A DNA stretch of 51,675 nt from Gammaproteobacteria bacterium. GTDB taxonomy: Bacteria > Pseudomonadota > Gammaproteobacteria > Steroidobacterales > Steroidobacteraceae. The notes below the pieces were generated by a model, which was given only the letters and a program-made list of their open reading frames with translations, was not told where the DNA came from and did not search any database. The translations under genes and the position numbers were made by a program. The stretch spans positions 1 through 51,675 of the forward strand of contig JAQGOC010000061.1 in the NCBI GenBank assembly GCA_028293805.1, written 5' to 3'. This document shows, one piece after another, positions 1 through 51,675 of the stretch; position 1 is the stretch's first letter, and every line of letters begins with the position of its first letter.

Positions 1-1506
1 GTCGCCGTCACTGTCAGCCTCTATATCTGGATTCCGAAAGGATTCTTTCCTCAACAGGATAACGGACTGATTGCCGGAACCACGGAGGCTGCCCCAGACG
101 TCTCCTATTCCGTCATGGTGCTGCGTATGCGCGAGCTGGCGGACAGGGTGCGGCGCGATGAGGCGATCCAGGATGTCTACTTTTGGGTCGAGGGATATCC
201 CTCGACCAACATTGGCAGCATGCTCATCGACCTGAAGCCGTTCGGTGAACGCCACAGCTCCGTGTACGAGGTCATGGATCGGATAAACAGTCGGGTCAGG
301 GGGATGCCGGACATCGCAATTCACCTGCAGGCGCGCCAGGATCTGCAGGTAGGCGCCCGGGGCAGCAAGACCCAGTTTCAGTACACGTTGCGCGATCCCA
401 GTCTGCCGGAATTGCGTCACTGGGCCCCGGTGCTGCTCAAGACGCTGCGCTCGATTCCGCAGATCAAGGACGTCGAGGCCGATATTGATCCGAGTGCTCC
501 GCGGGTGAACATAAAGCTCGACCGGGATGCGATGGCGCGCCTCGGTGTCACCACGCAGGCCGTGGACGACACGCTGTACGATGCTTACGGGCAGCGGCAA
601 GTCGCGAGTTATTACACGCAGGTCAACGTGTATCGCACCATCCTCGAGGTGGCTCCTCAATTCCAGTTGAACGAGAATGCCTTGGCACGACTGTATGTAC
701 CCTCGCGAACGGGTTCCCCGGTACCGCTGGGCGCCATCAGCCATCTCGAGTTTTCCGCCGCGCCACTGACAGTGAACCACGATGGGCAGTTTCCCGCCGT
801 TACTTTGTCCTTCAATCTTGCCAAAGGCGCATCGCTCGGCGAGGCCGTCGATGCGATCAAATCGAAGGAGCGATCTTTTGGAGCGCCGCCTGGATTGAGC
901 TCCGTATTCGCAGGCAGCGCCGGTGCCTTTCAGGAGTCCCTGGCCGGTCAGCCTTTTCTGATTGCTGCGGCGCTATTCGCTATCTTTGTCGTGCTTGGGA
1001 TCCTCTACGAAAGCTTTATTCACCCCTTGACCATACTCTCTACATTGCCCTCCGCCGGCATCGGTGGACTTCTGGCGTTGATGCTTTTGCACTACGATTT
1101 CTCGCTCATCGCCTTGATCGGCGTCATCCTGCTGATCGGGATCGTGAAAAAGAACGGCATCATGATGGTGGACCAGGCGCTGGTGATGGAGGCGCAGAAC
1201 GTTTCCCCCGAAGTCGCCATTTACGAAGCGTCGTTGAAGCGTTTCCGGCCGATCATGATGACGACGATGGTGGCGCTCCTTGGGGCACTGCCGCTCGCAT
1301 TTGGATCGGGTGCCGGATCGGAGTTGCGACGGCCGCTGGGCATCGTGATGGTCGGCGGCTTGTTACTCTCTCAAGTGCTGACGCTGTTCACCACACCGAT
1401 CATTTATCTGTACATGGACCGTATCGTTGCGCGGATTAGTGCCACGCGCAGCGGCATCCCAAGGTTGCATTCTCAACGTAACGCGGATCCACCACGGGTC
1501 ATTTAG
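1..1506 (+). CDS. RND-family efflux transporter, C-terminal part (5' end outside window)
   Basis: The frame is open from base 1 and ends at TAG 1504-1506, so the first half of the gene lies upstream of the window. The opening residues (IPKGFFPQQDNG, then TTEAAPDVSY) match the start of the second periplasmic loop of hydrophobe/amphiphile RND pumps of the MdtB/MdtC/AcrB type. A porter domain of about 290 residues follows. Then come the C-terminal membrane helices (from PFLIAAALFAIFVVLGI onward), including the GIVKKNGIMMVD segment typical of RND pumps. The protein should be an inner-membrane proton/drug antiporter working with a periplasmic adaptor and an outer-membrane channel, whose genes are not in view. 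Substrate cannot be told. The C-terminus (after MDRIVARI) is a short polar tail, as usual. Confidence 0.93.
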   Translation, partial: VAVTVSLYIWIPKGFFPQQDNGLIAGTTEAAPDVSYSVMVLRMRELADRVRRDEAIQDVYFWVEGYPSTNIGSMLIDLKPFGERHSSVYEVMDRINSRVRGMPDIAIHLQARQDLQVGARGSKTQFQYTLRDPSLPELRHWAPVLLKTLRSIPQIKDVEADIDPSAPRVNIKLDRDAMARLGVTTQAVDDTLYDAYGQRQVASYYTQVNVYRTILEVAPQFQLNENALARLYVPSRTGSPVPLGAISHLEFSAAPLTVNHDGQFPAVTLSFNLAKGASLGEAVDAIKSKERSFGAPPGLSSVFAGSAGAFQESLAGQPFLIAAALFAIFVVLGILYESFIHPLTILSTLPSAGIGGLLALMLLHYDFSLIALIGVILLIGIVKKNGIMMVDQALVMEAQNVSPEVAIYEASLKRFRPIMMTTMVALLGALPLAFGSGAGSELRRPLGIVMVGGLLLSQVLTLFTTPIIYLYMDRIVARISATRSGIPRLHSQRNADPPRVI

Positions 1507-1612
1507 CCAGCGAACGGTAGCGCTCGTCGCGTTCCTGCAGGCTCTGCTGAAATGCTTCGAGCACGTTCCGTGGTGGAGCTTGCTGCCGTTTGCGGGCCAA
1601 GTACTCGCGCAT
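1499..1612 (-). CDS. Possible 37-residue ORF or gene remnant
   Basis: An ATG at 1612 opens a 37-codon frame (MREYLARKRQQAPPRNVLEA, then a charged helical tail ending RYRSLAK) that stops at 1499, just inside the 3' end of the convergent RND gene. The residue pattern (Glu/Arg/Gln-rich amphipathic helix) looks protein-like rather than random. It faintly recalls C-termini of small antitoxins, but I cannot assign a family. The frame continues upstream of the ATG for ten codons before a stop, and there is no clear ribosome-binding site, so it may be the tail of a decayed gene. Low confidence. Confidence 0.25.
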   Translation of the reverse strand: MREYLARKRQQAPPRNVLEAFQQSLQERDERYRSLAK

Positions 1613-1745
1613 TGAAGGTGCATGTCTGTCGAGGATCAGGTGCTAGCGCCCCATGGCCGGACGCCACAAGCAGGGCAGCTCTGGGGAACATCAGCTCGCA
1701 GGCACCCGCTGCTCAAGAGCCGGCGAGACTGGGTTCGAGCTGTGT

Positions 1746-2219
1746 CTAGGGGGCGTCCGAACGCTTTTCCTCAGACTTCAGGTCTGAGTTCAGGACGGTA
1801 GCGCCGAGCTCCCGCAAACGTGCCTCGAGCCGAGCGCTTGCTTCCTCCTCTACCTCGATGACCACCGCACTCTTGCCGGGTGTCAGCTGCGCGCCGACGT
1901 CGCTGATGAAGCTGTCTTCCATGCCAAATTTCGCGAGATCTCTCGACAATCCGAGCAATCCCCCGGTACTGAACCCGATCGCCGAGCCCAGCGGTCCAGC
2001 AGCCAGCCCGATCAAGGCGCCGACCAGAGCGCCGATCGGGGCGCGAAAGCTGAGCCGGCTGGTCCACTTCTGCTCCGAGACGGTGCCATCGGCATGCCTG
2101 ACAATGATAGCCAGGCCGCGCACACCAATATCCGCAGGGTCGGCGGGATCCTCCACCACGCGAGCCGCCTCGTAAGCCTTGCCTTCGTCCGGGAAAATGG
2201 CGATGACTAGTCTATTCAC
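1746..2219 (-). CDS. DUF1269 family membrane-associated protein
   Basis: The start is taken as the GTG at 2217-2219 (VNRLVIAIFPDEGKAYEAA), because DUF1269 proteins begin almost at this first beta strand; an ATG 66 bases upstream is also in frame. The protein is about 157 residues. It has an N-terminal alpha/beta part, then a glycine/alanine-rich hydrophobic hairpin (GALVGALIGLAAGPLGSAIG), then the conserved tail in which SAVVIEVEEEA precedes a predicted helix (ARLEARLRELGA). These are the hallmarks of the DUF1269 family. Its function is unknown; members are often stress- or envelope-associated, which is family knowledge rather than something seen here. It is convergent with the RND gene and lies downstream of the FMN reductase on the same strand, 85 bases away. 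Confidence 0.82.
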   Translation of the reverse strand: MNRLVIAIFPDEGKAYEAARVVEDPADPADIGVRGLAIIVRHADGTVSEQKWTSRLSFRAPIGALVGALIGLAAGPLGSAIGFSTGGLLGLSRDLAKFGMEDSFISDVGAQLTPGKSAVVIEVEEEASARLEARLRELGATVLNSDLKSEEKRSDAP

Positions 2220-2304
2220 TCGTTGGCCCTCGCTGTCGCACCACTCGTGAGACGTGCGGCGCCCGATGATCCGTTCCGGCAACGGCCTCGCCGCGGGCGC
2301 CGAT

Positions 2305-2859
2305 TCAGCCCGACGGTCGCACCCGCTTGATGAACGCGCCCAGCGCCTCCAGTTGCTCCACTATCAGTTTCTGCGAGCCCTGGTGGGTGAGCTTGCCATG
2401 CTTGTCGAAACGCTCGTGTGCCTTGGCGAGCATCACCTCGGGCTGGTTGAGCACGAACGCATTGAGGTAAACGAAACACCTGCGCAGGTCATACTGCGCC
2501 CGGCCGGATCCGAGCATGCTCGGACTGGCACCGGTGATCGCGATCGGCTTCTCGTTGAACGGTTGATAGGGCGGACGCGATGCCCAGTCGATCGCGTTCT
2601 TGAGCACGCCAGGGATCGAATAGTTGTATTCCGGCGTGACGATCAGCAGGGCGTCGGCGCTTTGAATCTGATCCCGCAGGCGCCCGACAGCGGCCGGAAA
2701 TCCCACCTGGCGAACATCCTCGTTGTAGGGAGGGATCTCATGGATGTTCGCACTCTCGATCACCGTGTCCGGGGGCGCCGAGTCCACATAGGCCCGCAGC
2801 AGCAAGGCATTGTATGAGCCTTTGCGCAGGCTTCCACAGATACCGAGGATGCGGGCCAT
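2305..2859 (-). CDS. NADPH-dependent FMN reductase (flavodoxin-like fold)
   Basis: The ATG at 2859 is preceded by GGAGAACCCC, a good ribosome-binding site, so I prefer it over an in-frame ATG 39 bases upstream. The product is 184 residues, typical for the family. The N-terminal phosphate-binding loop GICGSLRKGSYN and the motif TPEYNYSIPGVLKNAIDW are diagnostic of the NAD(P)H-dependent FMN/azo/quinone reductases (ChrR/YieF/SsuE-like). These are soluble homodimers or tetramers that bind FMN and reduce flavin, quinones, chromate or azo dyes with NADPH. The real substrate cannot be predicted. It is transcribed divergently from the ECF sigma gene that follows. Confidence 0.93.
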   Translation of the reverse strand: MARILGICGSLRKGSYNALLLRAYVDSAPPDTVIESANIHEIPPYNEDVRQVGFPAAVGRLRDQIQSADALLIVTPEYNYSIPGVLKNAIDWASRPPYQPFNEKPIAITGASPSMLGSGRAQYDLRRCFVYLNAFVLNQPEVMLAKAHERFDKHGKLTHQGSQKLIVEQLEALGAFIKRVRPSG

Positions 2860-3204
2860 GGGGTTCTCCGGGTGCGCTCTCGGCTCACCAGGGGTCATCC
2901 TCCGTCAACCCGATTACGATGGAATTGATGGCAATCAACGCCCGCCCAGAGGCTGCGAACAGACGAGCTGAGCTAGCCGGTGCTGTAGCGCGCCAGCTGG
3001 GGATGCAGGAAAGCGCCATCCGGCATGAATTCTTTCGGAAATATGTAAGTCACTGATTTCATTAGCGGCGTGGGCTGTTTCCGAATCCCGCCCGGGGCGG
3101 GGGCGTTACGGGTATCGTTCACTCGATTGTCGAACGCACTAATAACGGGCGGTAAATCGTCACTTTCCTGATGGGATGGCAGGAGCCAATCGACTCTTTA
3201 TCCA
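2860..3204. other. Divergent intergenic region upstream of the first ECF operon
   Basis: This 345-base gap must hold the promoters of the FMN reductase (leftward) and the ECF sigma operon (rightward). I do not see a confident sigma70 box. A 45-codon frame at 2919-3056 (MELMAINARPEAANRRAELA and onward) is Ala/Arg-rich and could be a small protein, but it has no clear ribosome-binding site and I did not call it. Nothing else is recognisable. Confidence 0.4.
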
Positions 3205-3774
3205 ATGGTTGACGATCAGGAACTCAAAGAATGGTTTTGTCGGGAGGTGTTGCCGCTCGAACGGTCGCTTTCGGCATTCATCCGCCGGAATTGGCGAGAC
3301 GCGGCCGACGTCCTCGATCTTCGGCAAGACATCTATGAGCGGGTGCTGCAGGGAGCGCGGCAGGCCCTGCCCGCGCAGGCCGGGAAGTTCGTCTATACCG
3401 TCGCTCGCAATCATCTGATCAACCGTGCCAAACGTGCGCGAATCGTTTCGTTCGAAGCCGTCGTCGACCTGGACGCGACCTCCGGAAGCGACGTGCTGGA
3501 GCCCGAGCGTCAGCTCCTGGCTCGCGAGGAGTTGCGCCGTATTGAGCTCGGCCTCGAAAAATTGCCGCCGCGCTGCCGGGAAGTGGTGCTTCTTCGCAAG
3601 ATCCGGGGCCTGTCGACGCGCGAGACGGCGGATGAGCTGGGCGTTGGCATCGACACCGTCGAGAAGCAAATGACCCTCGGGATGCGCGCCCTCGCCAATT
3701 TCATGTTGGGCGGATCTGCCAAAGTGCAACGTTCCGGTGTCCCCGGGCTGCTGGCGCGGAGACCCGCGCGATGA
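3205..3774 (+). CDS. ECF-family RNA polymerase sigma factor (FecI-like)
   Basis: The 189-residue product has the two-domain layout of ECF sigma factors. Region 2 lies at about residues 20-85 (RRNWRDAADVLDLRQDIYER and FVYTVARNHLINRAKR). Region 4 lies at about 115-165 (LEKLPPRCREVVLLRKIRG, then STRETADELGVGIDTVEKQM, the -35-recognition helix-turn-helix). It should direct RNA polymerase to a few promoters, most likely the downstream receptor gene. Its stop codon overlaps the start of the FecR gene (ATGA, 3771-3774), so the two are translationally coupled. The arrangement sigma - FecR - TBDR is the classic cell-surface signalling cassette. It lacks a signature that would fix the ligand; iron-siderophore is the commonest case but is not shown here. 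Confidence 0.95.
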   Translation: MVDDQELKEWFCREVLPLERSLSAFIRRNWRDAADVLDLRQDIYERVLQGARQALPAQAGKFVYTVARNHLINRAKRARIVSFEAVVDLDATSGSDVLEPERQLLAREELRRIELGLEKLPPRCREVVLLRKIRGLSTRETADELGVGIDTVEKQMTLGMRALANFMLGGSAKVQRSGVPGLLARRPAR

Positions 3775-4748
3775 TGCGCTCACAGGACCTCGAGGCGCAG
3801 GCTGCCGACTGGCTGATGCGGCGTGAGCAGCCACAATGGTCGCAAGCCGACCAGGCTGCATTGACCGACTGGCTGGACGAGTCCCTGGCACACAAGGCCG
3901 CCTTCTGGCGCCTGGAGCATGGCTGGCAGTTGGCCGATCGCATCGGAGCGCTCTCTGCGCGAGAGATCGCACTTCGCCCCAGACGCACGAGCCTGCCGTC
4001 GAGGTGGTGGCAGGCCAGCGCGTTAGCAGCCTCGCTGCTGCTGGCGGCCGCTTTTACCTTTATTGGCCTGCGTTCCAGGCCCGCATCGTCACCGCAGCCG
4101 AGCTTCGAGGCATTCGACACAGCCGTTGGCGGACACCGGATCATTCCGCTGGCGGATGGCAGCCGAATCGAGCTCAACACCGAAACGATTCTGCGAACCA
4201 GCGTCTCGGACCACCGCCGCGACGTCTGGCTCGATCGAGGCGAGGCTTTTTTCGAGGTCGTTCATATCGAAAACAGCCCCTTCGTGGTCCACGCAGGCCC
4301 GCGCATGATCACCGTGGTCGGGACACAATTCTCGGTACGGCGAGATGGCGACAAAGTAACGGTTGCCGTAGTCAAGGGCAGGGTGCGCGTGGAAGACACC
4401 ACGCGAGGCGAGGCGAGCGCGACAACCACAGTGAATCCAGGCGATATTGCAATCGGCTTGGGCGCTTCGACGATGGTCATCTCACAGCCGGTCGCGGCGG
4501 TTGAGGACACTCTCACCTGGCGCGATGGGCGCCTGGTCTTCCACGGGTCTTCTCTGACGGAGGTTGCGGCCGACTTCAATCGCTACAACCGCCAGCAGCT
4601 GCTGATCTCCGATCCGTCGGTCGCGGCCATTCGAATCAGTGGTACCTTCAAAGCCTCGAACGTGGAGGCCTTCGTGCGGCTGCTCAAACAGGCCTACGGA
4701 CTCAAGGTCGACCTGACGGCAGACGGGAAATTAAAAATATCCTCATAA
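3771..4748 (+). CDS. FecR-family anti-sigma/sigma regulator
   Basis: 325 residues with three expected parts. The N-terminal cytoplasmic domain (DUF4880; AADWLMRREQPQWSQADQAA, then LTDWLDES) binds the sigma factor. A single membrane helix lies at about residues 82-102 (ASALAASLLLAAAFTFIGL). The periplasmic FecR domain starts at about residue 115 (VGGHRIIPLADGSRIELNTE) and is followed by a C-terminal STN-like module (LTWRDGRLVFHGSSLTEVAA to the end). In the Fec paradigm the C-terminal part contacts the receptor's STN domain and FecR then activates FecI. It overlaps the sigma gene by 4 bases and is followed after 70 bases by the receptor gene. Confidence 0.95.
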   Translation: MMRSQDLEAQAADWLMRREQPQWSQADQAALTDWLDESLAHKAAFWRLEHGWQLADRIGALSAREIALRPRRTSLPSRWWQASALAASLLLAAAFTFIGLRSRPASSPQPSFEAFDTAVGGHRIIPLADGSRIELNTETILRTSVSDHRRDVWLDRGEAFFEVVHIENSPFVVHAGPRMITVVGTQFSVRRDGDKVTVAVVKGRVRVEDTTRGEASATTTVNPGDIAIGLGASTMVISQPVAAVEDTLTWRDGRLVFHGSSLTEVAADFNRYNRQQLLISDPSVAAIRISGTFKASNVEAFVRLLKQAYGLKVDLTADGKLKISS

Positions 4749-4818
4749 CTCGTTACGGTTTTGTTGCACCGCCTTGTCTTACCCGATAGCGCGCTTGGGC
4801 GCGTAAGGGGGACCAAGG

Positions 4819-7380
4819 ATGATTAGATATATCGCGGCATTTGTTGCCGCTACCGTCAGCATTGTTGCCAGTATCGCGCCCGTGCACGCCGCGCCCGCGC
4901 AAGTACAAACGCAGATCCAGCACTTTCAAATCCCGCCAGGCGATCTGGGGCAGGCGCTCGACGCCTATATCCGCCAGAGCGGCCGCCAGCTCATCTATCG
5001 GGTGGATGACGTCCGCGGCGTTCACAGCCCCGGCGTGCAAGGTGAGATGTCGGCAGATGAGGCGCTGGCAGCGCTGTTGTCAGGATCGGGCTTCTCGAGC
5101 CGGAGCGATTCCTCAGGCGCACTGGCCGTTGTCCGCACCGATGCTCCACTGAGCGAGGTGGTGGTGACAGCGACCGCCGGCGGGCAGGGTATCGAGCGCC
5201 AGAAGGCCTCCTTTTCGACGACTTCGCTCAACAGCGAGGACATTCACCGGCTCGCGCCGCTGAATACGGCTGCGCTGCTGCAAGGCATTCCCGGCGTGAC
5301 GGTGCATTCGACCGGCGGCGAGCAGGGCAACAACATCTTCGTTCGCGGCTTTCCCAGCAGCGGTGACGCACCGTACGTCACTTTCCAGCTGGCGGGCTCG
5401 GCGGTCTTCGATCCGCCGACGGTTGCCTGGTTCGGCAATGCTGACGTGATTCGTATCGACGAGATGGTCGACCACGTCGAGGCGGTGCGCGGCGGCCCGG
5501 CGCAAGTGTTGTCCAACGGCCAGGTCGGCCTCACGGTCAATATACTTCCCAAGACGGGAACAGACGTCGTGCACGGCGTGGGTGAGATCAGCACCACCGA
5601 TTACGGCAAGCGGCGCTTCGACGGACAGGTCTCCGGCCCGCTGGACGAAAACACATTTTTCTCGGTGGGCGGCTTCTATCAGAACGGCGATAACGTCCGC
5701 CGCCTGCATTTCGCCTCCGAGCTCGGCGGACAGCTCTCCGCCAATATCCTGCACAAGTTCGACCGGGGAAGCGTGCTCGTCTGGGGCCGCATCCTGCAGG
5801 AAAACGACACCTGGAATCTGCCGATTCCGATCATCGTCGATAATGGCAACGTGAGGGAATATCCCGGCTTCGACATCCACACCGGTGCCATCGGCAGTCC
5901 TCAGGAGCGAGAGCTCACGCTGCGCAGCGGCGACGCCTTCCGTTTCGACCAGGGGCGCGGGTCCCGCATCGGCAATGGCGGCTTCAATGTCAGCTATGAA
6001 ATGAGCGACGCTATCAGCGTACAGGAGAAAGCCAGCTATCTTGGCGGCAGCGTCAACACCAACGCGCTCTTCCCGAACGCACCGGTCTCGGCGGCGGCTG
6101 AGGCCAGCGCGCAAGGCGGCGCGTTTGGATCGCTCACCAATGTCGCGACCGGCGAGGTGCTTCCCTCGACGACGCCGGTGATGCAGGTCGGCGCGTGGAT
6201 CGCCGACAAGCAGGTCAAGAACATCAACAACGATCTGAGTGTCACCTGGCACAGCGGTGTCAATAAACTGACGGCGGGCTATTACTTCGCCGCCTTCTCA
6301 TCCCGCGATTACTGGAATCTGGGAAACAACCTGCTGCTGCAGGCGAAGACCAACGGGCCGATCCTGAGTCTCACGCTCGCCGATGGAACGAAAGTCACCG
6401 GGGCGGACAACTTCATCAACGGCAGTACGACCCTGCGCGGCGAGGATTATCAGGGCACCGACGATGCCGGCTTCGTGTCCGATGAGTGGCAGGCGACCTC
6501 CAAGCTCCGCCTGGATGCCGGCGCCCGCCTGCAGTACCACCATATCGAAGGGTCCTTCCGGAACACTGCGACCGCAGCAGATGGAACTGCCATCTTCCTC
6601 AATACCTACACCGACCAGCGCGCCAACTCGCACAAGGTGGCGGCGAGCGCCGGCGCCGACTACGAGCTCACATCCCAGCTCGGGCTGTGGGCGCGCTACA
6701 GCCGGGGCAACATTTTCCCGCAGTTCGACACGGTCCAGAGCGGACTGGTGGGAACCCAGACGGTCGATGCCATGGAAGGCGGCGTGAACTACACGACGTC
6801 CGTGCTGCGCCTCTACGGCAATGCCTTCTACAACAAATTTCGCGGTATCGAGAATTTCGATCTCGCCGCGAACGGCGCGACCTTCATCCGGCACGGCGGA
6901 GCCAACACGTATGGCACGGAGATTTACGCGACAGTCGGATCGTTCAAAGGCTTCTCCATCGGCGGCAGCGCAACCTACCTGCATGCGCGCTTCACCGACT
7001 ATGTAGTCAATGGAATCGACTCGAGCGGCAATCAGGTGCAGGCCCAGCCGCAATGGCAGGGCCGAATGAACGTCAGCTACCGGTACGACGCGGGCTTCGG
7101 CGCGTTCACGCTCTACGGTGCGGGAACGTTCGTGGGCAAGCGCTTCGGCAACGAGACAAACACGCAGATCCTGCCGGCATACACCAAGGTGGACGCGGGG
7201 GCTCTGTTGGAAATGTCCGGCGGGGAATTCTTCCGGGTCTCAGTGGATAATCTGAACAACTCCGCTGGCCTGACCGAGGGCGACGTGCGCGCCGATTTGA
7301 CACGAAGCAACGCCGGCGTGTCGCTGGGCCGTCCCCTGCAGGGACGATCCTTCCAGTTCACGGGAGGCTACCGCTTCTAA
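4819..7380 (+). CDS. TonB-dependent transducer/receptor with N-terminal STN domain
   Basis: 853 residues; the ATG at 4819 sits behind a purine-rich AAGGGGGACCAAGG. A signal peptide (about residues 1-25, ending VHAAPA) precedes an STN domain (about 35-105, HFQIPPGDLGQALDAYIRQS) that in FecA/FpvA-type transducers reports ligand binding to FecR. The TonB box/plug follows (about 112-250; EVVVTAT, NNIFVRGFPSS, VDHVEAVRGGPAQVLSNGQ), then a 22-strand barrel ending in aromatic residues (GGYRF). It should sit in the outer membrane and import a ligand using TonB-ExbBD energy. The NxxR-type plug features resemble ferric-siderophore receptors, but the ligand is not provable from sequence. Last gene of the sigma-FecR-receptor operon; a strong hairpin follows the stop. 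Confidence 0.95.
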   Translation: MIRYIAAFVAATVSIVASIAPVHAAPAQVQTQIQHFQIPPGDLGQALDAYIRQSGRQLIYRVDDVRGVHSPGVQGEMSADEALAALLSGSGFSSRSDSSGALAVVRTDAPLSEVVVTATAGGQGIERQKASFSTTSLNSEDIHRLAPLNTAALLQGIPGVTVHSTGGEQGNNIFVRGFPSSGDAPYVTFQLAGSAVFDPPTVAWFGNADVIRIDEMVDHVEAVRGGPAQVLSNGQVGLTVNILPKTGTDVVHGVGEISTTDYGKRRFDGQVSGPLDENTFFSVGGFYQNGDNVRRLHFASELGGQLSANILHKFDRGSVLVWGRILQENDTWNLPIPIIVDNGNVREYPGFDIHTGAIGSPQERELTLRSGDAFRFDQGRGSRIGNGGFNVSYEMSDAISVQEKASYLGGSVNTNALFPNAPVSAAAEASAQGGAFGSLTNVATGEVLPSTTPVMQVGAWIADKQVKNINNDLSVTWHSGVNKLTAGYYFAAFSSRDYWNLGNNLLLQAKTNGPILSLTLADGTKVTGADNFINGSTTLRGEDYQGTDDAGFVSDEWQATSKLRLDAGARLQYHHIEGSFRNTATAADGTAIFLNTYTDQRANSHKVAASAGADYELTSQLGLWARYSRGNIFPQFDTVQSGLVGTQTVDAMEGGVNYTTSVLRLYGNAFYNKFRGIENFDLAANGATFIRHGGANTYGTEIYATVGSFKGFSIGGSATYLHARFTDYVVNGIDSSGNQVQAQPQWQGRMNVSYRYDAGFGAFTLYGAGTFVGKRFGNETNTQILPAYTKVDAGALLEMSGGEFFRVSVDNLNNSAGLTEGDVRADLTRSNAGVSLGRPLQGRSFQFTGGYRF

Positions 7381-7385
7381 TTCAG

Positions 7386-7429
7386 GCTTGTGCTCGCACC
7401 GTCAAGGATCAATCGGTGCGAGCACAGGC
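7386..7429. terminator. Long perfect hairpin after the TBDR gene
   Basis: TGTGCTCGCACCG (7389-7401) and CGGTGCGAGCACA (7414-7426) are exact reverse complements separated by 12 bases. The stem extends outward by three more pairs including one G-T. There is no T tract after it, so it may be a weak intrinsic or a bidirectional terminator/mRNA-stabilising element between the convergent TBDR and the VOC remnant. Confidence 0.6.
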
Positions 7430-7457
7430 TTCGGTACGTCCCGTCTGGCCGTCACGC

Positions 7458-7720
7458 TCACGACTTTTCCGCGCCGGCGAAGACGATGAGGTTATCGTCC
7501 GGATCCCGTAGGCGCATGATGAAGTAATCCTGCGTGTTCTCGATCGGGCCCGGGTCGAGCCCCGCCGCAAGCAGCCTCGCCCGCTCCGGCTGCAGAGGAA
7601 GCACTCCTAACGTGAGCGTGCCCGCCCCGGCGTGTTGCTTGTCTTCAAAGAGCTGCACCTTTGGCGGAATCGGTGAAGTGCCATTCGGGCGGTGAGTGAC
7701 CGGGCGTAGGCCTGCCGGTC
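7458..7720 (-). pseudogene. Decayed VOC/glyoxalase-superfamily gene (C-terminal half, frameshifted)
   Basis: The last 67 codons are open and read VQLFEDKQHAGAGTLTLGVL ... DYFIMRLRDPDDNLIVFAGA, which is the C-terminal half-domain of a VOC (glyoxalase/bleomycin-resistance) protein. Upstream, the expected preceding strand is spread over two other frames: DRQAYARSLTA (7720-7688), then PEWHFTDSAK immediately after. Joining the three pieces needs two single-base shifts, near 7690 and near 7662. The N-terminal half (about 55 residues) is absent. I therefore read this as a truncated, frameshifted remnant rather than a functional gene; assigning the joined sequence to the VOC family is from memory of family motifs. 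Confidence 0.6.
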
Positions 7721-7875
7721 AGATGAGTTCAGCAGGGGCGGATGCAAGGCCTGACCCGAGCTCGACACCCACCGTGGACGATATCGGGGCCGCGATCCGA
7801 GCGCCAACGGCGCCGTCGGAACATGAGCCTCCGTGCGCGCGTTCTAGTCACTCACGTGAAGCGCGGGAGGTCGTC

Positions 7876-8328
7876 ATGGCGAAGAAATTCAAGGTGAGCA
7901 TTCCTAAGCGCGTCGCCGGCCTGAAGATTCCAAGGGCAGTGCGTAAGGGGCCTGTGGCGAAGTTTCTCAATTCTTCCGCAGGGCAACTGCTCCTCGCGGA
8001 GGCTCTGATGCTGATTGCCGGTGCGCTGGCCGCCGAAGCGCGGGGCTCCGGTTCCGGCCCTGTCGAGCGGCTGCGCAATTCGCTCTCCGCCGCAGCCAAG
8101 CGCGGGGGTGAGAGGGCCGACATCGGGCGAGGCTCGAGCATGCTGTCAGCGGCATTCGGCGATGCGATCCGTACCTTCCGGACGAGTCTCGAGCAGCGTT
8201 TAGCGCAGGAACGGGAAACAACCCGGGAGGGGACTACGGCGGAGGCGGGAGAGGTTCAGAGCGAGTCTGCGCGCCCAAAAAAAAAGGCCGACAGCTCCCC
8301 TACCGAGACGCCATCGATGCCACATTAG
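7876..8328 (+). CDS. Small basic protein of unknown function
   Basis: The ATG at 7876 follows CGGGAGG with ideal spacing and starts a 150-residue protein, so I prefer it to an upstream frame extension. It begins with a very basic segment (MAKKFKVSIPKRVAGLKIPR, then AVRKGPVAKFLNSSAGQ). A short hydrophobic alanine-rich helix follows (about residues 37-55, LLLAEALMLIAGALAAEA), then a charged, Ser/Glu/Lys-rich tail ending in SPTETPSMPH. This layout recurs in short uncharacterised proteobacterial proteins, but I know no function. It could be nucleic-acid or membrane associated. The preceding gene is a convergent pseudogene and the next is a convergent sulfotransferase gene, so it is transcribed alone. 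Confidence 0.7.
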   Translation: MAKKFKVSIPKRVAGLKIPRAVRKGPVAKFLNSSAGQLLLAEALMLIAGALAAEARGSGSGPVERLRNSLSAAAKRGGERADIGRGSSMLSAAFGDAIRTFRTSLEQRLAQERETTREGTTAEAGEVQSESARPKKKADSSPTETPSMPH

Positions 8329-8559
8329 TCCACGTGCCGGCAAGGAGCTTACGGGAGCGCTCGCTCGGGTTCCTTGGGCGGTGGCTTCGTCGTGTGGCTC
8401 GGCGGCGTTGGGAGCGAGAGCTTCGCGACTATCGGGATCCGCCTGAAGGCAGAGGGGTTCTGATCTGGCGGGGTGGGGCACGCGATGGTCAGCAGGTGTT
8501 TAGAAGCCTCATCCAGGTCAATTTCTACCCGCGGCCCAGGTAGTGCGGCATCCGTATGG

Positions 8560-10605
8560 TCAAACGATCATCGGCGGGACCTCCGGATAGCACTCGTACA
8601 CTGGGCCCAGCGCCTCCTTCAAGGGACCGAGCCAGGCCTCGTAGTGCCGCCAGTGGTCAACGCCTTCAGCGAATATGGGCTGCCGAACCTGTTCCGAGCT
8701 CGCCGTGCGCACCGCGCGGTTGTTCTCGTAGAAGCGCAGGCACTGGTCCTCGAACGGAAGTTCGCAGAACGCGAGCAACCGCCTGACTTCTCGCTCTGTG
8801 TCCTCGATCACATGCTCGTAGAACACGCGGTGTACCCGTCCCGGCAGGACGGCGTCGAAGTGCGCCATGAGTTCGACGTAATCGCGGTAGTACCGGCCGA
8901 TGTCTTCGAGCCCGTACGAGAAGTTCTGGCCGCGTGCGAAGTGCTGTTTGAAGCCTGAGAAACAGCAGCCGAGGGGGTGCCGACGCGCGTCGATGATCTT
9001 TGCGTTCGGCAGGATCAGGTGAATGAGTCCGACGTGCAGGCAGTTGTTCGGCATCTTGTCGATAAAGAACGGCGCCGCGGCCTTGCGTTGGATGCGTGTG
9101 TCGGTGAGGTACCGTTCGCCAAGCGCGCGCAGCTCCGCGTGGGTCAGATCGGAGATTGCCTCTGGATAGCGCAGCTCCGCATCTTTCGCGGTCCGACCTG
9201 CGAGCTCGCGGGCGATCGCTGGAATGTCCGGCAGCTCCATGGTGCCCTCGACCAGCGAGTGGCTCGCGAGGATCTGCTCGAGCAACGTGGATCCGGCGCG
9301 CGGGAGTCCCAGAATGAAGATCGGGTCCCGCGCCGGTGCCCCCGCGCCGGTGCGCTTCGCGAAAAAATCCGCCGTATAGAGCGCCTTCGATCGACGCACA
9401 TATGCAGTGTTGTCGTTCGCGTTGTACGGATGGTGCTCGCGCCGGATCGCGTTGCCGGCAGCGTAGTGGGCGAAAGACTCCTCGAAGATTTCCGCGTCCT
9501 CGAGTGCTTTGCCGAGGGCGAACTCGAAGTGGAGGCGGTCGTCCGCCACCAGGTCATCGCGCCCGAGCGCTGCGTGCATCGTCGTAACGTCGGCCTCCGT
9601 GAATCGGAACGTCTTGAGGTTCGCAAGGCTCCAGTAGACCTCGCCGAGTGTCGGTTGAATGAGGAGCGCTTGGCGATAAGCCGCGATGGCGTCGCTCTGT
9701 CGGCGAGCGGTCTTCAGCGCGTGGCCGTAGCTCATCCAGATCTTGGCCTGCTCCGGGTATTCCTTGAGCACGGCCTCGTAGATCTCGAGCGACTCCGAAT
9801 AGTCGCCCAGGGTCGCGAGCACGGCCGCCTTCAGATTCCGATAGCTCGGATTTTGGGGGTCCGATGCGACGAGGCGCTGCATCTGCGCCAGCGTCTCGGC
9901 GGCCTTGGCCTGGCGAAAGAGGACTACTGCGTAGTTGAAGCGCGCGGGCGCGAAGTTTGGCGCCAGCTCGAGGCACCGGGCCAGTAGTAATTCTGCGTCG
10001 GGATAGCGGCGCAGCCGGGCCGCCACCTCGGCTAGCATTCGCAGGGCCGCTATGTCGGTAGGGTACTGTTTGAGATGAGCGCGCAGTAGCGCTTCCGCCT
10101 CTGCGAGTTTGTTCTCGACCAAAGCCACAGCGGGCTGCAGAAGTCGGGGATCCCTTGTCGCCGCCTTGAGGTAGAGCGCGCGCGCGTGTTCTGCACCTTT
10201 CGCATCCCCCAACAGATCGAGATGGTCGGCCAGCAAGCGCCAGCCGTCGGGCAGATCTGGCTTGAGCCGCACCGCGTGCCTGAGCGCGGCGACTGCGTGT
10301 ACGCCGCGACCAGCTTCGCCGAGAGCAATTCCGAGTTCGAGAGACACGGCCGCGGAGCGGAGCTGCTCGCGAGCCAGCGGCTCGAGCACCTCGAGCGCTG
10401 CGCCAGTTTGCCCAGACAGCCGGTACGCTGTGCCGAGAATGAGCCGGGCCTGCGGGTGGCCGGGGGCCGCTCTCAATACTTCACGTGCCTGCTCGGCAGC
10501 AAGCCCAAGATCCTTTTCGAGGAGCCGAGCCGCGTGAGCCAGCGCGACGTCGAGCGTGCCGACAGCGTCCGAAGCACTGCCCGACGGCGAACTGTCTCCA
10601 GACAC
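8560..10605 (-). CDS. Tetratricopeptide-repeat sulfotransferase
   Basis: 681 residues; the GTG start at 10605 follows AAGGA with good spacing. The first 360 residues are tandem TPR-like helical hairpins (for example ALRMLAEVAARLRRYPDAEL and IWMSYGHALKTARRQSDAIA). The C-terminal domain (about 425-650) is a sulfotransferase. It has the 5'-phosphosulfate loop of PAPS-binding enzymes at about 435-446 (PRAGSTLLEQIL), a FIDKMPNN segment at about 514, and a DARRHPLGCCFSGFKQ 3'-phosphate-binding stretch near 540. The reaction is transfer of sulfate from PAPS to a hydroxyl or tyrosyl acceptor. The fusion to TPRs suggests a protein or peptide acceptor, as in tyrosylprotein sulfotransferases, but that is inference. 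It lies 16 bases after the M20 peptidase gene, so it is probably the last gene of a three-gene operon. Confidence 0.93.
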   Translation of the reverse strand: MSGDSSPSGSASDAVGTLDVALAHAARLLEKDLGLAAEQAREVLRAAPGHPQARLILGTAYRLSGQTGAALEVLEPLAREQLRSAAVSLELGIALGEAGRGVHAVAALRHAVRLKPDLPDGWRLLADHLDLLGDAKGAEHARALYLKAATRDPRLLQPAVALVENKLAEAEALLRAHLKQYPTDIAALRMLAEVAARLRRYPDAELLLARCLELAPNFAPARFNYAVVLFRQAKAAETLAQMQRLVASDPQNPSYRNLKAAVLATLGDYSESLEIYEAVLKEYPEQAKIWMSYGHALKTARRQSDAIAAYRQALLIQPTLGEVYWSLANLKTFRFTEADVTTMHAALGRDDLVADDRLHFEFALGKALEDAEIFEESFAHYAAGNAIRREHHPYNANDNTAYVRRSKALYTADFFAKRTGAGAPARDPIFILGLPRAGSTLLEQILASHSLVEGTMELPDIPAIARELAGRTAKDAELRYPEAISDLTHAELRALGERYLTDTRIQRKAAAPFFIDKMPNNCLHVGLIHLILPNAKIIDARRHPLGCCFSGFKQHFARGQNFSYGLEDIGRYYRDYVELMAHFDAVLPGRVHRVFYEHVIEDTEREVRRLLAFCELPFEDQCLRFYENNRAVRTASSEQVRQPIFAEGVDHWRHYEAWLGPLKEALGPVYECYPEVPPMIV

Positions 10606-10621
10606 GTGCTTGTCCTTGTCG

Positions 10622-11935
10622 CTAGGTGCCCCGGGTCAGATGGTAAATCAGCAGGGCCGCCCGCTTGGCTTGCATTGGCAGGGCTTTGAGATCAATCGTC
10701 TCGCCGGTGGTGTGCAGGCCGTCCCCTTCGGCACCCAACCCCGAGATCGTGTCGACGTAGGGCGCAACGAACGACGAGTCGCCGGCGCCACGGCGCATCG
10801 GGTCGAGTGCCTGCACCCGACCGAAACCGAGCTCCTGGCTGGCCTCGCTGTAGCGCTCCAGCAGAGCCGCATTGCCGGCCGTCGGGGCCATGGGCGGGTA
10901 TCCATCCTCCTCGAACGCGATCTCGGAGTGTGTGCCGGGAAGGCTCGAGGCGACGATGGCCTGCATCCGCTGCTCGATGCGAGTCACCTGCTCGGGCCGG
11001 AGCCCGCGGATATCTCCGACAGCCTGCGCCTCGGACGGCACAATGTTGTCCTTGCCGTCCGCCGAGGCGCCGCCCGCGGGCTCGACGTGAACGCTTACAC
11101 CGCCGAGGGCGAGCCCAGCGCTAATCGTCAAATCGGGCTCGCGCAGCTCGTCGTGGAACCGATTGAGAATCCGGCTCATCTCAAAAATCGAGCCGTCGCC
11201 GATCTCCTTCGTGAAGATCGCACCCGAGTGGCCGGAATGCGCGTGAACCGACACCGTCCAGCTGGTCGCGCCGCGCCTTGCCGTCGACACGAAGTCCTGG
11301 CCGTCGACCCGCATCCCTGCTTCGAAGCACAGCGTCGCATCGGCGTGCTTGCCGGCCTCGATGAACGCCGCCCTGGCGGTTCCCACGGGCGAGCCCGGAT
11401 GCTCCTCGTCGGCGGTAATGAATACGGTGAGCCGGGCTCCCTCGAGGGCACCAGCCGCCTTGAGTGCCTTCAGAGCCGAGAGCATGACGATCAGGCCCCC
11501 TTTGTCGTCCACGACGCCAGGCCCGGCCGCGCTGTCGCCGTGCCGGATGAATTGGAGGAACTGACTGGAAGGCTCAAACACAGTGTCCATGTGGCCTATC
11601 AGCAGGACGCGCTTTCCCCGCCGCCCCTCGTGTTCGGCCACGAGATGCGGCGCGCGGCCGACGGCATCCATCGAAACCCAGTGCGTGCGGAAACCCAGGG
11701 CACTGAACTGCGCCTCCAGCACCTTACCGACCTCATGGACACCGGTCAGATTGAAGGTGCCTGAATTGATTCCGACGATCCGTCCCAGAAGGTCCACGGA
11801 GGCGTCCGCCTCTGAATCGACGGCGCGAGTGATCGCCCCCGATATCCGGCGCCCGTCCTCCGCAGCCCCCGCGCTCGCGACGGCGATGCTGAGAAGCCCT
11901 ATCCCAACTCCCAAACCGACCTTGAACATTCGCAT
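10622..11935 (-). CDS. Secreted M20-family metallopeptidase (glutamate carboxypeptidase-like)
   Basis: 437 residues with a signal peptide (about 1-24, cleavage after SAGA). All M20 dizinc ligands and the catalytic base are visible: GHMDT (His115, Asp117), GPGVVDDKGG (bridging Asp near 143), ADEE (Glu177/Glu178), FEAG (Glu205) and a C-terminal GLHTTGE histidine. The dimerisation lid lies between about residues 215 and 325. The family (CPG2-like) cleaves C-terminal glutamate or other amino acids from peptides and N-acyl or pteroyl conjugates in the periplasm. It sits between a TBDR gene (34 bases upstream) and a sulfotransferase gene (16 bases downstream) on the same strand. This suggests that it processes whatever the receptor imports. 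Confidence 0.93.
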   Translation of the reverse strand: MRMFKVGLGVGIGLLSIAVASAGAAEDGRRISGAITRAVDSEADASVDLLGRIVGINSGTFNLTGVHEVGKVLEAQFSALGFRTHWVSMDAVGRAPHLVAEHEGRRGKRVLLIGHMDTVFEPSSQFLQFIRHGDSAAGPGVVDDKGGLIVMLSALKALKAAGALEGARLTVFITADEEHPGSPVGTARAAFIEAGKHADATLCFEAGMRVDGQDFVSTARRGATSWTVSVHAHSGHSGAIFTKEIGDGSIFEMSRILNRFHDELREPDLTISAGLALGGVSVHVEPAGGASADGKDNIVPSEAQAVGDIRGLRPEQVTRIEQRMQAIVASSLPGTHSEIAFEEDGYPPMAPTAGNAALLERYSEASQELGFGRVQALDPMRRGAGDSSFVAPYVDTISGLGAEGDGLHTTGETIDLKALPMQAKRAALLIYHLTRGT

Positions 11936-11969
11936 ATAGCTATCCCGGCTCCTCGTCGTCGCGCCTGCC

Positions 11970-14345
11970 TCAGAACTTCTGTCCGAACCTTACTCCCACT
12001 ACGCGCGGCTGTGTCGGCACGATGTAGGTCGCGATAGGTCCGCAGCTGCTGCATTGCGAATATCGGAATATCTCGCCTCGCTTGTCAAACAGGTTCGTGA
12101 CGAACAGGTCCACCGTGAAGTTACCCTTCTCGGCGCCCGACGTGAGATCCACCGTCGCGTAGGCCGGCTGCTGGCCGAGCTGGGTTCGCTGTGTCGTGCG
12201 CAAGTCGTCCCATTGCGAGGACTGATAGAGCGCGGCGGCCAGCACGTGCCCTTCCGCCGTGCCCAGCGGAAACGTGTATCGCGCGGTAACATTTGCCTTG
12301 ACCTTGGAGGTGCTGGGGAGCTGCTGTCCCTGCGGCGCCAGTGGGGCAAATGTGGATCCATTGGGATTCACGCAGGGGTTGCTCGTCATCGGACTGCCGT
12401 CCGGATTCAGCCGTCCGCAATAGTTCTCCTTCAACTTCGGGTCCATCAGCGTCAGCCCGCTGGTGAGCAGAAGTCGTGGCGTCGCGGACCAGCTGAGGTC
12501 GGATTCGAAGCCCCAGACTTCGGCGGCTCCTGCATTGGCAATGCGCGTCAGGTTGTTGGCGCCGCGGAAGCCGAACTGGAAGTCCTTCCAATCCTCGTGA
12601 AAAATCGCGGCGTTCACGCGAAACGTGTTTGCGAACGTCATCTTCCATCCCAGCTCGACATTCGTGAGAAAGTCCGCCTGGTAAGGGGGGAGGCTGCCGG
12701 CACGATTGATGCCACCGGGCCGGAACCCGGTCGACCAGGTTGCGTACACCAGTTTCGAGTCATCGAGCCTGTAGGTGACGTTGAGCTTATGCGTGTTGCC
12801 GGTGTCCTTCGACGCCTTGTCGAACGAAAGGCACGGGCCGCCGTAAATGCCGCCCGGGCTGATGCAGCCATTCTCCCCGACGAGGCCGGCTATCGGATTG
12901 CCGGCGGCCAGGCCGGTGAACCCGGCAAGTGTGTTGTCGTATTTGAACTGGCGGAAGCCACCGGTCACTGTCAAGTTCGGCAGAATGTCGTAACTCAGCT
13001 CGGCGAACGCCGCGTAGTCCCGATCGACTCGCATCTGCTCCGTGAGCCACCAGGTGTCCGTCCAGCCCTTGATGGAGTACAGAGGATCGAGCCCCGCAAT
13101 CACATAGCTGCGCTCGATCTGGTGCTGCTGGCGCTGGTAGAACACTCCGGCGACCGCGCGTAAGGGGTACTGCTTCGGCGTGGCGATCCGCAGCTCCTGG
13201 CTCACCTTTTGGAATCTGTCCTTGCCGAGGATCTCCTGCGAGGGGTCGATCTGCGCGTTGTTCGGGCCGACCCATAGCTGCGCGTAGCTCGCAAAGCTCT
13301 GGTAGGCGAGGGTGTAGTCGGAGTAATCGGACTGCGTATTGTTCTGACGCTTCAGAAACGCGCCCGTGTAGGTGATGTCGAAATCGGCAACCTTGCCCTC
13401 GATGGTGAGCGCGGCATCGACGAAATGATCGTCGGTGCTATCCGGATGGAAGCGCTTCACCTGCAGGTCGCCGACGGCCGGATCGTAGCCGAAGACGCCG
13501 GTCGACTTCGTTTCCTGGGCCATCAGAACCGGGGTCACCGTCCAGCTATCGTTGATATCCACCTTCAGTGCGGCGCGCCCGCCGTAGACATCGACGTCGT
13601 TGTAATGCTTCTTGGCGAAGCTCGAGTTGTTGATTGTCCCGCCGACCGCATACGTGCGCGTCGCCGGCACATTGTCGATGAACCCGGAGGTGTGCTCGTC
13701 CCAGCCGACCAGCCGAACCGCGGCCCGGTCGGACAATGGTATGTTCACGAACCCCTCGACCGTGCCTCCGGGCCCGCCATGGGCCATGAAGCTGCCTTGA
13801 ACGTCATAGGCAGCCTCGAAACCGGCAGGGTTCGGCTTGTTCGTGATGATGCGCACGGTGCCGGACTCCGAGCTCGCGCCGTACAGCGTGCCTTGAGGTC
13901 CAGCGAGCGCCTCGATTCGAGTGATGTCGTACAGGTGCAGATCAAGGGCGCCTTGGATCGTCGTGATCGGCTGATCATCGAGGTAGGTGCCCACCGTCGG
14001 CTGCGGTCCCGAGTGATTGGGGTCGTGGTCGGCCGAGATGCCCCGAATCAACACGCGCGCATAGCCGGGACCCGCGGTCTGAAAGGACACACTCGGCAAA
14101 AACTTCGCGTAGTCGTTGACGTTCTGGATGTGGAGCTCCTCCATCCGCTCGTTCGTGATGGCTTGGACCGCGAGCGGCACCGACTGCAGCGTCTCCGCGC
14201 GCCGGGTCGCGGTGACGGTGATCTCTTCCAACGCGGTGACCGGCGGCGTCTGCTGCGCGAACGCGACCGACGCGGAGGTCACCAGCGGCAAGCCCACCCA
14301 GGCTGTGCGGCCACGGGCCCGTTTCATCTTGGATTTGCGCGACAT
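11970..14345 (-). CDS. TonB-dependent receptor (no STN domain)
   Basis: The ATG at 14345 has GGGAGAGAGAAACTC just upstream, a strong ribosome-binding site, so the longer in-frame extension is ignored. The product is 791 residues. A signal peptide (MSRKSKMKRARGR..., cleavage near VAFAQ) is followed by a TonB box (LEEITVTATRR) and a plug domain (about 50-170: SVPLAVQAITNERMEEL, RVLIRGISADHDPN, IEALAGPQGTLYGASSESGT). The barrel that follows ends in GVRFGQKF with a terminal Phe. The TATRRAE and GPQGTLYG wording is typical of the large sphingomonad/xanthomonad-style TBDR group whose ligands are often carbohydrates, peptides or aromatics. The leader contains tandem repeats and hairpins (14452-14544). 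First gene of the operon TBDR - M20 peptidase - TPR-sulfotransferase. Confidence 0.94.
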   Translation of the reverse strand: MSRKSKMKRARGRTAWVGLPLVTSASVAFAQQTPPVTALEEITVTATRRAETLQSVPLAVQAITNERMEELHIQNVNDYAKFLPSVSFQTAGPGYARVLIRGISADHDPNHSGPQPTVGTYLDDQPITTIQGALDLHLYDITRIEALAGPQGTLYGASSESGTVRIITNKPNPAGFEAAYDVQGSFMAHGGPGGTVEGFVNIPLSDRAAVRLVGWDEHTSGFIDNVPATRTYAVGGTINNSSFAKKHYNDVDVYGGRAALKVDINDSWTVTPVLMAQETKSTGVFGYDPAVGDLQVKRFHPDSTDDHFVDAALTIEGKVADFDITYTGAFLKRQNNTQSDYSDYTLAYQSFASYAQLWVGPNNAQIDPSQEILGKDRFQKVSQELRIATPKQYPLRAVAGVFYQRQQHQIERSYVIAGLDPLYSIKGWTDTWWLTEQMRVDRDYAAFAELSYDILPNLTVTGGFRQFKYDNTLAGFTGLAAGNPIAGLVGENGCISPGGIYGGPCLSFDKASKDTGNTHKLNVTYRLDDSKLVYATWSTGFRPGGINRAGSLPPYQADFLTNVELGWKMTFANTFRVNAAIFHEDWKDFQFGFRGANNLTRIANAGAAEVWGFESDLSWSATPRLLLTSGLTLMDPKLKENYCGRLNPDGSPMTSNPCVNPNGSTFAPLAPQGQQLPSTSKVKANVTARYTFPLGTAEGHVLAAALYQSSQWDDLRTTQRTQLGQQPAYATVDLTSGAEKGNFTVDLFVTNLFDKRGEIFRYSQCSSCGPIATYIVPTQPRVVGVRFGQKF

Positions 14346-14451
14346 GAGTTTCTCTCTCCCAGTTATTCTAATAATTGGACCGATCACCGCAGTCGGCCTT
14401 CCGACAAAACGGCGCGGCGTGGCAGGACGGCGCTGCCGCTTCGGGTGCGCC

Positions 14452-14480
14452 ATGCGCGTGTGGACGGGATGCGCGTGTGG
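14452..14480. repeat. Two 12-bp direct repeats in the TBDR leader
   Basis: ATGCGCGTGTGG occurs at 14452-14463 and again at 14469-14480, separated by ACGGG (period 17). They lie 107-135 bases upstream of the TBDR start codon. Their exact identity and position suggest a regulator binding site, possibly for the adjacent OmpR-type response regulator, which classically binds direct repeats. No experimental basis. Confidence 0.5.
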
Positions 14481-14493
14481 CTTCCCATCAGCA

Positions 14494-14544
14494 TGGCGTG
14501 GCTCGCCACGCCAGCTACTGCCTGTTGCGGCATCAGGTGCCGCA
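14494..14544 (-). promoter_or_regulatory. Two adjacent perfect stem-loops upstream of the TBDR operon
   Basis: TGGCGTGG/CCACGCCA (14494-14501 and 14506-14513, 4-base loop) and TGCGGCA/TGCCGCA (14526-14532 and 14538-14544, 5-base loop) are both exact. If the operon transcript starts upstream of them, they would form a structured 5' leader; otherwise they could be protein-binding sites. I could not match the region to a known riboswitch consensus. Confidence 0.4.
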
Positions 14545-14607
14545 TCATGCGGGTCCGCAGCTTTCAAGAACCTGTCAGGGGAAGGAAAACTCTGGCGTCG
14601 AATGACC

Positions 14608-14636
14608 CAAAAAGGGGCACTGCTGCGCAAGCGCAG
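14608..14636 (-). terminator. Possible intrinsic terminator of the two-component operon
   Basis: Reading the minus strand just past the histidine kinase stop, the palindrome CTGCGCTTGCGCAG (14636-14623) is followed after nine bases by TTTTT (14613-14609). The stem is short and the T run a little distant, so this is a moderate call. Confidence 0.35.
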
Positions 14637-14662
14637 ATTCCGTCAAATGCGCGATGGCCCTA

Positions 14663-16522
14663 TCAGCTCAGGCAGACCCGGACACGCAGACCGCGGTTGT
14701 TTGCGCCAGAGCTCATTCTGATCTCGGCATTCAAGCTCGCGGCGAGGGACTGGACGATGGCCAATCCCAATCCGCTGCCCGCTCGGCTCTGATCGCGGCT
14801 GAGCCGGTAAAATCGCGTGAACACCTTCTCGTGCTCGGCCACCGGGATTCCGGGGCCGTCGTCTTCCACATCGACGACGTGCCTGCCATTGTCCTCGGAG
14901 AGCCCGATCACGACGCTTCCGCCGGCATTGTTGTAGCGGATCGCGTTATCGATGAGATTGGAGAAAATCTCGTTGATCACGATGGGATTGGTTTGGGTCG
15001 GGAAGGGCCGCGGCTGCGCTTCGAAGCGCAGTTCGATCGAAGCCTCGAGCGCTTGCGCCGCATGCTTCGCCGCGGTTTCCTGAATGACCTCGCGCAGGTC
15101 GATCGTTTCTGGCTCCTGGTCGAATGATTGGCCGTCGGCCCGCGCCAGTTTCAGCAGCTGAATGAGCAGACGCTGCAGCCGATCGGCGGCTTCCTGGATG
15201 TCCTTGAACGAGGAATAGGCGGGGTCGTTCGCCGGAATGAGCTCGCCCAGCACCGAGATATGAGTATGAAGGATCGTCAGCGGCGTTCGCATCTGATGCG
15301 AAGCATCCGCTGTAAAGCGGCTCATCGCTTGCTGCAGACGCTCGGCTTCGAGCGCGCTGACACGCAGGATCTCGAGCGCCTGCGCCATCCTGCCGAGCTC
15401 GTCGGGGCTGTCGGTAGTGGGGACCGCATCGTCGAATTCACGGCGGCTCAGGCGGGCGACGGCTCCAGTCAGGATTTTCATCGGACGGGCCAATCGGCGC
15501 TGCACATTGAAAACTGCAAAGGCGGCAAACGCGATGACGGAGGTCAGGTCCACGCCGGCAATGAGCAGCATCCGAAACGAGGCGGCGCGAATGGCCGCCG
15601 CGTGCCGGTTGGCCTCCACCTGAGCCTCTTGGGCGATGGCGAGTATTGATTCGAACGGGCGATCGCAGAGGGCGGTCCATTCGCCGCTCGCGACAGCCGG
15701 TTTTCCCGAGCCGTCGAAGCGTTCCAGAATGGCATCGACCTCGCTCTGCGCTTGTTTGGTTTCCTTGCGCGCCATGTCAATGCGCTCCCGCACGGCGATC
15801 GATACGCCCGGCCGGAGCAGAAACTCATCGAGCGTGTCCCATGCGGCAGTGTAGACGGCGCGATTCCCATGCCAGATCTCGAGCTGCCTGGCATCCATGG
15901 GCAAGCTGCTGCCCGCGTTCGGACGCAAGAGCGAGCATTGCCGCCCATAGCGATCACGGATGGTCCAGGCGGTGCGACGAATCTGTACCATCTCGGCAAT
16001 CATCGGGTCGCCGATCCTCACTGTGTTGCCGATCACAGCCGAGCCGGTATTGAGCCAGTCGACCAATACGTCGACGGCCTCGCGCCAGTCATCGATCGCA
16101 TGCAGATTGCGCTCGGCTCGCGGGCGGCCTGCCAGCGTATCGACAGTGAATTGCAGCGCTTCCATTTTCTGCCACGCCGTTTGGACGGCGGTGGCGTATT
16201 GGAGATGATCGGCGAAGTCCGCGGCCTGCAGGGCCTCCAGCGCGGTTGTCACCGTCCTGGCGGCATCGTGATGCGTGGCGCCGATGATGGGCCGCGGGTC
16301 ATCCTGTGCAATCAGCGCTGTGCTGATCTTCGGAATCTGCGCGCGAACCGTTACCAGGGCATTGAAAAGGGTCTCATCGGCGCTGGTCAGGCGGACGATG
16401 CGACCGGCCAGCGCGTAGTGGCTCCAGGCCTGAATGGCCAGTATCAGCGCTGCCACGAACAGGCCGGTCATTACAATGGCCAGGGAGGCGATCAGGAACT
16501 TCGTTATCGACGCTTTGAACAT
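14663..16522 (-). CDS. Sensor histidine kinase of a two-component system
   Basis: About 619 residues from the ATG at 16522 (GAGTGGACGGA precedes it; a GTG 9 bases upstream is also in frame). Two membrane helices (about 9-32 and 316-338) flank a long, mostly helical periplasmic sensor domain. A HAMP linker follows (about 340-392, RRLARPMKILTGAVARLSRR). The HisKA domain has the phosphorylatable His near 409 (DASHQMRTPLTIL). The ATPase domain has its N box (NLIDNAIRYNN), G1 (DDGPGIP), F (FTRFYR) and G2 (GSGLGLAIV) boxes. It should autophosphorylate and pass phosphate to the response regulator encoded just upstream (113 bases apart, same strand). The sensor domain is not one I recognise. The next gene on the strand is the TBDR operon, a plausible target. 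Confidence 0.95.
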   Translation of the reverse strand: MFKASITKFLIASLAIVMTGLFVAALILAIQAWSHYALAGRIVRLTSADETLFNALVTVRAQIPKISTALIAQDDPRPIIGATHHDAARTVTTALEALQAADFADHLQYATAVQTAWQKMEALQFTVDTLAGRPRAERNLHAIDDWREAVDVLVDWLNTGSAVIGNTVRIGDPMIAEMVQIRRTAWTIRDRYGRQCSLLRPNAGSSLPMDARQLEIWHGNRAVYTAAWDTLDEFLLRPGVSIAVRERIDMARKETKQAQSEVDAILERFDGSGKPAVASGEWTALCDRPFESILAIAQEAQVEANRHAAAIRAASFRMLLIAGVDLTSVIAFAAFAVFNVQRRLARPMKILTGAVARLSRREFDDAVPTTDSPDELGRMAQALEILRVSALEAERLQQAMSRFTADASHQMRTPLTILHTHISVLGELIPANDPAYSSFKDIQEAADRLQRLLIQLLKLARADGQSFDQEPETIDLREVIQETAAKHAAQALEASIELRFEAQPRPFPTQTNPIVINEIFSNLIDNAIRYNNAGGSVVIGLSEDNGRHVVDVEDDGPGIPVAEHEKVFTRFYRLSRDQSRAGSGLGLAIVQSLAASLNAEIRMSSGANNRGLRVRVCLS

Positions 16523-16645
16523 TCCGTCCACTCAGGCTGGAATTGCGCATAGGCACCCGGATGCCAGGGGTGATGCCCGCGAGAGCGGGTAGCTCGCCAC
16601 ACAGGAGAGCCTGACAGGCCCGATAGAACCCTGGCGAAGAAAACA

Positions 16646-17314
16646 TCAGCCCGCCTTGAGCATGTAGCCAAGCCCTTTCATCGTTTTGATCGCAGGCCCG
16701 TCGGGCTCGAGCTTCCTGCGCAGGCGGGCGACATACACTTCGACCGTGTTGTGTGCCACTGCATCGCCATAATTGAAAACTTCGGCGATCAGCCGTTCTT
16801 TGGAGACGACGTTGCCCACTTTGGCCGTCAATCGATCGAGCACCGCCCATTCGCGTCGCCGCAGCTGCAGGGGCCGTCCGCAGACGTCTGCCTTGGCGCG
16901 GGAGCGGTCGATGGTCAGATTGCCGATGACGAGAACCGGACTGGGTTCGCCAGGGTCACGGCGCAAGAGCGCCCGGACACGCGCGCCCAATTCGCTCGCG
17001 TTGAAGGGCTTCAACAGGTAATCGTCGGCGCCGAGATCGAGGCCCTTGACCCGATCGGTAACCTGGTCCCGGGCGCTCAATATGAGAATGGGAGTCTTGC
17101 TGCCCCGGGCGCGCAGCTTCTTGAGCACCTCAAATCCCGACATGTCGGGCAGGCCGATGTCCAGTATGACCAGACTGCACGGCTCTGCGTCGGCCAGCAG
17201 GAGTGCTGTCTCGCCGTCTTTCGCAGTGTGAGCCGCGTGGCCCGCGGATTTTAGAAGCGCGACAATCCCCCGCGACAGCGCAGGGTCATCCTCGACCAGC
17301 AGGATCCGAGCCAT
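16646..17314 (-). CDS. OmpR/PhoB-family response regulator
   Basis: 222 residues. The receiver domain (about 1-115) has the acidic pocket (LLVEDDPALSRG), the phosphoacceptor Asp near 51 (LVILDIGLPDMSGFE), the Thr/Ser switch (ILSARD) and Lys of KPF near 102. The C-terminal winged helix (about 130-222: LQLRRREWAVLDRLTAKVG, NTVEVYVARLRRKLEPDG) is of the OmpR type and binds direct-repeat DNA. The ATG at 17314 starts at the receiver domain as expected. It is the first gene of the regulator-kinase pair. The wording around AHTAKDGETALLLADAEPCS resembles QseB/TctD-like regulators, but I do not assign a name. Confidence 0.95.
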   Translation of the reverse strand: MARILLVEDDPALSRGIVALLKSAGHAAHTAKDGETALLLADAEPCSLVILDIGLPDMSGFEVLKKLRARGSKTPILILSARDQVTDRVKGLDLGADDYLLKPFNASELGARVRALLRRDPGEPSPVLVIGNLTIDRSRAKADVCGRPLQLRRREWAVLDRLTAKVGNVVSKERLIAEVFNYGDAVAHNTVEVYVARLRRKLEPDGPAIKTMKGLGYMLKAG

Positions 17315-17494
17315 TAATGTCCACCCCTGGTTGTTTCCCCGGCAGGTCCGGCCTACGCAGGAGCAGGCGGAGTACGCTCCAAAGTACCGGGTCTATAGAC
17401 ATCCATCTAGAGCGAGCGCGGCGGCGGAAGGAATCATAGCATAGCTCCGGCCGCCTCCCGTTCGGGCGGGATTACCGAGGGCGCGTCGTAAATC

Positions 17495-17983
17495 TCACGC
17501 CTGCGCCAGATAGCCGGCAAGCTGATCAAAGGTGCCGCCGTAACCTTGTTCGAGCGACGAATGCAGCTCCTCGAAGTACTGGCGTTCCTGCGCGGACTCG
17601 CCGAAGGGCGCCGCGTGCAACGCGACTGTTGTTGTGCCAGCGCGTCCGGTGAACGTCACGGAGTTCTCGATTTCCAAAGGGCACAGCTCGCTGAAGGGAG
17701 CTCGCGTGATGCCGCAGTTTTCATTCGAGAACGAATTGAGCCAGACGATCCGTTCGGACGCGGCTATCTCACGATAGTTGAATCTTCCCCACATCGCAGG
17801 CGCGTCCGCGAATTTCATCGCGTAGTGAAGGAAGCCGCCCGGCCGGAACTCGAAACGGTCAATCTCGATGGAGCAGCCCTTCGGTCCCCACCAGTGTTTG
17901 AGTTGGTCTGCCGCGCTCCAAGCCTGCCAGACGCGCTCGCGCGGCGCTTTATAGACGCGTGTAATCTCGAACGCCGTGGCCAT
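17495..17983 (-). CDS. AHSA1/SRPBCC-family protein
   Basis: The ATG at 17983 opens MATAFEITRVYKAPRERVWQ, the standard first strand and helix of the activator-of-Hsp90-ATPase-like (AHSA1) START/SRPBCC fold. The conserved HWWGPKG and FRPGG motifs follow, and the 162-residue length fits. These proteins bind small hydrophobic ligands; many in bacteria are encoded with an ArsR-family repressor and are uncharacterised. Here no ArsR gene is adjacent, but a 24-bp palindrome that looks like an ArsR operator ends 10 bases before the start codon. No Shine-Dalgarno is seen between palindrome and ATG, so the mRNA may be leaderless. A longer in-frame extension upstream crosses the operator and is unlikely. 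Confidence 0.9.
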   Translation of the reverse strand: MATAFEITRVYKAPRERVWQAWSAADQLKHWWGPKGCSIEIDRFEFRPGGFLHYAMKFADAPAMWGRFNYREIAASERIVWLNSFSNENCGITRAPFSELCPLEIENSVTFTGRAGTTTVALHAAPFGESAQERQYFEELHSSLEQGYGGTFDQLAGYLAQA

Positions 17984-17992
17984 ATAGATATA

Positions 17993-18016
17993 CCATTGGG
18001 TTATATAACCAAATGG
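17993..18016. promoter_or_regulatory. 24-bp near-perfect palindromic operator upstream of the SRPBCC gene
   Basis: The left arm CCATTGGGTTAT (17993-18004) and right arm ATAACCAAATGG (18005-18016) are reverse complements except for one base pair, with GGTTATATAACC at the centre. Each arm contains the core AACCNAATGG (one per strand). Similar TATAACC...GGTTATA elements are recalled from promoters of ArsR-SRPBCC gene pairs (family knowledge, not checked). The site is AT-rich against its surroundings and would overlap the promoter or a leaderless start. Confidence 0.65.
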
Positions 18017-18093
18017 CACTATAAGAGCATCGCGAAAGAGTGTCAACACAGGCCGCGCCTTGCACGGCAGCAGATGGCGGCAATCGCGGCCTT

Positions 18094-19368
18094 TCACCGC
18101 GGCACGATCAGTATTTCGGCTCGCGCTACAGCCGGGCGCGCATCGCGCTGATAATTCCACGGCACGCTGTGCAGATGCATGAGCAGCGCGCGGACGAACC
18201 GATCCTGGCTGAGCCTGGCTTGGGGTACCGGGATACCATGATTGAGAATTGCGAAGTACACGGTGCCCCGGTCTGTTGTGGAAATGGCCCCGATCAGGGC
18301 GCTGGCGCCGTAGCTGCCATAGGTGCCCGTCTTACCCAACACACGGCCGGCTTCTTCAGGCGCGCTCAATCGATCTCGTAAGGTGCCTTCGTCGACTCCC
18401 GCGACGGGCAGGATGTCGAACAGTGCGTGCCCCGTGGCGGTCAGCTCCTGTTCGAGGGCTCGTAGCAGTTTGACTGCCGCGCGCGGACTCAACCGATTGC
18501 GGGGGTCGGTGCCCGCTCCATCCCCGAGGACGATCTCGGAGCGCATGGCTTGCGGTACCACGCTGCGTGCCAGCATTTCGACGGAGGCCGCGCCGCCCGC
18601 AGCGTCCGCGAAGGGCTTGAAGATGTTGTTGGAATAATCGTTTAACGATTTGACCAGCGACAGCAGCGGCTGCGAGCGGTGAACGAGCAATGGTTGATCG
18701 TCAAGCAACCCGGGGATGCCGGGCCCTGCGCTGGCGGCAGCAGGCCACGCAGTGGGCGCAAACTGAATTCCCGGCAGCGCTATCGAGCTCGGGGCCGCTC
18801 CATTTGGATTCGATGCCTCCAGGGCACGCACCGCCGCCCACGCCGCGGGTGGCGTTGCGCCCGACAGCGCTTGGCGCAGGGGTACGCCGTCGCCGCTTTG
18901 CCAGTCGAACGTCAACGGGCCGTGCGTGCGCAGATTACCCGCGACACGCTTGATGCCCAACTGTTTGAGCCGCTCGGCCACGAGCAATGCATTCTCGTCG
19001 ACCAATGAGGGGTCGCCGTCGCTCTCGACCAACAGATCGCCGTAGAGCGTACCCTCGAGAATCCGGCCACTCGCTGCAAAGGTGGTGACGAAACGGTGCT
19101 CGGGGCCGAACTTTCGCAACAACGCGAGCGTAGTTGGCACCTTTGAAACCGACGCCGGATGCACCGGTCTCGCGGCGTTTTGTGCCAGCAGTACGGTGCC
19201 GTCCGCCGCTTCAACGTATACGCCCTGGGAAGCGCCCAATATCGAGCGGGCCGCCGCCGCAAGATCGCGTATCTCGCCACCCGACGCGGCCGAAGTACCA
19301 AGCAGTCCCAGGACCGCAATGACGACATGACGCAAGAACCCTCCCCTTCCGAACATGGTGAATCGCAA
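18094..19368 (-). CDS. dacB: D-alanyl-D-alanine carboxypeptidase/endopeptidase (PBP4, S13 family)
   Basis: 424 residues with a signal peptide (about 1-30). The three active-site motifs of S13 penicillin-binding proteins are present: SxxK as PASVSK (Ser73, Lys76), SxN as DYSNN near residue 237, and KTG as GKTGTYGSYG near 342. Between the first two lies the characteristic insertion found in PBP4. The enzyme trims or cleaves D-Ala-meso-DAP cross-links of peptidoglycan in the periplasm. It is a little shorter than E. coli DacB (about 477). The gene is transcribed leftward; the SRPBCC gene begins 110 bases after its stop behind its own operator, so I do not read them as an operon. An ATG at codon 5 could be the true start. 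Confidence 0.93.
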   Translation of the reverse strand: MRFTMFGRGGFLRHVVIAVLGLLGTSAASGGEIRDLAAAARSILGASQGVYVEAADGTVLLAQNAARPVHPASVSKVPTTLALLRKFGPEHRFVTTFAASGRILEGTLYGDLLVESDGDPSLVDENALLVAERLKQLGIKRVAGNLRTHGPLTFDWQSGDGVPLRQALSGATPPAAWAAVRALEASNPNGAAPSSIALPGIQFAPTAWPAAASAGPGIPGLLDDQPLLVHRSQPLLSLVKSLNDYSNNIFKPFADAAGGAASVEMLARSVVPQAMRSEIVLGDGAGTDPRNRLSPRAAVKLLRALEQELTATGHALFDILPVAGVDEGTLRDRLSAPEEAGRVLGKTGTYGSYGASALIGAISTTDRGTVYFAILNHGIPVPQARLSQDRFVRALLMHLHSVPWNYQRDARPAVARAEILIVPR

Positions 19369-20048
19369 CGGCCCTCACCGGGCTCGACCGCCGTCGCTCG
19401 ACCCCGCCACTGCACCGCGAATGTCCGGGCTGCAAAGGCGTTGGCTGGCCCTGAGCTCGATTCCCGCGCTTGGGCGAGACGCTCGGGCCCATTCCCATGC
19501 GCCAGTAAGTGCCTGATACGGATCGGGAAGTCCGGGCGCGCGGCTTGGCTGTAAGTCCATGATTTCAGAAAGTAGCGCGGCTGTCGAAAGCGCCTCCGTA
19601 GCGAAGCCGAGCTGGCCGCCGGGCAGGACCTCACTGGCGCTGTTTCATGGGCCGACCCTGATGCGAAAACTCCGCCTCGGCGATAGCGGCCACGCCTGCC
19701 CAAGAGGCGCCGCAACCCACCGTTGACGGGTGCCCCCCTTCACCGCAAGCGCGACTTCAGGCGCCGCGTGCCGACGGCAATGTGCTGCAGCTTGCGCTCG
19801 TCCACGGCCAGGTCCTCGACCTAACTCGGCAGCGGGAGTGCGGGCAATGTCGGCACGGGTATTGCTGGCTGCAACACGATCCCCCAAGTGCGCGAACTCA
19901 CCCGCAAATGCCAGCAGCTTCGCCATTCGCGAGCACGATGGTGGCCTCCAACAGGGCATGCCGATGAGATCGCGCCGCAATCAACTCACTGCCTGATGCT
20001 GTCGCCGTGTGTTGGGGCGTCGGTAGGCAGTTGGTATGGAGTATGGCT
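19369..20048. other. 680-base gap with a possible decayed coding remnant
   Basis: No intact gene is visible. On the minus strand three frame-shifted stretches read like pieces of one protein: LLEATIVLANGEAAGICG (about 19945-19890), EFAHLGDRVAASNTRADIAR (about 19910-19840) and VEDLAVDERKLQHIAVGTRR ending in a stop near 19745. Each is interrupted by stops or changes of frame. This may be an eroded gene of unknown family; the signal is weak and could be chance in GC-rich DNA. The gap must also contain the promoters of the divergent dacB-like and DUF4136 genes. Confidence 0.3.
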
Positions 20049-20636
20049 ATGACGATCAGTAGTGCCCTCCGGGTCCACCGCCGCTGGTCAGGCGTGGCGG
20101 TCCTGGCGCTTGCGGTAGCTGCCTGTGCGACCCTGCAAGTAGGTAGCGATTACGACAAGAGCGCAAATTTTGCGGGCTATCATACGTTTGTGTTGATGCA
20201 GCGACAGCATCAGGACACGCAGAACCCGCTAGTGGCGTCACGCGCCCAGGACGCCATCAAGGCCGAGCTTACACGCAAGGGTTATGTCCCTGCGGCCGAC
20301 CCTGCAGCAGCGGATTTTGCCGTCGACTTCACGATCGGCTCACGGGAGCGGACTGACATCAGTTCATATCCGGCGCCGTATGCGGGGCCGTGGGGCGGTG
20401 CTTGGTGGGGCGGCCCCTACTGGGGCGACAATGTCGATGTACGCCAGTATCGCGAGGGTACTTTGTCGATCGATATATTCGACGTGCGCACCCATCGTCC
20501 CGTGTGGCATGGATGGGCGAAGAAGGAGCTCACTCGCAAGGACATCGAGCAGTCCGAGGAGCCTATCCGGCGCGCCGTTGCCGCGGTACTGAAGAATTTC
20601 CCGCCTAATTCGGCGACCGCAGAGCCGACCGGCTAG
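20049..20636 (+). CDS. DUF4136 lipoprotein
   Basis: I choose the ATG at 20049 because GGAG lies 7 bases upstream; in-frame starts exist at 20007 and 20043. The N-terminus (MTISSALRVHRRWSGVAVLA) is a lipoprotein signal with lipobox AVAAC, Cys26 being the lipidated residue. The mature part carries the DUF4136 features: DYDKSANFAGYHTFVLM near the start, AIKAELTRKGY, ADFAVDFTIGSRERTD, a glycine/tryptophan-rich loop (PWGGAWWGGPYWG) and a closing VWHGWAKKELTRKDIEQ. About 195 residues, normal for the family. Likely anchored to the outer membrane; function unknown. It is transcribed alone, convergent with the DUF2721 gene. Confidence 0.9.
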   Translation: MTISSALRVHRRWSGVAVLALAVAACATLQVGSDYDKSANFAGYHTFVLMQRQHQDTQNPLVASRAQDAIKAELTRKGYVPAADPAAADFAVDFTIGSRERTDISSYPAPYAGPWGGAWWGGPYWGDNVDVRQYREGTLSIDIFDVRTHRPVWHGWAKKELTRKDIEQSEEPIRRAVAAVLKNFPPNSATAEPTG

Positions 20637-20741
20637 ACCAGGAGTCGCAGGCTGAAGCCAACATCGCCTCGGGCGAACGTCGCCAGGCGAACATTGCTGC
20701 CAGGTGAGCGTCAGCCCGTCGGGTGAGCGGTTCGGGAGCCG

Positions 20742-21275
20742 TCAATCGGTCCGGCCCGCCTTACTTTGTGCACCGATGTTGCTCTGTGCGCCCACGCGCC
20801 GAGGATCTATTGCCCCCTCCTGCAGGTCGGGGACATCCGACAGATCGCTGTCGATGATGAGCTGCAGTCTGGAGTTCTCGACGATGACATAGGTTGCCGC
20901 CCAGATGACCAGCAGCAGCCCACCCACGGCGCAGGTAGCGCTGAGATACTTCAGGAGCGAAAGCTGGTCGTAAATGGTATCGAGCGCTGCAAAAATCAGT
21001 GCGCTGATCAGCACGATCGCGGCGAGCACCCCGAGGTGCGTGGCCTTGCGCATCTGCTCGCAGCGCCGTTTGTACTCGAGAATCTGATCACGCAAGCTCT
21101 GGCGGCGCCGGTCCTGCTCCCGGTGGACGCGATACTCGGCGATGAGGGCCCGATAGCGGTCGTATGCGGCTGTGTAGCGCGACTGCAGAAAATTCAGAAA
21201 GATCCATGCCGCGAAAATCAAGCTTGCGGTGGGTCCGACTGCCTGGAGAAGATCCTTGAGCTGAAAGCTTTGCAT
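20742..21275 (-). CDS. DUF2721 integral membrane protein
   Basis: 177 residues with three hydrophobic helices (about 13-30, 82-98 and 112-131). A long charged cytoplasmic helical segment containing AEYRVHREQDRRRQSLRDQI lies between the first and second. This arrangement and the Arg/Gln/Glu-rich loop fit the DUF2721 family of small inner-membrane proteins of unknown function. The tail after residue 145 is polar and poorly conserved. It follows the methyltransferase gene on the same strand after about 106 bases, so co-transcription is possible but not obvious. Confidence 0.85.
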   Translation of the reverse strand: MQSFQLKDLLQAVGPTASLIFAAWIFLNFLQSRYTAAYDRYRALIAEYRVHREQDRRRQSLRDQILEYKRRCEQMRKATHLGVLAAIVLISALIFAALDTIYDQLSLLKYLSATCAVGGLLLVIWAATYVIVENSRLQLIIDSDLSDVPDLQEGAIDPRRVGAQSNIGAQSKAGRTD

Positions 21276-21381
21276 GGTGAAAGACCGGAAAAGCAGGCAA
21301 GGAGCGGGATGTCAGCAATATCGAAGCCCAGGCGCCCGCGCGCCGTGAGCGTGCTCATTGCAACCGTTCCACGTTCAAGTC

Positions 21382-22248
21382 TCACGTGTCATCTGACGCG
21401 ACAGCCGTGTCACGCGCCAATAGAGCAACGCCTGAGAGGCGGCGGAATTCCTCCCTGAAACTGGCCGAGGAGAGCATCAGCATGATGCGGCTCAACAGTG
21501 GCGTCGGCGTGGCGCGACGCAAGCGTCGCGCCTCTTCCTGCGAGGAGCGGAACGACAGCTCGCGCCAACCCAGGCGGCTGAAGAAATCAACGCTGTCGGC
21601 CGGGCCGAAGCGAAATTCGGCGCCGCGCAGCCTCGGACCCCACACCCGCCGCAGCATCTCCAAGGCCCGCGGGCCGGTCAGGTCGGTGAGCCACCACATG
21701 AACGAGGATTGTCCGTGCAAATCGCGCGCGAGGGCCGAAACCTGCGCCGGCGTCAGATAAACCAGCAGCCCCTCCGTGATTACCAATACACGCCGTGCTC
21801 CTGCACAGTGGGCGAGCACTTGCGCACGTGACTTCGGGTCGACGATATCGCCCTGCAGGGACTCGTATTGGCAGGCAGTCCGCTCGGAGCCGATGACACC
21901 GGCTTTGTATTCGAGTACTTCCGGCAGATCCACGTCCACCCACCTCACGGTGGACGGCAGTGCCAAACGCCAGGGGCGCGTGTCCAATCCGGCGGCAATG
22001 TTCAAGATGAGATCGACGTCGTGTCCACTCACTGTTTGCAGGATCAATTCGTCCAGCACCGAGGTACGAACCGCAATGCCCCGCGCGGTCATTTCCGCGG
22101 CGCCAATCTCGCGCGCAATGGCTTCACCTTCCGCTCCCGCCAGTCGTCGCGCAAACGCATCCTGGAAGAGGGCGTCGGGACGCTCCGTTTCCATCGCTCG
22201 GGCGTAGGCCATCCAACGGGCGGTATCGGAGAGGGTTTTGATAGGCAC
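21382..22248 (-). CDS. Class I SAM-dependent methyltransferase (leucine carboxyl methyltransferase-like, TIGR00027 type)
   Basis: 288 residues from a GTG at 22248 with GGAG six bases upstream. The N-terminus SDTARWMAYARAMETERPDA and the phrases FARRLAG, NIAAGLDTRPWRL (SAM-binding motif I), VDLPEVLEYK (motif II) and ITEGLLVYL (post-motif) are all characteristic of the family often annotated as PPM1/LCM-like O-methyltransferases, common in mycobacteria and proteobacteria. It should transfer a methyl group from SAM to a carboxylate of a small molecule or polyketide; the real substrate is unknown. It lies 68 bases after the polysaccharide deacetylase gene on the same strand and may be the tail of that transcription unit. 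Confidence 0.92.
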   Translation of the reverse strand: MPIKTLSDTARWMAYARAMETERPDALFQDAFARRLAGAEGEAIAREIGAAEMTARGIAVRTSVLDELILQTVSGHDVDLILNIAAGLDTRPWRLALPSTVRWVDVDLPEVLEYKAGVIGSERTACQYESLQGDIVDPKSRAQVLAHCAGARRVLVITEGLLVYLTPAQVSALARDLHGQSSFMWWLTDLTGPRALEMLRRVWGPRLRGAEFRFGPADSVDFFSRLGWRELSFRSSQEEARRLRRATPTPLLSRIMLMLSSASFREEFRRLSGVALLARDTAVASDDT

Positions 22249-22316
22249 TGTGACTCCGGAGAGGGCTGCTCGCTGAGCGAATTGTTGCTATCTGGATGAC
22301 TTCGGCGCAAGCGGGA

Positions 22317-23078
22317 TCACGGCTGATGAGCCGGCGGGCGTCGAGGGGCCGGAGGTCGCTTCAGGCGGCGGCCTACGTCGCAGTATGGTGTCGCGGCCCG
22401 GAGGAGAAATTTGAGGAGACCTTTGCTGCCGTTCACGGAGATGCGCGGCAACAGCAGGGGGTCGTCATTACGATGCGCACGGCCACGCTCCGTCGTGACG
22501 GCAATCTGGTAGCCCGCCTGCCCGACGCACGCGGCCAGCTCGGCATTGTGGAAACCGTAGGGGTAGCAGAAAGTCGCTATGGACAGTCCCGTCAGGTCGC
22601 GAAGCGCCCTACGGCTGTCTACGAGCTCGGCGAGCGCCGCCTCCCGCGACAGCTTGGTCATGTCGGGATGGGAACAGGTATGGGAGCCTACCTCGAATCC
22701 CGCATCCACCCAGGTTTTGAGTTGAGCGGGGGTCATCAGCGGCTTGCGGCCGCCCAGCCGCTCGGCATCCCAGGCGTTATAGGAGCCGATCAGCTCACTC
22801 ACCACGAAACAGGTCGCACCGTATCCGTACTCCCGCAGAATCGGTGCGGCATTCACGACGTTGTCCGCATAGCCGTCGTCGAAGGTCACCGCAACGCATC
22901 CAGCGGCAGTGCCCTCATTGAGCCGGCGGACGCCCTCTGAGAGGGATACTCCGAGCAGCCCCACGCGCCGCAGCCACCAGAGCTGCCGCGCAAACTGTTC
23001 CTGCGAGACATAGAGCTTCGGCAACAGCATGCCCGGGGGTACCGGAGCGACGTTGTGGTAATTCAGAATCGCCAGCAT
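22317..23078 (-). CDS. Polysaccharide deacetylase (NodB homology, CE4)
   Basis: The ATG at 23078 follows CTGGAACTGGCA and starts MLAILNYHNV, the usual first strand; an upstream extension of 74 codons overlaps the TBDR gene and is rejected. 253 residues. CE4 motifs are in order: MT1 TFDDGYADN (catalytic and metal Asp), MT2 GSHTCSHPDM (the two metal His), MT3 FCYPYGFHN and the downstream IAVTTERG. There is no signal peptide, so it may act in the cytoplasm or on a lipid-linked sugar. The reaction is removal of N-acetyl (or O-acetyl) groups from an oligosaccharide. It follows the second TBDR gene by 62 bases on the same strand and probably belongs with the GT4/PIG-L genes 4-8 kb away. Confidence 0.93.
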   Translation of the reverse strand: MLAILNYHNVAPVPPGMLLPKLYVSQEQFARQLWWLRRVGLLGVSLSEGVRRLNEGTAAGCVAVTFDDGYADNVVNAAPILREYGYGATCFVVSELIGSYNAWDAERLGGRKPLMTPAQLKTWVDAGFEVGSHTCSHPDMTKLSREAALAELVDSRRALRDLTGLSIATFCYPYGFHNAELAACVGQAGYQIAVTTERGRAHRNDDPLLLPRISVNGSKGLLKFLLRAATPYCDVGRRLKRPPAPRRPPAHQP

Positions 23079-23140
23079 TGCCAGTTCCAGGGTGAATTGT
23101 TCAAAAAATGGCCCATTCGACGGGCTCGAGGCGGGGCATG

Positions 23141-25471
23141 CTATCGAGTCGCCCCGAAACGCCAGGTGAAGCCGACGTCGACGGCGCGCGAGAACCAGTT
23201 TGTGGGGCCGGGCGTCAGCGGACTGCCTGTCTGATCGGACGGAACAAAGGCTATACAGCAGTGGTTTGCCCGCCGGGTAATGTTGGTCGCATCCATCCAC
23301 AGATCCAGAGCGCCATAGGAAAATGGCACGGTGCGCGCCAGGCGCAGATCGGCCGTAAAGTAATTTCCCCAGCGGGCGGAGTTGCGCGCGCCGATCGTAA
23401 GATCCGCAGGAAACGTCGGAGTCACGCTATTGACGGACACCGGCGTGCGCGGCCACCCCGTATGCCAGCCGAGCAACAGCGAGGCCGAGGTAACTCCATG
23501 GCGCCAGGCCAAACTCATATTGATGGCATGAGTCTGGTCCCAGCTGCGCAGCACGTCACGTCCGTAAAGGTCGTCCGTGGTGTGCGACAGAGCGTAAGCA
23601 CCGGAGAGCTGGATGTCATTGCCGAAGGATCGATGGGCGCTCAGCTCGACGCCCGCGGTTTCTGCGCCGCTGGGCGCCAGCCGCACCCTATCCGGAGAGA
23701 GCTCGGGTACGAGCGACAGTTTGTCCAGCAGGTTGTCGAAGTAGGCGTTGACCCTTGACCAACGCTTTCGATAAGCCTCCAGGCGCCATTGAGTCGCGGG
23801 TGAGCTTTCGTGCGCCACGCCGGCGATGAGGTCCACGGCACGGGTCGCCGGGTCGGGGGACGACTGGTTCTCCTCCGAACGCCACTCCCCGACACGCTGC
23901 GCCTGTGTGAAATATCCCCACGACCCGTACAGGTGCCACACGGGTGCCGGGTCGAAGCGCAGGTTGACTCTGGGGCTGACCTGGGCCCGGGCGCCGAAGT
24001 GTTGATAGTCCTGGCGATCCAGCCGGGCGCCGATTTCCAACTCGAAATCCTGCCAGCGCCGTCGCCCGGATCCGAACAGAGCCAATGTCGAGGATCGCGG
24101 CGTCTGGTGCGATGTCAGCGAGTTGTCGATCGGTATCCCAAAGCTTGCGGCGATGGCGGCATTGAGATGCTCGCTCCGGGCGAACATGAGGTCGGCACTT
24201 TCCACCGTTGCGGCGGCGCCGAAATCCCATAACAGCGTCGCGGAGGGCATGTAGGCCCAGTCCGTGCGCAGGTCCACGGTCGAGAAGTCACGGCGCTCGT
24301 CCAGCGAGCCGTTGGCGACACCGGCCAGGGCGAGTGAGCCGAAGCGAATGCGCTCGATACTGGTCATCGATACGGTCGTCCGCGAATGCAGGGCGCCGGT
24401 CGGAGTCCAATCAGCGGCGGCCCACGCGTACAGGTCACGGTCATGCACATTGGCCTGTTCGGTGTTGGAATCCGGAGAGAGCTGCACCCGATCGTCGAGC
24501 ATCAGCCAGCCCAATGTCCAGGCCGAAGTCGGGCTCGGCCGCCAGCGAACACGGCCGAGTGCATCGGCATAGGCCGGTTCGCCGAAATCGCCGTTTACCG
24601 GCTTCAAGGCGAGGTTATGCGTGCTGTGGCGCGCTGTGGCCAGCCACTCGACCGGCCAATCTTCACCGCGGCCTACGGTCGACAAGTCGTAGCTCAAGAG
24701 GCTGGCGCCGACGCGGTGTTCGTAGCCCGACTCCACCGACCGTGGCGCGACATCGATGACCCCGGCGGACCGGGTGCCGTATCTGACGGGGAATCCGCCG
24801 GTATACACATCGATCCGCTCCACGGCCGCGGGATCGAATGCGCTGATCAGATTTTGAAAATTCTTGAAGTGAAACGGATCGGTCAGAGGGATGCCGTCGA
24901 ACCGCACGAGTACGTCGTCGAGGAGCGCGCCGCGCACGTACGGTCGCGAGGAGAGATTAGTTGTGACCCCCGGCGCGGAGCGCATCGCCCGCAGCGCGTC
25001 CTCTTGCGCGCCGGGCGCCTGCTCGAGACCGCGGCGTGCAAAGGAGGTGGATTCGCCGATGGTGCTGTCGACAAATGCATAACGGCTCGCAAACACCGAC
25101 ACTTCATCGAGCCGTGGAGCGTTTGGAGCGAGCGCAGTGCCCTGCAATGGCGGCAGCCGCCGTGGGGGTTCGGTGTGCGAGGGGGGCGCCCGCGTCACGA
25201 TATAGCGGCGCTGTCCCTCACTTCGCAGCAGCAGGTGGTGTGCGGCGAGGGCCGCAACCGCCCGCGACATCAGGTCCGATTCCCGCGGTGCCGCGGGTGC
25301 TTCAAGATCCGGCGGCACGAGATCGGAGCTATAAAGGACTTCGATGCCCGTCGCACTCAGGGAGCGCAGCAAATCGGTGACACTTGTTGGCGCGGCAACC
25401 GCCGTCTTGCTGGCGCAGATCGCGAGCAGCCCGGCCCTGATCCAGCGGGTGCGCCGGCGCTCTGTGGCCAC
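23141..25471 (-). CDS. TonB-dependent receptor/transducer with N-terminal STN domain (second cassette)
   Basis: 776 residues from a GTG at 25471. A short signal peptide (MATERRRTRWIRAGLLAICA, to about residue 26) precedes an STN domain (about 28-95: SVTDLLRSLSATGIEVLYSS). A Pro-rich linker leads to the plug (about 115-250: LDEVSVFASRYAF, RPYVRGALLDDVLVRFDGIP, VERIDVYTGGFPVRYGTRSA) and a barrel of about 500 residues. The end (VDVGFTWRFGATR) has the usual amphipathic last strand but three extra residues after Phe-Gly rather than a terminal Phe, which is unusual for BamA recognition. The STN domain and the upstream sigma and FecR genes mark it as a signal-transducing receptor. A GT4 gene and a polysaccharide deacetylase gene flank the cassette, hinting at a glycan ligand. 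Confidence 0.92.
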   Translation of the reverse strand: MATERRRTRWIRAGLLAICASKTAVAAPTSVTDLLRSLSATGIEVLYSSDLVPPDLEAPAAPRESDLMSRAVAALAAHHLLLRSEGQRRYIVTRAPPSHTEPPRRLPPLQGTALAPNAPRLDEVSVFASRYAFVDSTIGESTSFARRGLEQAPGAQEDALRAMRSAPGVTTNLSSRPYVRGALLDDVLVRFDGIPLTDPFHFKNFQNLISAFDPAAVERIDVYTGGFPVRYGTRSAGVIDVAPRSVESGYEHRVGASLLSYDLSTVGRGEDWPVEWLATARHSTHNLALKPVNGDFGEPAYADALGRVRWRPSPTSAWTLGWLMLDDRVQLSPDSNTEQANVHDRDLYAWAAADWTPTGALHSRTTVSMTSIERIRFGSLALAGVANGSLDERRDFSTVDLRTDWAYMPSATLLWDFGAAATVESADLMFARSEHLNAAIAASFGIPIDNSLTSHQTPRSSTLALFGSGRRRWQDFELEIGARLDRQDYQHFGARAQVSPRVNLRFDPAPVWHLYGSWGYFTQAQRVGEWRSEENQSSPDPATRAVDLIAGVAHESSPATQWRLEAYRKRWSRVNAYFDNLLDKLSLVPELSPDRVRLAPSGAETAGVELSAHRSFGNDIQLSGAYALSHTTDDLYGRDVLRSWDQTHAINMSLAWRHGVTSASLLLGWHTGWPRTPVSVNSVTPTFPADLTIGARNSARWGNYFTADLRLARTVPFSYGALDLWMDATNITRRANHCCIAFVPSDQTGSPLTPGPTNWFSRAVDVGFTWRFGATR

Positions 25472-25502
25472 GGATCAGATCGTCAGGTAGAAGTGCCCAG
25501 GT

Positions 25503-26519
25503 TCATGGCGGCGATTGTATCCAGATTGTATCGCCGCGTAGTTCATATGCGAGCGTGGTGGTCGCAAGCACGTTTGCCAGTGAATCGAGTGGCGCCCGTC
25601 CACGTACCGTGCCGTGCAGAATCGTCCGTTCCGCAACCTCTCGAGCGTGTGCATCGGCAAATTCGAGCCGCTGTCCGAGCTCGCGAGTCACCCATTGCAG
25701 GTAGCCGAGGAGCGCCTGTCCTTCGATGTCGTAATCCGGTGTGAGGGCGGCAACCCACAGCCAGTCACCGCCGTAGGTCGGGATCGGGTGCTGCGATACC
25801 TCTCGGTCCGGGGTGGCGAGAAGCTCGGTGCCGGCGTCTGCCACGACGTCGCTCGATCCGGTGTGCATGCGAATCCGGCCTTCGCGGACCCGGACTCGAA
25901 CCTTTTGCCCCTCGCTCAGCACTTCGAATGCCGTCCCGAGGTGTTCGAGCAGGCCGGCCTGAGTCAGTACGCGCAGGCGGCCCGAGCCACCCAGCGCCGG
26001 CGGCTTATCCACATAGATCATGCCGCGTTCGAGGCGAATCTCGGTTGCACTCGTGATCTCGACAACGCTGTTGCCCGCGATCCGCAGTGTTCCGCCGCTG
26101 GATAACGCGACCAAAGTCGGTCCCTGTGCAGTGAATTTGTCGCCCGTCCGCAGGACGTCTCCTGCGTGCAGAGCATGATGAAGGACGAGCGCGGACCGAA
26201 CCTCGACATCTCCGGTTTCCGAACGAGCTATCGATCCAAATGAAACAGGAGCCGTCACCGGCCACGCGAACCAGCCCAGCGTCAGAGTCGAAATGGCTAC
26301 CGCGGCGGCGAGCGATGTCCACAGCCAGCGTCGCGATCGCAAGGGACGATGTTCCGTCGCAACCGACGCTCGCCATTCGTGCGCCACCGCTTCGCGCATG
26401 CGTGCGAGTGCCCGTGGATCCATTGGGCGCGTGCGCAACGCATCAGTCAGCGCGCTATCAACCTCTGCATCCGATCTCTCTTCACCGTCGCCGGAGTGCC
26501 GCTCAGTCATATTGGGCAA
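25503..26519 (-). CDS. FecR-family regulator (second cassette)
   Basis: 338 residues. The N-terminal cytoplasmic part is short and acidic (NMTERHSGDGEERSDAEVDS, then ALTDALRTRPMDPRALARMR). One membrane helix lies at about 66-86 (RWLWTSLAAAVAISTLTLGW). The FecR domain spans about 110-235 (DVLRTGDKFTAQGPTLVALS, GTLRIAGNSVVEI, GMIYVDKPPALGGSGRL, LGTAFEVLSEG). The C-terminal 75 residues (LLGYLQWVTRELGQRLEFAD, then TILHGTVRGRAPLDSLANVL) form a second STN-like module. Such C-terminal STN-like parts are thought to pair with the receptor's STN. It overlaps the sigma gene by 17 bases and precedes the receptor by 31 bases. The N-terminal sigma-binding region differs from the first cassette, so cross-talk is unlikely. 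Confidence 0.92.
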   Translation of the reverse strand: MPNMTERHSGDGEERSDAEVDSALTDALRTRPMDPRALARMREAVAHEWRASVATEHRPLRSRRWLWTSLAAAVAISTLTLGWFAWPVTAPVSFGSIARSETGDVEVRSALVLHHALHAGDVLRTGDKFTAQGPTLVALSSGGTLRIAGNSVVEITSATEIRLERGMIYVDKPPALGGSGRLRVLTQAGLLEHLGTAFEVLSEGQKVRVRVREGRIRMHTGSSDVVADAGTELLATPDREVSQHPIPTYGGDWLWVAALTPDYDIEGQALLGYLQWVTRELGQRLEFADAHAREVAERTILHGTVRGRAPLDSLANVLATTTLAYELRGDTIWIQSPP

Positions 26520-27144
26520 TCCCGTTCAGCCTGTCATCGCTATCCTCGAGCCAGCGCTCGCGGAACGCTTCGCGCGCGCGCGCCAGAAGTGATTGCGCTG
26601 CTATGGAGGTGAGGCCGAGCAGATGAGCTATCTCGTCAACGGACAGGCCATCGCCGTATTTCGCCTCGAGGGCCAGCGCATACCGTTCCGGAAGTGAGTT
26701 CAAGGCGCGGATGACGGCGCCCCGGTACGATTCAGCGTCTGCCGCCGCCGCTGGCTCGAATTGAGTTGGCGCGAGAAGTTGTTGCGACAGGCGCAGCACG
26801 ACGTCGGGCTCATCCAGGCTGTCGTGGCCAGGACGACGTGCCGCCTTGCGGGAGAAGTCGGCAAGCTCATGGCGGCAAATCTGCGTCAGCCAGGTCAAGA
26901 GCGAGGCCTCGCCGCGATAGCCGGCTAGATTGCGAACCGCCTTGATCAAGGTGTTTTGAACGATGTCTTCCACGCTGGCAACATCCAGGCCGGAGCGGCG
27001 CGAGGCGTAGGCCACCAGGCGCGGAGCGCTGGCTTGAAAAAATTCTTCGAAGGCACGTTGCTCGCCCGCACCCATCCTGGCAACCAACGCACGATCCGAC
27101 TCGTACACCCTGAAACGTCCTAGGCACCCCAATGGCCAGGACAC
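26503..27144 (-). CDS. ECF-family RNA polymerase sigma factor (second cassette)
   Basis: 213 residues with sigma region 2 at about 35-100 (FFQASAPRLVAYASRRSG, VEDIVQNTLIKAVRNLAGYR, LLTWLTQICRHELADFSRK) and region 4 at about 140-200 (RALNSLPERYALALEAKYGD, GLSVDEIAHLLGLTSIAAQS, LLARAREAF). The linker is longer than in the first ECF factor. Its region 2 with ASRRSGLDVASVEDIVQNT resembles ECF groups that use proteolysed or FecR-like partners. The ATG at 27144 gives about 15 residues before region 2 helix 1; a later ATG (codon 24) is possible. It is the first gene of the sigma-FecR-TBDR set and begins 84 bases after the stop of the GT4 gene on the same strand. Confidence 0.94.
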   Translation of the reverse strand: MSWPLGCLGRFRVYESDRALVARMGAGEQRAFEEFFQASAPRLVAYASRRSGLDVASVEDIVQNTLIKAVRNLAGYRGEASLLTWLTQICRHELADFSRKAARRPGHDSLDEPDVVLRLSQQLLAPTQFEPAAAADAESYRGAVIRALNSLPERYALALEAKYGDGLSVDEIAHLLGLTSIAAQSLLARAREAFRERWLEDSDDRLNGIAQYD

Positions 27145-27228
27145 CTAGCTTAGACGTCACTCCCGCCGGATACCAATCGATGTGCCCTGCGTAACAGGTG
27201 AATGTCGCCATCGTTCGATTCCCGTCAG

Positions 27229-28374
27229 TTAGCGCGGAGCCTCGGTAATCATCGTGCCGCGCAGCCCCTGCCGGCGCGAGGCGCTTCGATTTCCGGCGGG
27301 CTCGGCGAGCGCAGCTATGAATTCGGCGGCAATCTTGTGAGCGGCGAAGTGGCTGCGCGCATAAGCCCGCCCGGCCCGCGCGAATCGAACCCGCAAATCG
27401 CGGTCGTCGTGCAGGCGCCTGATCGCCCGCCGCAGGGCGCGACGATCGTTCGGGGGTACCAGCAGCCCTGAGCGACCCGGGGCGAAGGCTTCCGAGATTC
27501 CGCCCATTTGCGTCCCGATCACCGCGACTTCGCTGGCCTGCGCCTCGGCCAGCACGCGACAGAAGGTTTCCGGTGCGACGCTGGGCGCCACCAGGAGATC
27601 CATCGCCGCATAGAATTCGCCGATGCTGGGCGTCCAGCCGACGAAGTGACAGCGGCCGCCGACCGGAGAGGCGGCGGCCTTGCGCTGCCATTCAAGCAAT
27701 TCCGCGCCGTTCCCCACACACAGCAGCCTCAGGTGCGGTTCGTGGGACATCAGCGGCACGAGCGCATCCCAAAGCACTCCGACGCCCTTTTCGAGCTCGA
27801 CACGCCCCACGAAGCCGATCACGAAGTCCTGCGCGGCGATGCCCAGTTCCCGACGAATCCTCGCACGCTGCGGCGCGGCCGACCGCAGGTCTTCGACGTC
27901 GATGGGGTTGTAAAGGACCCCCAGTCGAGCCGCCGGAGCGCCCCGCGACACGAGGCGCGTACGCGCGAATTCGGAGACTACGAAGAAACGGTCGACGAGG
28001 CTCGGCAGCACGCATCGTGTCATCCAGCGCTTCACGTCGGGAAGATGCCTGAACAAGGCAACGCGCACGCCCATGACCCGGGCGATGGCCCAGAGCGTCC
28101 AATAGAGCTTGCCGCGATTCGTCACGACCCAGTCGGGCCGCTCCGCGCGGATCGCGCGCAGGATTGTCAGGATGCCGCGCGGATCGACGCCGCCCCGAAA
28201 CGCGGTCAGGTGGACCCGAACTCCGCGGTCAGCCAGCAGCTCCGCGACCGGACTGTCGCGCTTCACGACCACCGATACGCAATGACCCGTTTCAGCCAGC
28301 GCGCGTGCGAGCGATACCAGGTGCTGCTCCGTGCCCCAGCCATTGCGGCTGGCATCGACAAACAGGATTTTCAA
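27229..28374 (-). CDS. Glycosyltransferase family 4 (first copy)
   Basis: 381 residues, GT-B fold. The N-terminal acceptor domain begins MKILFVDASRNGWGTEQHLV with the glycine-rich loop typical of GT4. The C-terminal donor domain carries GFVGRVELEKGVGVLW, VGWTPSIGEFYAAMDLLVAPS and the EX7E motif (ETFCRVLAE), followed by GGISEAFAPGRSGLLVPPND. Retaining enzymes of this group transfer sugars from nucleotide-sugars to lipid-linked or polysaccharide acceptors at the cytoplasmic face. The sugar is not predictable. It is divergent from the PIG-L gene (228 bases apart) and is followed on the same strand by the ECF cassette, so the glycan and signalling genes could share a transcript. Confidence 0.94.
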   Translation of the reverse strand: MKILFVDASRNGWGTEQHLVSLARALAETGHCVSVVVKRDSPVAELLADRGVRVHLTAFRGGVDPRGILTILRAIRAERPDWVVTNRGKLYWTLWAIARVMGVRVALFRHLPDVKRWMTRCVLPSLVDRFFVVSEFARTRLVSRGAPAARLGVLYNPIDVEDLRSAAPQRARIRRELGIAAQDFVIGFVGRVELEKGVGVLWDALVPLMSHEPHLRLLCVGNGAELLEWQRKAAASPVGGRCHFVGWTPSIGEFYAAMDLLVAPSVAPETFCRVLAEAQASEVAVIGTQMGGISEAFAPGRSGLLVPPNDRRALRRAIRRLHDDRDLRVRFARAGRAYARSHFAAHKIAAEFIAALAEPAGNRSASRRQGLRGTMITEAPR

Positions 28375-28602
28375 TGACGCCTCTCAATGCTACCGACCGT
28401 CGCCCGCGCGATAACCTTTCGGACGCGCAGGTCGACTCGACTTCGACCCATTGGACGTCGAGGCAGAGGTCGATCAATCGGTGCCGTGGACAGATCGGCA
28501 GGCGCGCCTCGCCCGGGCACGACACCTGCTTTTTCCGATTCGGCTTGAAGAGGGCTGTATGATGCGGTTCGCATCGCGAGCGGACGCTACAGCGAAGCAC
28601 AC

Positions 28603-29418
28603 ATGAGCGGTCAGGCGATCAGTGCGCAACTCGCCCGCGGCGAGGTTATTGCCGAGCCGGTGGCGGTGGTGGTCGCCCATCCGGATGACGAGATCATCTC
28701 GCTTGGCGGCAGCCTTGCGCGCTTGAAGCGCCTGCGCCTCGTACACCTCTCGGATGGGGCGCCGCGTGACATGGAAGATGCGCACCGCGAAGGATTCTCG
28801 ACCGCGCGGGAGTACGCGGCCGCGCGTCAGCGTGAACTATACGAGGCGTTGCGGGTTAGCGGAGCGGCACCTGAGTCGTGTAGCGCCGAGAACTGCCCGG
28901 ATAAAGAAGTAGTCGCCTACCTGTCGAGAACAACTCGACGCTTGGCCGACGTGCTCACGCAAGTGCACGCGGTGATAACTCATCCGTACGAGCACGGCCA
29001 TCCCGATCACGACGCGACCGCATTCGCCGTGCATGCGGCTTGCCAGCTTCTGCGTCGCAGGCATACGCGTGTACCGCCAATCCTGGAGCTGACTTCGTAT
29101 CATGTCCGGGATGGACAGATCATTCGCGGTGAGTTCTGGCCGGATCCGTTTCGGCACGAGGACGTAAACGTTTTGAGTCATGCCGAGCGCACACTCAAGG
29201 CACGTGCGGTCGACTGCTTTGTGACCCAGAGAGCGGTGCTCGGAGAGTTTCCCCTGGCTGTCGAGCGCACGCGCGTTGCGCCACTGTATGATTTTACTAG
29301 ACCGGCGCCACCTGGTGTCGCGTTCTATGATCTCCTGGGTTGGAGCCTCACCAGCGAGGAATGGCGCAGGCAAGCCGCACGCGCGAGCGAAGAGCTGGGG
29401 CTCGGGGGCGCGTTTTGA
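28603..29418 (+). CDS. PIG-L family N-deacetylase (LmbE-like)
   Basis: 271 residues. The zinc/active-site motif AHPDDE lies at about residues 29-34 (VVVAHPDDEIISLGGSLARL). The second metal region THPYEHGHPDHDATAFAVH at about 126-144 provides the third ligand. These are the defining features of the PIG-L/LmbE/MshB metal-dependent N-acetylglucosamine (or related) deacetylases. There is no signal peptide, so it acts in the cytoplasm, probably on a lipid-linked or nucleotide-linked amino sugar. Its stop overlaps a TTG start of the next glycosyltransferase (TTGA, 29415-29418), implying translational coupling. First gene of the rightward operon PIG-L - GT4 - FemAB-like - GNAT. Confidence 0.95.
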   Translation: MSGQAISAQLARGEVIAEPVAVVVAHPDDEIISLGGSLARLKRLRLVHLSDGAPRDMEDAHREGFSTAREYAAARQRELYEALRVSGAAPESCSAENCPDKEVVAYLSRTTRRLADVLTQVHAVITHPYEHGHPDHDATAFAVHAACQLLRRRHTRVPPILELTSYHVRDGQIIRGEFWPDPFRHEDVNVLSHAERTLKARAVDCFVTQRAVLGEFPLAVERTRVAPLYDFTRPAPPGVAFYDLLGWSLTSEEWRRQAARASEELGLGGAF

Positions 29419-30566
29419 GTCTTACGGTGCTCAACGTCGCGTTTCCGTTTGCGCCGGTCAACATGGATCCCGTAGGAGGTGCGGAACAGGTTCTGGCGCA
29501 TATCGATCGCGCGCTGGCGATAGCCGGCCACCGCTCGATTGTCATCGCCCCGGCAGGCTCGCAGACCGCGGGTTGCCTGGTTGCCATACCGAGCATCGCG
29601 GGCATCGTCAGCGATGCTGCGCGCCGGGCGACACATGCAGCCGTTCGCGAGGCGCTCGCCCGAGTGCTCCAGCGCGACCGGGTGGATGTGGTCCATCTGC
29701 ACGGCATCGACTTTCATTCGTACCTTCCATCGGCTGGTCCACCCATACTCGTGACGCTTCACATGCCGCTCGAGTGGTATCCGCCCGCGGCGTTGCAGAC
29801 GCTCGTGCCGGGAATCTGGCTGCAACCTGTTTCGACAAGTCAGGCGAGCAAGGCGGCGCGACATGTAAAGCTCCTGCCCCCCATGGAGAACGGGGTGCAG
29901 GCGGACTCATACCCGCAGGTTCGCAAACGCAGCTTCGCGCTCGTGTTGGGTCGGGTCTGTCCCGAGAAGGGGTTTCACCATGCCCTTAACGCCGCCAAGC
30001 TCGCCGGTGTGCCCCTTCTGATCGCGGGCACGGTCTTCCCTTGGCCCGAGCACCAGTCCTACTTCGAACGGCAGATCGCTCCGGGCCTGGATCATCAGCG
30101 GCGCTGGCTTGGCCCGGTGCGCGGCTATCGCAAACGCTGGCTATTGGCTGCGGCACGCTGCCTGCTCGTGCCGAGTCTCGCCTGCGAGACGTCCTCACTC
30201 GTAGCGATGGAAGCGCTGGCAGCGGGTACACCCGTAATTGCCTACGATACAGGCGCTTTGCCCGATATCGTGGACCATGGCACCACAGGCTACATTGTGA
30301 AGAATAGCGCCGCGATGGCAGAGGCCATTGGCAGCGTAGAGCGCATCCAGCCTGAGCATTGCCGCCGGGCCGCTCGTGAGCGGTTCTCTCTCGAGCGCTG
30401 CATGGCCGGTTACCTGCGTCTGTATGAACGCCTCAGCAGCGCGGCAGACAGCTTGGGGTGCTCCGATCACGTCTCGGAGCGGCAACGCTCGCATTCGAGC
30501 AGGCGCGTATTCCCGGGTACGCCGACTGATTCGGGCAGTGGAGCTTCCGATGATGTATGGCAGTGA
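29415..30566 (+). CDS. Glycosyltransferase family 4 (second copy)
   Basis: I place the start at TTG 29415, overlapping the PIG-L stop (TTGA); it gives LSLTVLNVAFPFAPVNMDPV, the expected first strand. A GTG at 29430 is an alternative; the ATG at 29340 lies inside the PIG-L gene. About 383 residues. GT4 marks: PVGGAEQVLAHIDRAL (N-terminal loop), LVLGRVCPEKGFHHALNAAK, the EX7E motif (ETSSLVAME), then AGTPVIAYDTGALPDIVDHG. It should be a cytoplasmic retaining glycosyltransferase. Its 3' end overlaps the next gene's start (30550) by 17 bases. The last 40 residues after the GT domain are low-complexity and Ser-rich and may serve mainly as overlap sequence. Confidence 0.92.
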   Translation: MSLTVLNVAFPFAPVNMDPVGGAEQVLAHIDRALAIAGHRSIVIAPAGSQTAGCLVAIPSIAGIVSDAARRATHAAVREALARVLQRDRVDVVHLHGIDFHSYLPSAGPPILVTLHMPLEWYPPAALQTLVPGIWLQPVSTSQASKAARHVKLLPPMENGVQADSYPQVRKRSFALVLGRVCPEKGFHHALNAAKLAGVPLLIAGTVFPWPEHQSYFERQIAPGLDHQRRWLGPVRGYRKRWLLAAARCLLVPSLACETSSLVAMEALAAGTPVIAYDTGALPDIVDHGTTGYIVKNSAAMAEAIGSVERIQPEHCRRAARERFSLERCMAGYLRLYERLSSAADSLGCSDHVSERQRSHSSRRVFPGTPTDSGSGASDDVWQ

Positions 30567-31656
30567 TGAGCGCAACGGGTGCGAGGCGATGCGAGGCGGT
30601 GTCGAACGCGCACGCGGGGCGAGTTTTCCCAGGCAGGATTCGCAGACTGCCGCAGCCGAACTCACGATTGAAGAACTGACCGACGCCGCGGAACTGGAGC
30701 CGTTGCGCACCGAATGGTCCGGACTGTTCGACGCTTCAAAGGAAGCTACTCCGTTCCAGTCTCCCGAGTGGCTGCTTCCCTGGTGGCGCTGCTTTGCAGG
30801 GCGGAGCCTTTGGGTCCTCGCCGCGCGCCTGCGTGGCCGACTCGTGGGCCTCGCGCCGTTGTTCATCTACACGGATCCGGCAAGCAAGGAGCGACGAGTC
30901 TGTTTCATTGGGAATGGGATCAGCGACAGCCTCGACATCCTGGTTGCCGGGGAGGAAGGCGGCCCCGTCGCTCAGGCCGTGTTTGATCACATTGCGCGGC
31001 GAGCGCGGCTGTGGGACACATGCGATTTTCGCGATCTCCCACCTGGCTCTGCGGTTCTGCGCGCGCGTGTTGCGCTCGAGCTCTCGGAGCAGGTGAAGCC
31101 TGAGGAGCCGTGTCCGGTGTTGCAGTTACCGCGGACTCCCGATCGGATAGTGCCGGCACTCGCGCGCCGGCTACGGGACAATCTGCGCCGTAGCGAACGT
31201 CGCGCATGGGAGCAGGGGGAGGTGCTCCACGAGATTGCAACACCGGCAACACGTGCTGAGCTGCTGGGCGCTGTATTCCAACTTCATGCCGCTCGATGGA
31301 GCGCGCGCGGAGAAACAGGCGTCCTCGATACGCGAGCCCATCTGCAGTTTCATGAAGAAGCCACGGCCGGGCTCCAGGCGCGTGGTCTGCTGCGCTTGCA
31401 CGTTCTGCGTATCGGTTCGCATGTTGTCGCCGCGCAATACATTCTGCGGCACCAGCAGCGTGCCTATTTGTACATCACGGGATTCGATCCGAGCTTTGCT
31501 GCCCTCAGCCCCGGGGCACTTCTCACCCGACGAGTCCTCGAACAGGCGGTGCGCGACGGCGATCGCGAATTCGACTTCCTGCGCGGGCGGGAGCGTTACA
31601 AATATCTTTGGGGCGCCGTGGATCGGCCCCAATATCGCCGCCGGGTGTGGAAATGA
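30550..31656 (+). CDS. FemAB/BcsL-like GNAT acyltransferase
   Basis: The ATG at 30550 has GGAG six bases upstream and is chosen over an earlier in-frame ATG inside the GT4 gene. 368 residues. A tandem-GNAT layout is visible: an N-terminal half with PFQSPEWLLPWWRCFAGRSL and LRGRLVGLAPLFI, and a C-terminal half with RDNLRRSERRAWE, VLRIGSHVVAAQYILRHQQR, YLYITGFDPSFAALSPGALL and FDFLRGRERYKYLWG. This is the family annotated as cellulose-biosynthesis BcsL / FemAB-like N-acyltransferase, also found in exosortase-type polysaccharide clusters. It likely acylates or aminoacylates the amine exposed by the deacetylases in this locus; that role is inference. Overlaps the preceding GT4 gene and, by ATGA, the next GNAT gene. 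Confidence 0.9.
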   Translation: MMYGSDERNGCEAMRGGVERARGASFPRQDSQTAAAELTIEELTDAAELEPLRTEWSGLFDASKEATPFQSPEWLLPWWRCFAGRSLWVLAARLRGRLVGLAPLFIYTDPASKERRVCFIGNGISDSLDILVAGEEGGPVAQAVFDHIARRARLWDTCDFRDLPPGSAVLRARVALELSEQVKPEEPCPVLQLPRTPDRIVPALARRLRDNLRRSERRAWEQGEVLHEIATPATRAELLGAVFQLHAARWSARGETGVLDTRAHLQFHEEATAGLQARGLLRLHVLRIGSHVVAAQYILRHQQRAYLYITGFDPSFAALSPGALLTRRVLEQAVRDGDREFDFLRGRERYKYLWGAVDRPQYRRRVWK

Positions 31657-32180
31657 GACACGCGGCAGGACAAAGCTCGGGCCCCGGTCTGTCCGCCGCC
31701 GCGTCGGCTCCCCTTATTCGGCTTTGCCGTGAGGAAGATCTGCCGCTGCTCGAGTGGTTCGGTGCCTTCACGCATCACCGCCTGATCATCAATGAGGCTT
31801 TCGCGCTCCAGCGTGCCGGCCAGGTCGTGATGCTGGTCGCCGACCGCAACGGGTTTCCTGTCGCCCAGGCGTGGCTCGATTTACGGCTGCGCAGGGACCG
31901 ACACGGGCCGACCGTCTGGGCCGTGCGGGTCATCGATGGGCTCCAGGGACTGGGCATCGGTGCGCAGCTGATGGCCGAGACGGAGGAGATCGCGCGGCAG
32001 AAGGGATATGGTCTTCTGGAGTTGGCTGTTGATAAAGGGAACGCGAGCGCGCTGCGGTTCTACGAACGGCTCGGCTGGCATCTGGTCGGAGATCGAGTCG
32101 ATAGCTACAGCTACGTCACGCCCGACGGTGTCCGGGAGAGGATTCCGCTGAACGAATGGGTGCTCGCCAAGGACCTCTAG
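31653..32180 (+). CDS. GNAT-family N-acetyltransferase
   Basis: The ATG at 31653 overlaps the upstream stop (ATGA), so I prefer it to the ATG 45 bases earlier. 175 residues. The GNAT acetyl-CoA loop is visible (VIDGLQGLGIGAQLMAETEE), preceded by the strand VWAVRVI and followed by LELAVDKGNASALRFYERLG, the standard motif B with FYERLGW. It acetylates an amine of an unknown acceptor using acetyl-CoA, in the cytoplasm. As the last gene of the PIG-L - GT4 - FemAB - GNAT operon it may re-acylate a deacetylated sugar. Its stop TAG is shared with the stop of the convergent next gene (CTAG, 32177-32180). Confidence 0.92.
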   Translation: MRHAAGQSSGPGLSAAASAPLIRLCREEDLPLLEWFGAFTHHRLIINEAFALQRAGQVVMLVADRNGFPVAQAWLDLRLRRDRHGPTVWAVRVIDGLQGLGIGAQLMAETEEIARQKGYGLLELAVDKGNASALRFYERLGWHLVGDRVDSYSYVTPDGVRERIPLNEWVLAKDL

Positions 32181-32989
32181 ACCATCGCAGGGCTGAGCCC
32201 CACGCGACGGTAGAGTTCAGGCAGATGTTCTTGCCAATGCTCGATCCGCAGCTCGGTCGCCGGCCGGTCATAGTAGCGCCACGGCAGCTCCCGGGCATTG
32301 AGTCCGACGAAATGCGCGCCGCAGCTTCCAAGGTGCCCCTGGTGCGGATAGAACGGTGAACAGATCGTTACTTCCCGCGTCGTGACATACAGGGGCGGCC
32401 TGTCAAGCGACAGCGCCGCGATCTGCATCCCCTGCTCATCGAGCTCGGAATCGAGTTGCGCGGGCAGGCGACTCAACACACGTCCCAGCGCGCGCTCCAG
32501 ATCGAAGCCCGCCGGCGTGCCGCGAATTCCGGAGTTGCGCGGCTCGGGCCCGCAGAGCTGCGCGAAAGCACCGTGGCCAGCGGCAACATCCTCGGCCACG
32601 AGGCAGGCCTGCGCAGAGTCGGTAAGCCAGCGCCGGACTGCTTTCGGCTCGCTCCAGAGGATCACGTCATTGTCGAGTGCCAACTCGCAGCGATCCGCAA
32701 ACGCAGACAGTGGCAGGAATTTCCATGCCACGCCATCGGCCATTCCCGCGCCGAGATGACGTCTCAGTGTGGGTGCAACCTCGCGCGGTGCTTCCCGCCA
32801 CTGCGTCTGCTCCGGCACCGGCCCCGTTCTGCGCCGCGCTTCTTCGAGCGCGATGCTGTTCACGTATACAACGTAGGCGGCCGCCGGTCCGAACACGCGG
32901 AACGCCCCATGGATCGAGAGCTTGAGGGCTTCGAAGCCTCGCAAGCTCACGTCCCCGATGGTCCACCGAATTCCGAGAGAGGTTGCCAT
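32177..32989 (-). CDS. Uncharacterised protein, possibly a GT-A-type glycosyltransferase
   Basis: About 270 residues from the ATG at 32989 (MATSLGIRWTIGDVSLRGFE); a longer start 57 bases upstream is also open. I do not recognise the family. Visible features: an N-terminal alpha/beta stretch (AAAYVVYVNSIALEEARRR) and the acidic motif LALDNDVIL near residue 125 that could be a metal-binding DxD of a GT-A enzyme. A Trp/Tyr-rich C-terminal half follows (SPFYPHQGHLGSCGAHFVG, PWRYYDRPATELRIEHWQEH). No membrane segment or signal peptide. Its convergent position against the glycan operon, sharing one stop tetranucleotide, suggests it belongs to the glycan locus. Function is a guess. Confidence 0.75.
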   Translation of the reverse strand: MATSLGIRWTIGDVSLRGFEALKLSIHGAFRVFGPAAAYVVYVNSIALEEARRRTGPVPEQTQWREAPREVAPTLRRHLGAGMADGVAWKFLPLSAFADRCELALDNDVILWSEPKAVRRWLTDSAQACLVAEDVAAGHGAFAQLCGPEPRNSGIRGTPAGFDLERALGRVLSRLPAQLDSELDEQGMQIAALSLDRPPLYVTTREVTICSPFYPHQGHLGSCGAHFVGLNARELPWRYYDRPATELRIEHWQEHLPELYRRVGLSPAMV

Positions 32990-33102
32990 GGGCGCAGGTG
33001 CAGAGCTGCCGATCCAATGTCCGAGCAAGGCATGTGCCGGGTCCACAGCAGGTATGGGAATTGGCCTACAGCTATAGTGGACGGGCGTTGCTAGTCTGTC
33101 GT

Positions 33103-33804
33103 ATGGCTAGCACGGCGAGCCGCGATATCGTCGTCATCGGGGCCTCGCTGGGCGGCGTGGAGGCATTGAAGCAGGTCGTGTCCAACTTCCCGCCGGAGCT
33201 CGCGGCATTCGTTGCGATCGTGCTGCATATCGGAGCGAATACAAGCTTGATGCCCGAGCTGCTGTCAGCTGCAGGGCCTCACCGCGTCGAGCACGCCAAG
33301 AACGGCGACAACATTCGCCCCGGACGTCTCGTCGTGGCGCCTCCAGATCATCATCTGCTGTTCCGGGATGAGCGGCTGCAGTTATCCCGGGGGCCGAAGG
33401 AGAATCACACTCGTCCCGCTATCGATCCGATGTTTCGCTCCGCGGCGCTCGAGCACGGGCCGCGGGTGATCGGAGTCGTGTTGACCGGTAACCTCGATGA
33501 CGGCACCGCCGGGCTGCAAGCGATCAAGCAGGCCCGCGGACTGGCGGTGGTGCAAGACCCACAGACCGCGGAGGCACCGAGCATGCCGCTGAGCGCGATG
33601 GAGTATGTCGATGTCGATTACTGCGTTCCGTTGAAGCGGATCGGAACCGTTCTATCGGAGCTCATCGGGCAGGCTGCACCCGCCTCCATCGTGACGCTAC
33701 CGGAGCTGGAGATGGAACAAGTCTCGTTGGAGGGAAAGGCGAATATGATGCAGGAGCTAGCGGTCAACGCGGGTTTGCGGGCGCAGCCTGCACCTCGACT
33801 CTGA
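33103..33804 (+). CDS. Standalone CheB-type protein-glutamate methylesterase
   Basis: Start at ATG 33103 (MASTASRDIVVIGASLGGVE); the earlier in-frame ATG at 32983 overlaps the divergent gene. 233 residues, only the C-terminal catalytic domain of CheB, with no receiver domain. The triad is visible: Ser in GASLGG, His in VLHIGANT, Asp in LTGNLDDGTAG. CheB enzymes hydrolyse glutamyl methyl esters on chemoreceptors or deamidate glutamines. The active-site His context (LHIGAN instead of QHMP) and the lack of any che genes nearby set it apart; standalone CheB proteins occur in regulatory systems other than chemotaxis. The C-terminal 30 residues after IVTLPELEME are an extension. Its 3' end overlaps the convergent secreted-protein gene by 41 bases. 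Confidence 0.92.
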   Translation: MASTASRDIVVIGASLGGVEALKQVVSNFPPELAAFVAIVLHIGANTSLMPELLSAAGPHRVEHAKNGDNIRPGRLVVAPPDHHLLFRDERLQLSRGPKENHTRPAIDPMFRSAALEHGPRVIGVVLTGNLDDGTAGLQAIKQARGLAVVQDPQTAEAPSMPLSAMEYVDVDYCVPLKRIGTVLSELIGQAAPASIVTLPELEMEQVSLEGKANMMQELAVNAGLRAQPAPRL

Positions 33805-34111
33805 CATGCTTGCAGACATCGACCCCGCCGCGCAGCTCGGTGCGGCCATTTTCGAACACCAGCCGAACGTCGTAGGAGCAATTCGTCTCACTGGGGACCA
33901 CGACCGATTGGGTGGCGCCCGCCGCGATCCGCCCTCCAGGGAGCGGGCTGCCCCAGACCGGAGATCCTGCGGGTTTCGCGTACACCGCAGTGATGCCGAC
34001 ACCCGATGAGTTCGTGACATCGAATCCCGGGTGCAACGGCGCCTGCGCGTACGAATGCACCCCATTCAACATGAGCAGTGCACACGCCATGTGATACGGG
34101 CGTCCCATCAT
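33764..34111 (-). CDS. Small secreted cysteine-containing protein of unknown function
   Basis: Starting at ATG 34111 the protein is 115 residues with a clean signal peptide (MMGRPYHMACALLMLNGVHS then YAQA). An ATG at 34180 would add 23 basic residues and is the alternative start. The mature domain reads FDVTNSSGVGITAVYAKPAG, SPVWGSPLP, RIAAGATQSVVV, NCSYDVRLVFENGRTEL and VDVCKHVRVEV. The two Cys could form a disulfide. This beta-rich pattern recurs in small periplasmic proteins of proteobacteria that databases leave unnamed; I know no function. It follows the molybdenum hydroxylase large-subunit gene on the same strand (8-77 bases), so it may be part of that operon. Confidence 0.78.
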   Translation of the reverse strand: MMGRPYHMACALLMLNGVHSYAQAPLHPGFDVTNSSGVGITAVYAKPAGSPVWGSPLPGGRIAAGATQSVVVPSETNCSYDVRLVFENGRTELRGGVDVCKHVRVEVQAAPANPR

Positions 34112-34188
34112 GCGGCCCGCCGCGCGCCTGCCCAGTGCTCGCAGGCACGAGAAGAACCGGAGTTGTCGCTCACTGTGCATGGCTCGGC

Positions 34189-36345
34189 TCAGGTTTGACG
34201 CAAGTCATGGCGGACCACCGGCAACTCGCGAAGGCGCACGCCCGTGGCGGCGAAGATCGCGTTCCCCAGAGCCGGCGCCGCCCCAACCGTGCCGGTTTCG
34301 CCGAGCCCGCCGGGCGCCCCGTGACTTGGAATGAAATGCACCTCCATCCGCGGCGTTTCGTGCATTCGCAGAGTGCGATAGTTGTGGAAATTGCTTTCCA
34401 CGACCCGACCTTTGTTGACGGTGATCTCGCTGTAGAGGGCGGCCGACAAGCCAAAGAGAATGCCTCCTTCGAGTTGCGCGGCCGCGTTGTCGGGGTGTAC
34501 CACGGTGCCGCAGTCGGCGGCGCAGACAATGCGCTCGAGGTGAATCCGGCCAGGCGCCGATACGGCGATCTGCGCGACCACGCAGAGATACGTATCGAAT
34601 ACGTACACCACTGCCACGCCTCGGCCGCTGCGCGCGGGCAATTTGTTCCCCCAACCCGCCTTCTGCGCAGCCAGCTCGAGGGTGGCCAGAGCGCGGGGCG
34701 TGTTACGAAGGAGGGTGCGCCGGTAGTCGACGGGATCCCGTTTCGCAGCCGCCGCACATTCATCCACGAAGCTCTCCACCACAAAGACGTTGTGTGTCGG
34801 GCCGACGCCCCGCCAGAACGAAGTGGGAATGCCAGGCGGCTCATGGCGCACAAAATCGACGAAATGGTTCGGAACGTCGTAGATGGGCTGCGCGGCACAT
34901 TCCACTGCATCGGGATCGAGTCCGTTCGGGCCGAGCGCCGGAGGCGCGAAGCGCGCCATGACGGAGGAGGCCGTGATCCGGTGCTGCCACGCCTTCAATG
35001 CGCCATGCTCATCCAGACCCGCGGACAGGCGATCGTAGTAATAGGGGCGATATAAATCAGAGCGGATGTCCTCCTCGCGGCTCCAGATCATCTTCACCGG
35101 CATGTCCACCTCGCGTGCGAGCTGAACAGCGCGCTCGATGAAGTCCACTTCCAAACGCCTGCCGAATGCTCCGCCGGCCAGCTGGTTATGGATAGTGACG
35201 TTCTCCAGCGGAATCCCCGCAGCTTTCGCGGCGGCCGCTTGTGCGCGAGCTTGCACCTGCGTCGCCGTCCATATGTCGCAACGCCCTGCGTGCACGTGCG
35301 CCACGCATGTCACGGGCTCCATCGGTGCGTGCGCGAGGAACGGCATTTGGTAAATGGCTGTCAGTTTGGTCTTGGCATTCCGCAACGCTTCCGCCGCATT
35401 GCCCTGCTGGTGCGCGAGCACGCCCTTGCTCTGGGATGCGGTGTCTAGGCCGGATACGATGTCCCGCATGGTCGTCCGTCGGTGCGGACCTTCATTCCAC
35501 TCGATCTGCAGAGCCGCGAGGCCCTGCATGGCGGCCCAGGTGTTGTCCGCAATAACACCTACGGCGTCCGGCAGCCGTACGACCTTGTAGACCCCGGGTA
35601 TAGAGCTTGCCGCACGGTCATCGACCGTGCCGAGGCTGCCACCAAACACCGGGCAAGCCATGAACGTGGCGAACTTCATTGCCGGGAGCCGAATGTCGAT
35701 GCCATAAGTGGCCTGACCGTTTACCTTGCCCGGTAGGTCCAGACGCTGCGGCGAAGTGCCTATGAGTCGGAACTGCGAAGCCGGCTTGAGCCCGACCTGC
35801 TGCGGGAGCGGCAGTCCTGCGGCGACGTCCACGAGAGTTCCATACGAAAGAGCGCGCCCGGTAGGGCCATGCACGATCTTTCCGTTGTCGGCGCGACACT
35901 CGGCGATGTCGACGTTCCACTTTCGGGCGGCCGCCGATACGAGCAGCGTGCGCGCGGTGGCACCTGCCCGTCGCAACCTGTCCCAGCTTCCCCGAACGGA
36001 GGTGGAGTTGCCGGTCACCTGGAACTGCAGCAGGGGATCCGCGTACAGCTTATCGTTCGGCGGAGCCGGCTCGATCGTGACCTGATCGAGCCCTACGTCG
36101 AGCTCTTCGGCAAGTAACATCGGCAGCGACGTATAAACACCCTGGCCCACCTCAGCCTTGTCCACGATCAAAGTAACGCGCCCGTCGCGCGTGATGGTAA
36201 TGAACGCGTTGGGCTGGAATGCCGCTTCTGTTGTCGTGCCGGGACCCGTGCTGTTTGCCGGGGAGAGCCTCAAGGAAAGCAGTAAGCCCCCGACACAAGC
36301 GCCGGCCTGCAGGAATCCGCGACGGGTGACACAAGGGGAAGTCAA
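34189..36345 (-). CDS. Molybdenum hydroxylase large subunit (xanthine dehydrogenase family, IorB-like)
   Basis: I start it at TTG 36345, which overlaps the small-subunit stop (TTGA) and gives LTSPCVTRRGFLQAGACVGG, a twin-arginine signal. A far upstream frame extension overlaps the small subunit and is rejected. 718 residues, normal for IorB-type single-polypeptide molybdopterin subunits. Signature segments: AFITITRDGRVTLIVDKAEV, GQGVYTSLPMLLAEELDV, NQLAGGAFGRRLEVDFIERA, and the C-terminal GLGETGTVGAAPALGNAI holding the catalytic Glu. It binds Mo-cytosine-dinucleotide, receives electrons via the two [2Fe-2S] centres of the partner, and hydroxylates an aldehyde or N-heterocycle. The Tat signal means the holoenzyme is folded in the cytoplasm and exported. 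Substrate unknown; an electron-accepting cytochrome gene is not in view. Confidence 0.93.
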   Translation of the reverse strand: MTSPCVTRRGFLQAGACVGGLLLSLRLSPANSTGPGTTTEAAFQPNAFITITRDGRVTLIVDKAEVGQGVYTSLPMLLAEELDVGLDQVTIEPAPPNDKLYADPLLQFQVTGNSTSVRGSWDRLRRAGATARTLLVSAAARKWNVDIAECRADNGKIVHGPTGRALSYGTLVDVAAGLPLPQQVGLKPASQFRLIGTSPQRLDLPGKVNGQATYGIDIRLPAMKFATFMACPVFGGSLGTVDDRAASSIPGVYKVVRLPDAVGVIADNTWAAMQGLAALQIEWNEGPHRRTTMRDIVSGLDTASQSKGVLAHQQGNAAEALRNAKTKLTAIYQMPFLAHAPMEPVTCVAHVHAGRCDIWTATQVQARAQAAAAKAAGIPLENVTIHNQLAGGAFGRRLEVDFIERAVQLAREVDMPVKMIWSREEDIRSDLYRPYYYDRLSAGLDEHGALKAWQHRITASSVMARFAPPALGPNGLDPDAVECAAQPIYDVPNHFVDFVRHEPPGIPTSFWRGVGPTHNVFVVESFVDECAAAAKRDPVDYRRTLLRNTPRALATLELAAQKAGWGNKLPARSGRGVAVVYVFDTYLCVVAQIAVSAPGRIHLERIVCAADCGTVVHPDNAAAQLEGGILFGLSAALYSEITVNKGRVVESNFHNYRTLRMHETPRMEVHFIPSHGAPGGLGETGTVGAAPALGNAIFAATGVRLRELPVVRHDLRQT

Positions 36346-36794
36346 CTGCCGGCCGCCTTCTTGATGGCGGCGCGAATGCGCGTATAGGTGCAGCACCGGC
36401 AGATATTCCCCGACATCTCGGTGTCGATCAGGGCGTCGTCGGGTTTTGGATGGCTCGCCAGCAGCGAGGCGGCGGACATGAGCTGGCCCGACTGGCAATA
36501 ACCGCATTGCGGAACCTGCAATTCGAGCCAGGCCTGCTGCAGCCCGCGGCCGATGGGCGAGGCGGACAGCCCTTCGATCGTAGTAATGCTGCGCTTGCCG
36601 ATGGAGCCCACCGGCACGACACACGAGCGAGTAGCGCGACCATCGATGTGAACCGTGCACGCCCCGCACTGAGCTATGCCGCAGCCGTACTTCGTGCCAG
36701 GCAGCTCGAGAACATCGCGCAGCACCCAGAGCAAGGGCATCTGCCCGGGCACTTCGACCGTGCGATCAACATCATTGACTCGAAGCGTAAGCAT
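36342..36794 (-). CDS. (2Fe-2S) small subunit of molybdenum hydroxylase (IorA-like)
   Basis: The ATG at 36794 starts MLTLRVNDVDRTVEVPGQMP, the plant-ferredoxin-like fold. The first cluster is bound by Cys in YGCGIAQCGACTVHIDG with a further Cys in ATRSCVVPV. The second, helical cluster domain has CGYCQSGQ and GNICRCCTYTRI. 150 residues, exactly the family length. It relays electrons from the molybdenum subunit (next gene, TTGA overlap). The frame is also open for about 97 codons upstream and contains eight cysteines; see findings. The subunit has no signal peptide of its own and is expected to be carried out by the Tat signal of its partner. Confidence 0.94.
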   Translation of the reverse strand: MLTLRVNDVDRTVEVPGQMPLLWVLRDVLELPGTKYGCGIAQCGACTVHIDGRATRSCVVPVGSIGKRSITTIEGLSASPIGRGLQQAWLELQVPQCGYCQSGQLMSAASLLASHPKPDDALIDTEMSGNICRCCTYTRIRAAIKKAAGS

Positions 36795-37180
36795 GTCGAA
36801 TCCGTTCCGGACCTGATCGAGCAGACAGCGGCGCTCACTTAACTCCGCAAAAAACACGCGGTTCCCGTCATCGCGCGCTCCTGAATGACAGACGGCGTGC
36901 CTCACGGCACAGATGGCGCTGCAAACGGGCATGCGGCCCGCTGCGCGCAGTAACGCGCCGTCGCAGTTCGGGCACTCGCGCGGATCGCGCATCGCCGCAG
37001 GTCGCCCGCCGCAAACACATCGCTGCTTCGTACTCCGGTCCACAGCGGCCGAGGCCGAGCTCACGCCTGGGCGGTGGTCGAGCATCGCGGCGGTGACGTG
37101 GCGCGCGGCCGATCGCGACGCGGCTCAATTTGAGCAAAAACGACGGACGCGACGCGACGCGACGTTTAGACCTCTTGCCT

Positions 37181-37205
37181 TATATGGGACAAATGGTCTC
37201 ATATA
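37181..37205. promoter_or_regulatory. TetR-type operator-like inverted repeat
   Basis: TATATGGGAC (37181-37190) and GTCTCATATA (37196-37205) are reverse complements at 9 of 10 positions around AAATG. The pattern of AT-rich outer arms with inner GAC/GTC resembles operators of TetR/AcrR repressors. It lies about 390 bases upstream of the hydroxylase small-subunit start and about 390 upstream of the S53 promoter. No TetR gene is in the window. Confidence 0.5.
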
Positions 37206-37597
37206 GGGGTACGGAAGGTTCACTCCCCATCGGAAAGCGCATGGATCACACGACACTGGCACCTCACGCGTTTGGCGGTAGCACCCGTCCCGCTGTGGGG
37301 AGAGATCGGGTGAATTCGCCATCAATTTGTGCCCGGTACCGCACCGATGACGGTTGCGCAGCCGCGCGCTCCTGCAACTGCCTGCCTGGAGGCGCTCATA
37401 GCGCATAGAGCAACACGACACTGATTGCAGGCGGCACGGCGGCAATCCCGATTCAGCCACACCGTCCGATCCAACAGGGTCGGCGGTGCGCGCTCGGGGG
37501 CGTGCGGGTGTCCGGCACAATGTTATGTTGGTGAAAGTGCAACTTGCGCAGCGCAGACGCAATGGCCGCATGTCGTGCAGGATTCGCGAATGCAGTG

Positions 37598-37627
37598 TTG
37601 ACTCGGAAAATAATCCGGAGGTATAAC
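37598..37627 (+). promoter_or_regulatory. Sigma70-like promoter of the S53 peptidase gene
   Basis: TTGACT (37598-37603) and TATAAC (37622-37627) are separated by 18 bases, a near-consensus housekeeping promoter. Transcription would start near 37634, giving a leader of about 180 bases before the ATG at 37816. Confidence 0.6.
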
Positions 37628-37815
37628 AAACAGGTGCAGCGCTGTTGCCCGATGACGGCAGCGATCTCGCGACGCCGCTGGTGCGGCGCCATGAATACAA
37701 CAAGTTCGAAGGGGAGCAATGGACCTCTTACCGGCAGCCGCCCGCGCTTGGCGGCAGGCCCGCTGTTGTATCGCGAGCTGCTCCTGGCCGACAACAATTC
37801 GCGAAAGGAGAAGAC

Positions 37816-39717
37816 ATGAAGATCGACACATTGCTGGGCACCGCACTGCCGGTGCTCGCCGCGAGTCTTTGGATGAGCGGCGTGACGCAGGCGGCGCCGG
37901 CCGCAAGGGCGGTTCTGGCGGGCAGCGCCCCACCCTGGGCGACGAGCCAAAATCTCGTGGGCGGCACGGATTCGACCACCGACGTTGGCTTTCGCGTCTA
38001 TTTGGGCTGGCAGGATGAGGCAGGGGCCGCCGCTCTGGCCGCGGCCGTGTCCAGCCCCGGAAACGCTTCGTATGGCCACTATCTCGCGCCGACGCAGTTC
38101 AGGAAGCAGTTCGCGCCGGCGGCCAACGAGGTTGCACAGGTGCAGAACTGGTTGCGAGCTCAAGGATTGACCGTGCAGTACACCCCAAAGAACGGCCACT
38201 ACATTTCGGCCGAGGGCACCGTGGCCCAGCTGCAGACGGCATTTGGCGTGACGTTCGGAAATTATCTCGTGCGCGGGCAAGTCGTGCGCGCCCCCACGGC
38301 CGATGTCTCGATTCCCGCCTCGCTGGCCAATGTCGTGCATGCCGTGATCGGCCTCGACGAGAGTTATCAGTTCGTCCAGACCCACCGCCGGGCCGACGCC
38401 AACGCGCCACCATCCGCCGGGTTCAGAAACGCGCCCCCGCTCTCGGCTTATTGGGCCCAGTTGCTCTCGCCCTATGCGTTTCCGAGCGGATTTACGGGCG
38501 TGGCGCTGCCCTCCGTGCCGTGGGCCATCAAAGGCCATACGCCGGAGCAGATCAAGGGCGCGTACGGGATCTCCGGTTACGACGGGGCCGGCCAGAGCGT
38601 TGCGATCATCGACGCCTACGCGTCGCCGACGATCCTCCAGGACGTAAATCAGTGGTCGGCAAATCGCGGCTTGCCGACGATGAATGCTTCGCAGCTGGTG
38701 CAGGTCGTCCCGCCGGGGGTATACAAGCGGCCGCAGAATCCCCGGCAGGACCCGCAGGGATGGTACGGCGAGGAGACGTTGGATGTCGAAGCGGTGCACG
38801 GCATGGCCCCCGCCGCGAAGATCGTGTACGTCGGCGCCCCCAACAACTATCAGGACCTCGATGCAGCGATGAATCACGTCGTGGACGAGCATCTCGCCCA
38901 GATCGTTACAAACTCCTACGGGTTCTCGACGGAGCTGCTCCCGCCGGGTTACGTCAAACCCATGGAAGATACGTTGATTCAAGCGGCCATCGAGGGGATC
39001 GGAGTGTATTTCTCCTCCGGGGACAACGGAGATGAGACCTCGACAGTGGGCTTTGCGACGGTTGACTGGCCGGCCGCGAGTCCGTGGGTCACTGCGGTGG
39101 GCGGTACGAGCCTGGGAGTCAGCGCAGCCAACACACGCGCCGTGGAGACAGGATGGGGAACCAGCAACTACCGATGCAGCTCCTCGCCCCCGTCCTGCAC
39201 AAGGACCGGATGGCTATACGGTGCCGGCGGTGGTGTCAGCGTAATCTTCGACGAACCGGCCTATCAGCGTAGTGCCGGACTCAATCTGTCCGGTCGCGGC
39301 GTGCCCGACGTCGCGGCGGTTGCTGATCCTCAGACCGGGCTGCTCGTCGGGCAGACGCAGACGTTTCCCGACGGCTCCTACTATGACGAGTACCGGATCG
39401 GCGGCACGAGCCTGGCGAGTCCCATCTTCGCAGGCTTGATGGCCCTCGCGGACCAGAGGGCGGGCCACCCGCACGGGTTTGCGAATCCGCTGTTCTACGC
39501 GAATCCGAGCGCCTTCTATGATGTCCTCAGTGTCAAGACGGCCGTGGCTCGCCGCAATTTCGTCAACGGTGTGGACGCGACGAACGGGACCGCCGATTTC
39601 CTGCGAACCTTCGATGATTATTCAGGCTCTCCCACCCAGCATACGAATGCAGGGTGGGACAATGTAACGGGTCTCGGGACTCCCGGAGCGTCGTTCCTGA
39701 GCCTCATCGGGCAGTAA
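37816..39717 (+). CDS. S53-family serine-carboxyl peptidase (sedolisin/kumamolisin-like), secreted
   Basis: The ATG at 37816 sits behind AAAGGAGAAGAC, a strong ribosome-binding site. 633 residues. A signal peptide (about 1-26) is followed by an activation prodomain of about 170 residues (FRVYLGWQDEAGAAALAAAV, SYGHYLAPTQFRKQFAP, LQTAFGVTFGNY). The catalytic domain begins near 245 (IKGAYGISGYDGAGQSVAII). Its Glu/Asp pair is in GEETLDVE (Glu319, Asp323), the oxyanion Asp in SSGDNGD (Asp403) and the nucleophile in GGTSLASP (Ser532). The Ca-site signature GWDNVTGLGTP closes the protein. These enzymes are autoactivating acid endopeptidases secreted for protein breakdown. A CSSSPPSC pair may form a disulfide. 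Transcribed alone from its own promoter and closed by a hairpin. Confidence 0.95.
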   Translation: MKIDTLLGTALPVLAASLWMSGVTQAAPAARAVLAGSAPPWATSQNLVGGTDSTTDVGFRVYLGWQDEAGAAALAAAVSSPGNASYGHYLAPTQFRKQFAPAANEVAQVQNWLRAQGLTVQYTPKNGHYISAEGTVAQLQTAFGVTFGNYLVRGQVVRAPTADVSIPASLANVVHAVIGLDESYQFVQTHRRADANAPPSAGFRNAPPLSAYWAQLLSPYAFPSGFTGVALPSVPWAIKGHTPEQIKGAYGISGYDGAGQSVAIIDAYASPTILQDVNQWSANRGLPTMNASQLVQVVPPGVYKRPQNPRQDPQGWYGEETLDVEAVHGMAPAAKIVYVGAPNNYQDLDAAMNHVVDEHLAQIVTNSYGFSTELLPPGYVKPMEDTLIQAAIEGIGVYFSSGDNGDETSTVGFATVDWPAASPWVTAVGGTSLGVSAANTRAVETGWGTSNYRCSSSPPSCTRTGWLYGAGGGVSVIFDEPAYQRSAGLNLSGRGVPDVAAVADPQTGLLVGQTQTFPDGSYYDEYRIGGTSLASPIFAGLMALADQRAGHPHGFANPLFYANPSAFYDVLSVKTAVARRNFVNGVDATNGTADFLRTFDDYSGSPTQHTNAGWDNVTGLGTPGASFLSLIGQ

Positions 39718-39733
39718 CCCGCATGTGCCTGTT

Positions 39734-39768
39734 GTGTGCCCGGCGGACTGTCAGGTCGCCGGGCACGC
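39734..39768. terminator. Hairpin after the S53 peptidase gene
   Basis: GTGCCCGGCG (39736-39745) and CGCCGGGCAC (39757-39766) are exact reverse complements around an 11-base loop, extended by a T-G and a G-C pair. The stem is GC-rich but lacks a T tract. Lies 16 bases after the stop codon, consistent with a terminator. Confidence 0.6.
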
Positions 39769-39811
39769 AGCGGCGTCCGGCCGGTAGTCCTTGTGTTAAC
39801 TTGTCTCCCAT

Positions 39812-40624
39812 ATGGCAGCGGCGACTGGAGATCACGTCTTGGCGGCTACTCGTCAGTGGCTCAAGCCCGCCATTCAGGTACTGATCCGCTGCGGAATCAC
39901 CTGGCGGGAATTCGCGGAACTGGCGAAAACAGCTTACGTCGAAGTGGCCACCACTCAGTTCGGCAAGCGCGGTCGACCCACCAACGTATCCCGTACGGCG
40001 GTGCTGACCGGTCTGGCGCGCCGGGAAGTGCGTACGCAACGAGAGCGGCTCGCGGCGGGGCCGGAGGCCCTGACGGGCTATGTGACGAAGGCTTCGCTGG
40101 TGCTCTCTGCGTGGCATCTTGATCCGCATTTCCTGGATTCCGCCGGCAAGCCGGCGTTGCTCGAGCTCGAAGGAGAGGGCGCCACCTTCACAGCATTGCT
40201 GCGGCGCTGTGGCGCGGGCGACGTGCGTCCCTCGACCCTCCTGAGAGAGTTGCGCAACGCGGGCGCGATTTGCGAGAGGGACGATGGCCGCATCGAAGCG
40301 CTCAAGCGGGTCTATGTTCCGCACGCAATGGATGAGGAGCTCATTCGTTTGTGGGGCACGGTGCTGGGGGATGTGGCCAACACATATGTCCACAACCTGA
40401 CACGGGACGCCACGACATCCGCGCGCTTCGAGCGTGCTGCCTTGAACGATCGCGTACTGACCAGCGCCCTTCCCGAATTCCAGCAGTTTCTCGACAAGGA
40501 AGGCCAGGCGTTCCTCGAGCGGGTCGATGCGTGGCTCACCGCGCACGAAGCCAAGGCAGGCAAGGGCGGATCAGCGAAGGCGACCATTCGTCTGGGCGCC
40601 GGCGTGTATCACCTTCAGGACTGA
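39812..40624 (+). CDS. DUF6502 family protein
   Basis: 270 residues. The N-terminus (ATRQWLKPAIQVLIRCGITW, then REFAELAKTAYVEVA) and the basic region GKRGRPTNVSRTAVLTGLAR with a predicted helix-turn-helix are the recognised opening of DUF6502 proteins. The middle (GYVTKASLVLSAWHLDPHFL, ATFTALLRRCGAGDVRPSTL) and the C-terminal segment (ANTYVHNLTRDATTSARFER) also fit. The RPTNVSRTA...GLARREV part looks like a DNA-binding or scaffold helix bundle, so a regulatory role is possible but unproven. It precedes the DUF5666 gene by 28 bases, and the two are probably co-transcribed. Confidence 0.88.
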   Translation: MAAATGDHVLAATRQWLKPAIQVLIRCGITWREFAELAKTAYVEVATTQFGKRGRPTNVSRTAVLTGLARREVRTQRERLAAGPEALTGYVTKASLVLSAWHLDPHFLDSAGKPALLELEGEGATFTALLRRCGAGDVRPSTLLRELRNAGAICERDDGRIEALKRVYVPHAMDEELIRLWGTVLGDVANTYVHNLTRDATTSARFERAALNDRVLTSALPEFQQFLDKEGQAFLERVDAWLTAHEAKAGKGGSAKATIRLGAGVYHLQD

Positions 40625-40652
40625 TACCCACTGCAGGGCTGGAGCATCGACG

Positions 40653-42059
40653 GTGAAGCGTATCCAGACGGTGATCGGGGCGGCAGCGGCAATGCTGCTG
40701 GGCGCGTGTGGGGGATCGACCGATGTCGCCGGAATCCAGGGCTCCGGCAGCCCGGCTCCCGCGGCACCGGCAGCCGCGATCGGTCCCATTACAGGATTCG
40801 GCAGTATCTTCGTGAATGGGGTGGAGTACGCGACCGCCGGGGCCCGGATCATGATCGATGGCCAGCCCGGTACGGAGGCACAACTGCAGGCGGGGCAGGT
40901 TGTCACGCTCGAAGGTAGCGTGAACTCCGACGGTAGCACCGGAACCGCAACAGAAGTCGCCTTCAGTGGCGATGCGCAGGGACCGGCAACCCAGATCGAT
41001 CTTACGGCCAACAGCTTTGCCGTTCTGGGGCAGACGGTGCGGATCACCGGCTCCACACTGTTTGGCGAGGCCATGCAACCTGCCGACCTGACGGGTCTGC
41101 AAGCTGGCACTGTCGTCGAAGTGAGCGGTTTTGCGAATGCCGCCGGGGAAATCGTGGCTTCCCGCGTGGACCTCAAGGCGGCGGCCAGCAGCCTGCGGGT
41201 CAAAGGCATCATTCAGGGGCTGGACACCACGGCCCACACCTTCCGCATCAATGCCTTGATCGTTGATTACAGTGCCGCAACATCGGCAGACATGCTGGCA
41301 AACGGAAATGTCGTCGCGGTTCAGGCGGCGTCCCTGACATCTGCCGGCGAGCTTCAGGCGACGCGCATCGAGGCGCAGCCCGTCGTGGGTGCCACCGCGA
41401 ACCAACACGCGGACATCGATGGGATCGTAACGAGTTACACCTCCAGTGAAAATTTCATTCTGCAGGGCCAGCAGATCACTACCGATGCGAACACGAAAGT
41501 CGTGCTCCATGGGAGCTCGCTCGGCGTGAACGTCGAAGTCGATGTACAGGGCATGTTCAACGCCGCCGGAGTGCTGCTGGCGCAGAAGGTCGAGATACGG
41601 CCGAACAGCGCGAGCCTGCTACGCGGGCTCGTCGATTCCGTGACGGTGGCGACCAACACGCTCAGCGTGCTTGGCGTCAACGTTACGACGGGCGGGTCGA
41701 CCGCATTTGAGGACAAATCGCGCCAGCACCTCAGGCCGTTCGGTTTGGCCGATCTGCGCGTGGGCGACTATGTAGAGGTTCATGGAAGGGAGAATCCACC
41801 GGGCACCCTCGAGGCTGGCACTTTCGAGCGCGACAATGCCGAGAACCGCTCCTATCTCCAAGGCGTTGTGCTCAATGCCGCCGAGCCCAATCTGACCGTG
41901 CTGGGCGTCACCGTCGTGACTACTGCACAAACCCATTTCGCCGGGGCGGCAACGAGCGCGGCCAACTTCTTCAGCCAGGCGGCGGGCCGGATCGTCAAGG
42001 CGCGCGGGACCTTCTCAGGCGGAGTGCTCACGGCCGATCAGGTTCAACTCGAGAAGTAA
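40653..42059 (+). CDS. DUF5666 repeat lipoprotein
   Basis: Start at GTG 40653 with GGAG eight bases upstream; it yields VKRIQTVIGAAAAMLLGACG, a lipoprotein signal (lipobox LLGAC). 468 residues. The mature chain is six tandem units of about 65 residues, each with the pattern G-x-I-x-hydrophobic...F.ING/LG...V.I...G...L..G..V.V.G..N..G...A..V. (for example GPITGFGSIFVNGVEYATAG and LRVKGIIQGLDTTAHTFRIN). These are DUF5666 domains, predicted small beta barrels. It is probably anchored to the outer membrane facing the periplasm or the surface. Function unknown. Pairs with the DUF6502 gene just upstream. Confidence 0.88.
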   Translation: MKRIQTVIGAAAAMLLGACGGSTDVAGIQGSGSPAPAAPAAAIGPITGFGSIFVNGVEYATAGARIMIDGQPGTEAQLQAGQVVTLEGSVNSDGSTGTATEVAFSGDAQGPATQIDLTANSFAVLGQTVRITGSTLFGEAMQPADLTGLQAGTVVEVSGFANAAGEIVASRVDLKAAASSLRVKGIIQGLDTTAHTFRINALIVDYSAATSADMLANGNVVAVQAASLTSAGELQATRIEAQPVVGATANQHADIDGIVTSYTSSENFILQGQQITTDANTKVVLHGSSLGVNVEVDVQGMFNAAGVLLAQKVEIRPNSASLLRGLVDSVTVATNTLSVLGVNVTTGGSTAFEDKSRQHLRPFGLADLRVGDYVEVHGRENPPGTLEAGTFERDNAENRSYLQGVVLNAAEPNLTVLGVTVVTTAQTHFAGAATSAANFFSQAAGRIVKARGTFSGGVLTADQVQLEK

Positions 42060-42113
42060 TTCGCGGCCGGCATCCTCCCGGGGGCAAGCGGGACCGCCGC
42101 GGTCGCGAAATCC

Positions 42114-42308
42114 CTATTTCGCGCTTGCCGGCTTGGGCGCAGGGGCTCCTCCCCCTTGCGCCGTCCCCTGGTCCGCTTGCGGCGACCCGGTCTGCGAGCT
42201 CTGGTTCGGGTGCGTTTGCTGGCGACTGCCGGAGTCTTTCGGTTTTCCAGGCGTCGCGGTTTCCGGGGCCTTCGGTGCGCTGCGATCAGGCGGCGTGCGA
42301 TGGGGCAT
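42114..42308 (-). CDS. Small Pro/Ser/Gln-rich hypothetical protein
   Basis: The ATG at 42308 follows GCGAGGAACTGCC, a good ribosome-binding site, and encodes 64 residues of low complexity (MPHRTPPDRSAPKAPETATP to QGGGAPAPKPASAK). Rich in Pro, Ser, Gln, Lys and Ala with no hydrophobic segment, it is predicted to be disordered. An earlier in-frame ATG at 42371 exists but lacks a comparable site. It is encoded opposite the promoter side of ppiD. I do not know a family; a spurious frame cannot be excluded, but the ribosome-binding site argues for translation. Confidence 0.45.
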   Translation of the reverse strand: MPHRTPPDRSAPKAPETATPGKPKDSGSRQQTHPNQSSQTGSPQADQGTAQGGGAPAPKPASAK

Positions 42309-42420
42309 GGCAGTTCCTCGCTGGATTTGACCCTCAACGAGCCTGTTCGCAGCCAGTTCCTCCGCTCGCATGCCCCACAGGCCCGGGGGCTCCTGGGTAG
42401 CACGCGCGGCTCCCCCTTTT

Positions 42421-42429
42421 TGCTATAAT
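42421..42429 (+). promoter_or_regulatory. Extended -10 promoter upstream of ppiD
   Basis: TGCTATAAT combines a perfect TATAAT (42424-42429) with the TGN extension, which can replace a -35 box. Transcription would begin near 42436, 86 bases before the ppiD start. The leader contains a small CCGGG/CCCGG stem (42461-42476). Confidence 0.6.
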
Positions 42430-42521
42430 TAGTGGCTGCCCGTGGCCCTCCAAAGGGAGTCCGGGGGCACACCCGGTCCTTCCTTCAACCCTTCTTTTCT
42501 CAACCGTTAAGCAGTAGACCC

Positions 42522-44426
42522 ATGCTTCAGAGGATTCGCGACGGCCTCCACTCCCATAAATGGCTCGGATACGTGGTACTGGGCGCGCTCGCGCTCGTGT
42601 TCGCCGCGTGGGGCGCTTATGGCATCGTGAACCTGAACGTCGATAGCGCTAATTACGCCGCCGAAGCCGCCGGGCAGAAAGTCACGATACAGCAGGCACG
42701 CAATGCCTGGACGCGGCAGGAGAGCCAGCTGCAGCAGCGTTTCGGGGGCGCGGACATTCCGGCGGCCCTGCGGACCCGGTTCCAGGACCAGGTACTGGAA
42801 GGGCTCATCCGAGACGCACTGATGACGCAGCGAACCCGCGATCTCGGCTACCGTGTCACGGATGCCGAGGTGCAGGAGGCGATTCGCACCGAGCCGGCGT
42901 TCCAGATCGAGGGCAAGTACTCCCCCGAAGCCGCCAAGGCAGCTCTTGCGCAAGCCGGCCTCTCCGTCGATGCGTTCGCGAACGAGCTGCGCAGCTCGCT
43001 GCAGCGGACACAGCTCGAGAACGGCATCCGGGGATCCGATTTCCTGACCTCGCGTGAGCTCGCGCGGACGCAGGCTCTCCAGAACGAGCAGCGCGAAGTG
43101 CGTTACGCCGTGCTCCCGTCCGAAAAATTCGAGGCAGCCAAGCCGGTCGACGATGCCGCTGTGCAGGCGTACTACAAAGCCCACCAGGCGGAGTACATGA
43201 CCCCTGAGTCGGCGCACCTCCAGTACGCCGAGCTGCGCCTGGATCAGCTCGCCGCGCAGTCGCCGGTCACCGATGCGGATCTGCACGCCGCCTATGACAA
43301 GAAAAAGAATACGTACGTCCTGCCCGAGAAGCGGCATGCGCATCACATCCTGATTGCGGCCAGCAAGGACGACGCGGCGGACAAGAAACTCGCCGATGAC
43401 GTCGACGCGCAGGCGAAGAGCGGCAAGGACTTCGCGCAGCTCGCCAAACAGTACTCGAAGGACCCCGGCTCGGCGCAGAACGGCGGCGATCTCGGTTGGG
43501 CCGACCGTACCACCTTCGTCGGACCCTTCACGGAGGCGCTCTTCGGCATGAAGGTTGGGGAGATCAGCGCACCCGTCAAAACGCAGTACGGCTACCACAT
43601 CATCCGTCTCGACGAAGTACAGCCCGGCAAGACGAAGAGCTTCGACGAGGCCCGTACGGAGCTCGAGTCCGAGGTGCGCAAGGACCACGCGACCGACCAC
43701 TTCGGCGAGATTCAGGAACAGCTGCAGACCCGCCTCGAGCAGCCCGGCGCGGACCTCAACGAGCTCGCCAAGGAATTCAAGCTGCAGAGCGGCGATGTGC
43801 CGCAGTTCCTGCGTGGCACCGGTGGCGCTCCGCTCGGAGCCGCCCAGCCGCTGCAGGATCTCGTATTCGGCGATTCACCGCTCGCCGCCGGCCGTGTGGG
43901 TGGCCCGGTACTTCTCGGCGACGACCGTCTGGTCCTCGTGAAGGTGCTCGAGCACCGCAAGCCGCAGCCGAAGCCCGTTGCGGAACTGCACGACAGTATC
44001 GTCGCGTTGCTGCGGAAGCAGAACGGGACAGAAGCCGCTTTCAAGGCCGCGGACGCGGCGCACGCAAAGCTCGACTCCGGCACCTCGTTCGACGAGGTCG
44101 CGAAGGAGTTGGGAGTGACGGCAGAGCCGGCGCGCTTTGTGGGCCGCGGCGATCCGGCAATCCCGGCGCAGATTCGCGAGCTCGTATTCAATGTGCCCAA
44201 GCCGGCGGACAAGCCGGTGTACCGCACCGTAAAACTGGATAGCGGCGGAGCCGCCCTGGTCGCGGTCACGAAGGTGCGAACCGACGCGAGCGAGGCCAAC
44301 AAGCAGTTGCAGGCCACGCAGGCGAAGCAGGAGGCCGAGCGCCATGGCATGGGCGATGCAATCGCCTACCTCGAAGAGGTGCGTCGCACGTCCGACGTTC
44401 GCAAGAACCCCAAGACCTTCGAATAA
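42522..44426 (+). CDS. ppiD: Peptidylprolyl isomerase / periplasmic chaperone PpiD
   Basis: Start at ATG 42522 (MLQRIRDGLHSHKWLGYVVL), the usual short cytoplasmic tail before the single membrane anchor (about 15-37); an ATG 90 bases earlier would precede the anchor by 30 polar residues. 634 residues. A SurA-like N-terminal chaperone domain (about 50-245) is followed by a parvulin rotamase domain at about 268-366 (KRHAHHILIAASKDDAADK, GGDLGWADRTTFVGPF, TQYGYHIIRLDEV). A second, degenerate PpiC-like module forms the C-terminal part. PpiD is anchored in the inner membrane at the SecYEG translocon and helps newly exported proteins fold. No adjacent lon/hupB genes are present. Confidence 0.94.
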   Translation: MLQRIRDGLHSHKWLGYVVLGALALVFAAWGAYGIVNLNVDSANYAAEAAGQKVTIQQARNAWTRQESQLQQRFGGADIPAALRTRFQDQVLEGLIRDALMTQRTRDLGYRVTDAEVQEAIRTEPAFQIEGKYSPEAAKAALAQAGLSVDAFANELRSSLQRTQLENGIRGSDFLTSRELARTQALQNEQREVRYAVLPSEKFEAAKPVDDAAVQAYYKAHQAEYMTPESAHLQYAELRLDQLAAQSPVTDADLHAAYDKKKNTYVLPEKRHAHHILIAASKDDAADKKLADDVDAQAKSGKDFAQLAKQYSKDPGSAQNGGDLGWADRTTFVGPFTEALFGMKVGEISAPVKTQYGYHIIRLDEVQPGKTKSFDEARTELESEVRKDHATDHFGEIQEQLQTRLEQPGADLNELAKEFKLQSGDVPQFLRGTGGAPLGAAQPLQDLVFGDSPLAAGRVGGPVLLGDDRLVLVKVLEHRKPQPKPVAELHDSIVALLRKQNGTEAAFKAADAAHAKLDSGTSFDEVAKELGVTAEPARFVGRGDPAIPAQIRELVFNVPKPADKPVYRTVKLDSGGAALVAVTKVRTDASEANKQLQATQAKQEAERHGMGDAIAYLEEVRRTSDVRKNPKTFE

Positions 44427-44461
44427 AGGCCCGCGCCGGCCGCAGCGGAAGGACTCCTGCG

Positions 44462-45754
44462 ATGGCCGCCAATCACGTACCGGCGTCGCGCGGCATCAAC
44501 GCGACGCCGATACTGGTGGCCATGGTGGTCGGCGCCCTGGTTGGCTGGGGCCTCGGGCCCACGGGGCACCTGGGCACTCTCGATCTCCTGCCCGTCTTTG
44601 AAACCCTCGGCACGCTCTTCATCAACATGCTGAAGATGGTGGTCGTGCCGTTGATCGCGGCATCGATCATCACCGGGGTAGCGAGCCTCGGATCCGGCCG
44701 GGATCTCGGCCGGCTCGGGATCAAGACCCTGCTGTTCTACATTCTCACGACGCTGCTGGCGGTGTTGATCGCACTGACGATCGTCAATTTCGTCAGGCCC
44801 GGGATCGTGAACGGCGAGCCCGCCAAAGCGCTCCTCGCCCTCGAGGCGCATGCGGAGAGTGTCACGGCGGCGGTGAAGGAACATACCTCAACCGGGGTCC
44901 TCGATACGTTGCTCGGCCTCGTCCCCGCCAACATCGTCGAGGCGGCGGCCGGCAACAAGCTGCTGGGCGTCATGTTTTTCAGCGTCCTGTTCGGATTCTT
45001 TCTCCCGCGCATCGAGATGCCCTACCGCCAGACGATGCTCGATTTCTGGCAGGCCCTGTTTCGCGTGATGATGCGGATCACGGAGTTCGTGATGACCCTC
45101 GCGCCCATCGGCGTGTTCGGTCTCACCGCCCGCGTCGTGGCCAAGTCCGGCGTGCACGCGGCGGGTCCGATATTCGCCTTTGGCGCCTGTGTCGTGACCG
45201 GCATAGCGGTGTATGCCCTGGTCGTCGTGCCGTTGCTCATGCGCGTCGCAGGCGTGGCTCACCCCTATCGACTGTTTTCTGCGATGGGGCCTGCCTTGCT
45301 GACCGCGTTTTCAACAGCTTCCTCGGCAGCTACGCTCCCACTGAGCCTCGAGTGCCTCGAGAAGCGCGCTCGCGTGTCTGAACGGATCGCGAGTTTCGTC
45401 ATGCCGCTGGGCACATCCATCAATCACGCTGGGAGCGCGCTCTACGAATGCGCCGGCGCGATGTTTCTGTGTCAGGCCTACGGGCTCAATCTCACATTCG
45501 GCACGCAGTTCACTGTCGTCATTCTGGCTCTCATCACCTCCATGGGAATCGCCAGCATCCCCGCCGCCTCACTGGTCGCGATTGCGGTCATCCTGACGGC
45601 CGTCGGTCTCCCTCCCGAAGGAGTCGGCGTGCTGTTAGTGCTCGACCGCATCCTCGACATGCTCCGCACCTCCCTCAACGTTTTTGCAGACGCAGCCTGC
45701 TCTGTCATCGTGGCTCGTCTCGAGGGTGAGAAAGGCGTCCTCGCCGACGTGTGA
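44462..45754 (+). CDS. Dicarboxylate/amino acid:cation symporter (DAACS family)
   Basis: 430 residues, eight or more membrane helices plus re-entrant loops of the GltP/DctA fold. Landmarks: LFINMLKMVVVPLIAASIIT (the conserved KMVVVPL), GLVPANIVEAAAGNKLLGVM, FSTASSAATLPLSLECLEKR (hairpin 1 serine-rich motif), VMPLGTSINHAGSALYE (here NHAGSALY where glutamate carriers have NMDGTALY) and IPAASLVAIAVILTAVGLPP. It imports dicarboxylates or acidic/neutral amino acids with Na+ or H+. The His-Ala substitution in the substrate loop differs from both DctA and GltP, so specificity is uncertain. Follows ppiD by 35 bases on the same strand. Confidence 0.93.
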   Translation: MAANHVPASRGINATPILVAMVVGALVGWGLGPTGHLGTLDLLPVFETLGTLFINMLKMVVVPLIAASIITGVASLGSGRDLGRLGIKTLLFYILTTLLAVLIALTIVNFVRPGIVNGEPAKALLALEAHAESVTAAVKEHTSTGVLDTLLGLVPANIVEAAAGNKLLGVMFFSVLFGFFLPRIEMPYRQTMLDFWQALFRVMMRITEFVMTLAPIGVFGLTARVVAKSGVHAAGPIFAFGACVVTGIAVYALVVVPLLMRVAGVAHPYRLFSAMGPALLTAFSTASSAATLPLSLECLEKRARVSERIASFVMPLGTSINHAGSALYECAGAMFLCQAYGLNLTFGTQFTVVILALITSMGIASIPAASLVAIAVILTAVGLPPEGVGVLLVLDRILDMLRTSLNVFADAACSVIVARLEGEKGVLADV

Positions 45755-45758
45755 GTCT

Positions 45759-45779
45759 CGACGTCGGATTCCGACGTTG
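45759..45779. terminator. Hairpin after the symporter gene
   Basis: ACGTCGG (45761-45767) and CCGACGT (45771-45777) are exact complements with a 3-base loop; the stem extends by a G-T and a C-G pair. It begins just after the stop at 45754. No T tract follows. Confidence 0.45.
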
Positions 45780-45941
45780 CTCCCGCGGCATTATCGGCAC
45801 GCGAATCTGCCTCGCCGCTCTGCAGCTACCTAACATGACTGGCCGCGTAAAATCAGGTACTTTCCGCACAAAAAAGGGGTAGGCACCGGCCGTTCGGCGA
45901 GCTAAGCTGATTGCGGCACCTATTCAGTTCGGGAGCCAGTG

Positions 45942-46052
45942 ATGAGGGACCGATGCAAGATGAAGGAGGAGCTCGAGATGCGGGACGAGTACGATTTTTC
46001 AAAAGGAGAGATCTATTCGGCCCGTGCACCAGGGTGCGGTCAACCTGCTTGA
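45942..46052 (+). CDS. 36-residue ORF containing a DEYDFSKGE motif
   Basis: ATG 45942 opens a frame MRDRCKMKEELEMRDEYDFS followed by KGEIYSARAPGCGQPA and TGA at 46050-46052. The core EYDFSKGE closely recalls the start of a widespread group of very short (about 30-45 residue) bacterial proteins found beside toxin-antitoxin genes (M.xEYDFSKGxRGKFY); that match is from memory and the RGKFY part is missing here. An internal ATG at 45960 or 45978 could be the start. It stops 17 bases before the GST start. Possibly a remnant of an antitoxin-like gene. Confidence 0.4.
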   Translation: MRDRCKMKEELEMRDEYDFSKGEIYSARAPGCGQPA

Positions 46053-46068
46053 GATCCCGGAGAGTGTG

Positions 46069-46731
46069 ATGAAGCTGTATTCACTTCCCTTGTCGCCCTA
46101 CGCCGCGCGGGTGCGCGCTGCGATCTACGCCAAGAATCTGGCAGTGGAAATCATCTCGCCGCCGAGTGATTGGCGCACCTCACCGGAGTTTCGCAAGTTA
46201 AATCCGCTCGTCCGCATCCCCGTGCTGGTGCTCGACGACGGCACCGCAGTGGCGGAATCCGGAGTCATCGTCGAGTATCTCGAGGACGCCCATCCCGAAC
46301 CTTCGTTACGTCCGCGTTCACCCAAAGATCTCGCTCGGGTCCGCTTCATCACGCTAGTTGGCGAGCACTACGTCTCTACGGCAATCATGCCGCTCTTCGG
46401 CCTATTCGACGGCAAGAACCGCGACGAAGCGGCCATCAGCGCGCAGCTCGCAAAGCTCGACGGCGCGCTGAAGCAACTGAACGACCTTCTGCAGCCGGGC
46501 GACTATGCCCACGGCAGTCGGCTTACGACGGCCGACGTCTGGCTTGCGCCGTTGCGATATACGCTGGAAGGTCTGATGAGCTTCTCGGGCCGCACGGAAC
46601 TCCTCGATCGATACGACGCGGTGAGGACCTATTCGGACGTGGTACATCGCGATCCTCACCTCGATCGTATCTGGCGCGAGATGGAGGATGGCCTGAAGGC
46701 ATTCATGGCATCCCGTGCCACAGCGAGCTGA
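46069..46731 (+). CDS. Glutathione S-transferase family protein
   Basis: Start at ATG 46069 with GGAG six bases upstream (MKLYSLPLSPYAARVRAAIY). 220 residues. Thioredoxin-like N-terminal domain (about 1-78) with the active-site Ser/Tyr region LYSLPLSPYAARVR, the cis-Pro motif VRIPVLVLDDGTAVAES (GSH-binding Val-Pro, Glu-Ser) and VIVEYLED. An all-alpha C-terminal domain (about 85-215) has LTTADVWLAPLRYTLEG, the N-capping Asp motif. Cytosolic enzyme conjugating or isomerising with glutathione, or a GST-like non-enzymatic protein; substrate unknown. Convergent with fabI. Confidence 0.93.
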   Translation: MKLYSLPLSPYAARVRAAIYAKNLAVEIISPPSDWRTSPEFRKLNPLVRIPVLVLDDGTAVAESGVIVEYLEDAHPEPSLRPRSPKDLARVRFITLVGEHYVSTAIMPLFGLFDGKNRDEAAISAQLAKLDGALKQLNDLLQPGDYAHGSRLTTADVWLAPLRYTLEGLMSFSGRTELLDRYDAVRTYSDVVHRDPHLDRIWREMEDGLKAFMASRATAS

Positions 46732-46749
46732 GGGAACTGGGGAGGGGAG

Positions 46750-46783
46750 GCTCGCTCACGGGCAACCCTTCCGGCGGGCGAGC
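46750..46783. terminator. Possible bidirectional hairpin between GST and fabI
   Basis: GCTCGCTC (46750-46757) pairs with GGGCGAGC (46776-46783), one G-T wobble, with an 18-base loop. It lies between two convergent genes whose stops are 105 bases apart, but the loop is large and no T run follows. Weak call. Confidence 0.3.
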
Positions 46784-46836
46784 GCGCCGCATGCTGCCCT
46801 TACATTATTCTTACGCCGCCCCCCATGGGCCGGCCG

Positions 46837-47634
46837 TCAGCCCTCCGCCTCCTGCGGAAAACTCATGCCGACCGTATTGAATCCACTGTCGACGTAGAGG
46901 ATCTCGCCGGTAATACCTGCCGCCAAATCCGAGCAAAGGAATGCGGCAGCATTTCCGACATCCTCAGGCGTCACGTTCCGCCGCATGGGGGCGACTTCCG
47001 CGACGTGACTCAGCATCTTGCGAAACCCGGCGATGCCGGCGGCCGCAAGCGTCTTGATCGGCCCGGCGGAGATTCCATTGACGCGAATGCCCCGTGGTCC
47101 CACGTCGGCGGCCATGAACCGCACGTTCGCCTCGAGGCTTGCCTTGGCGAGTCCCATGACGTTGTAGGCCGGGATGGAGCGAACGGCGCCGAGATAGGAC
47201 AGGGTCAGAAGGGCGCCCTTCCGTCCCGCCATCAAGGGCAGTGCGCCTCGCGCAAGCGCAGTAAAGCTATAGCTCGATACGTCGTGGGCAATGCGGAATG
47301 CCTCGCGGCTCGTGTTCTCCACGAAGCTTCCCGCAATGGCCTCGCGCGGCGCGAACGCCACCGCGTGAATGAGGATGTCCAGATGGCCCCACTCGCGCTT
47401 GAGCAGATCGAAGGCAGCGTCGATCTGCCCATCGACCGTGACATCGAGCGGCATGGTCAATTTGGACCCGATCGAATGCGCGAGAGGCTCGACGCGCTCC
47501 TTCAATTTATCGTTTGGATACGAGAAGGCGAGCTCCGCCCCCTCACGATGCATGGCCTGTGCGATGCCCCAGGCGATGGAGCGTTCGGTCGCGACGCCTA
47601 CGATGAGCGCGCGCTTGCCGGCGAGAAATCCCAT
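46837..47634 (-). CDS. fabI: Enoyl-[acyl-carrier-protein] reductase FabI
   Basis: Start at ATG 47634 ([20 protein letters not shown]) with GGAG nine bases upstream; an upstream TTG adds only two residues. 265 residues, SDR fold. FabI hallmarks: the NADH loop [37 protein letters not shown], the catalytic Tyr-x6-Lys in [37 protein letters not shown] (the triclosan-sensitive loop) and the end FCSDL...[11 protein letters not shown]. It reduces trans-2-enoyl-ACP with NADH in the last step of each fatty-acid elongation cycle. Alone on its strand, convergent with GST and followed upstream by the divergent-free mltD gene. Confidence 0.96.
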
Positions 47635-47732
47635 GTGCAAAGTCTCCGGACCCCGGAAGAATTAGGGGTGTGCTGGAGAGGCAAGTGTAACGAACGCGGC
47701 GAAACGGTGTTCGCCGGAAGGAGGGCGCCGGC

Positions 47733-49385
47733 TCAGCCGCCCCGCGAGGCGACCCGGATCGTCAGCTTCTGCCCCTTCAGGATCTGCGTCCCCGAATTCA
47801 TCCCGTTCCAGCCGAGAATCTGGGACACCGTCACCTGGAACAGCTTGGCGATCTGGTTCAGCGTGTCGCCGGTGCGTACCGTATAGACCACCCGGCGAGC
47901 CGCGCTCGAGCCGCCGCCCGCCAACCGGGGCTGCCTGGTGGACAGCTTGATTTTCTGTCCGGCACGCAGCGTGTCACCGGGATGCAGGCCATTCATCGAG
48001 GCGAGGGTGTTCACGTTGATGCCATGGCGCCGTGCGATGGCCCACAGGGTCTCTCCCGCGCGCACCATCTGCACGCGGACGCGGCGTTCAAATCGACTAA
48101 GTCGACTAGGGCGATCCACGCGTAAGGCAGCGAGCATCACTTTGGGCGGAAGCGCCACTGCAGTGGAGGGCACACGCAAGTCAGTGCCCACTGTCAGACG
48201 ACCTTCGGGTACGCCATTCAGGTCGCGAACGACGTTCGGACTCGTGCTGAAGTGTTTTGCGACAGAAGCAACCGAGTCACCTTTGCGCACCGTGTAATGC
48301 GCAAGGCCCATGCGCTGCTCGTCGTTCAACTGCGAGAGGTTCTGCGTGAACACCTGCGCTCCGTCAACCGGCAACAGGAGGAAGTGCGGCCCCGCCGGAT
48401 CGGTGGCCCAACGGTGAAAGGCAGGATTGAGTTCGTAGAGCTCCTCGGCCGTGACGCCCGCGATTTCCGCGGCGAGCTTCAGATTGATCTGTCCCTGAGT
48501 CTCCACCCGTGCGAAGTAGGGTTGATTCGGAATGGGGCTGAAAGCCAACCCATAACTTTCGGGATCGGCGACGAGACGCTTCATCGCGAGCAGCTTCGGC
48601 ACGTAGGCGCGCGTTTCCGCCGGCAGCCTCAGATTCCAGAAGTCGATGGGCTTGCCGGTCGAGCGGTTGTATTCGACGGCGCGTTCGACAGCGGCCTCGC
48701 CACAATTGTAGGCGGCGATGGCCAACAGCCAGTCGCCGTTGAACTCATCATGCAAAGACTGCAGATAATCCAGGGCCGCCCGTGTGGATTCCACAATGTC
48801 GCGCCGGCCGTCGTACCACCAGTCCTGCTTCAGCCCGAAGCGGGAGCCGGTATCCGGGATGAACTGCCACAAGCCCGACGCACGAGCACGCGAATAAGCG
48901 TAGGGCTCGAACGCGCTCTCGACGACCGGGAGCAGCGCGATCTCGAGCGGCATGCCGCGTGCCTCGAGCTGCGTGACGATGTGATAGAGGTAATGCTCGG
49001 CACGCCCGAAAGAGCGCTCGAGATAGTCGGGATTCGAGGCGAACCAGTTCAGCTGCTGGTCGATCCCACGCTGATCGGCCGTGTCGTCCAGCTTGAACCC
49101 GCCGCGCATGCGGTCGAACAGGTCGGAATATTGCGCCGGCGTCAGGCCCGCGACTTGCGTAGGCTCTTCGGGCGCCTGAGGCTCGACCACGAGCGGTGAC
49201 TGGGCGAAAGGGGGGATGGGAGCTTGGGGATAAGTGCTGCTCGGTCCATCGGGGAGGACGGCGCCGACAGGTTGTATCACCGGCGGGGTGAACGGACGCT
49301 GTGCGGGCGCATGGACGCACGCGGAAACCGCCAAAATCGCAGAGGCCAGGAATGCATGACGCGCACGTCGAATCGATTCCGTCAC
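47733..49385 (-). CDS. mltD: Membrane-bound lytic murein transglycosylase D with three LysM domains
   Basis: Start at GTG 49385 with AAGGAACTTG upstream; it gives VTESIRRARHAFLASAILAV with lipobox AVSAC (Cys23), so the longer frame is rejected. 550 residues. The SLT domain at about 115-260 has the catalytic Glu near 156 (LLPVVESAFEPYAYSRARAS, GLWQFIPDTGSRFGLK) and AIAAYNCGEAAVERAVE. Three LysM repeats follow (HYTVRKGDSVASVAKHFS, QMVRAGETLWAIARRHG, VYTVRTGDTLNQIAKLFQ). The lipoprotein cleaves glycan strands of peptidoglycan to 1,6-anhydromuropeptides from the outer membrane. It is divergent from the methyltransferase-rnhA-dnaQ genes, as in many gammaproteobacteria; gloB, often between them, is absent. 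Confidence 0.95.
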   Translation of the reverse strand: MTESIRRARHAFLASAILAVSACVHAPAQRPFTPPVIQPVGAVLPDGPSSTYPQAPIPPFAQSPLVVEPQAPEEPTQVAGLTPAQYSDLFDRMRGGFKLDDTADQRGIDQQLNWFASNPDYLERSFGRAEHYLYHIVTQLEARGMPLEIALLPVVESAFEPYAYSRARASGLWQFIPDTGSRFGLKQDWWYDGRRDIVESTRAALDYLQSLHDEFNGDWLLAIAAYNCGEAAVERAVEYNRSTGKPIDFWNLRLPAETRAYVPKLLAMKRLVADPESYGLAFSPIPNQPYFARVETQGQINLKLAAEIAGVTAEELYELNPAFHRWATDPAGPHFLLLPVDGAQVFTQNLSQLNDEQRMGLAHYTVRKGDSVASVAKHFSTSPNVVRDLNGVPEGRLTVGTDLRVPSTAVALPPKVMLAALRVDRPSRLSRFERRVRVQMVRAGETLWAIARRHGINVNTLASMNGLHPGDTLRAGQKIKLSTRQPRLAGGGSSAARRVVYTVRTGDTLNQIAKLFQVTVSQILGWNGMNSGTQILKGQKLTIRVASRGG

Positions 49386-49516
49386 CAAGTTCCTTACCCT
49401 CTCTCGCCGTGCTAACTTTCCCCGCGCCGGAGCACAGGGCCACCGGCTCAAGGACGCTACTGGATCAATGCACCGAATTTAACCGGTAACTTCACACTAT
49501 TGCCAGCCCTCTCATC

Positions 49517-50269
49517 GTGCCAGTTCGCAGTTCACGAATCCTTGATCGCGATGCCGCGCTCGCCACGTGGTGGCAGACGCCACTCGGAGGCGCCTTGCTT
49601 GCGGCTGAATCCGAGTTGCTGGGCGAGGCCCTGGAAGACGTTTTCGGCTGGGAACTGCTGCAAGTGGGCGCCTGGGGCAGCTCGCGCGATTTGTTGTCCG
49701 GCAGCCGCACACGCCGTCAGACCGTCGTGGCCCCACCAGGATTCCCCGGCGAAGCCGACATAATTGCCAGACCGTCGCAATTAGCAGTCACAAGTGACTC
49801 GGTCGACGCCGCTCTATTGCCGCACACGCTCGAATTCGCCTCGGATCCCTACGCCATCATCCGGGAAATCGACCGGGTTCTGGTGGGCGAGGGGCACTTG
49901 CTCGTGCTGGGTTTCCGACCCTGGAGCGTGTGGGGCATGCGTGCCCGCTGGAGCCGAAGCGGGTTCCCACCGGGCATGCGGCGCGTGCTGTCCGAGAGAC
50001 GCCTGCGCGAGTGGCTGGTGCTGCTGGGGTACGAAGTCGTCGCGCAGCACAGTTATCTATACTGCAGCCCGTGGAGCAAGGGACTGCTGAAGGGCGAGGG
50101 GACCGGAAGAATTCTGCGCAGGGGACTGACCCATCCCTTGCCTGCGAGCGCTTATCTTCTCAAAGCGCGCAAGCGTATCTATACACTGACGCCGATCCGC
50201 CCACGGTTCCGCGAAAAGCCGGCCGTGCTGGGCGGCCTCGTCAAACCCACTACACGCTCGCGGTTATGA
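49517..50269 (+). CDS. Class I SAM-dependent methyltransferase (YafS-like)
   Basis: 250 residues from a GTG at 49517. A Rossmann methyltransferase of the UbiE/YafS type with unusual wording: [20 protein letters not shown] in place of a classic glycine motif [21 protein letters not shown] (motif with the conserved acidic/HTLEF), [20 protein letters not shown] (motif post-III). The HTLEF...P...REIDRVL phrase matches the methyltransferase that precedes rnhA in gammaproteobacteria (yafS in E. coli). The substrate is unknown. It is the first gene of the cluster with rnhA (25 bases later) and dnaQ, divergent from mltD. Confidence 0.88.
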
Positions 50270-50294
50270 ACCCATTTCTACTCTTCGCACTGAC

Positions 50295-50732
50295 ATGAGC
50301 ATCGTCGAGATTTACACGGACGGGGCCTGCCGCGGCAACCCCGGGCCCGGCGGCTGGGCGGCACTGTTAAGCTTCGGGGAGCGCGAGAAAGAGCTCGCCG
50401 GCGCCGAAGTCCTGACGACCAACAACCGGATGGAGCTCACGGCTGTGATCCGTGCGCTCGAAGCGCTCAAGCGACCCTCGGAAGTGCGGGTTCTGACGGA
50501 CTCGGAGTACGTGCGCAAAGGAATCACCGAGTGGGTCAAGGGGTGGAAAGCGCGGGGCTGGCGCACATCCGACCGCAAACCGGTGAAGAATCAGGATCTG
50601 TGGGAGCGGCTCGATGAGCTCGCCGCCGGCCACCAGATCGAGTGGCGGTGGGTGAAGGGGCACTCCGGGGTGCCGGGCAATGAGCGCGTCGACCAGCTCG
50701 CCAATGAGGCGATCGACGCGATGCGCGCTTGA
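50295..50732 (+). CDS. rnhA: Ribonuclease HI
   Basis: 145 residues. All four catalytic acids of RNase HI are visible: Asp in [15 protein letters not shown] (Asp9), Glu in [16 protein letters not shown] (Glu47), Asp in [16 protein letters not shown] (Asp69), and Asp in [13 protein letters not shown] near the end. The basic protrusion ([20 protein letters not shown]) and the [15 protein letters not shown] loop complete the signature. It degrades the RNA strand of RNA-DNA hybrids (R-loops, primers) in the cytoplasm. Its 3' end precedes the dnaQ start by 61 bases. Confidence 0.97.
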
Positions 50733-50793
50733 GAGGCTCAAGGGGCGCAGCCCCCCACTTACAACATGGCTGCATGAGGTAAACTCGCGCCCC

Positions 50794-51549
50794 ATGCGTC
50801 AAATCGTTCTCGACACGGAGACCACCGGCCTCGAACCGGAGCTCGGACATAGAATCATCGAGATCGGCTGCGTCGAGCTCGTGAACCGGCGGGCGACGGG
50901 ACGCACCTTTCACCGCTACCTGAACCCCGAGCGCGCCATCGACGAGGGCGCGATGGCGGTGCATGGCATCAAGCGCGCCGATCTCGACGACAAACCGAAG
51001 TTTGCCGAGATCGCCGAGGAGTTCCTGCAGTTCATCGCGGACGCCGAGCTTGTGATCCACAATGCGGCGTTCGACACGGCTTTTCTCGATGCCGAGCTGG
51101 CCTTGCTGGCAGGCGAGGTGCGGGTAGTGGGCGCGATGTGCCGTGTGTTGGACACACTCGCACTGGCGCGCTCGATGCATCCCGGCCAGCGCAATAATCT
51201 CGATGCCCTGTGTAAACGATATAGCGTCGACAACTCGCGCCGCGATCTCCACGGGGCGCTCCTCGATGCGCGGATTCTAGCCGACGTCTATCTGGCGATG
51301 ACGGGCGGGCAAGGCGCGCTGGCCTTGAGCGAAAGTGCCGCATCGGCGCGCACCGCAAACGGTGGGCAACCTGTGCGGGCTATCGTGCGGACCTCCGTAC
51401 CGCTGCGCGTACTGATGGCAACACAAGAAGAGATGCAAGCGCATGAGAGCATGCTGACAATCATCGCGAAGGCGAGCGGCGGCCGATGCTTGTGGCAACC
51501 GGCTGAGATACCCGCGGCCGCGCCAGAACAGAATCGCTCAAGTGCCTGA
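50794..51549 (+). CDS. dnaQ: DNA polymerase III epsilon subunit (3'-5' proofreading exonuclease)
   Basis: Start at ATG 50794 (MRQIVLDTETTGLEPELGHR); an in-frame ATG at 50680 lies inside rnhA and is rejected. 251 residues. DEDDh exonuclease motifs: ExoI DTETTGLE (Asp/Glu), ExoII VIHNAAFDTAFLDAEL (Asp), ExoIII HGALLDARILADVYLAMTGG (His and Asp). Other conserved parts are INRRATGRTFHRYLNPERAI and VHGIKRADLDDKPKFAEIAE. The C-terminal tail after about 185 binds the alpha subunit. It proofreads replication errors as part of the polymerase core. Its stop overlaps the GTG start of the next frame by 8 bases. Confidence 0.96.
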   Translation: MRQIVLDTETTGLEPELGHRIIEIGCVELVNRRATGRTFHRYLNPERAIDEGAMAVHGIKRADLDDKPKFAEIAEEFLQFIADAELVIHNAAFDTAFLDAELALLAGEVRVVGAMCRVLDTLALARSMHPGQRNNLDALCKRYSVDNSRRDLHGALLDARILADVYLAMTGGQGALALSESAASARTANGGQPVRAIVRTSVPLRVLMATQEEMQAHESMLTIIAKASGGRCLWQPAEIPAAAPEQNRSSA

Positions 51550-51675
51550 CACCCATTCCGCGCCGCGGCTCGGCGCATCGTACTGGAAACAAAAAGTGCT
51601 CAATCTGCGTAAATGCCGAATTGGCGTCATTGGTCTGGGATATGTCGGCCTGCCGCTGGCGGTGGAGTTCGGCAA
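51542..51675 (+). CDS. Nucleotide-sugar dehydrogenase, N-terminal start (truncated by window end)
   Basis: A GTG at 51542 opens VPDTHSAPRLGASYWKQKVL, then NLRKCRIGVIGLGYVGLPLA ... EFG where the window ends. The segment IGVIGLGYVGLPLAVEFG is the NAD-binding first strand of the UDP-glucose/UDP-N-acetyl sugar dehydrogenase family (WbpA/TviB/WecC type). These oxidise UDP- or GDP-sugars to uronic acids for capsule, Vi or O-antigen synthesis. A second possible start is GTG 51596. The start overlaps the dnaQ stop by 8 bases. It points to a polysaccharide locus continuing to the right. Confidence 0.85.
   Translation, partial: MPDTHSAPRLGASYWKQKVLNLRKCRIGVIGLGYVGLPLAVEFG

Follow-up and report, generated by a model that had tools for sequence, protein, structure and literature searches.

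In enterobacteria, lipid A modification is under two-component control (PmrAB/PhoPQ), and in Acinetobacter a system involving NaxD exposes an amino sugar on lipid A by means of a transferase plus a deacetylase. The XrtA/PEP-CTERM exopolysaccharide cluster contains CE4, GT4 and FemAB-like proteins. The known cell-surface signalling (CSS) pathways mainly control iron-carrier uptake, according to PMC11637429. The locus described here resembles FecA-FecR-FecI, FoxA-FoxR-FoxI and PupB-PupR-PupI in its set of ECF sigma factor, FecR-domain anti-sigma factor and TonB receptor, all encoded in one cluster. Analysis of the sequence suggests that it probably forms a relay of the FecA/FecR/FecI type controlling envelope-glycan modification, in which the genes here called module A would be a signalling unit with a small envelope-sugar regulon.

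Layout of the region

The window analysed (the whole stretch of 51,675 nucleotides) is contig JAQGOC010000061.1 of assembly GCA_028293805.1, a MAG from a Gammaproteobacteria bacterium of the Steroidobacteraceae (89% complete, 4.9% contamination, 5.77 Mb). An earlier note on this DNA had described a glycan-modification locus with an embedded signalling cassette, and all of the genes that it named are present; its interpretation as a whole is partly supported. Two modules adjoin in this region. Module A (21382-28374) is encoded leftward, with every gene on the minus strand: a GT4-family glycosyltransferase, GT4a (27229-28374; PF00534, 6e-30); an ECF sigma factor (26503-27108; PF08281, region 4, 3e-12; PF04542, region 2, 3e-11); a FecR-type anti-sigma factor (25503-26510; PF04773, 2e-8); a TonB-dependent receptor with an N-terminal STN-like extension (23141-25471; plug 1e-10, barrel 2e-10); a CE4 polysaccharide deacetylase (22317-23078; PF01522, 6e-31) that matches solved CE4 enzymes in a sequence search and has no signal peptide apparent on inspection by eye; and, as the last gene, a SAM-dependent methyltransferase (21382-22248; TIGR00027, 106 bits against a cut-off of 93.6), which lies outside the span of the earlier note yet is part of module A. 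Module B (28603-32989) comprises, on the plus strand, a PIG-L deacetylase (28603-29418; PF02585, 1e-19), the glycosyltransferase GT4b (29415-30566; PF00534, 1e-21), a FemAB/Mig-14-like acyltransferase (30553-31656; PF13480, Acetyltransf_6, 2e-33) and a GNAT acyltransferase (31653-32180; PF00583, 3e-13), and on the minus strand a GT-A-like protein (32177-32989). For the latter, Pfam gives no match at E <= 0.1; it is found in 4 of 217 genomes of the family, with 55-78% identity in the three others, and the 50 Foldseek matches listed for its weak structural model are glycosyltransferases throughout, glycogenin and LgtC among them, enzymes of the GT-A fold.

The structural model of the FecR-type protein (mean pLDDT 79.5) matches the C-terminal domain of PupR (6ovk_R; Foldseek E 3.6e-11, prob 1.00, TM 0.34 normalized to query length and 0.52 to target length, rmsd 12.0) and points to a FecR-domain anti-sigma factor with a beta-domain and an STN-like C-terminus (the CCSSD fold). 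The receptor had been assigned an STN domain; it is indeed a TonB receptor with an N-terminal extension, but unlike in known CSS receptors the STN domain is below threshold. PF07660 (STN) scores 18.2 bits against a cut-off of 28.4 in the first member of the receptor set, goes unmatched at E <= 0.01 in all 11 close orthologues, and at E <= 1 is found in 5 of 36 more distant receptors (best 7e-4; three of the original 39 were excluded by length). Profiles of the receptor N-terminus gave weak, unrelated matches or matches to receptor plugs among solved structures, and their similarity to the FecR C-terminus profile was not significant; a sequence search of solved structures with FecR, the GT-A-like protein and the receptor gave no match at the limits used. 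A signalling extension ahead of the receptor plug is likely.

The promoter motif and the limits of module A

Two predicted promoters of one type belong to module A, both on the minus strand and both exact matches to the motif: promoter 1 (GATTGAT-15 nt-CGTCCAA, 28451-28479) upstream of GT4a and promoter 2 (GATTGGT-15 nt-CGTCTAA, 27150-27178) upstream of the sigma gene. The pattern GATTGRT-N15-CGTCYAA has exactly these 2 exact matches in the 5.77-Mb genome, compared with 0.06 expected by chance per genome at 63.7% GC and none for a reversed control motif, with the proviso that the letters R and Y were picked after the window sites were known (Y occurs also at the sigma genes of relatives). Promoter 1 is the sole match to the stricter GATTGAT form. 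Sigma and GT4a being the only sites, no known lipid A modification enzyme lies behind an exact motif in this genome, and no EptA was detected by PF08019; the whole-genome searches covered exact matches, and weaker sites may exist. In a congener, G186, all 3 exact matches are in the same locus, upstream of sigma, upstream of GT4a and, divergently, between them. Between the window and G186, the GT4a promoter is identical in 14 of 14 half-site positions, as against 6 of 15 in the spacer and 21 of 37 in the flank.

A start at the GTG at 27108 is more likely for the sigma gene than one at 27144, because the alignment of orthologues begins at 27108 and because the predicted -10 element occupies 27150-27156. 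The intervals between module A genes that were reported earlier (84, -17, 31 and 62 bases) agree with the open reading frame coordinates, except that with the re-assigned start the GT4-sigma gap becomes 120 bases, with the promoter inside it. The proposal that one transcript carries the signalling and glycan genes is not supported, because GT4 and sigma each have a sigma-type promoter of their own. Between the receptor and CE4 (62 bases) there is a weak terminator-like hairpin with a T-run (23125-23111), but terminator-like matches in the region are at chance level (8 against an expected 8.6; fold z -0.17), as is the evidence for a terminator separating the two genes, and a scan of the corresponding gap in G186 found no such hairpin. 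The lack of a motif promoter directly upstream of the CE4 gene, and the weak hairpin ahead of it, count against control of CE4 by the relay. A sigma-70 promoter scan of the region found none and is uninformative here.

Module B is a separate neighbour, outside the sigma relay. That the whole region is instead one glycan-remodelling pathway under the sensor, with two deacetylases, two acyltransferases and two or three glycosyltransferases, is suggested by physical adjacency and by the divergent intergenic region of ~230 bases that GT4a and PIG-L share. This is very improbable: in G185, G186 and G266, all three of the other genomes found with module B, it and the receptor lie on different contigs; in G186 the genes beyond GT4a resemble a two-component system instead; and module B has no match to the promoter motif, even with 2 mismatches allowed. 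Since PIG-L and the acyltransferases form a separate block without the motif, the suggestion that two deacetylases and two acyltransferases exchange acyl groups in one pathway is not supported, and a single operon over the whole span was rejected in favour of two modules. The block itself is conserved, with identities of 58% for PIG-L (G266), 59-70% for GT4b and 50-62% for GNAT (both in G185, G186 and G266). Its likeness to mycothiol and bacillithiol biosynthesis is confined to the logic of GT4, PIG-L and GNAT; those pathways were rejected, the MshA/BshA and MshB/BshB models all scoring far below their cut-offs. Anti-phage defence was likewise rejected, with no PADLOC match among 6 proteins.

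Module A and the motif in relatives

One congener, G186, carries every gene of module A, in the order GT4-sigma-FecR-TBDR-CE4 and with 64-84% identity (GT4a, in the same place, 77%; CE4 82%). That signalling and glycan genes are linked, as proposed, is likely, because G186 keeps this order and because GT4 shares a rare promoter with sigma. Generality of the exact order is not supported: it is shared by G186 but not by a second congener, G185, in which sigma, FecR and the receptor are followed by the methyltransferase without GT4a or CE4 (the methyltransferase follows the receptor in G185 and CE4 in G186), nor by 41 loci examined with flanks of up to 20 kb (40 of 70 places outside the window genome, plus L009): sigma, FecR and the receptor keep that order in 40, a GT4a-like neighbour is beside the cassette in 6, and a CE4 homologue in none. 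That the trio is commonest without these glycan genes would fit ordinary signalling of the nutrient or siderophore type, in which sigma serves only its own receptor, with GT4a and CE4 as passengers beside it, as would the composition of G185. We consider this improbable, given the conserved sigma-type promoter upstream of GT4a in two species, the envelope genes behind the same promoter type in relatives, and the distance of many motif sites from any receptor match, described below.

Elsewhere GT4a and CE4 homologues occur in other arrangements. They are adjacent in G321 and G313, in the order CE4-GT4 as opposed to the GT4-...-CE4 of the window. In G106, which has no exact promoter motif, the cassette, the CE4 homologue and the GT4a homologue are on three separate contigs. 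In a tree of GT4a, the window and G186 proteins group together (support 94/97), and the tree does not resolve the CE4-linked pair of G321 and G313 as a sister group to them. G212 retains remnants arranged as in the window.

A further possibility is that the polymer which module A makes or modifies is an exopolysaccharide, either PNAG-like or of XrtA type, rather than LPS. CE4 resembles PgaB (53 bits of a cut-off of 322) and IcaB (46 of 248), and GT4a resembles XrtA-system enzymes (TIGR03088, 114 bits), all far below cut-off, and the CE4 homologues of G106, G110 and G201 lie among what appear by eye to be radical-SAM, GT2 and other glycan genes. This alternative is unlikely, as no synthase, polymerase or exporter was found among the scanned module A genes, the exosortases sit on other contigs (C246 and C266; the main one on C246, with another CE4 and GT4), and the promoter targets of relatives include lipid A genes. 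The locus had earlier been proposed as perhaps distinct from XrtA clusters, with no exosortase visible; the genome does have exosortases, and their position elsewhere agrees with that view. An XrtA cluster was rejected on these grounds and because all XrtA-system family models scored below cut-off on the locus proteins; CE4 does not pass the PgaB or IcaB model of PNAG systems.

The GATTGAT form of the motif is found at 84 sites spread over 47 of the 217 family genomes, compared with one match for a control motif. Among 54 sigma loci (L103, judged by length and matches to be the same contig as L009, was counted with it as one, and L106 was left out, being too near a contig end), 26 have the promoter within 1 mismatch, the loci being related, and 32 within 2 mismatches, as against 0 of 1080 shuffles; it is absent within 2 mismatches at 22. 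With spacings of 13-18 allowed, the spacing is 15 in all but two of the sites listed. The -35 element occurs as GATTGAT, GAAGGAT and GACCGAT variants among sigma loci. Genomes with the receptor (E <= 1e-60) bear the motif in 37 of 78 cases, compared with 10 of 139 without it, these counts carrying no correction for kinship. At 44 of the 84 sites there is no receptor match within 10 kb on the same contig, judged by 43 receptor places chosen as those of motif-bearing genomes.

A census across the collected loci, other families of the order included, yielded 98 distinct motif sites, of which 18 precede sigma genes, 2 GT4a, 3 genes labelled FecR that are probably mis-called, and 17 no called gene within the limits set; some other open reading frames may have been called in a wrong frame or may start as far as 500 bases from the motif. 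Searches with Pfam and NCBIfam models covered 21 target proteins, with one or a few taken from each cluster. Among the targets in relatives are EptA (562 and 531 bits, cut-off 500), a UDP-4-keto-pentose/UDP-xylose synthase (561 bits, cut-off 294), ArnB-like (581 bits, below 631), ArnT-like (110 bits, below 567) and ArnC-like proteins (105 bits, below 529), and LAB_N, PAP2 and LtaS-like genes. Many other targets are not envelope-sugar genes: 9 are of the T_hemolysin type, one is a P450, 5 belong to one group whose scanned member is cytochrome-like, and there are others. Because lipid A and LPS modification genes of relatives share the promoter type, control of envelope surface chemistry appears to be its most likely common purpose.

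The proposed relay and known systems

In the proposed relay, the outer-membrane receptor would sense a ligand or state, and its N-terminal extension would act on the FecR-type anti-sigma factor, which, by analogy with the FecA/FecR/FecI paradigm, would release the ECF sigma factor. Sigma would then start transcription at GATTGRT-N15-CGTCYAA, at promoters recognized by sequence and conservation and whose use we infer. Its own promoter would provide positive feedback on sigma, FecR and the receptor, and read-through would probably reach CE4 and the methyltransferase; the second target would be GT4a, via promoter 1. Control of GT4a by sigma is the part of this scheme that we predict with good confidence, and membership of CE4 in the same regulon is favoured less strongly. 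GT4a may add an N-acetylated sugar to a glycan of the envelope (the LPS core or a lipid carrier) at the cytoplasmic face, and CE4 may strip the acetyl group from the added sugar, leaving a free amine; this order of addition and deacetylation is tentative, with a probability somewhat short of even.

More broadly, the widespread FecR/TonB-receptor relays of the family could sense what state the outer-membrane surface is in and control lipid A/LPS enzymes that vary between lineages, replacing control of the PmrAB/PhoPQ type, rather than serving nutrient uptake, a generalization to which we give slightly less than an even chance. The enzyme set concerned would be EptA, Arn-like, LtaS-like, or GT4a with CE4, via GATTGAT-15-CGTCYAA. 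A promoter tying a relay of this kind to LPS-modifying enzymes would place outer-membrane chemistry directly in the hands of an outer-membrane sensor, and the EptA/Arn-type genes of these bacteria may be wired unlike the textbook two-component systems. Among the open-licence PMC papers listed, no title or abstract opening concerns a sigma system of the FecR/TonB-receptor kind with lipid A modification under its control. The promoter, being short and of near-constant spacing, is easily tested and predicts target genes genome by genome.

Known CSS pathways differ from module A in that here a second promoter precedes a glycosyltransferase gene and, in relatives, lipid A modification genes lie behind the promoter. 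With the PmrAB/PhoPQ regulon (the arn operon and eptA), the targets in relatives overlap in EptA, ArnA/B/C/T-like proteins and the envelope genes PAP2 and LAB_N, whereas here the regulator is an ECF sigma factor with a TonB-receptor sensor and, in the window itself, the target is a GT4. The XrtA/PEP-CTERM cluster shares with the region the CE4, GT4 and FemAB-like protein classes, with weak model matches. Although the enzyme families differ, being GT4 and CE4 here, a NaxD-type system would have in common with module A the scheme of attaching an N-acetyl sugar first and deacetylating it afterwards.

Promoter element of the sigma cassette

Reading of the DNA upstream of the sigma genes reveals a recurrent element, GATTGAT-15 nt-CGTCTAA, which is present with at most one mismatch at 26 of 54 sigma loci and with at most two at 32 of 54; none of 1080 shuffled upstream regions comes within two mismatches of it. 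The spacer is 15 nt at all but two of the listed sites (13-18 nt permitted), and an opposite-strand copy with at most one mismatch accompanies 14 of the 54 loci. Several other loci (L060, L062, L065, L121 etc.) carry different -35 elements (GAAGGAT, GACCGAT/GACCGGT) at the same 15-nt spacing from a mostly CGTCTAA-like -10, a variation that suggests parallel sub-regulons.

The window contains two copies, one before the sigma gene (27150-27178, minus strand) and one before the glycosyltransferase gene GT4a (28451-28479, minus strand), and no further copy even when two mismatches are allowed. The source genome, assembled from a metagenome, amounts to 5.77 Mb over 392 contigs at 89% completeness, and the window is its contig C135 entire; in this genome these sites are the sole exact matches to GATTGRT-N15-CGTCYAA (0.06 expected from composition), a pattern whose R and Y letters were chosen with the window sites in view, while the reversed pattern has no match and the GATTGAT-only pattern matches once, at the GT4a site. 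Because the orthologue alignment begins at 27108 and the promoter -10 element occupies 27150-27156, position 27108 rather than 27144 is the probable start of the sigma gene. The related genome G186 has three exact matches, all at one locus: one each in front of sigma and GT4a, and a divergent copy between them (L102:13216-13244), which faces from sigma toward the 3' end of GT4a and is followed by no called gene. Between the GT4a promoters of the window and G186, 14 of 14 half-site bases are kept, with 6 of 15 in the spacer and 21 of 37 in the flank.

Two modules in the window

All genes named in the earlier note are found, with family matches for each except the possible GT-A protein, and its intergenic gaps agree with the ORF coordinates. 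Its linking of the signalling genes to glycan genes holds, on the ground of a promoter element that it could not see; its argument for one transcript gives way to two promoters, before sigma and before GT4a. As it supposed, the locus is distinct from an XrtA system, the main exosortase of the genome lying on contig C246.

The leftward module (21382-28374) comprises GT4a, sigma, FecR, TonB receptor, CE4 deacetylase and methyltransferase genes. Among 217 genomes of the family, the closest receptor orthologues are in G186 (69% identity), G185 (59%), G253 (54%) and G211 (53%). The GT4-sigma-FecR-TBDR-CE4 order that the earlier note proposed to seek elsewhere recurs in G186, where order and strand are identical (GT4a 77%, sigma 84%, FecR 64%, receptor 69%, CE4 82%, methyltransferase 80%) and two-component-system-like genes stand past GT4a in place of PIG-L; it does not extend to the 41 loci compared across the taxonomic order (L009 and 40 fetched places), where the search for CE4 homologues at E <= 1e-4 gives none. 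Sigma, FecR and receptor keep their order in 40 of these 41, including L073, where the receptor is 4.6 kb off. G185 has sigma-FecR-receptor-methyltransferase without CE4; another ORF, not GT4a, occupies the 1.6 kb 5' of its sigma gene, and neither a GT4a homologue (E <= 1e-45) nor a CE4 homologue (E <= 1e-30) is found in that genome. G253 and G211 have their receptor and sigma genes in divergent orientation. A GT4a-like gene lies nearby in 6 of the 41 loci (L053, L068-L071, L076). At L068-L071 and L076 (genomes G134, G126, G114, G146 and G058), what looks like an operon of glycosyltransferase-like genes comes after a paralogous sigma-FecR-receptor set, and at L068-L071 it also includes, judged by eye, an ABC-transporter-like gene.

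The second module (28603-32989; PIG-L, GT4b, FemAB-like and GNAT acyltransferases, GT-A-like protein), traced via its acyltransferase and GT-A-like protein, is rare and conserved, being found in 4 of the 217 genomes. The GT-A-like protein (E <= 1e-10) always occurs there with GT4b, GNAT and FemAB-like genes, and PIG-L is found in two of the four (the window and G266). Because this set sits on contigs other than those of the receptor in the three other genomes, the window is, on comparison of gene neighbourhoods, the meeting place of two units, divergent at 28374/28603; separate contigs do not prove distance in fragmented genomes, but in G186 the fetched flanks of both modules bear other genes. 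PIG-L and the acyltransferases, which the earlier note counted as part of the system, thus belong to the separate module. Its possible GT-A protein matches no Pfam family and is conserved at 55-78% identity in the three other genomes; all 50 listed Foldseek matches of its modest model (mean pLDDT 59.5) are glycosyltransferases, glycogenin and LgtC among them (best E 7e-4, TM about 0.36). The GT4, PIG-L and N-acyltransferase logic of this module recalls mycothiol-type biosynthesis. Elsewhere in the window, 8560-16531 and 37645-39717 encode a TPR-sulfotransferase protein, an M20 peptidase, a second TonB receptor, a histidine kinase and a pro-kumamolisin-type protease.

Promoter targets in relatives

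GATTGAT-N15-CGTCYAA occurs in 47 of the 217 genomes at 84 listed sites (the reversed pattern has one match overall), in 37 of 78 genomes with the receptor versus 10 of 139 without it; 40 of the 84 sites lie within 10 kb of a receptor match and the remainder do not. Across all loci gathered from family and order, 98 distinct GATTGRT-form sites comprise 17 without a called target, 18 before a sigma gene, three before genes labelled FecR, two before GT4a, and 58 whose targets were clustered and named from scanned members. These targets include nine T_hemolysin-type proteins (scanned member PF12261), six Omp85-like proteins, five LtaS-like sulfatases, four EptA-type lipid A phosphoethanolamine transferases (of the three that were scanned, two pass the NCBIfam cut-off and one is identified by Pfam), three ArnT-like and one ArnB-like protein, a two-member cluster that includes an ArnC-like protein, two LAB_N proteins, two single PAP2 ORFs (both scanned), and one UDP-4-keto-pentose/UDP-xylose synthase (above cut-off). 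Targets unrelated to envelope sugars are a five-member group (the scanned one cytochrome-c-like), a P450, a thioredoxin-like protein, two DUF6502-type proteins, an amine oxidase whose site is 444 bases away, and proteins that match no family. By PF08019, EptA is absent from the window genome, G186, G185, G106 and G253 and present in the five other genomes tested. Example sites of the opposite-strand and T_hemolysin-type observation are L044:5479-5507, L049:10780-10808 and L176:1661-2344.

The GT4a-CE4 pair and the proposed relay

CE4 homologues (E <= 1e-30) occur in 10 of the 217 genomes, GT4a homologues (E <= 1e-45) in 20, and both in five (p 7.5e-4, uncorrected for kinship). The two genes flank the sigma cassette in the window and G186, are adjacent with a 4-base overlap in G321 and G313 of another genus, with no sigma cassette match in the fetched stretch around the pair, are unlinked in G106, and persist as decayed remnants side by side in G212. 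This co-occurrence and adjacency support joint action of GT4a and CE4; no particular history of the pair is favoured, because gene order is reversed between the cassette-flanking and adjacent arrangements and the GT4 tree does not decide the matter.

Because the predicted structure of FecR (mean pLDDT 79.5) matches both a Parabacteroides anti-sigma factor and the cell-surface signalling domain of PupR, the relay is, by predicted structure, of the FecA/FecR/FecI type; the receptor signalling domain gives a sub-threshold STN match only. The receptor/anti-sigma interaction of the Fox system is described in PMC11637429. Gene order, the promoter, its conservation and the target families in relatives are shown by the sequences, while promoter use, substrate, signal and the succession of reactions are inferred. 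The signal most likely passes from receptor to FecR to sigma and thence to two promoters, one serving the cassette itself, with CE4 and the methyltransferase reached through read-through, and the other GT4a. GT4 enzymes draw on cytoplasmic nucleotide sugars, and CE4, on inspection of its sequence, begins directly at the catalytic domain; for these reasons the substrate of both enzymes would be an intermediate at the cytoplasmic face. Sugar transfer followed by deacetylation would then provide an envelope glycan with a free amine. The system is a variant of known cell-surface signalling, and the proposed free amine would have an effect similar to that of the Arn and EptA modifications, which stand behind the same type of promoter in relatives.
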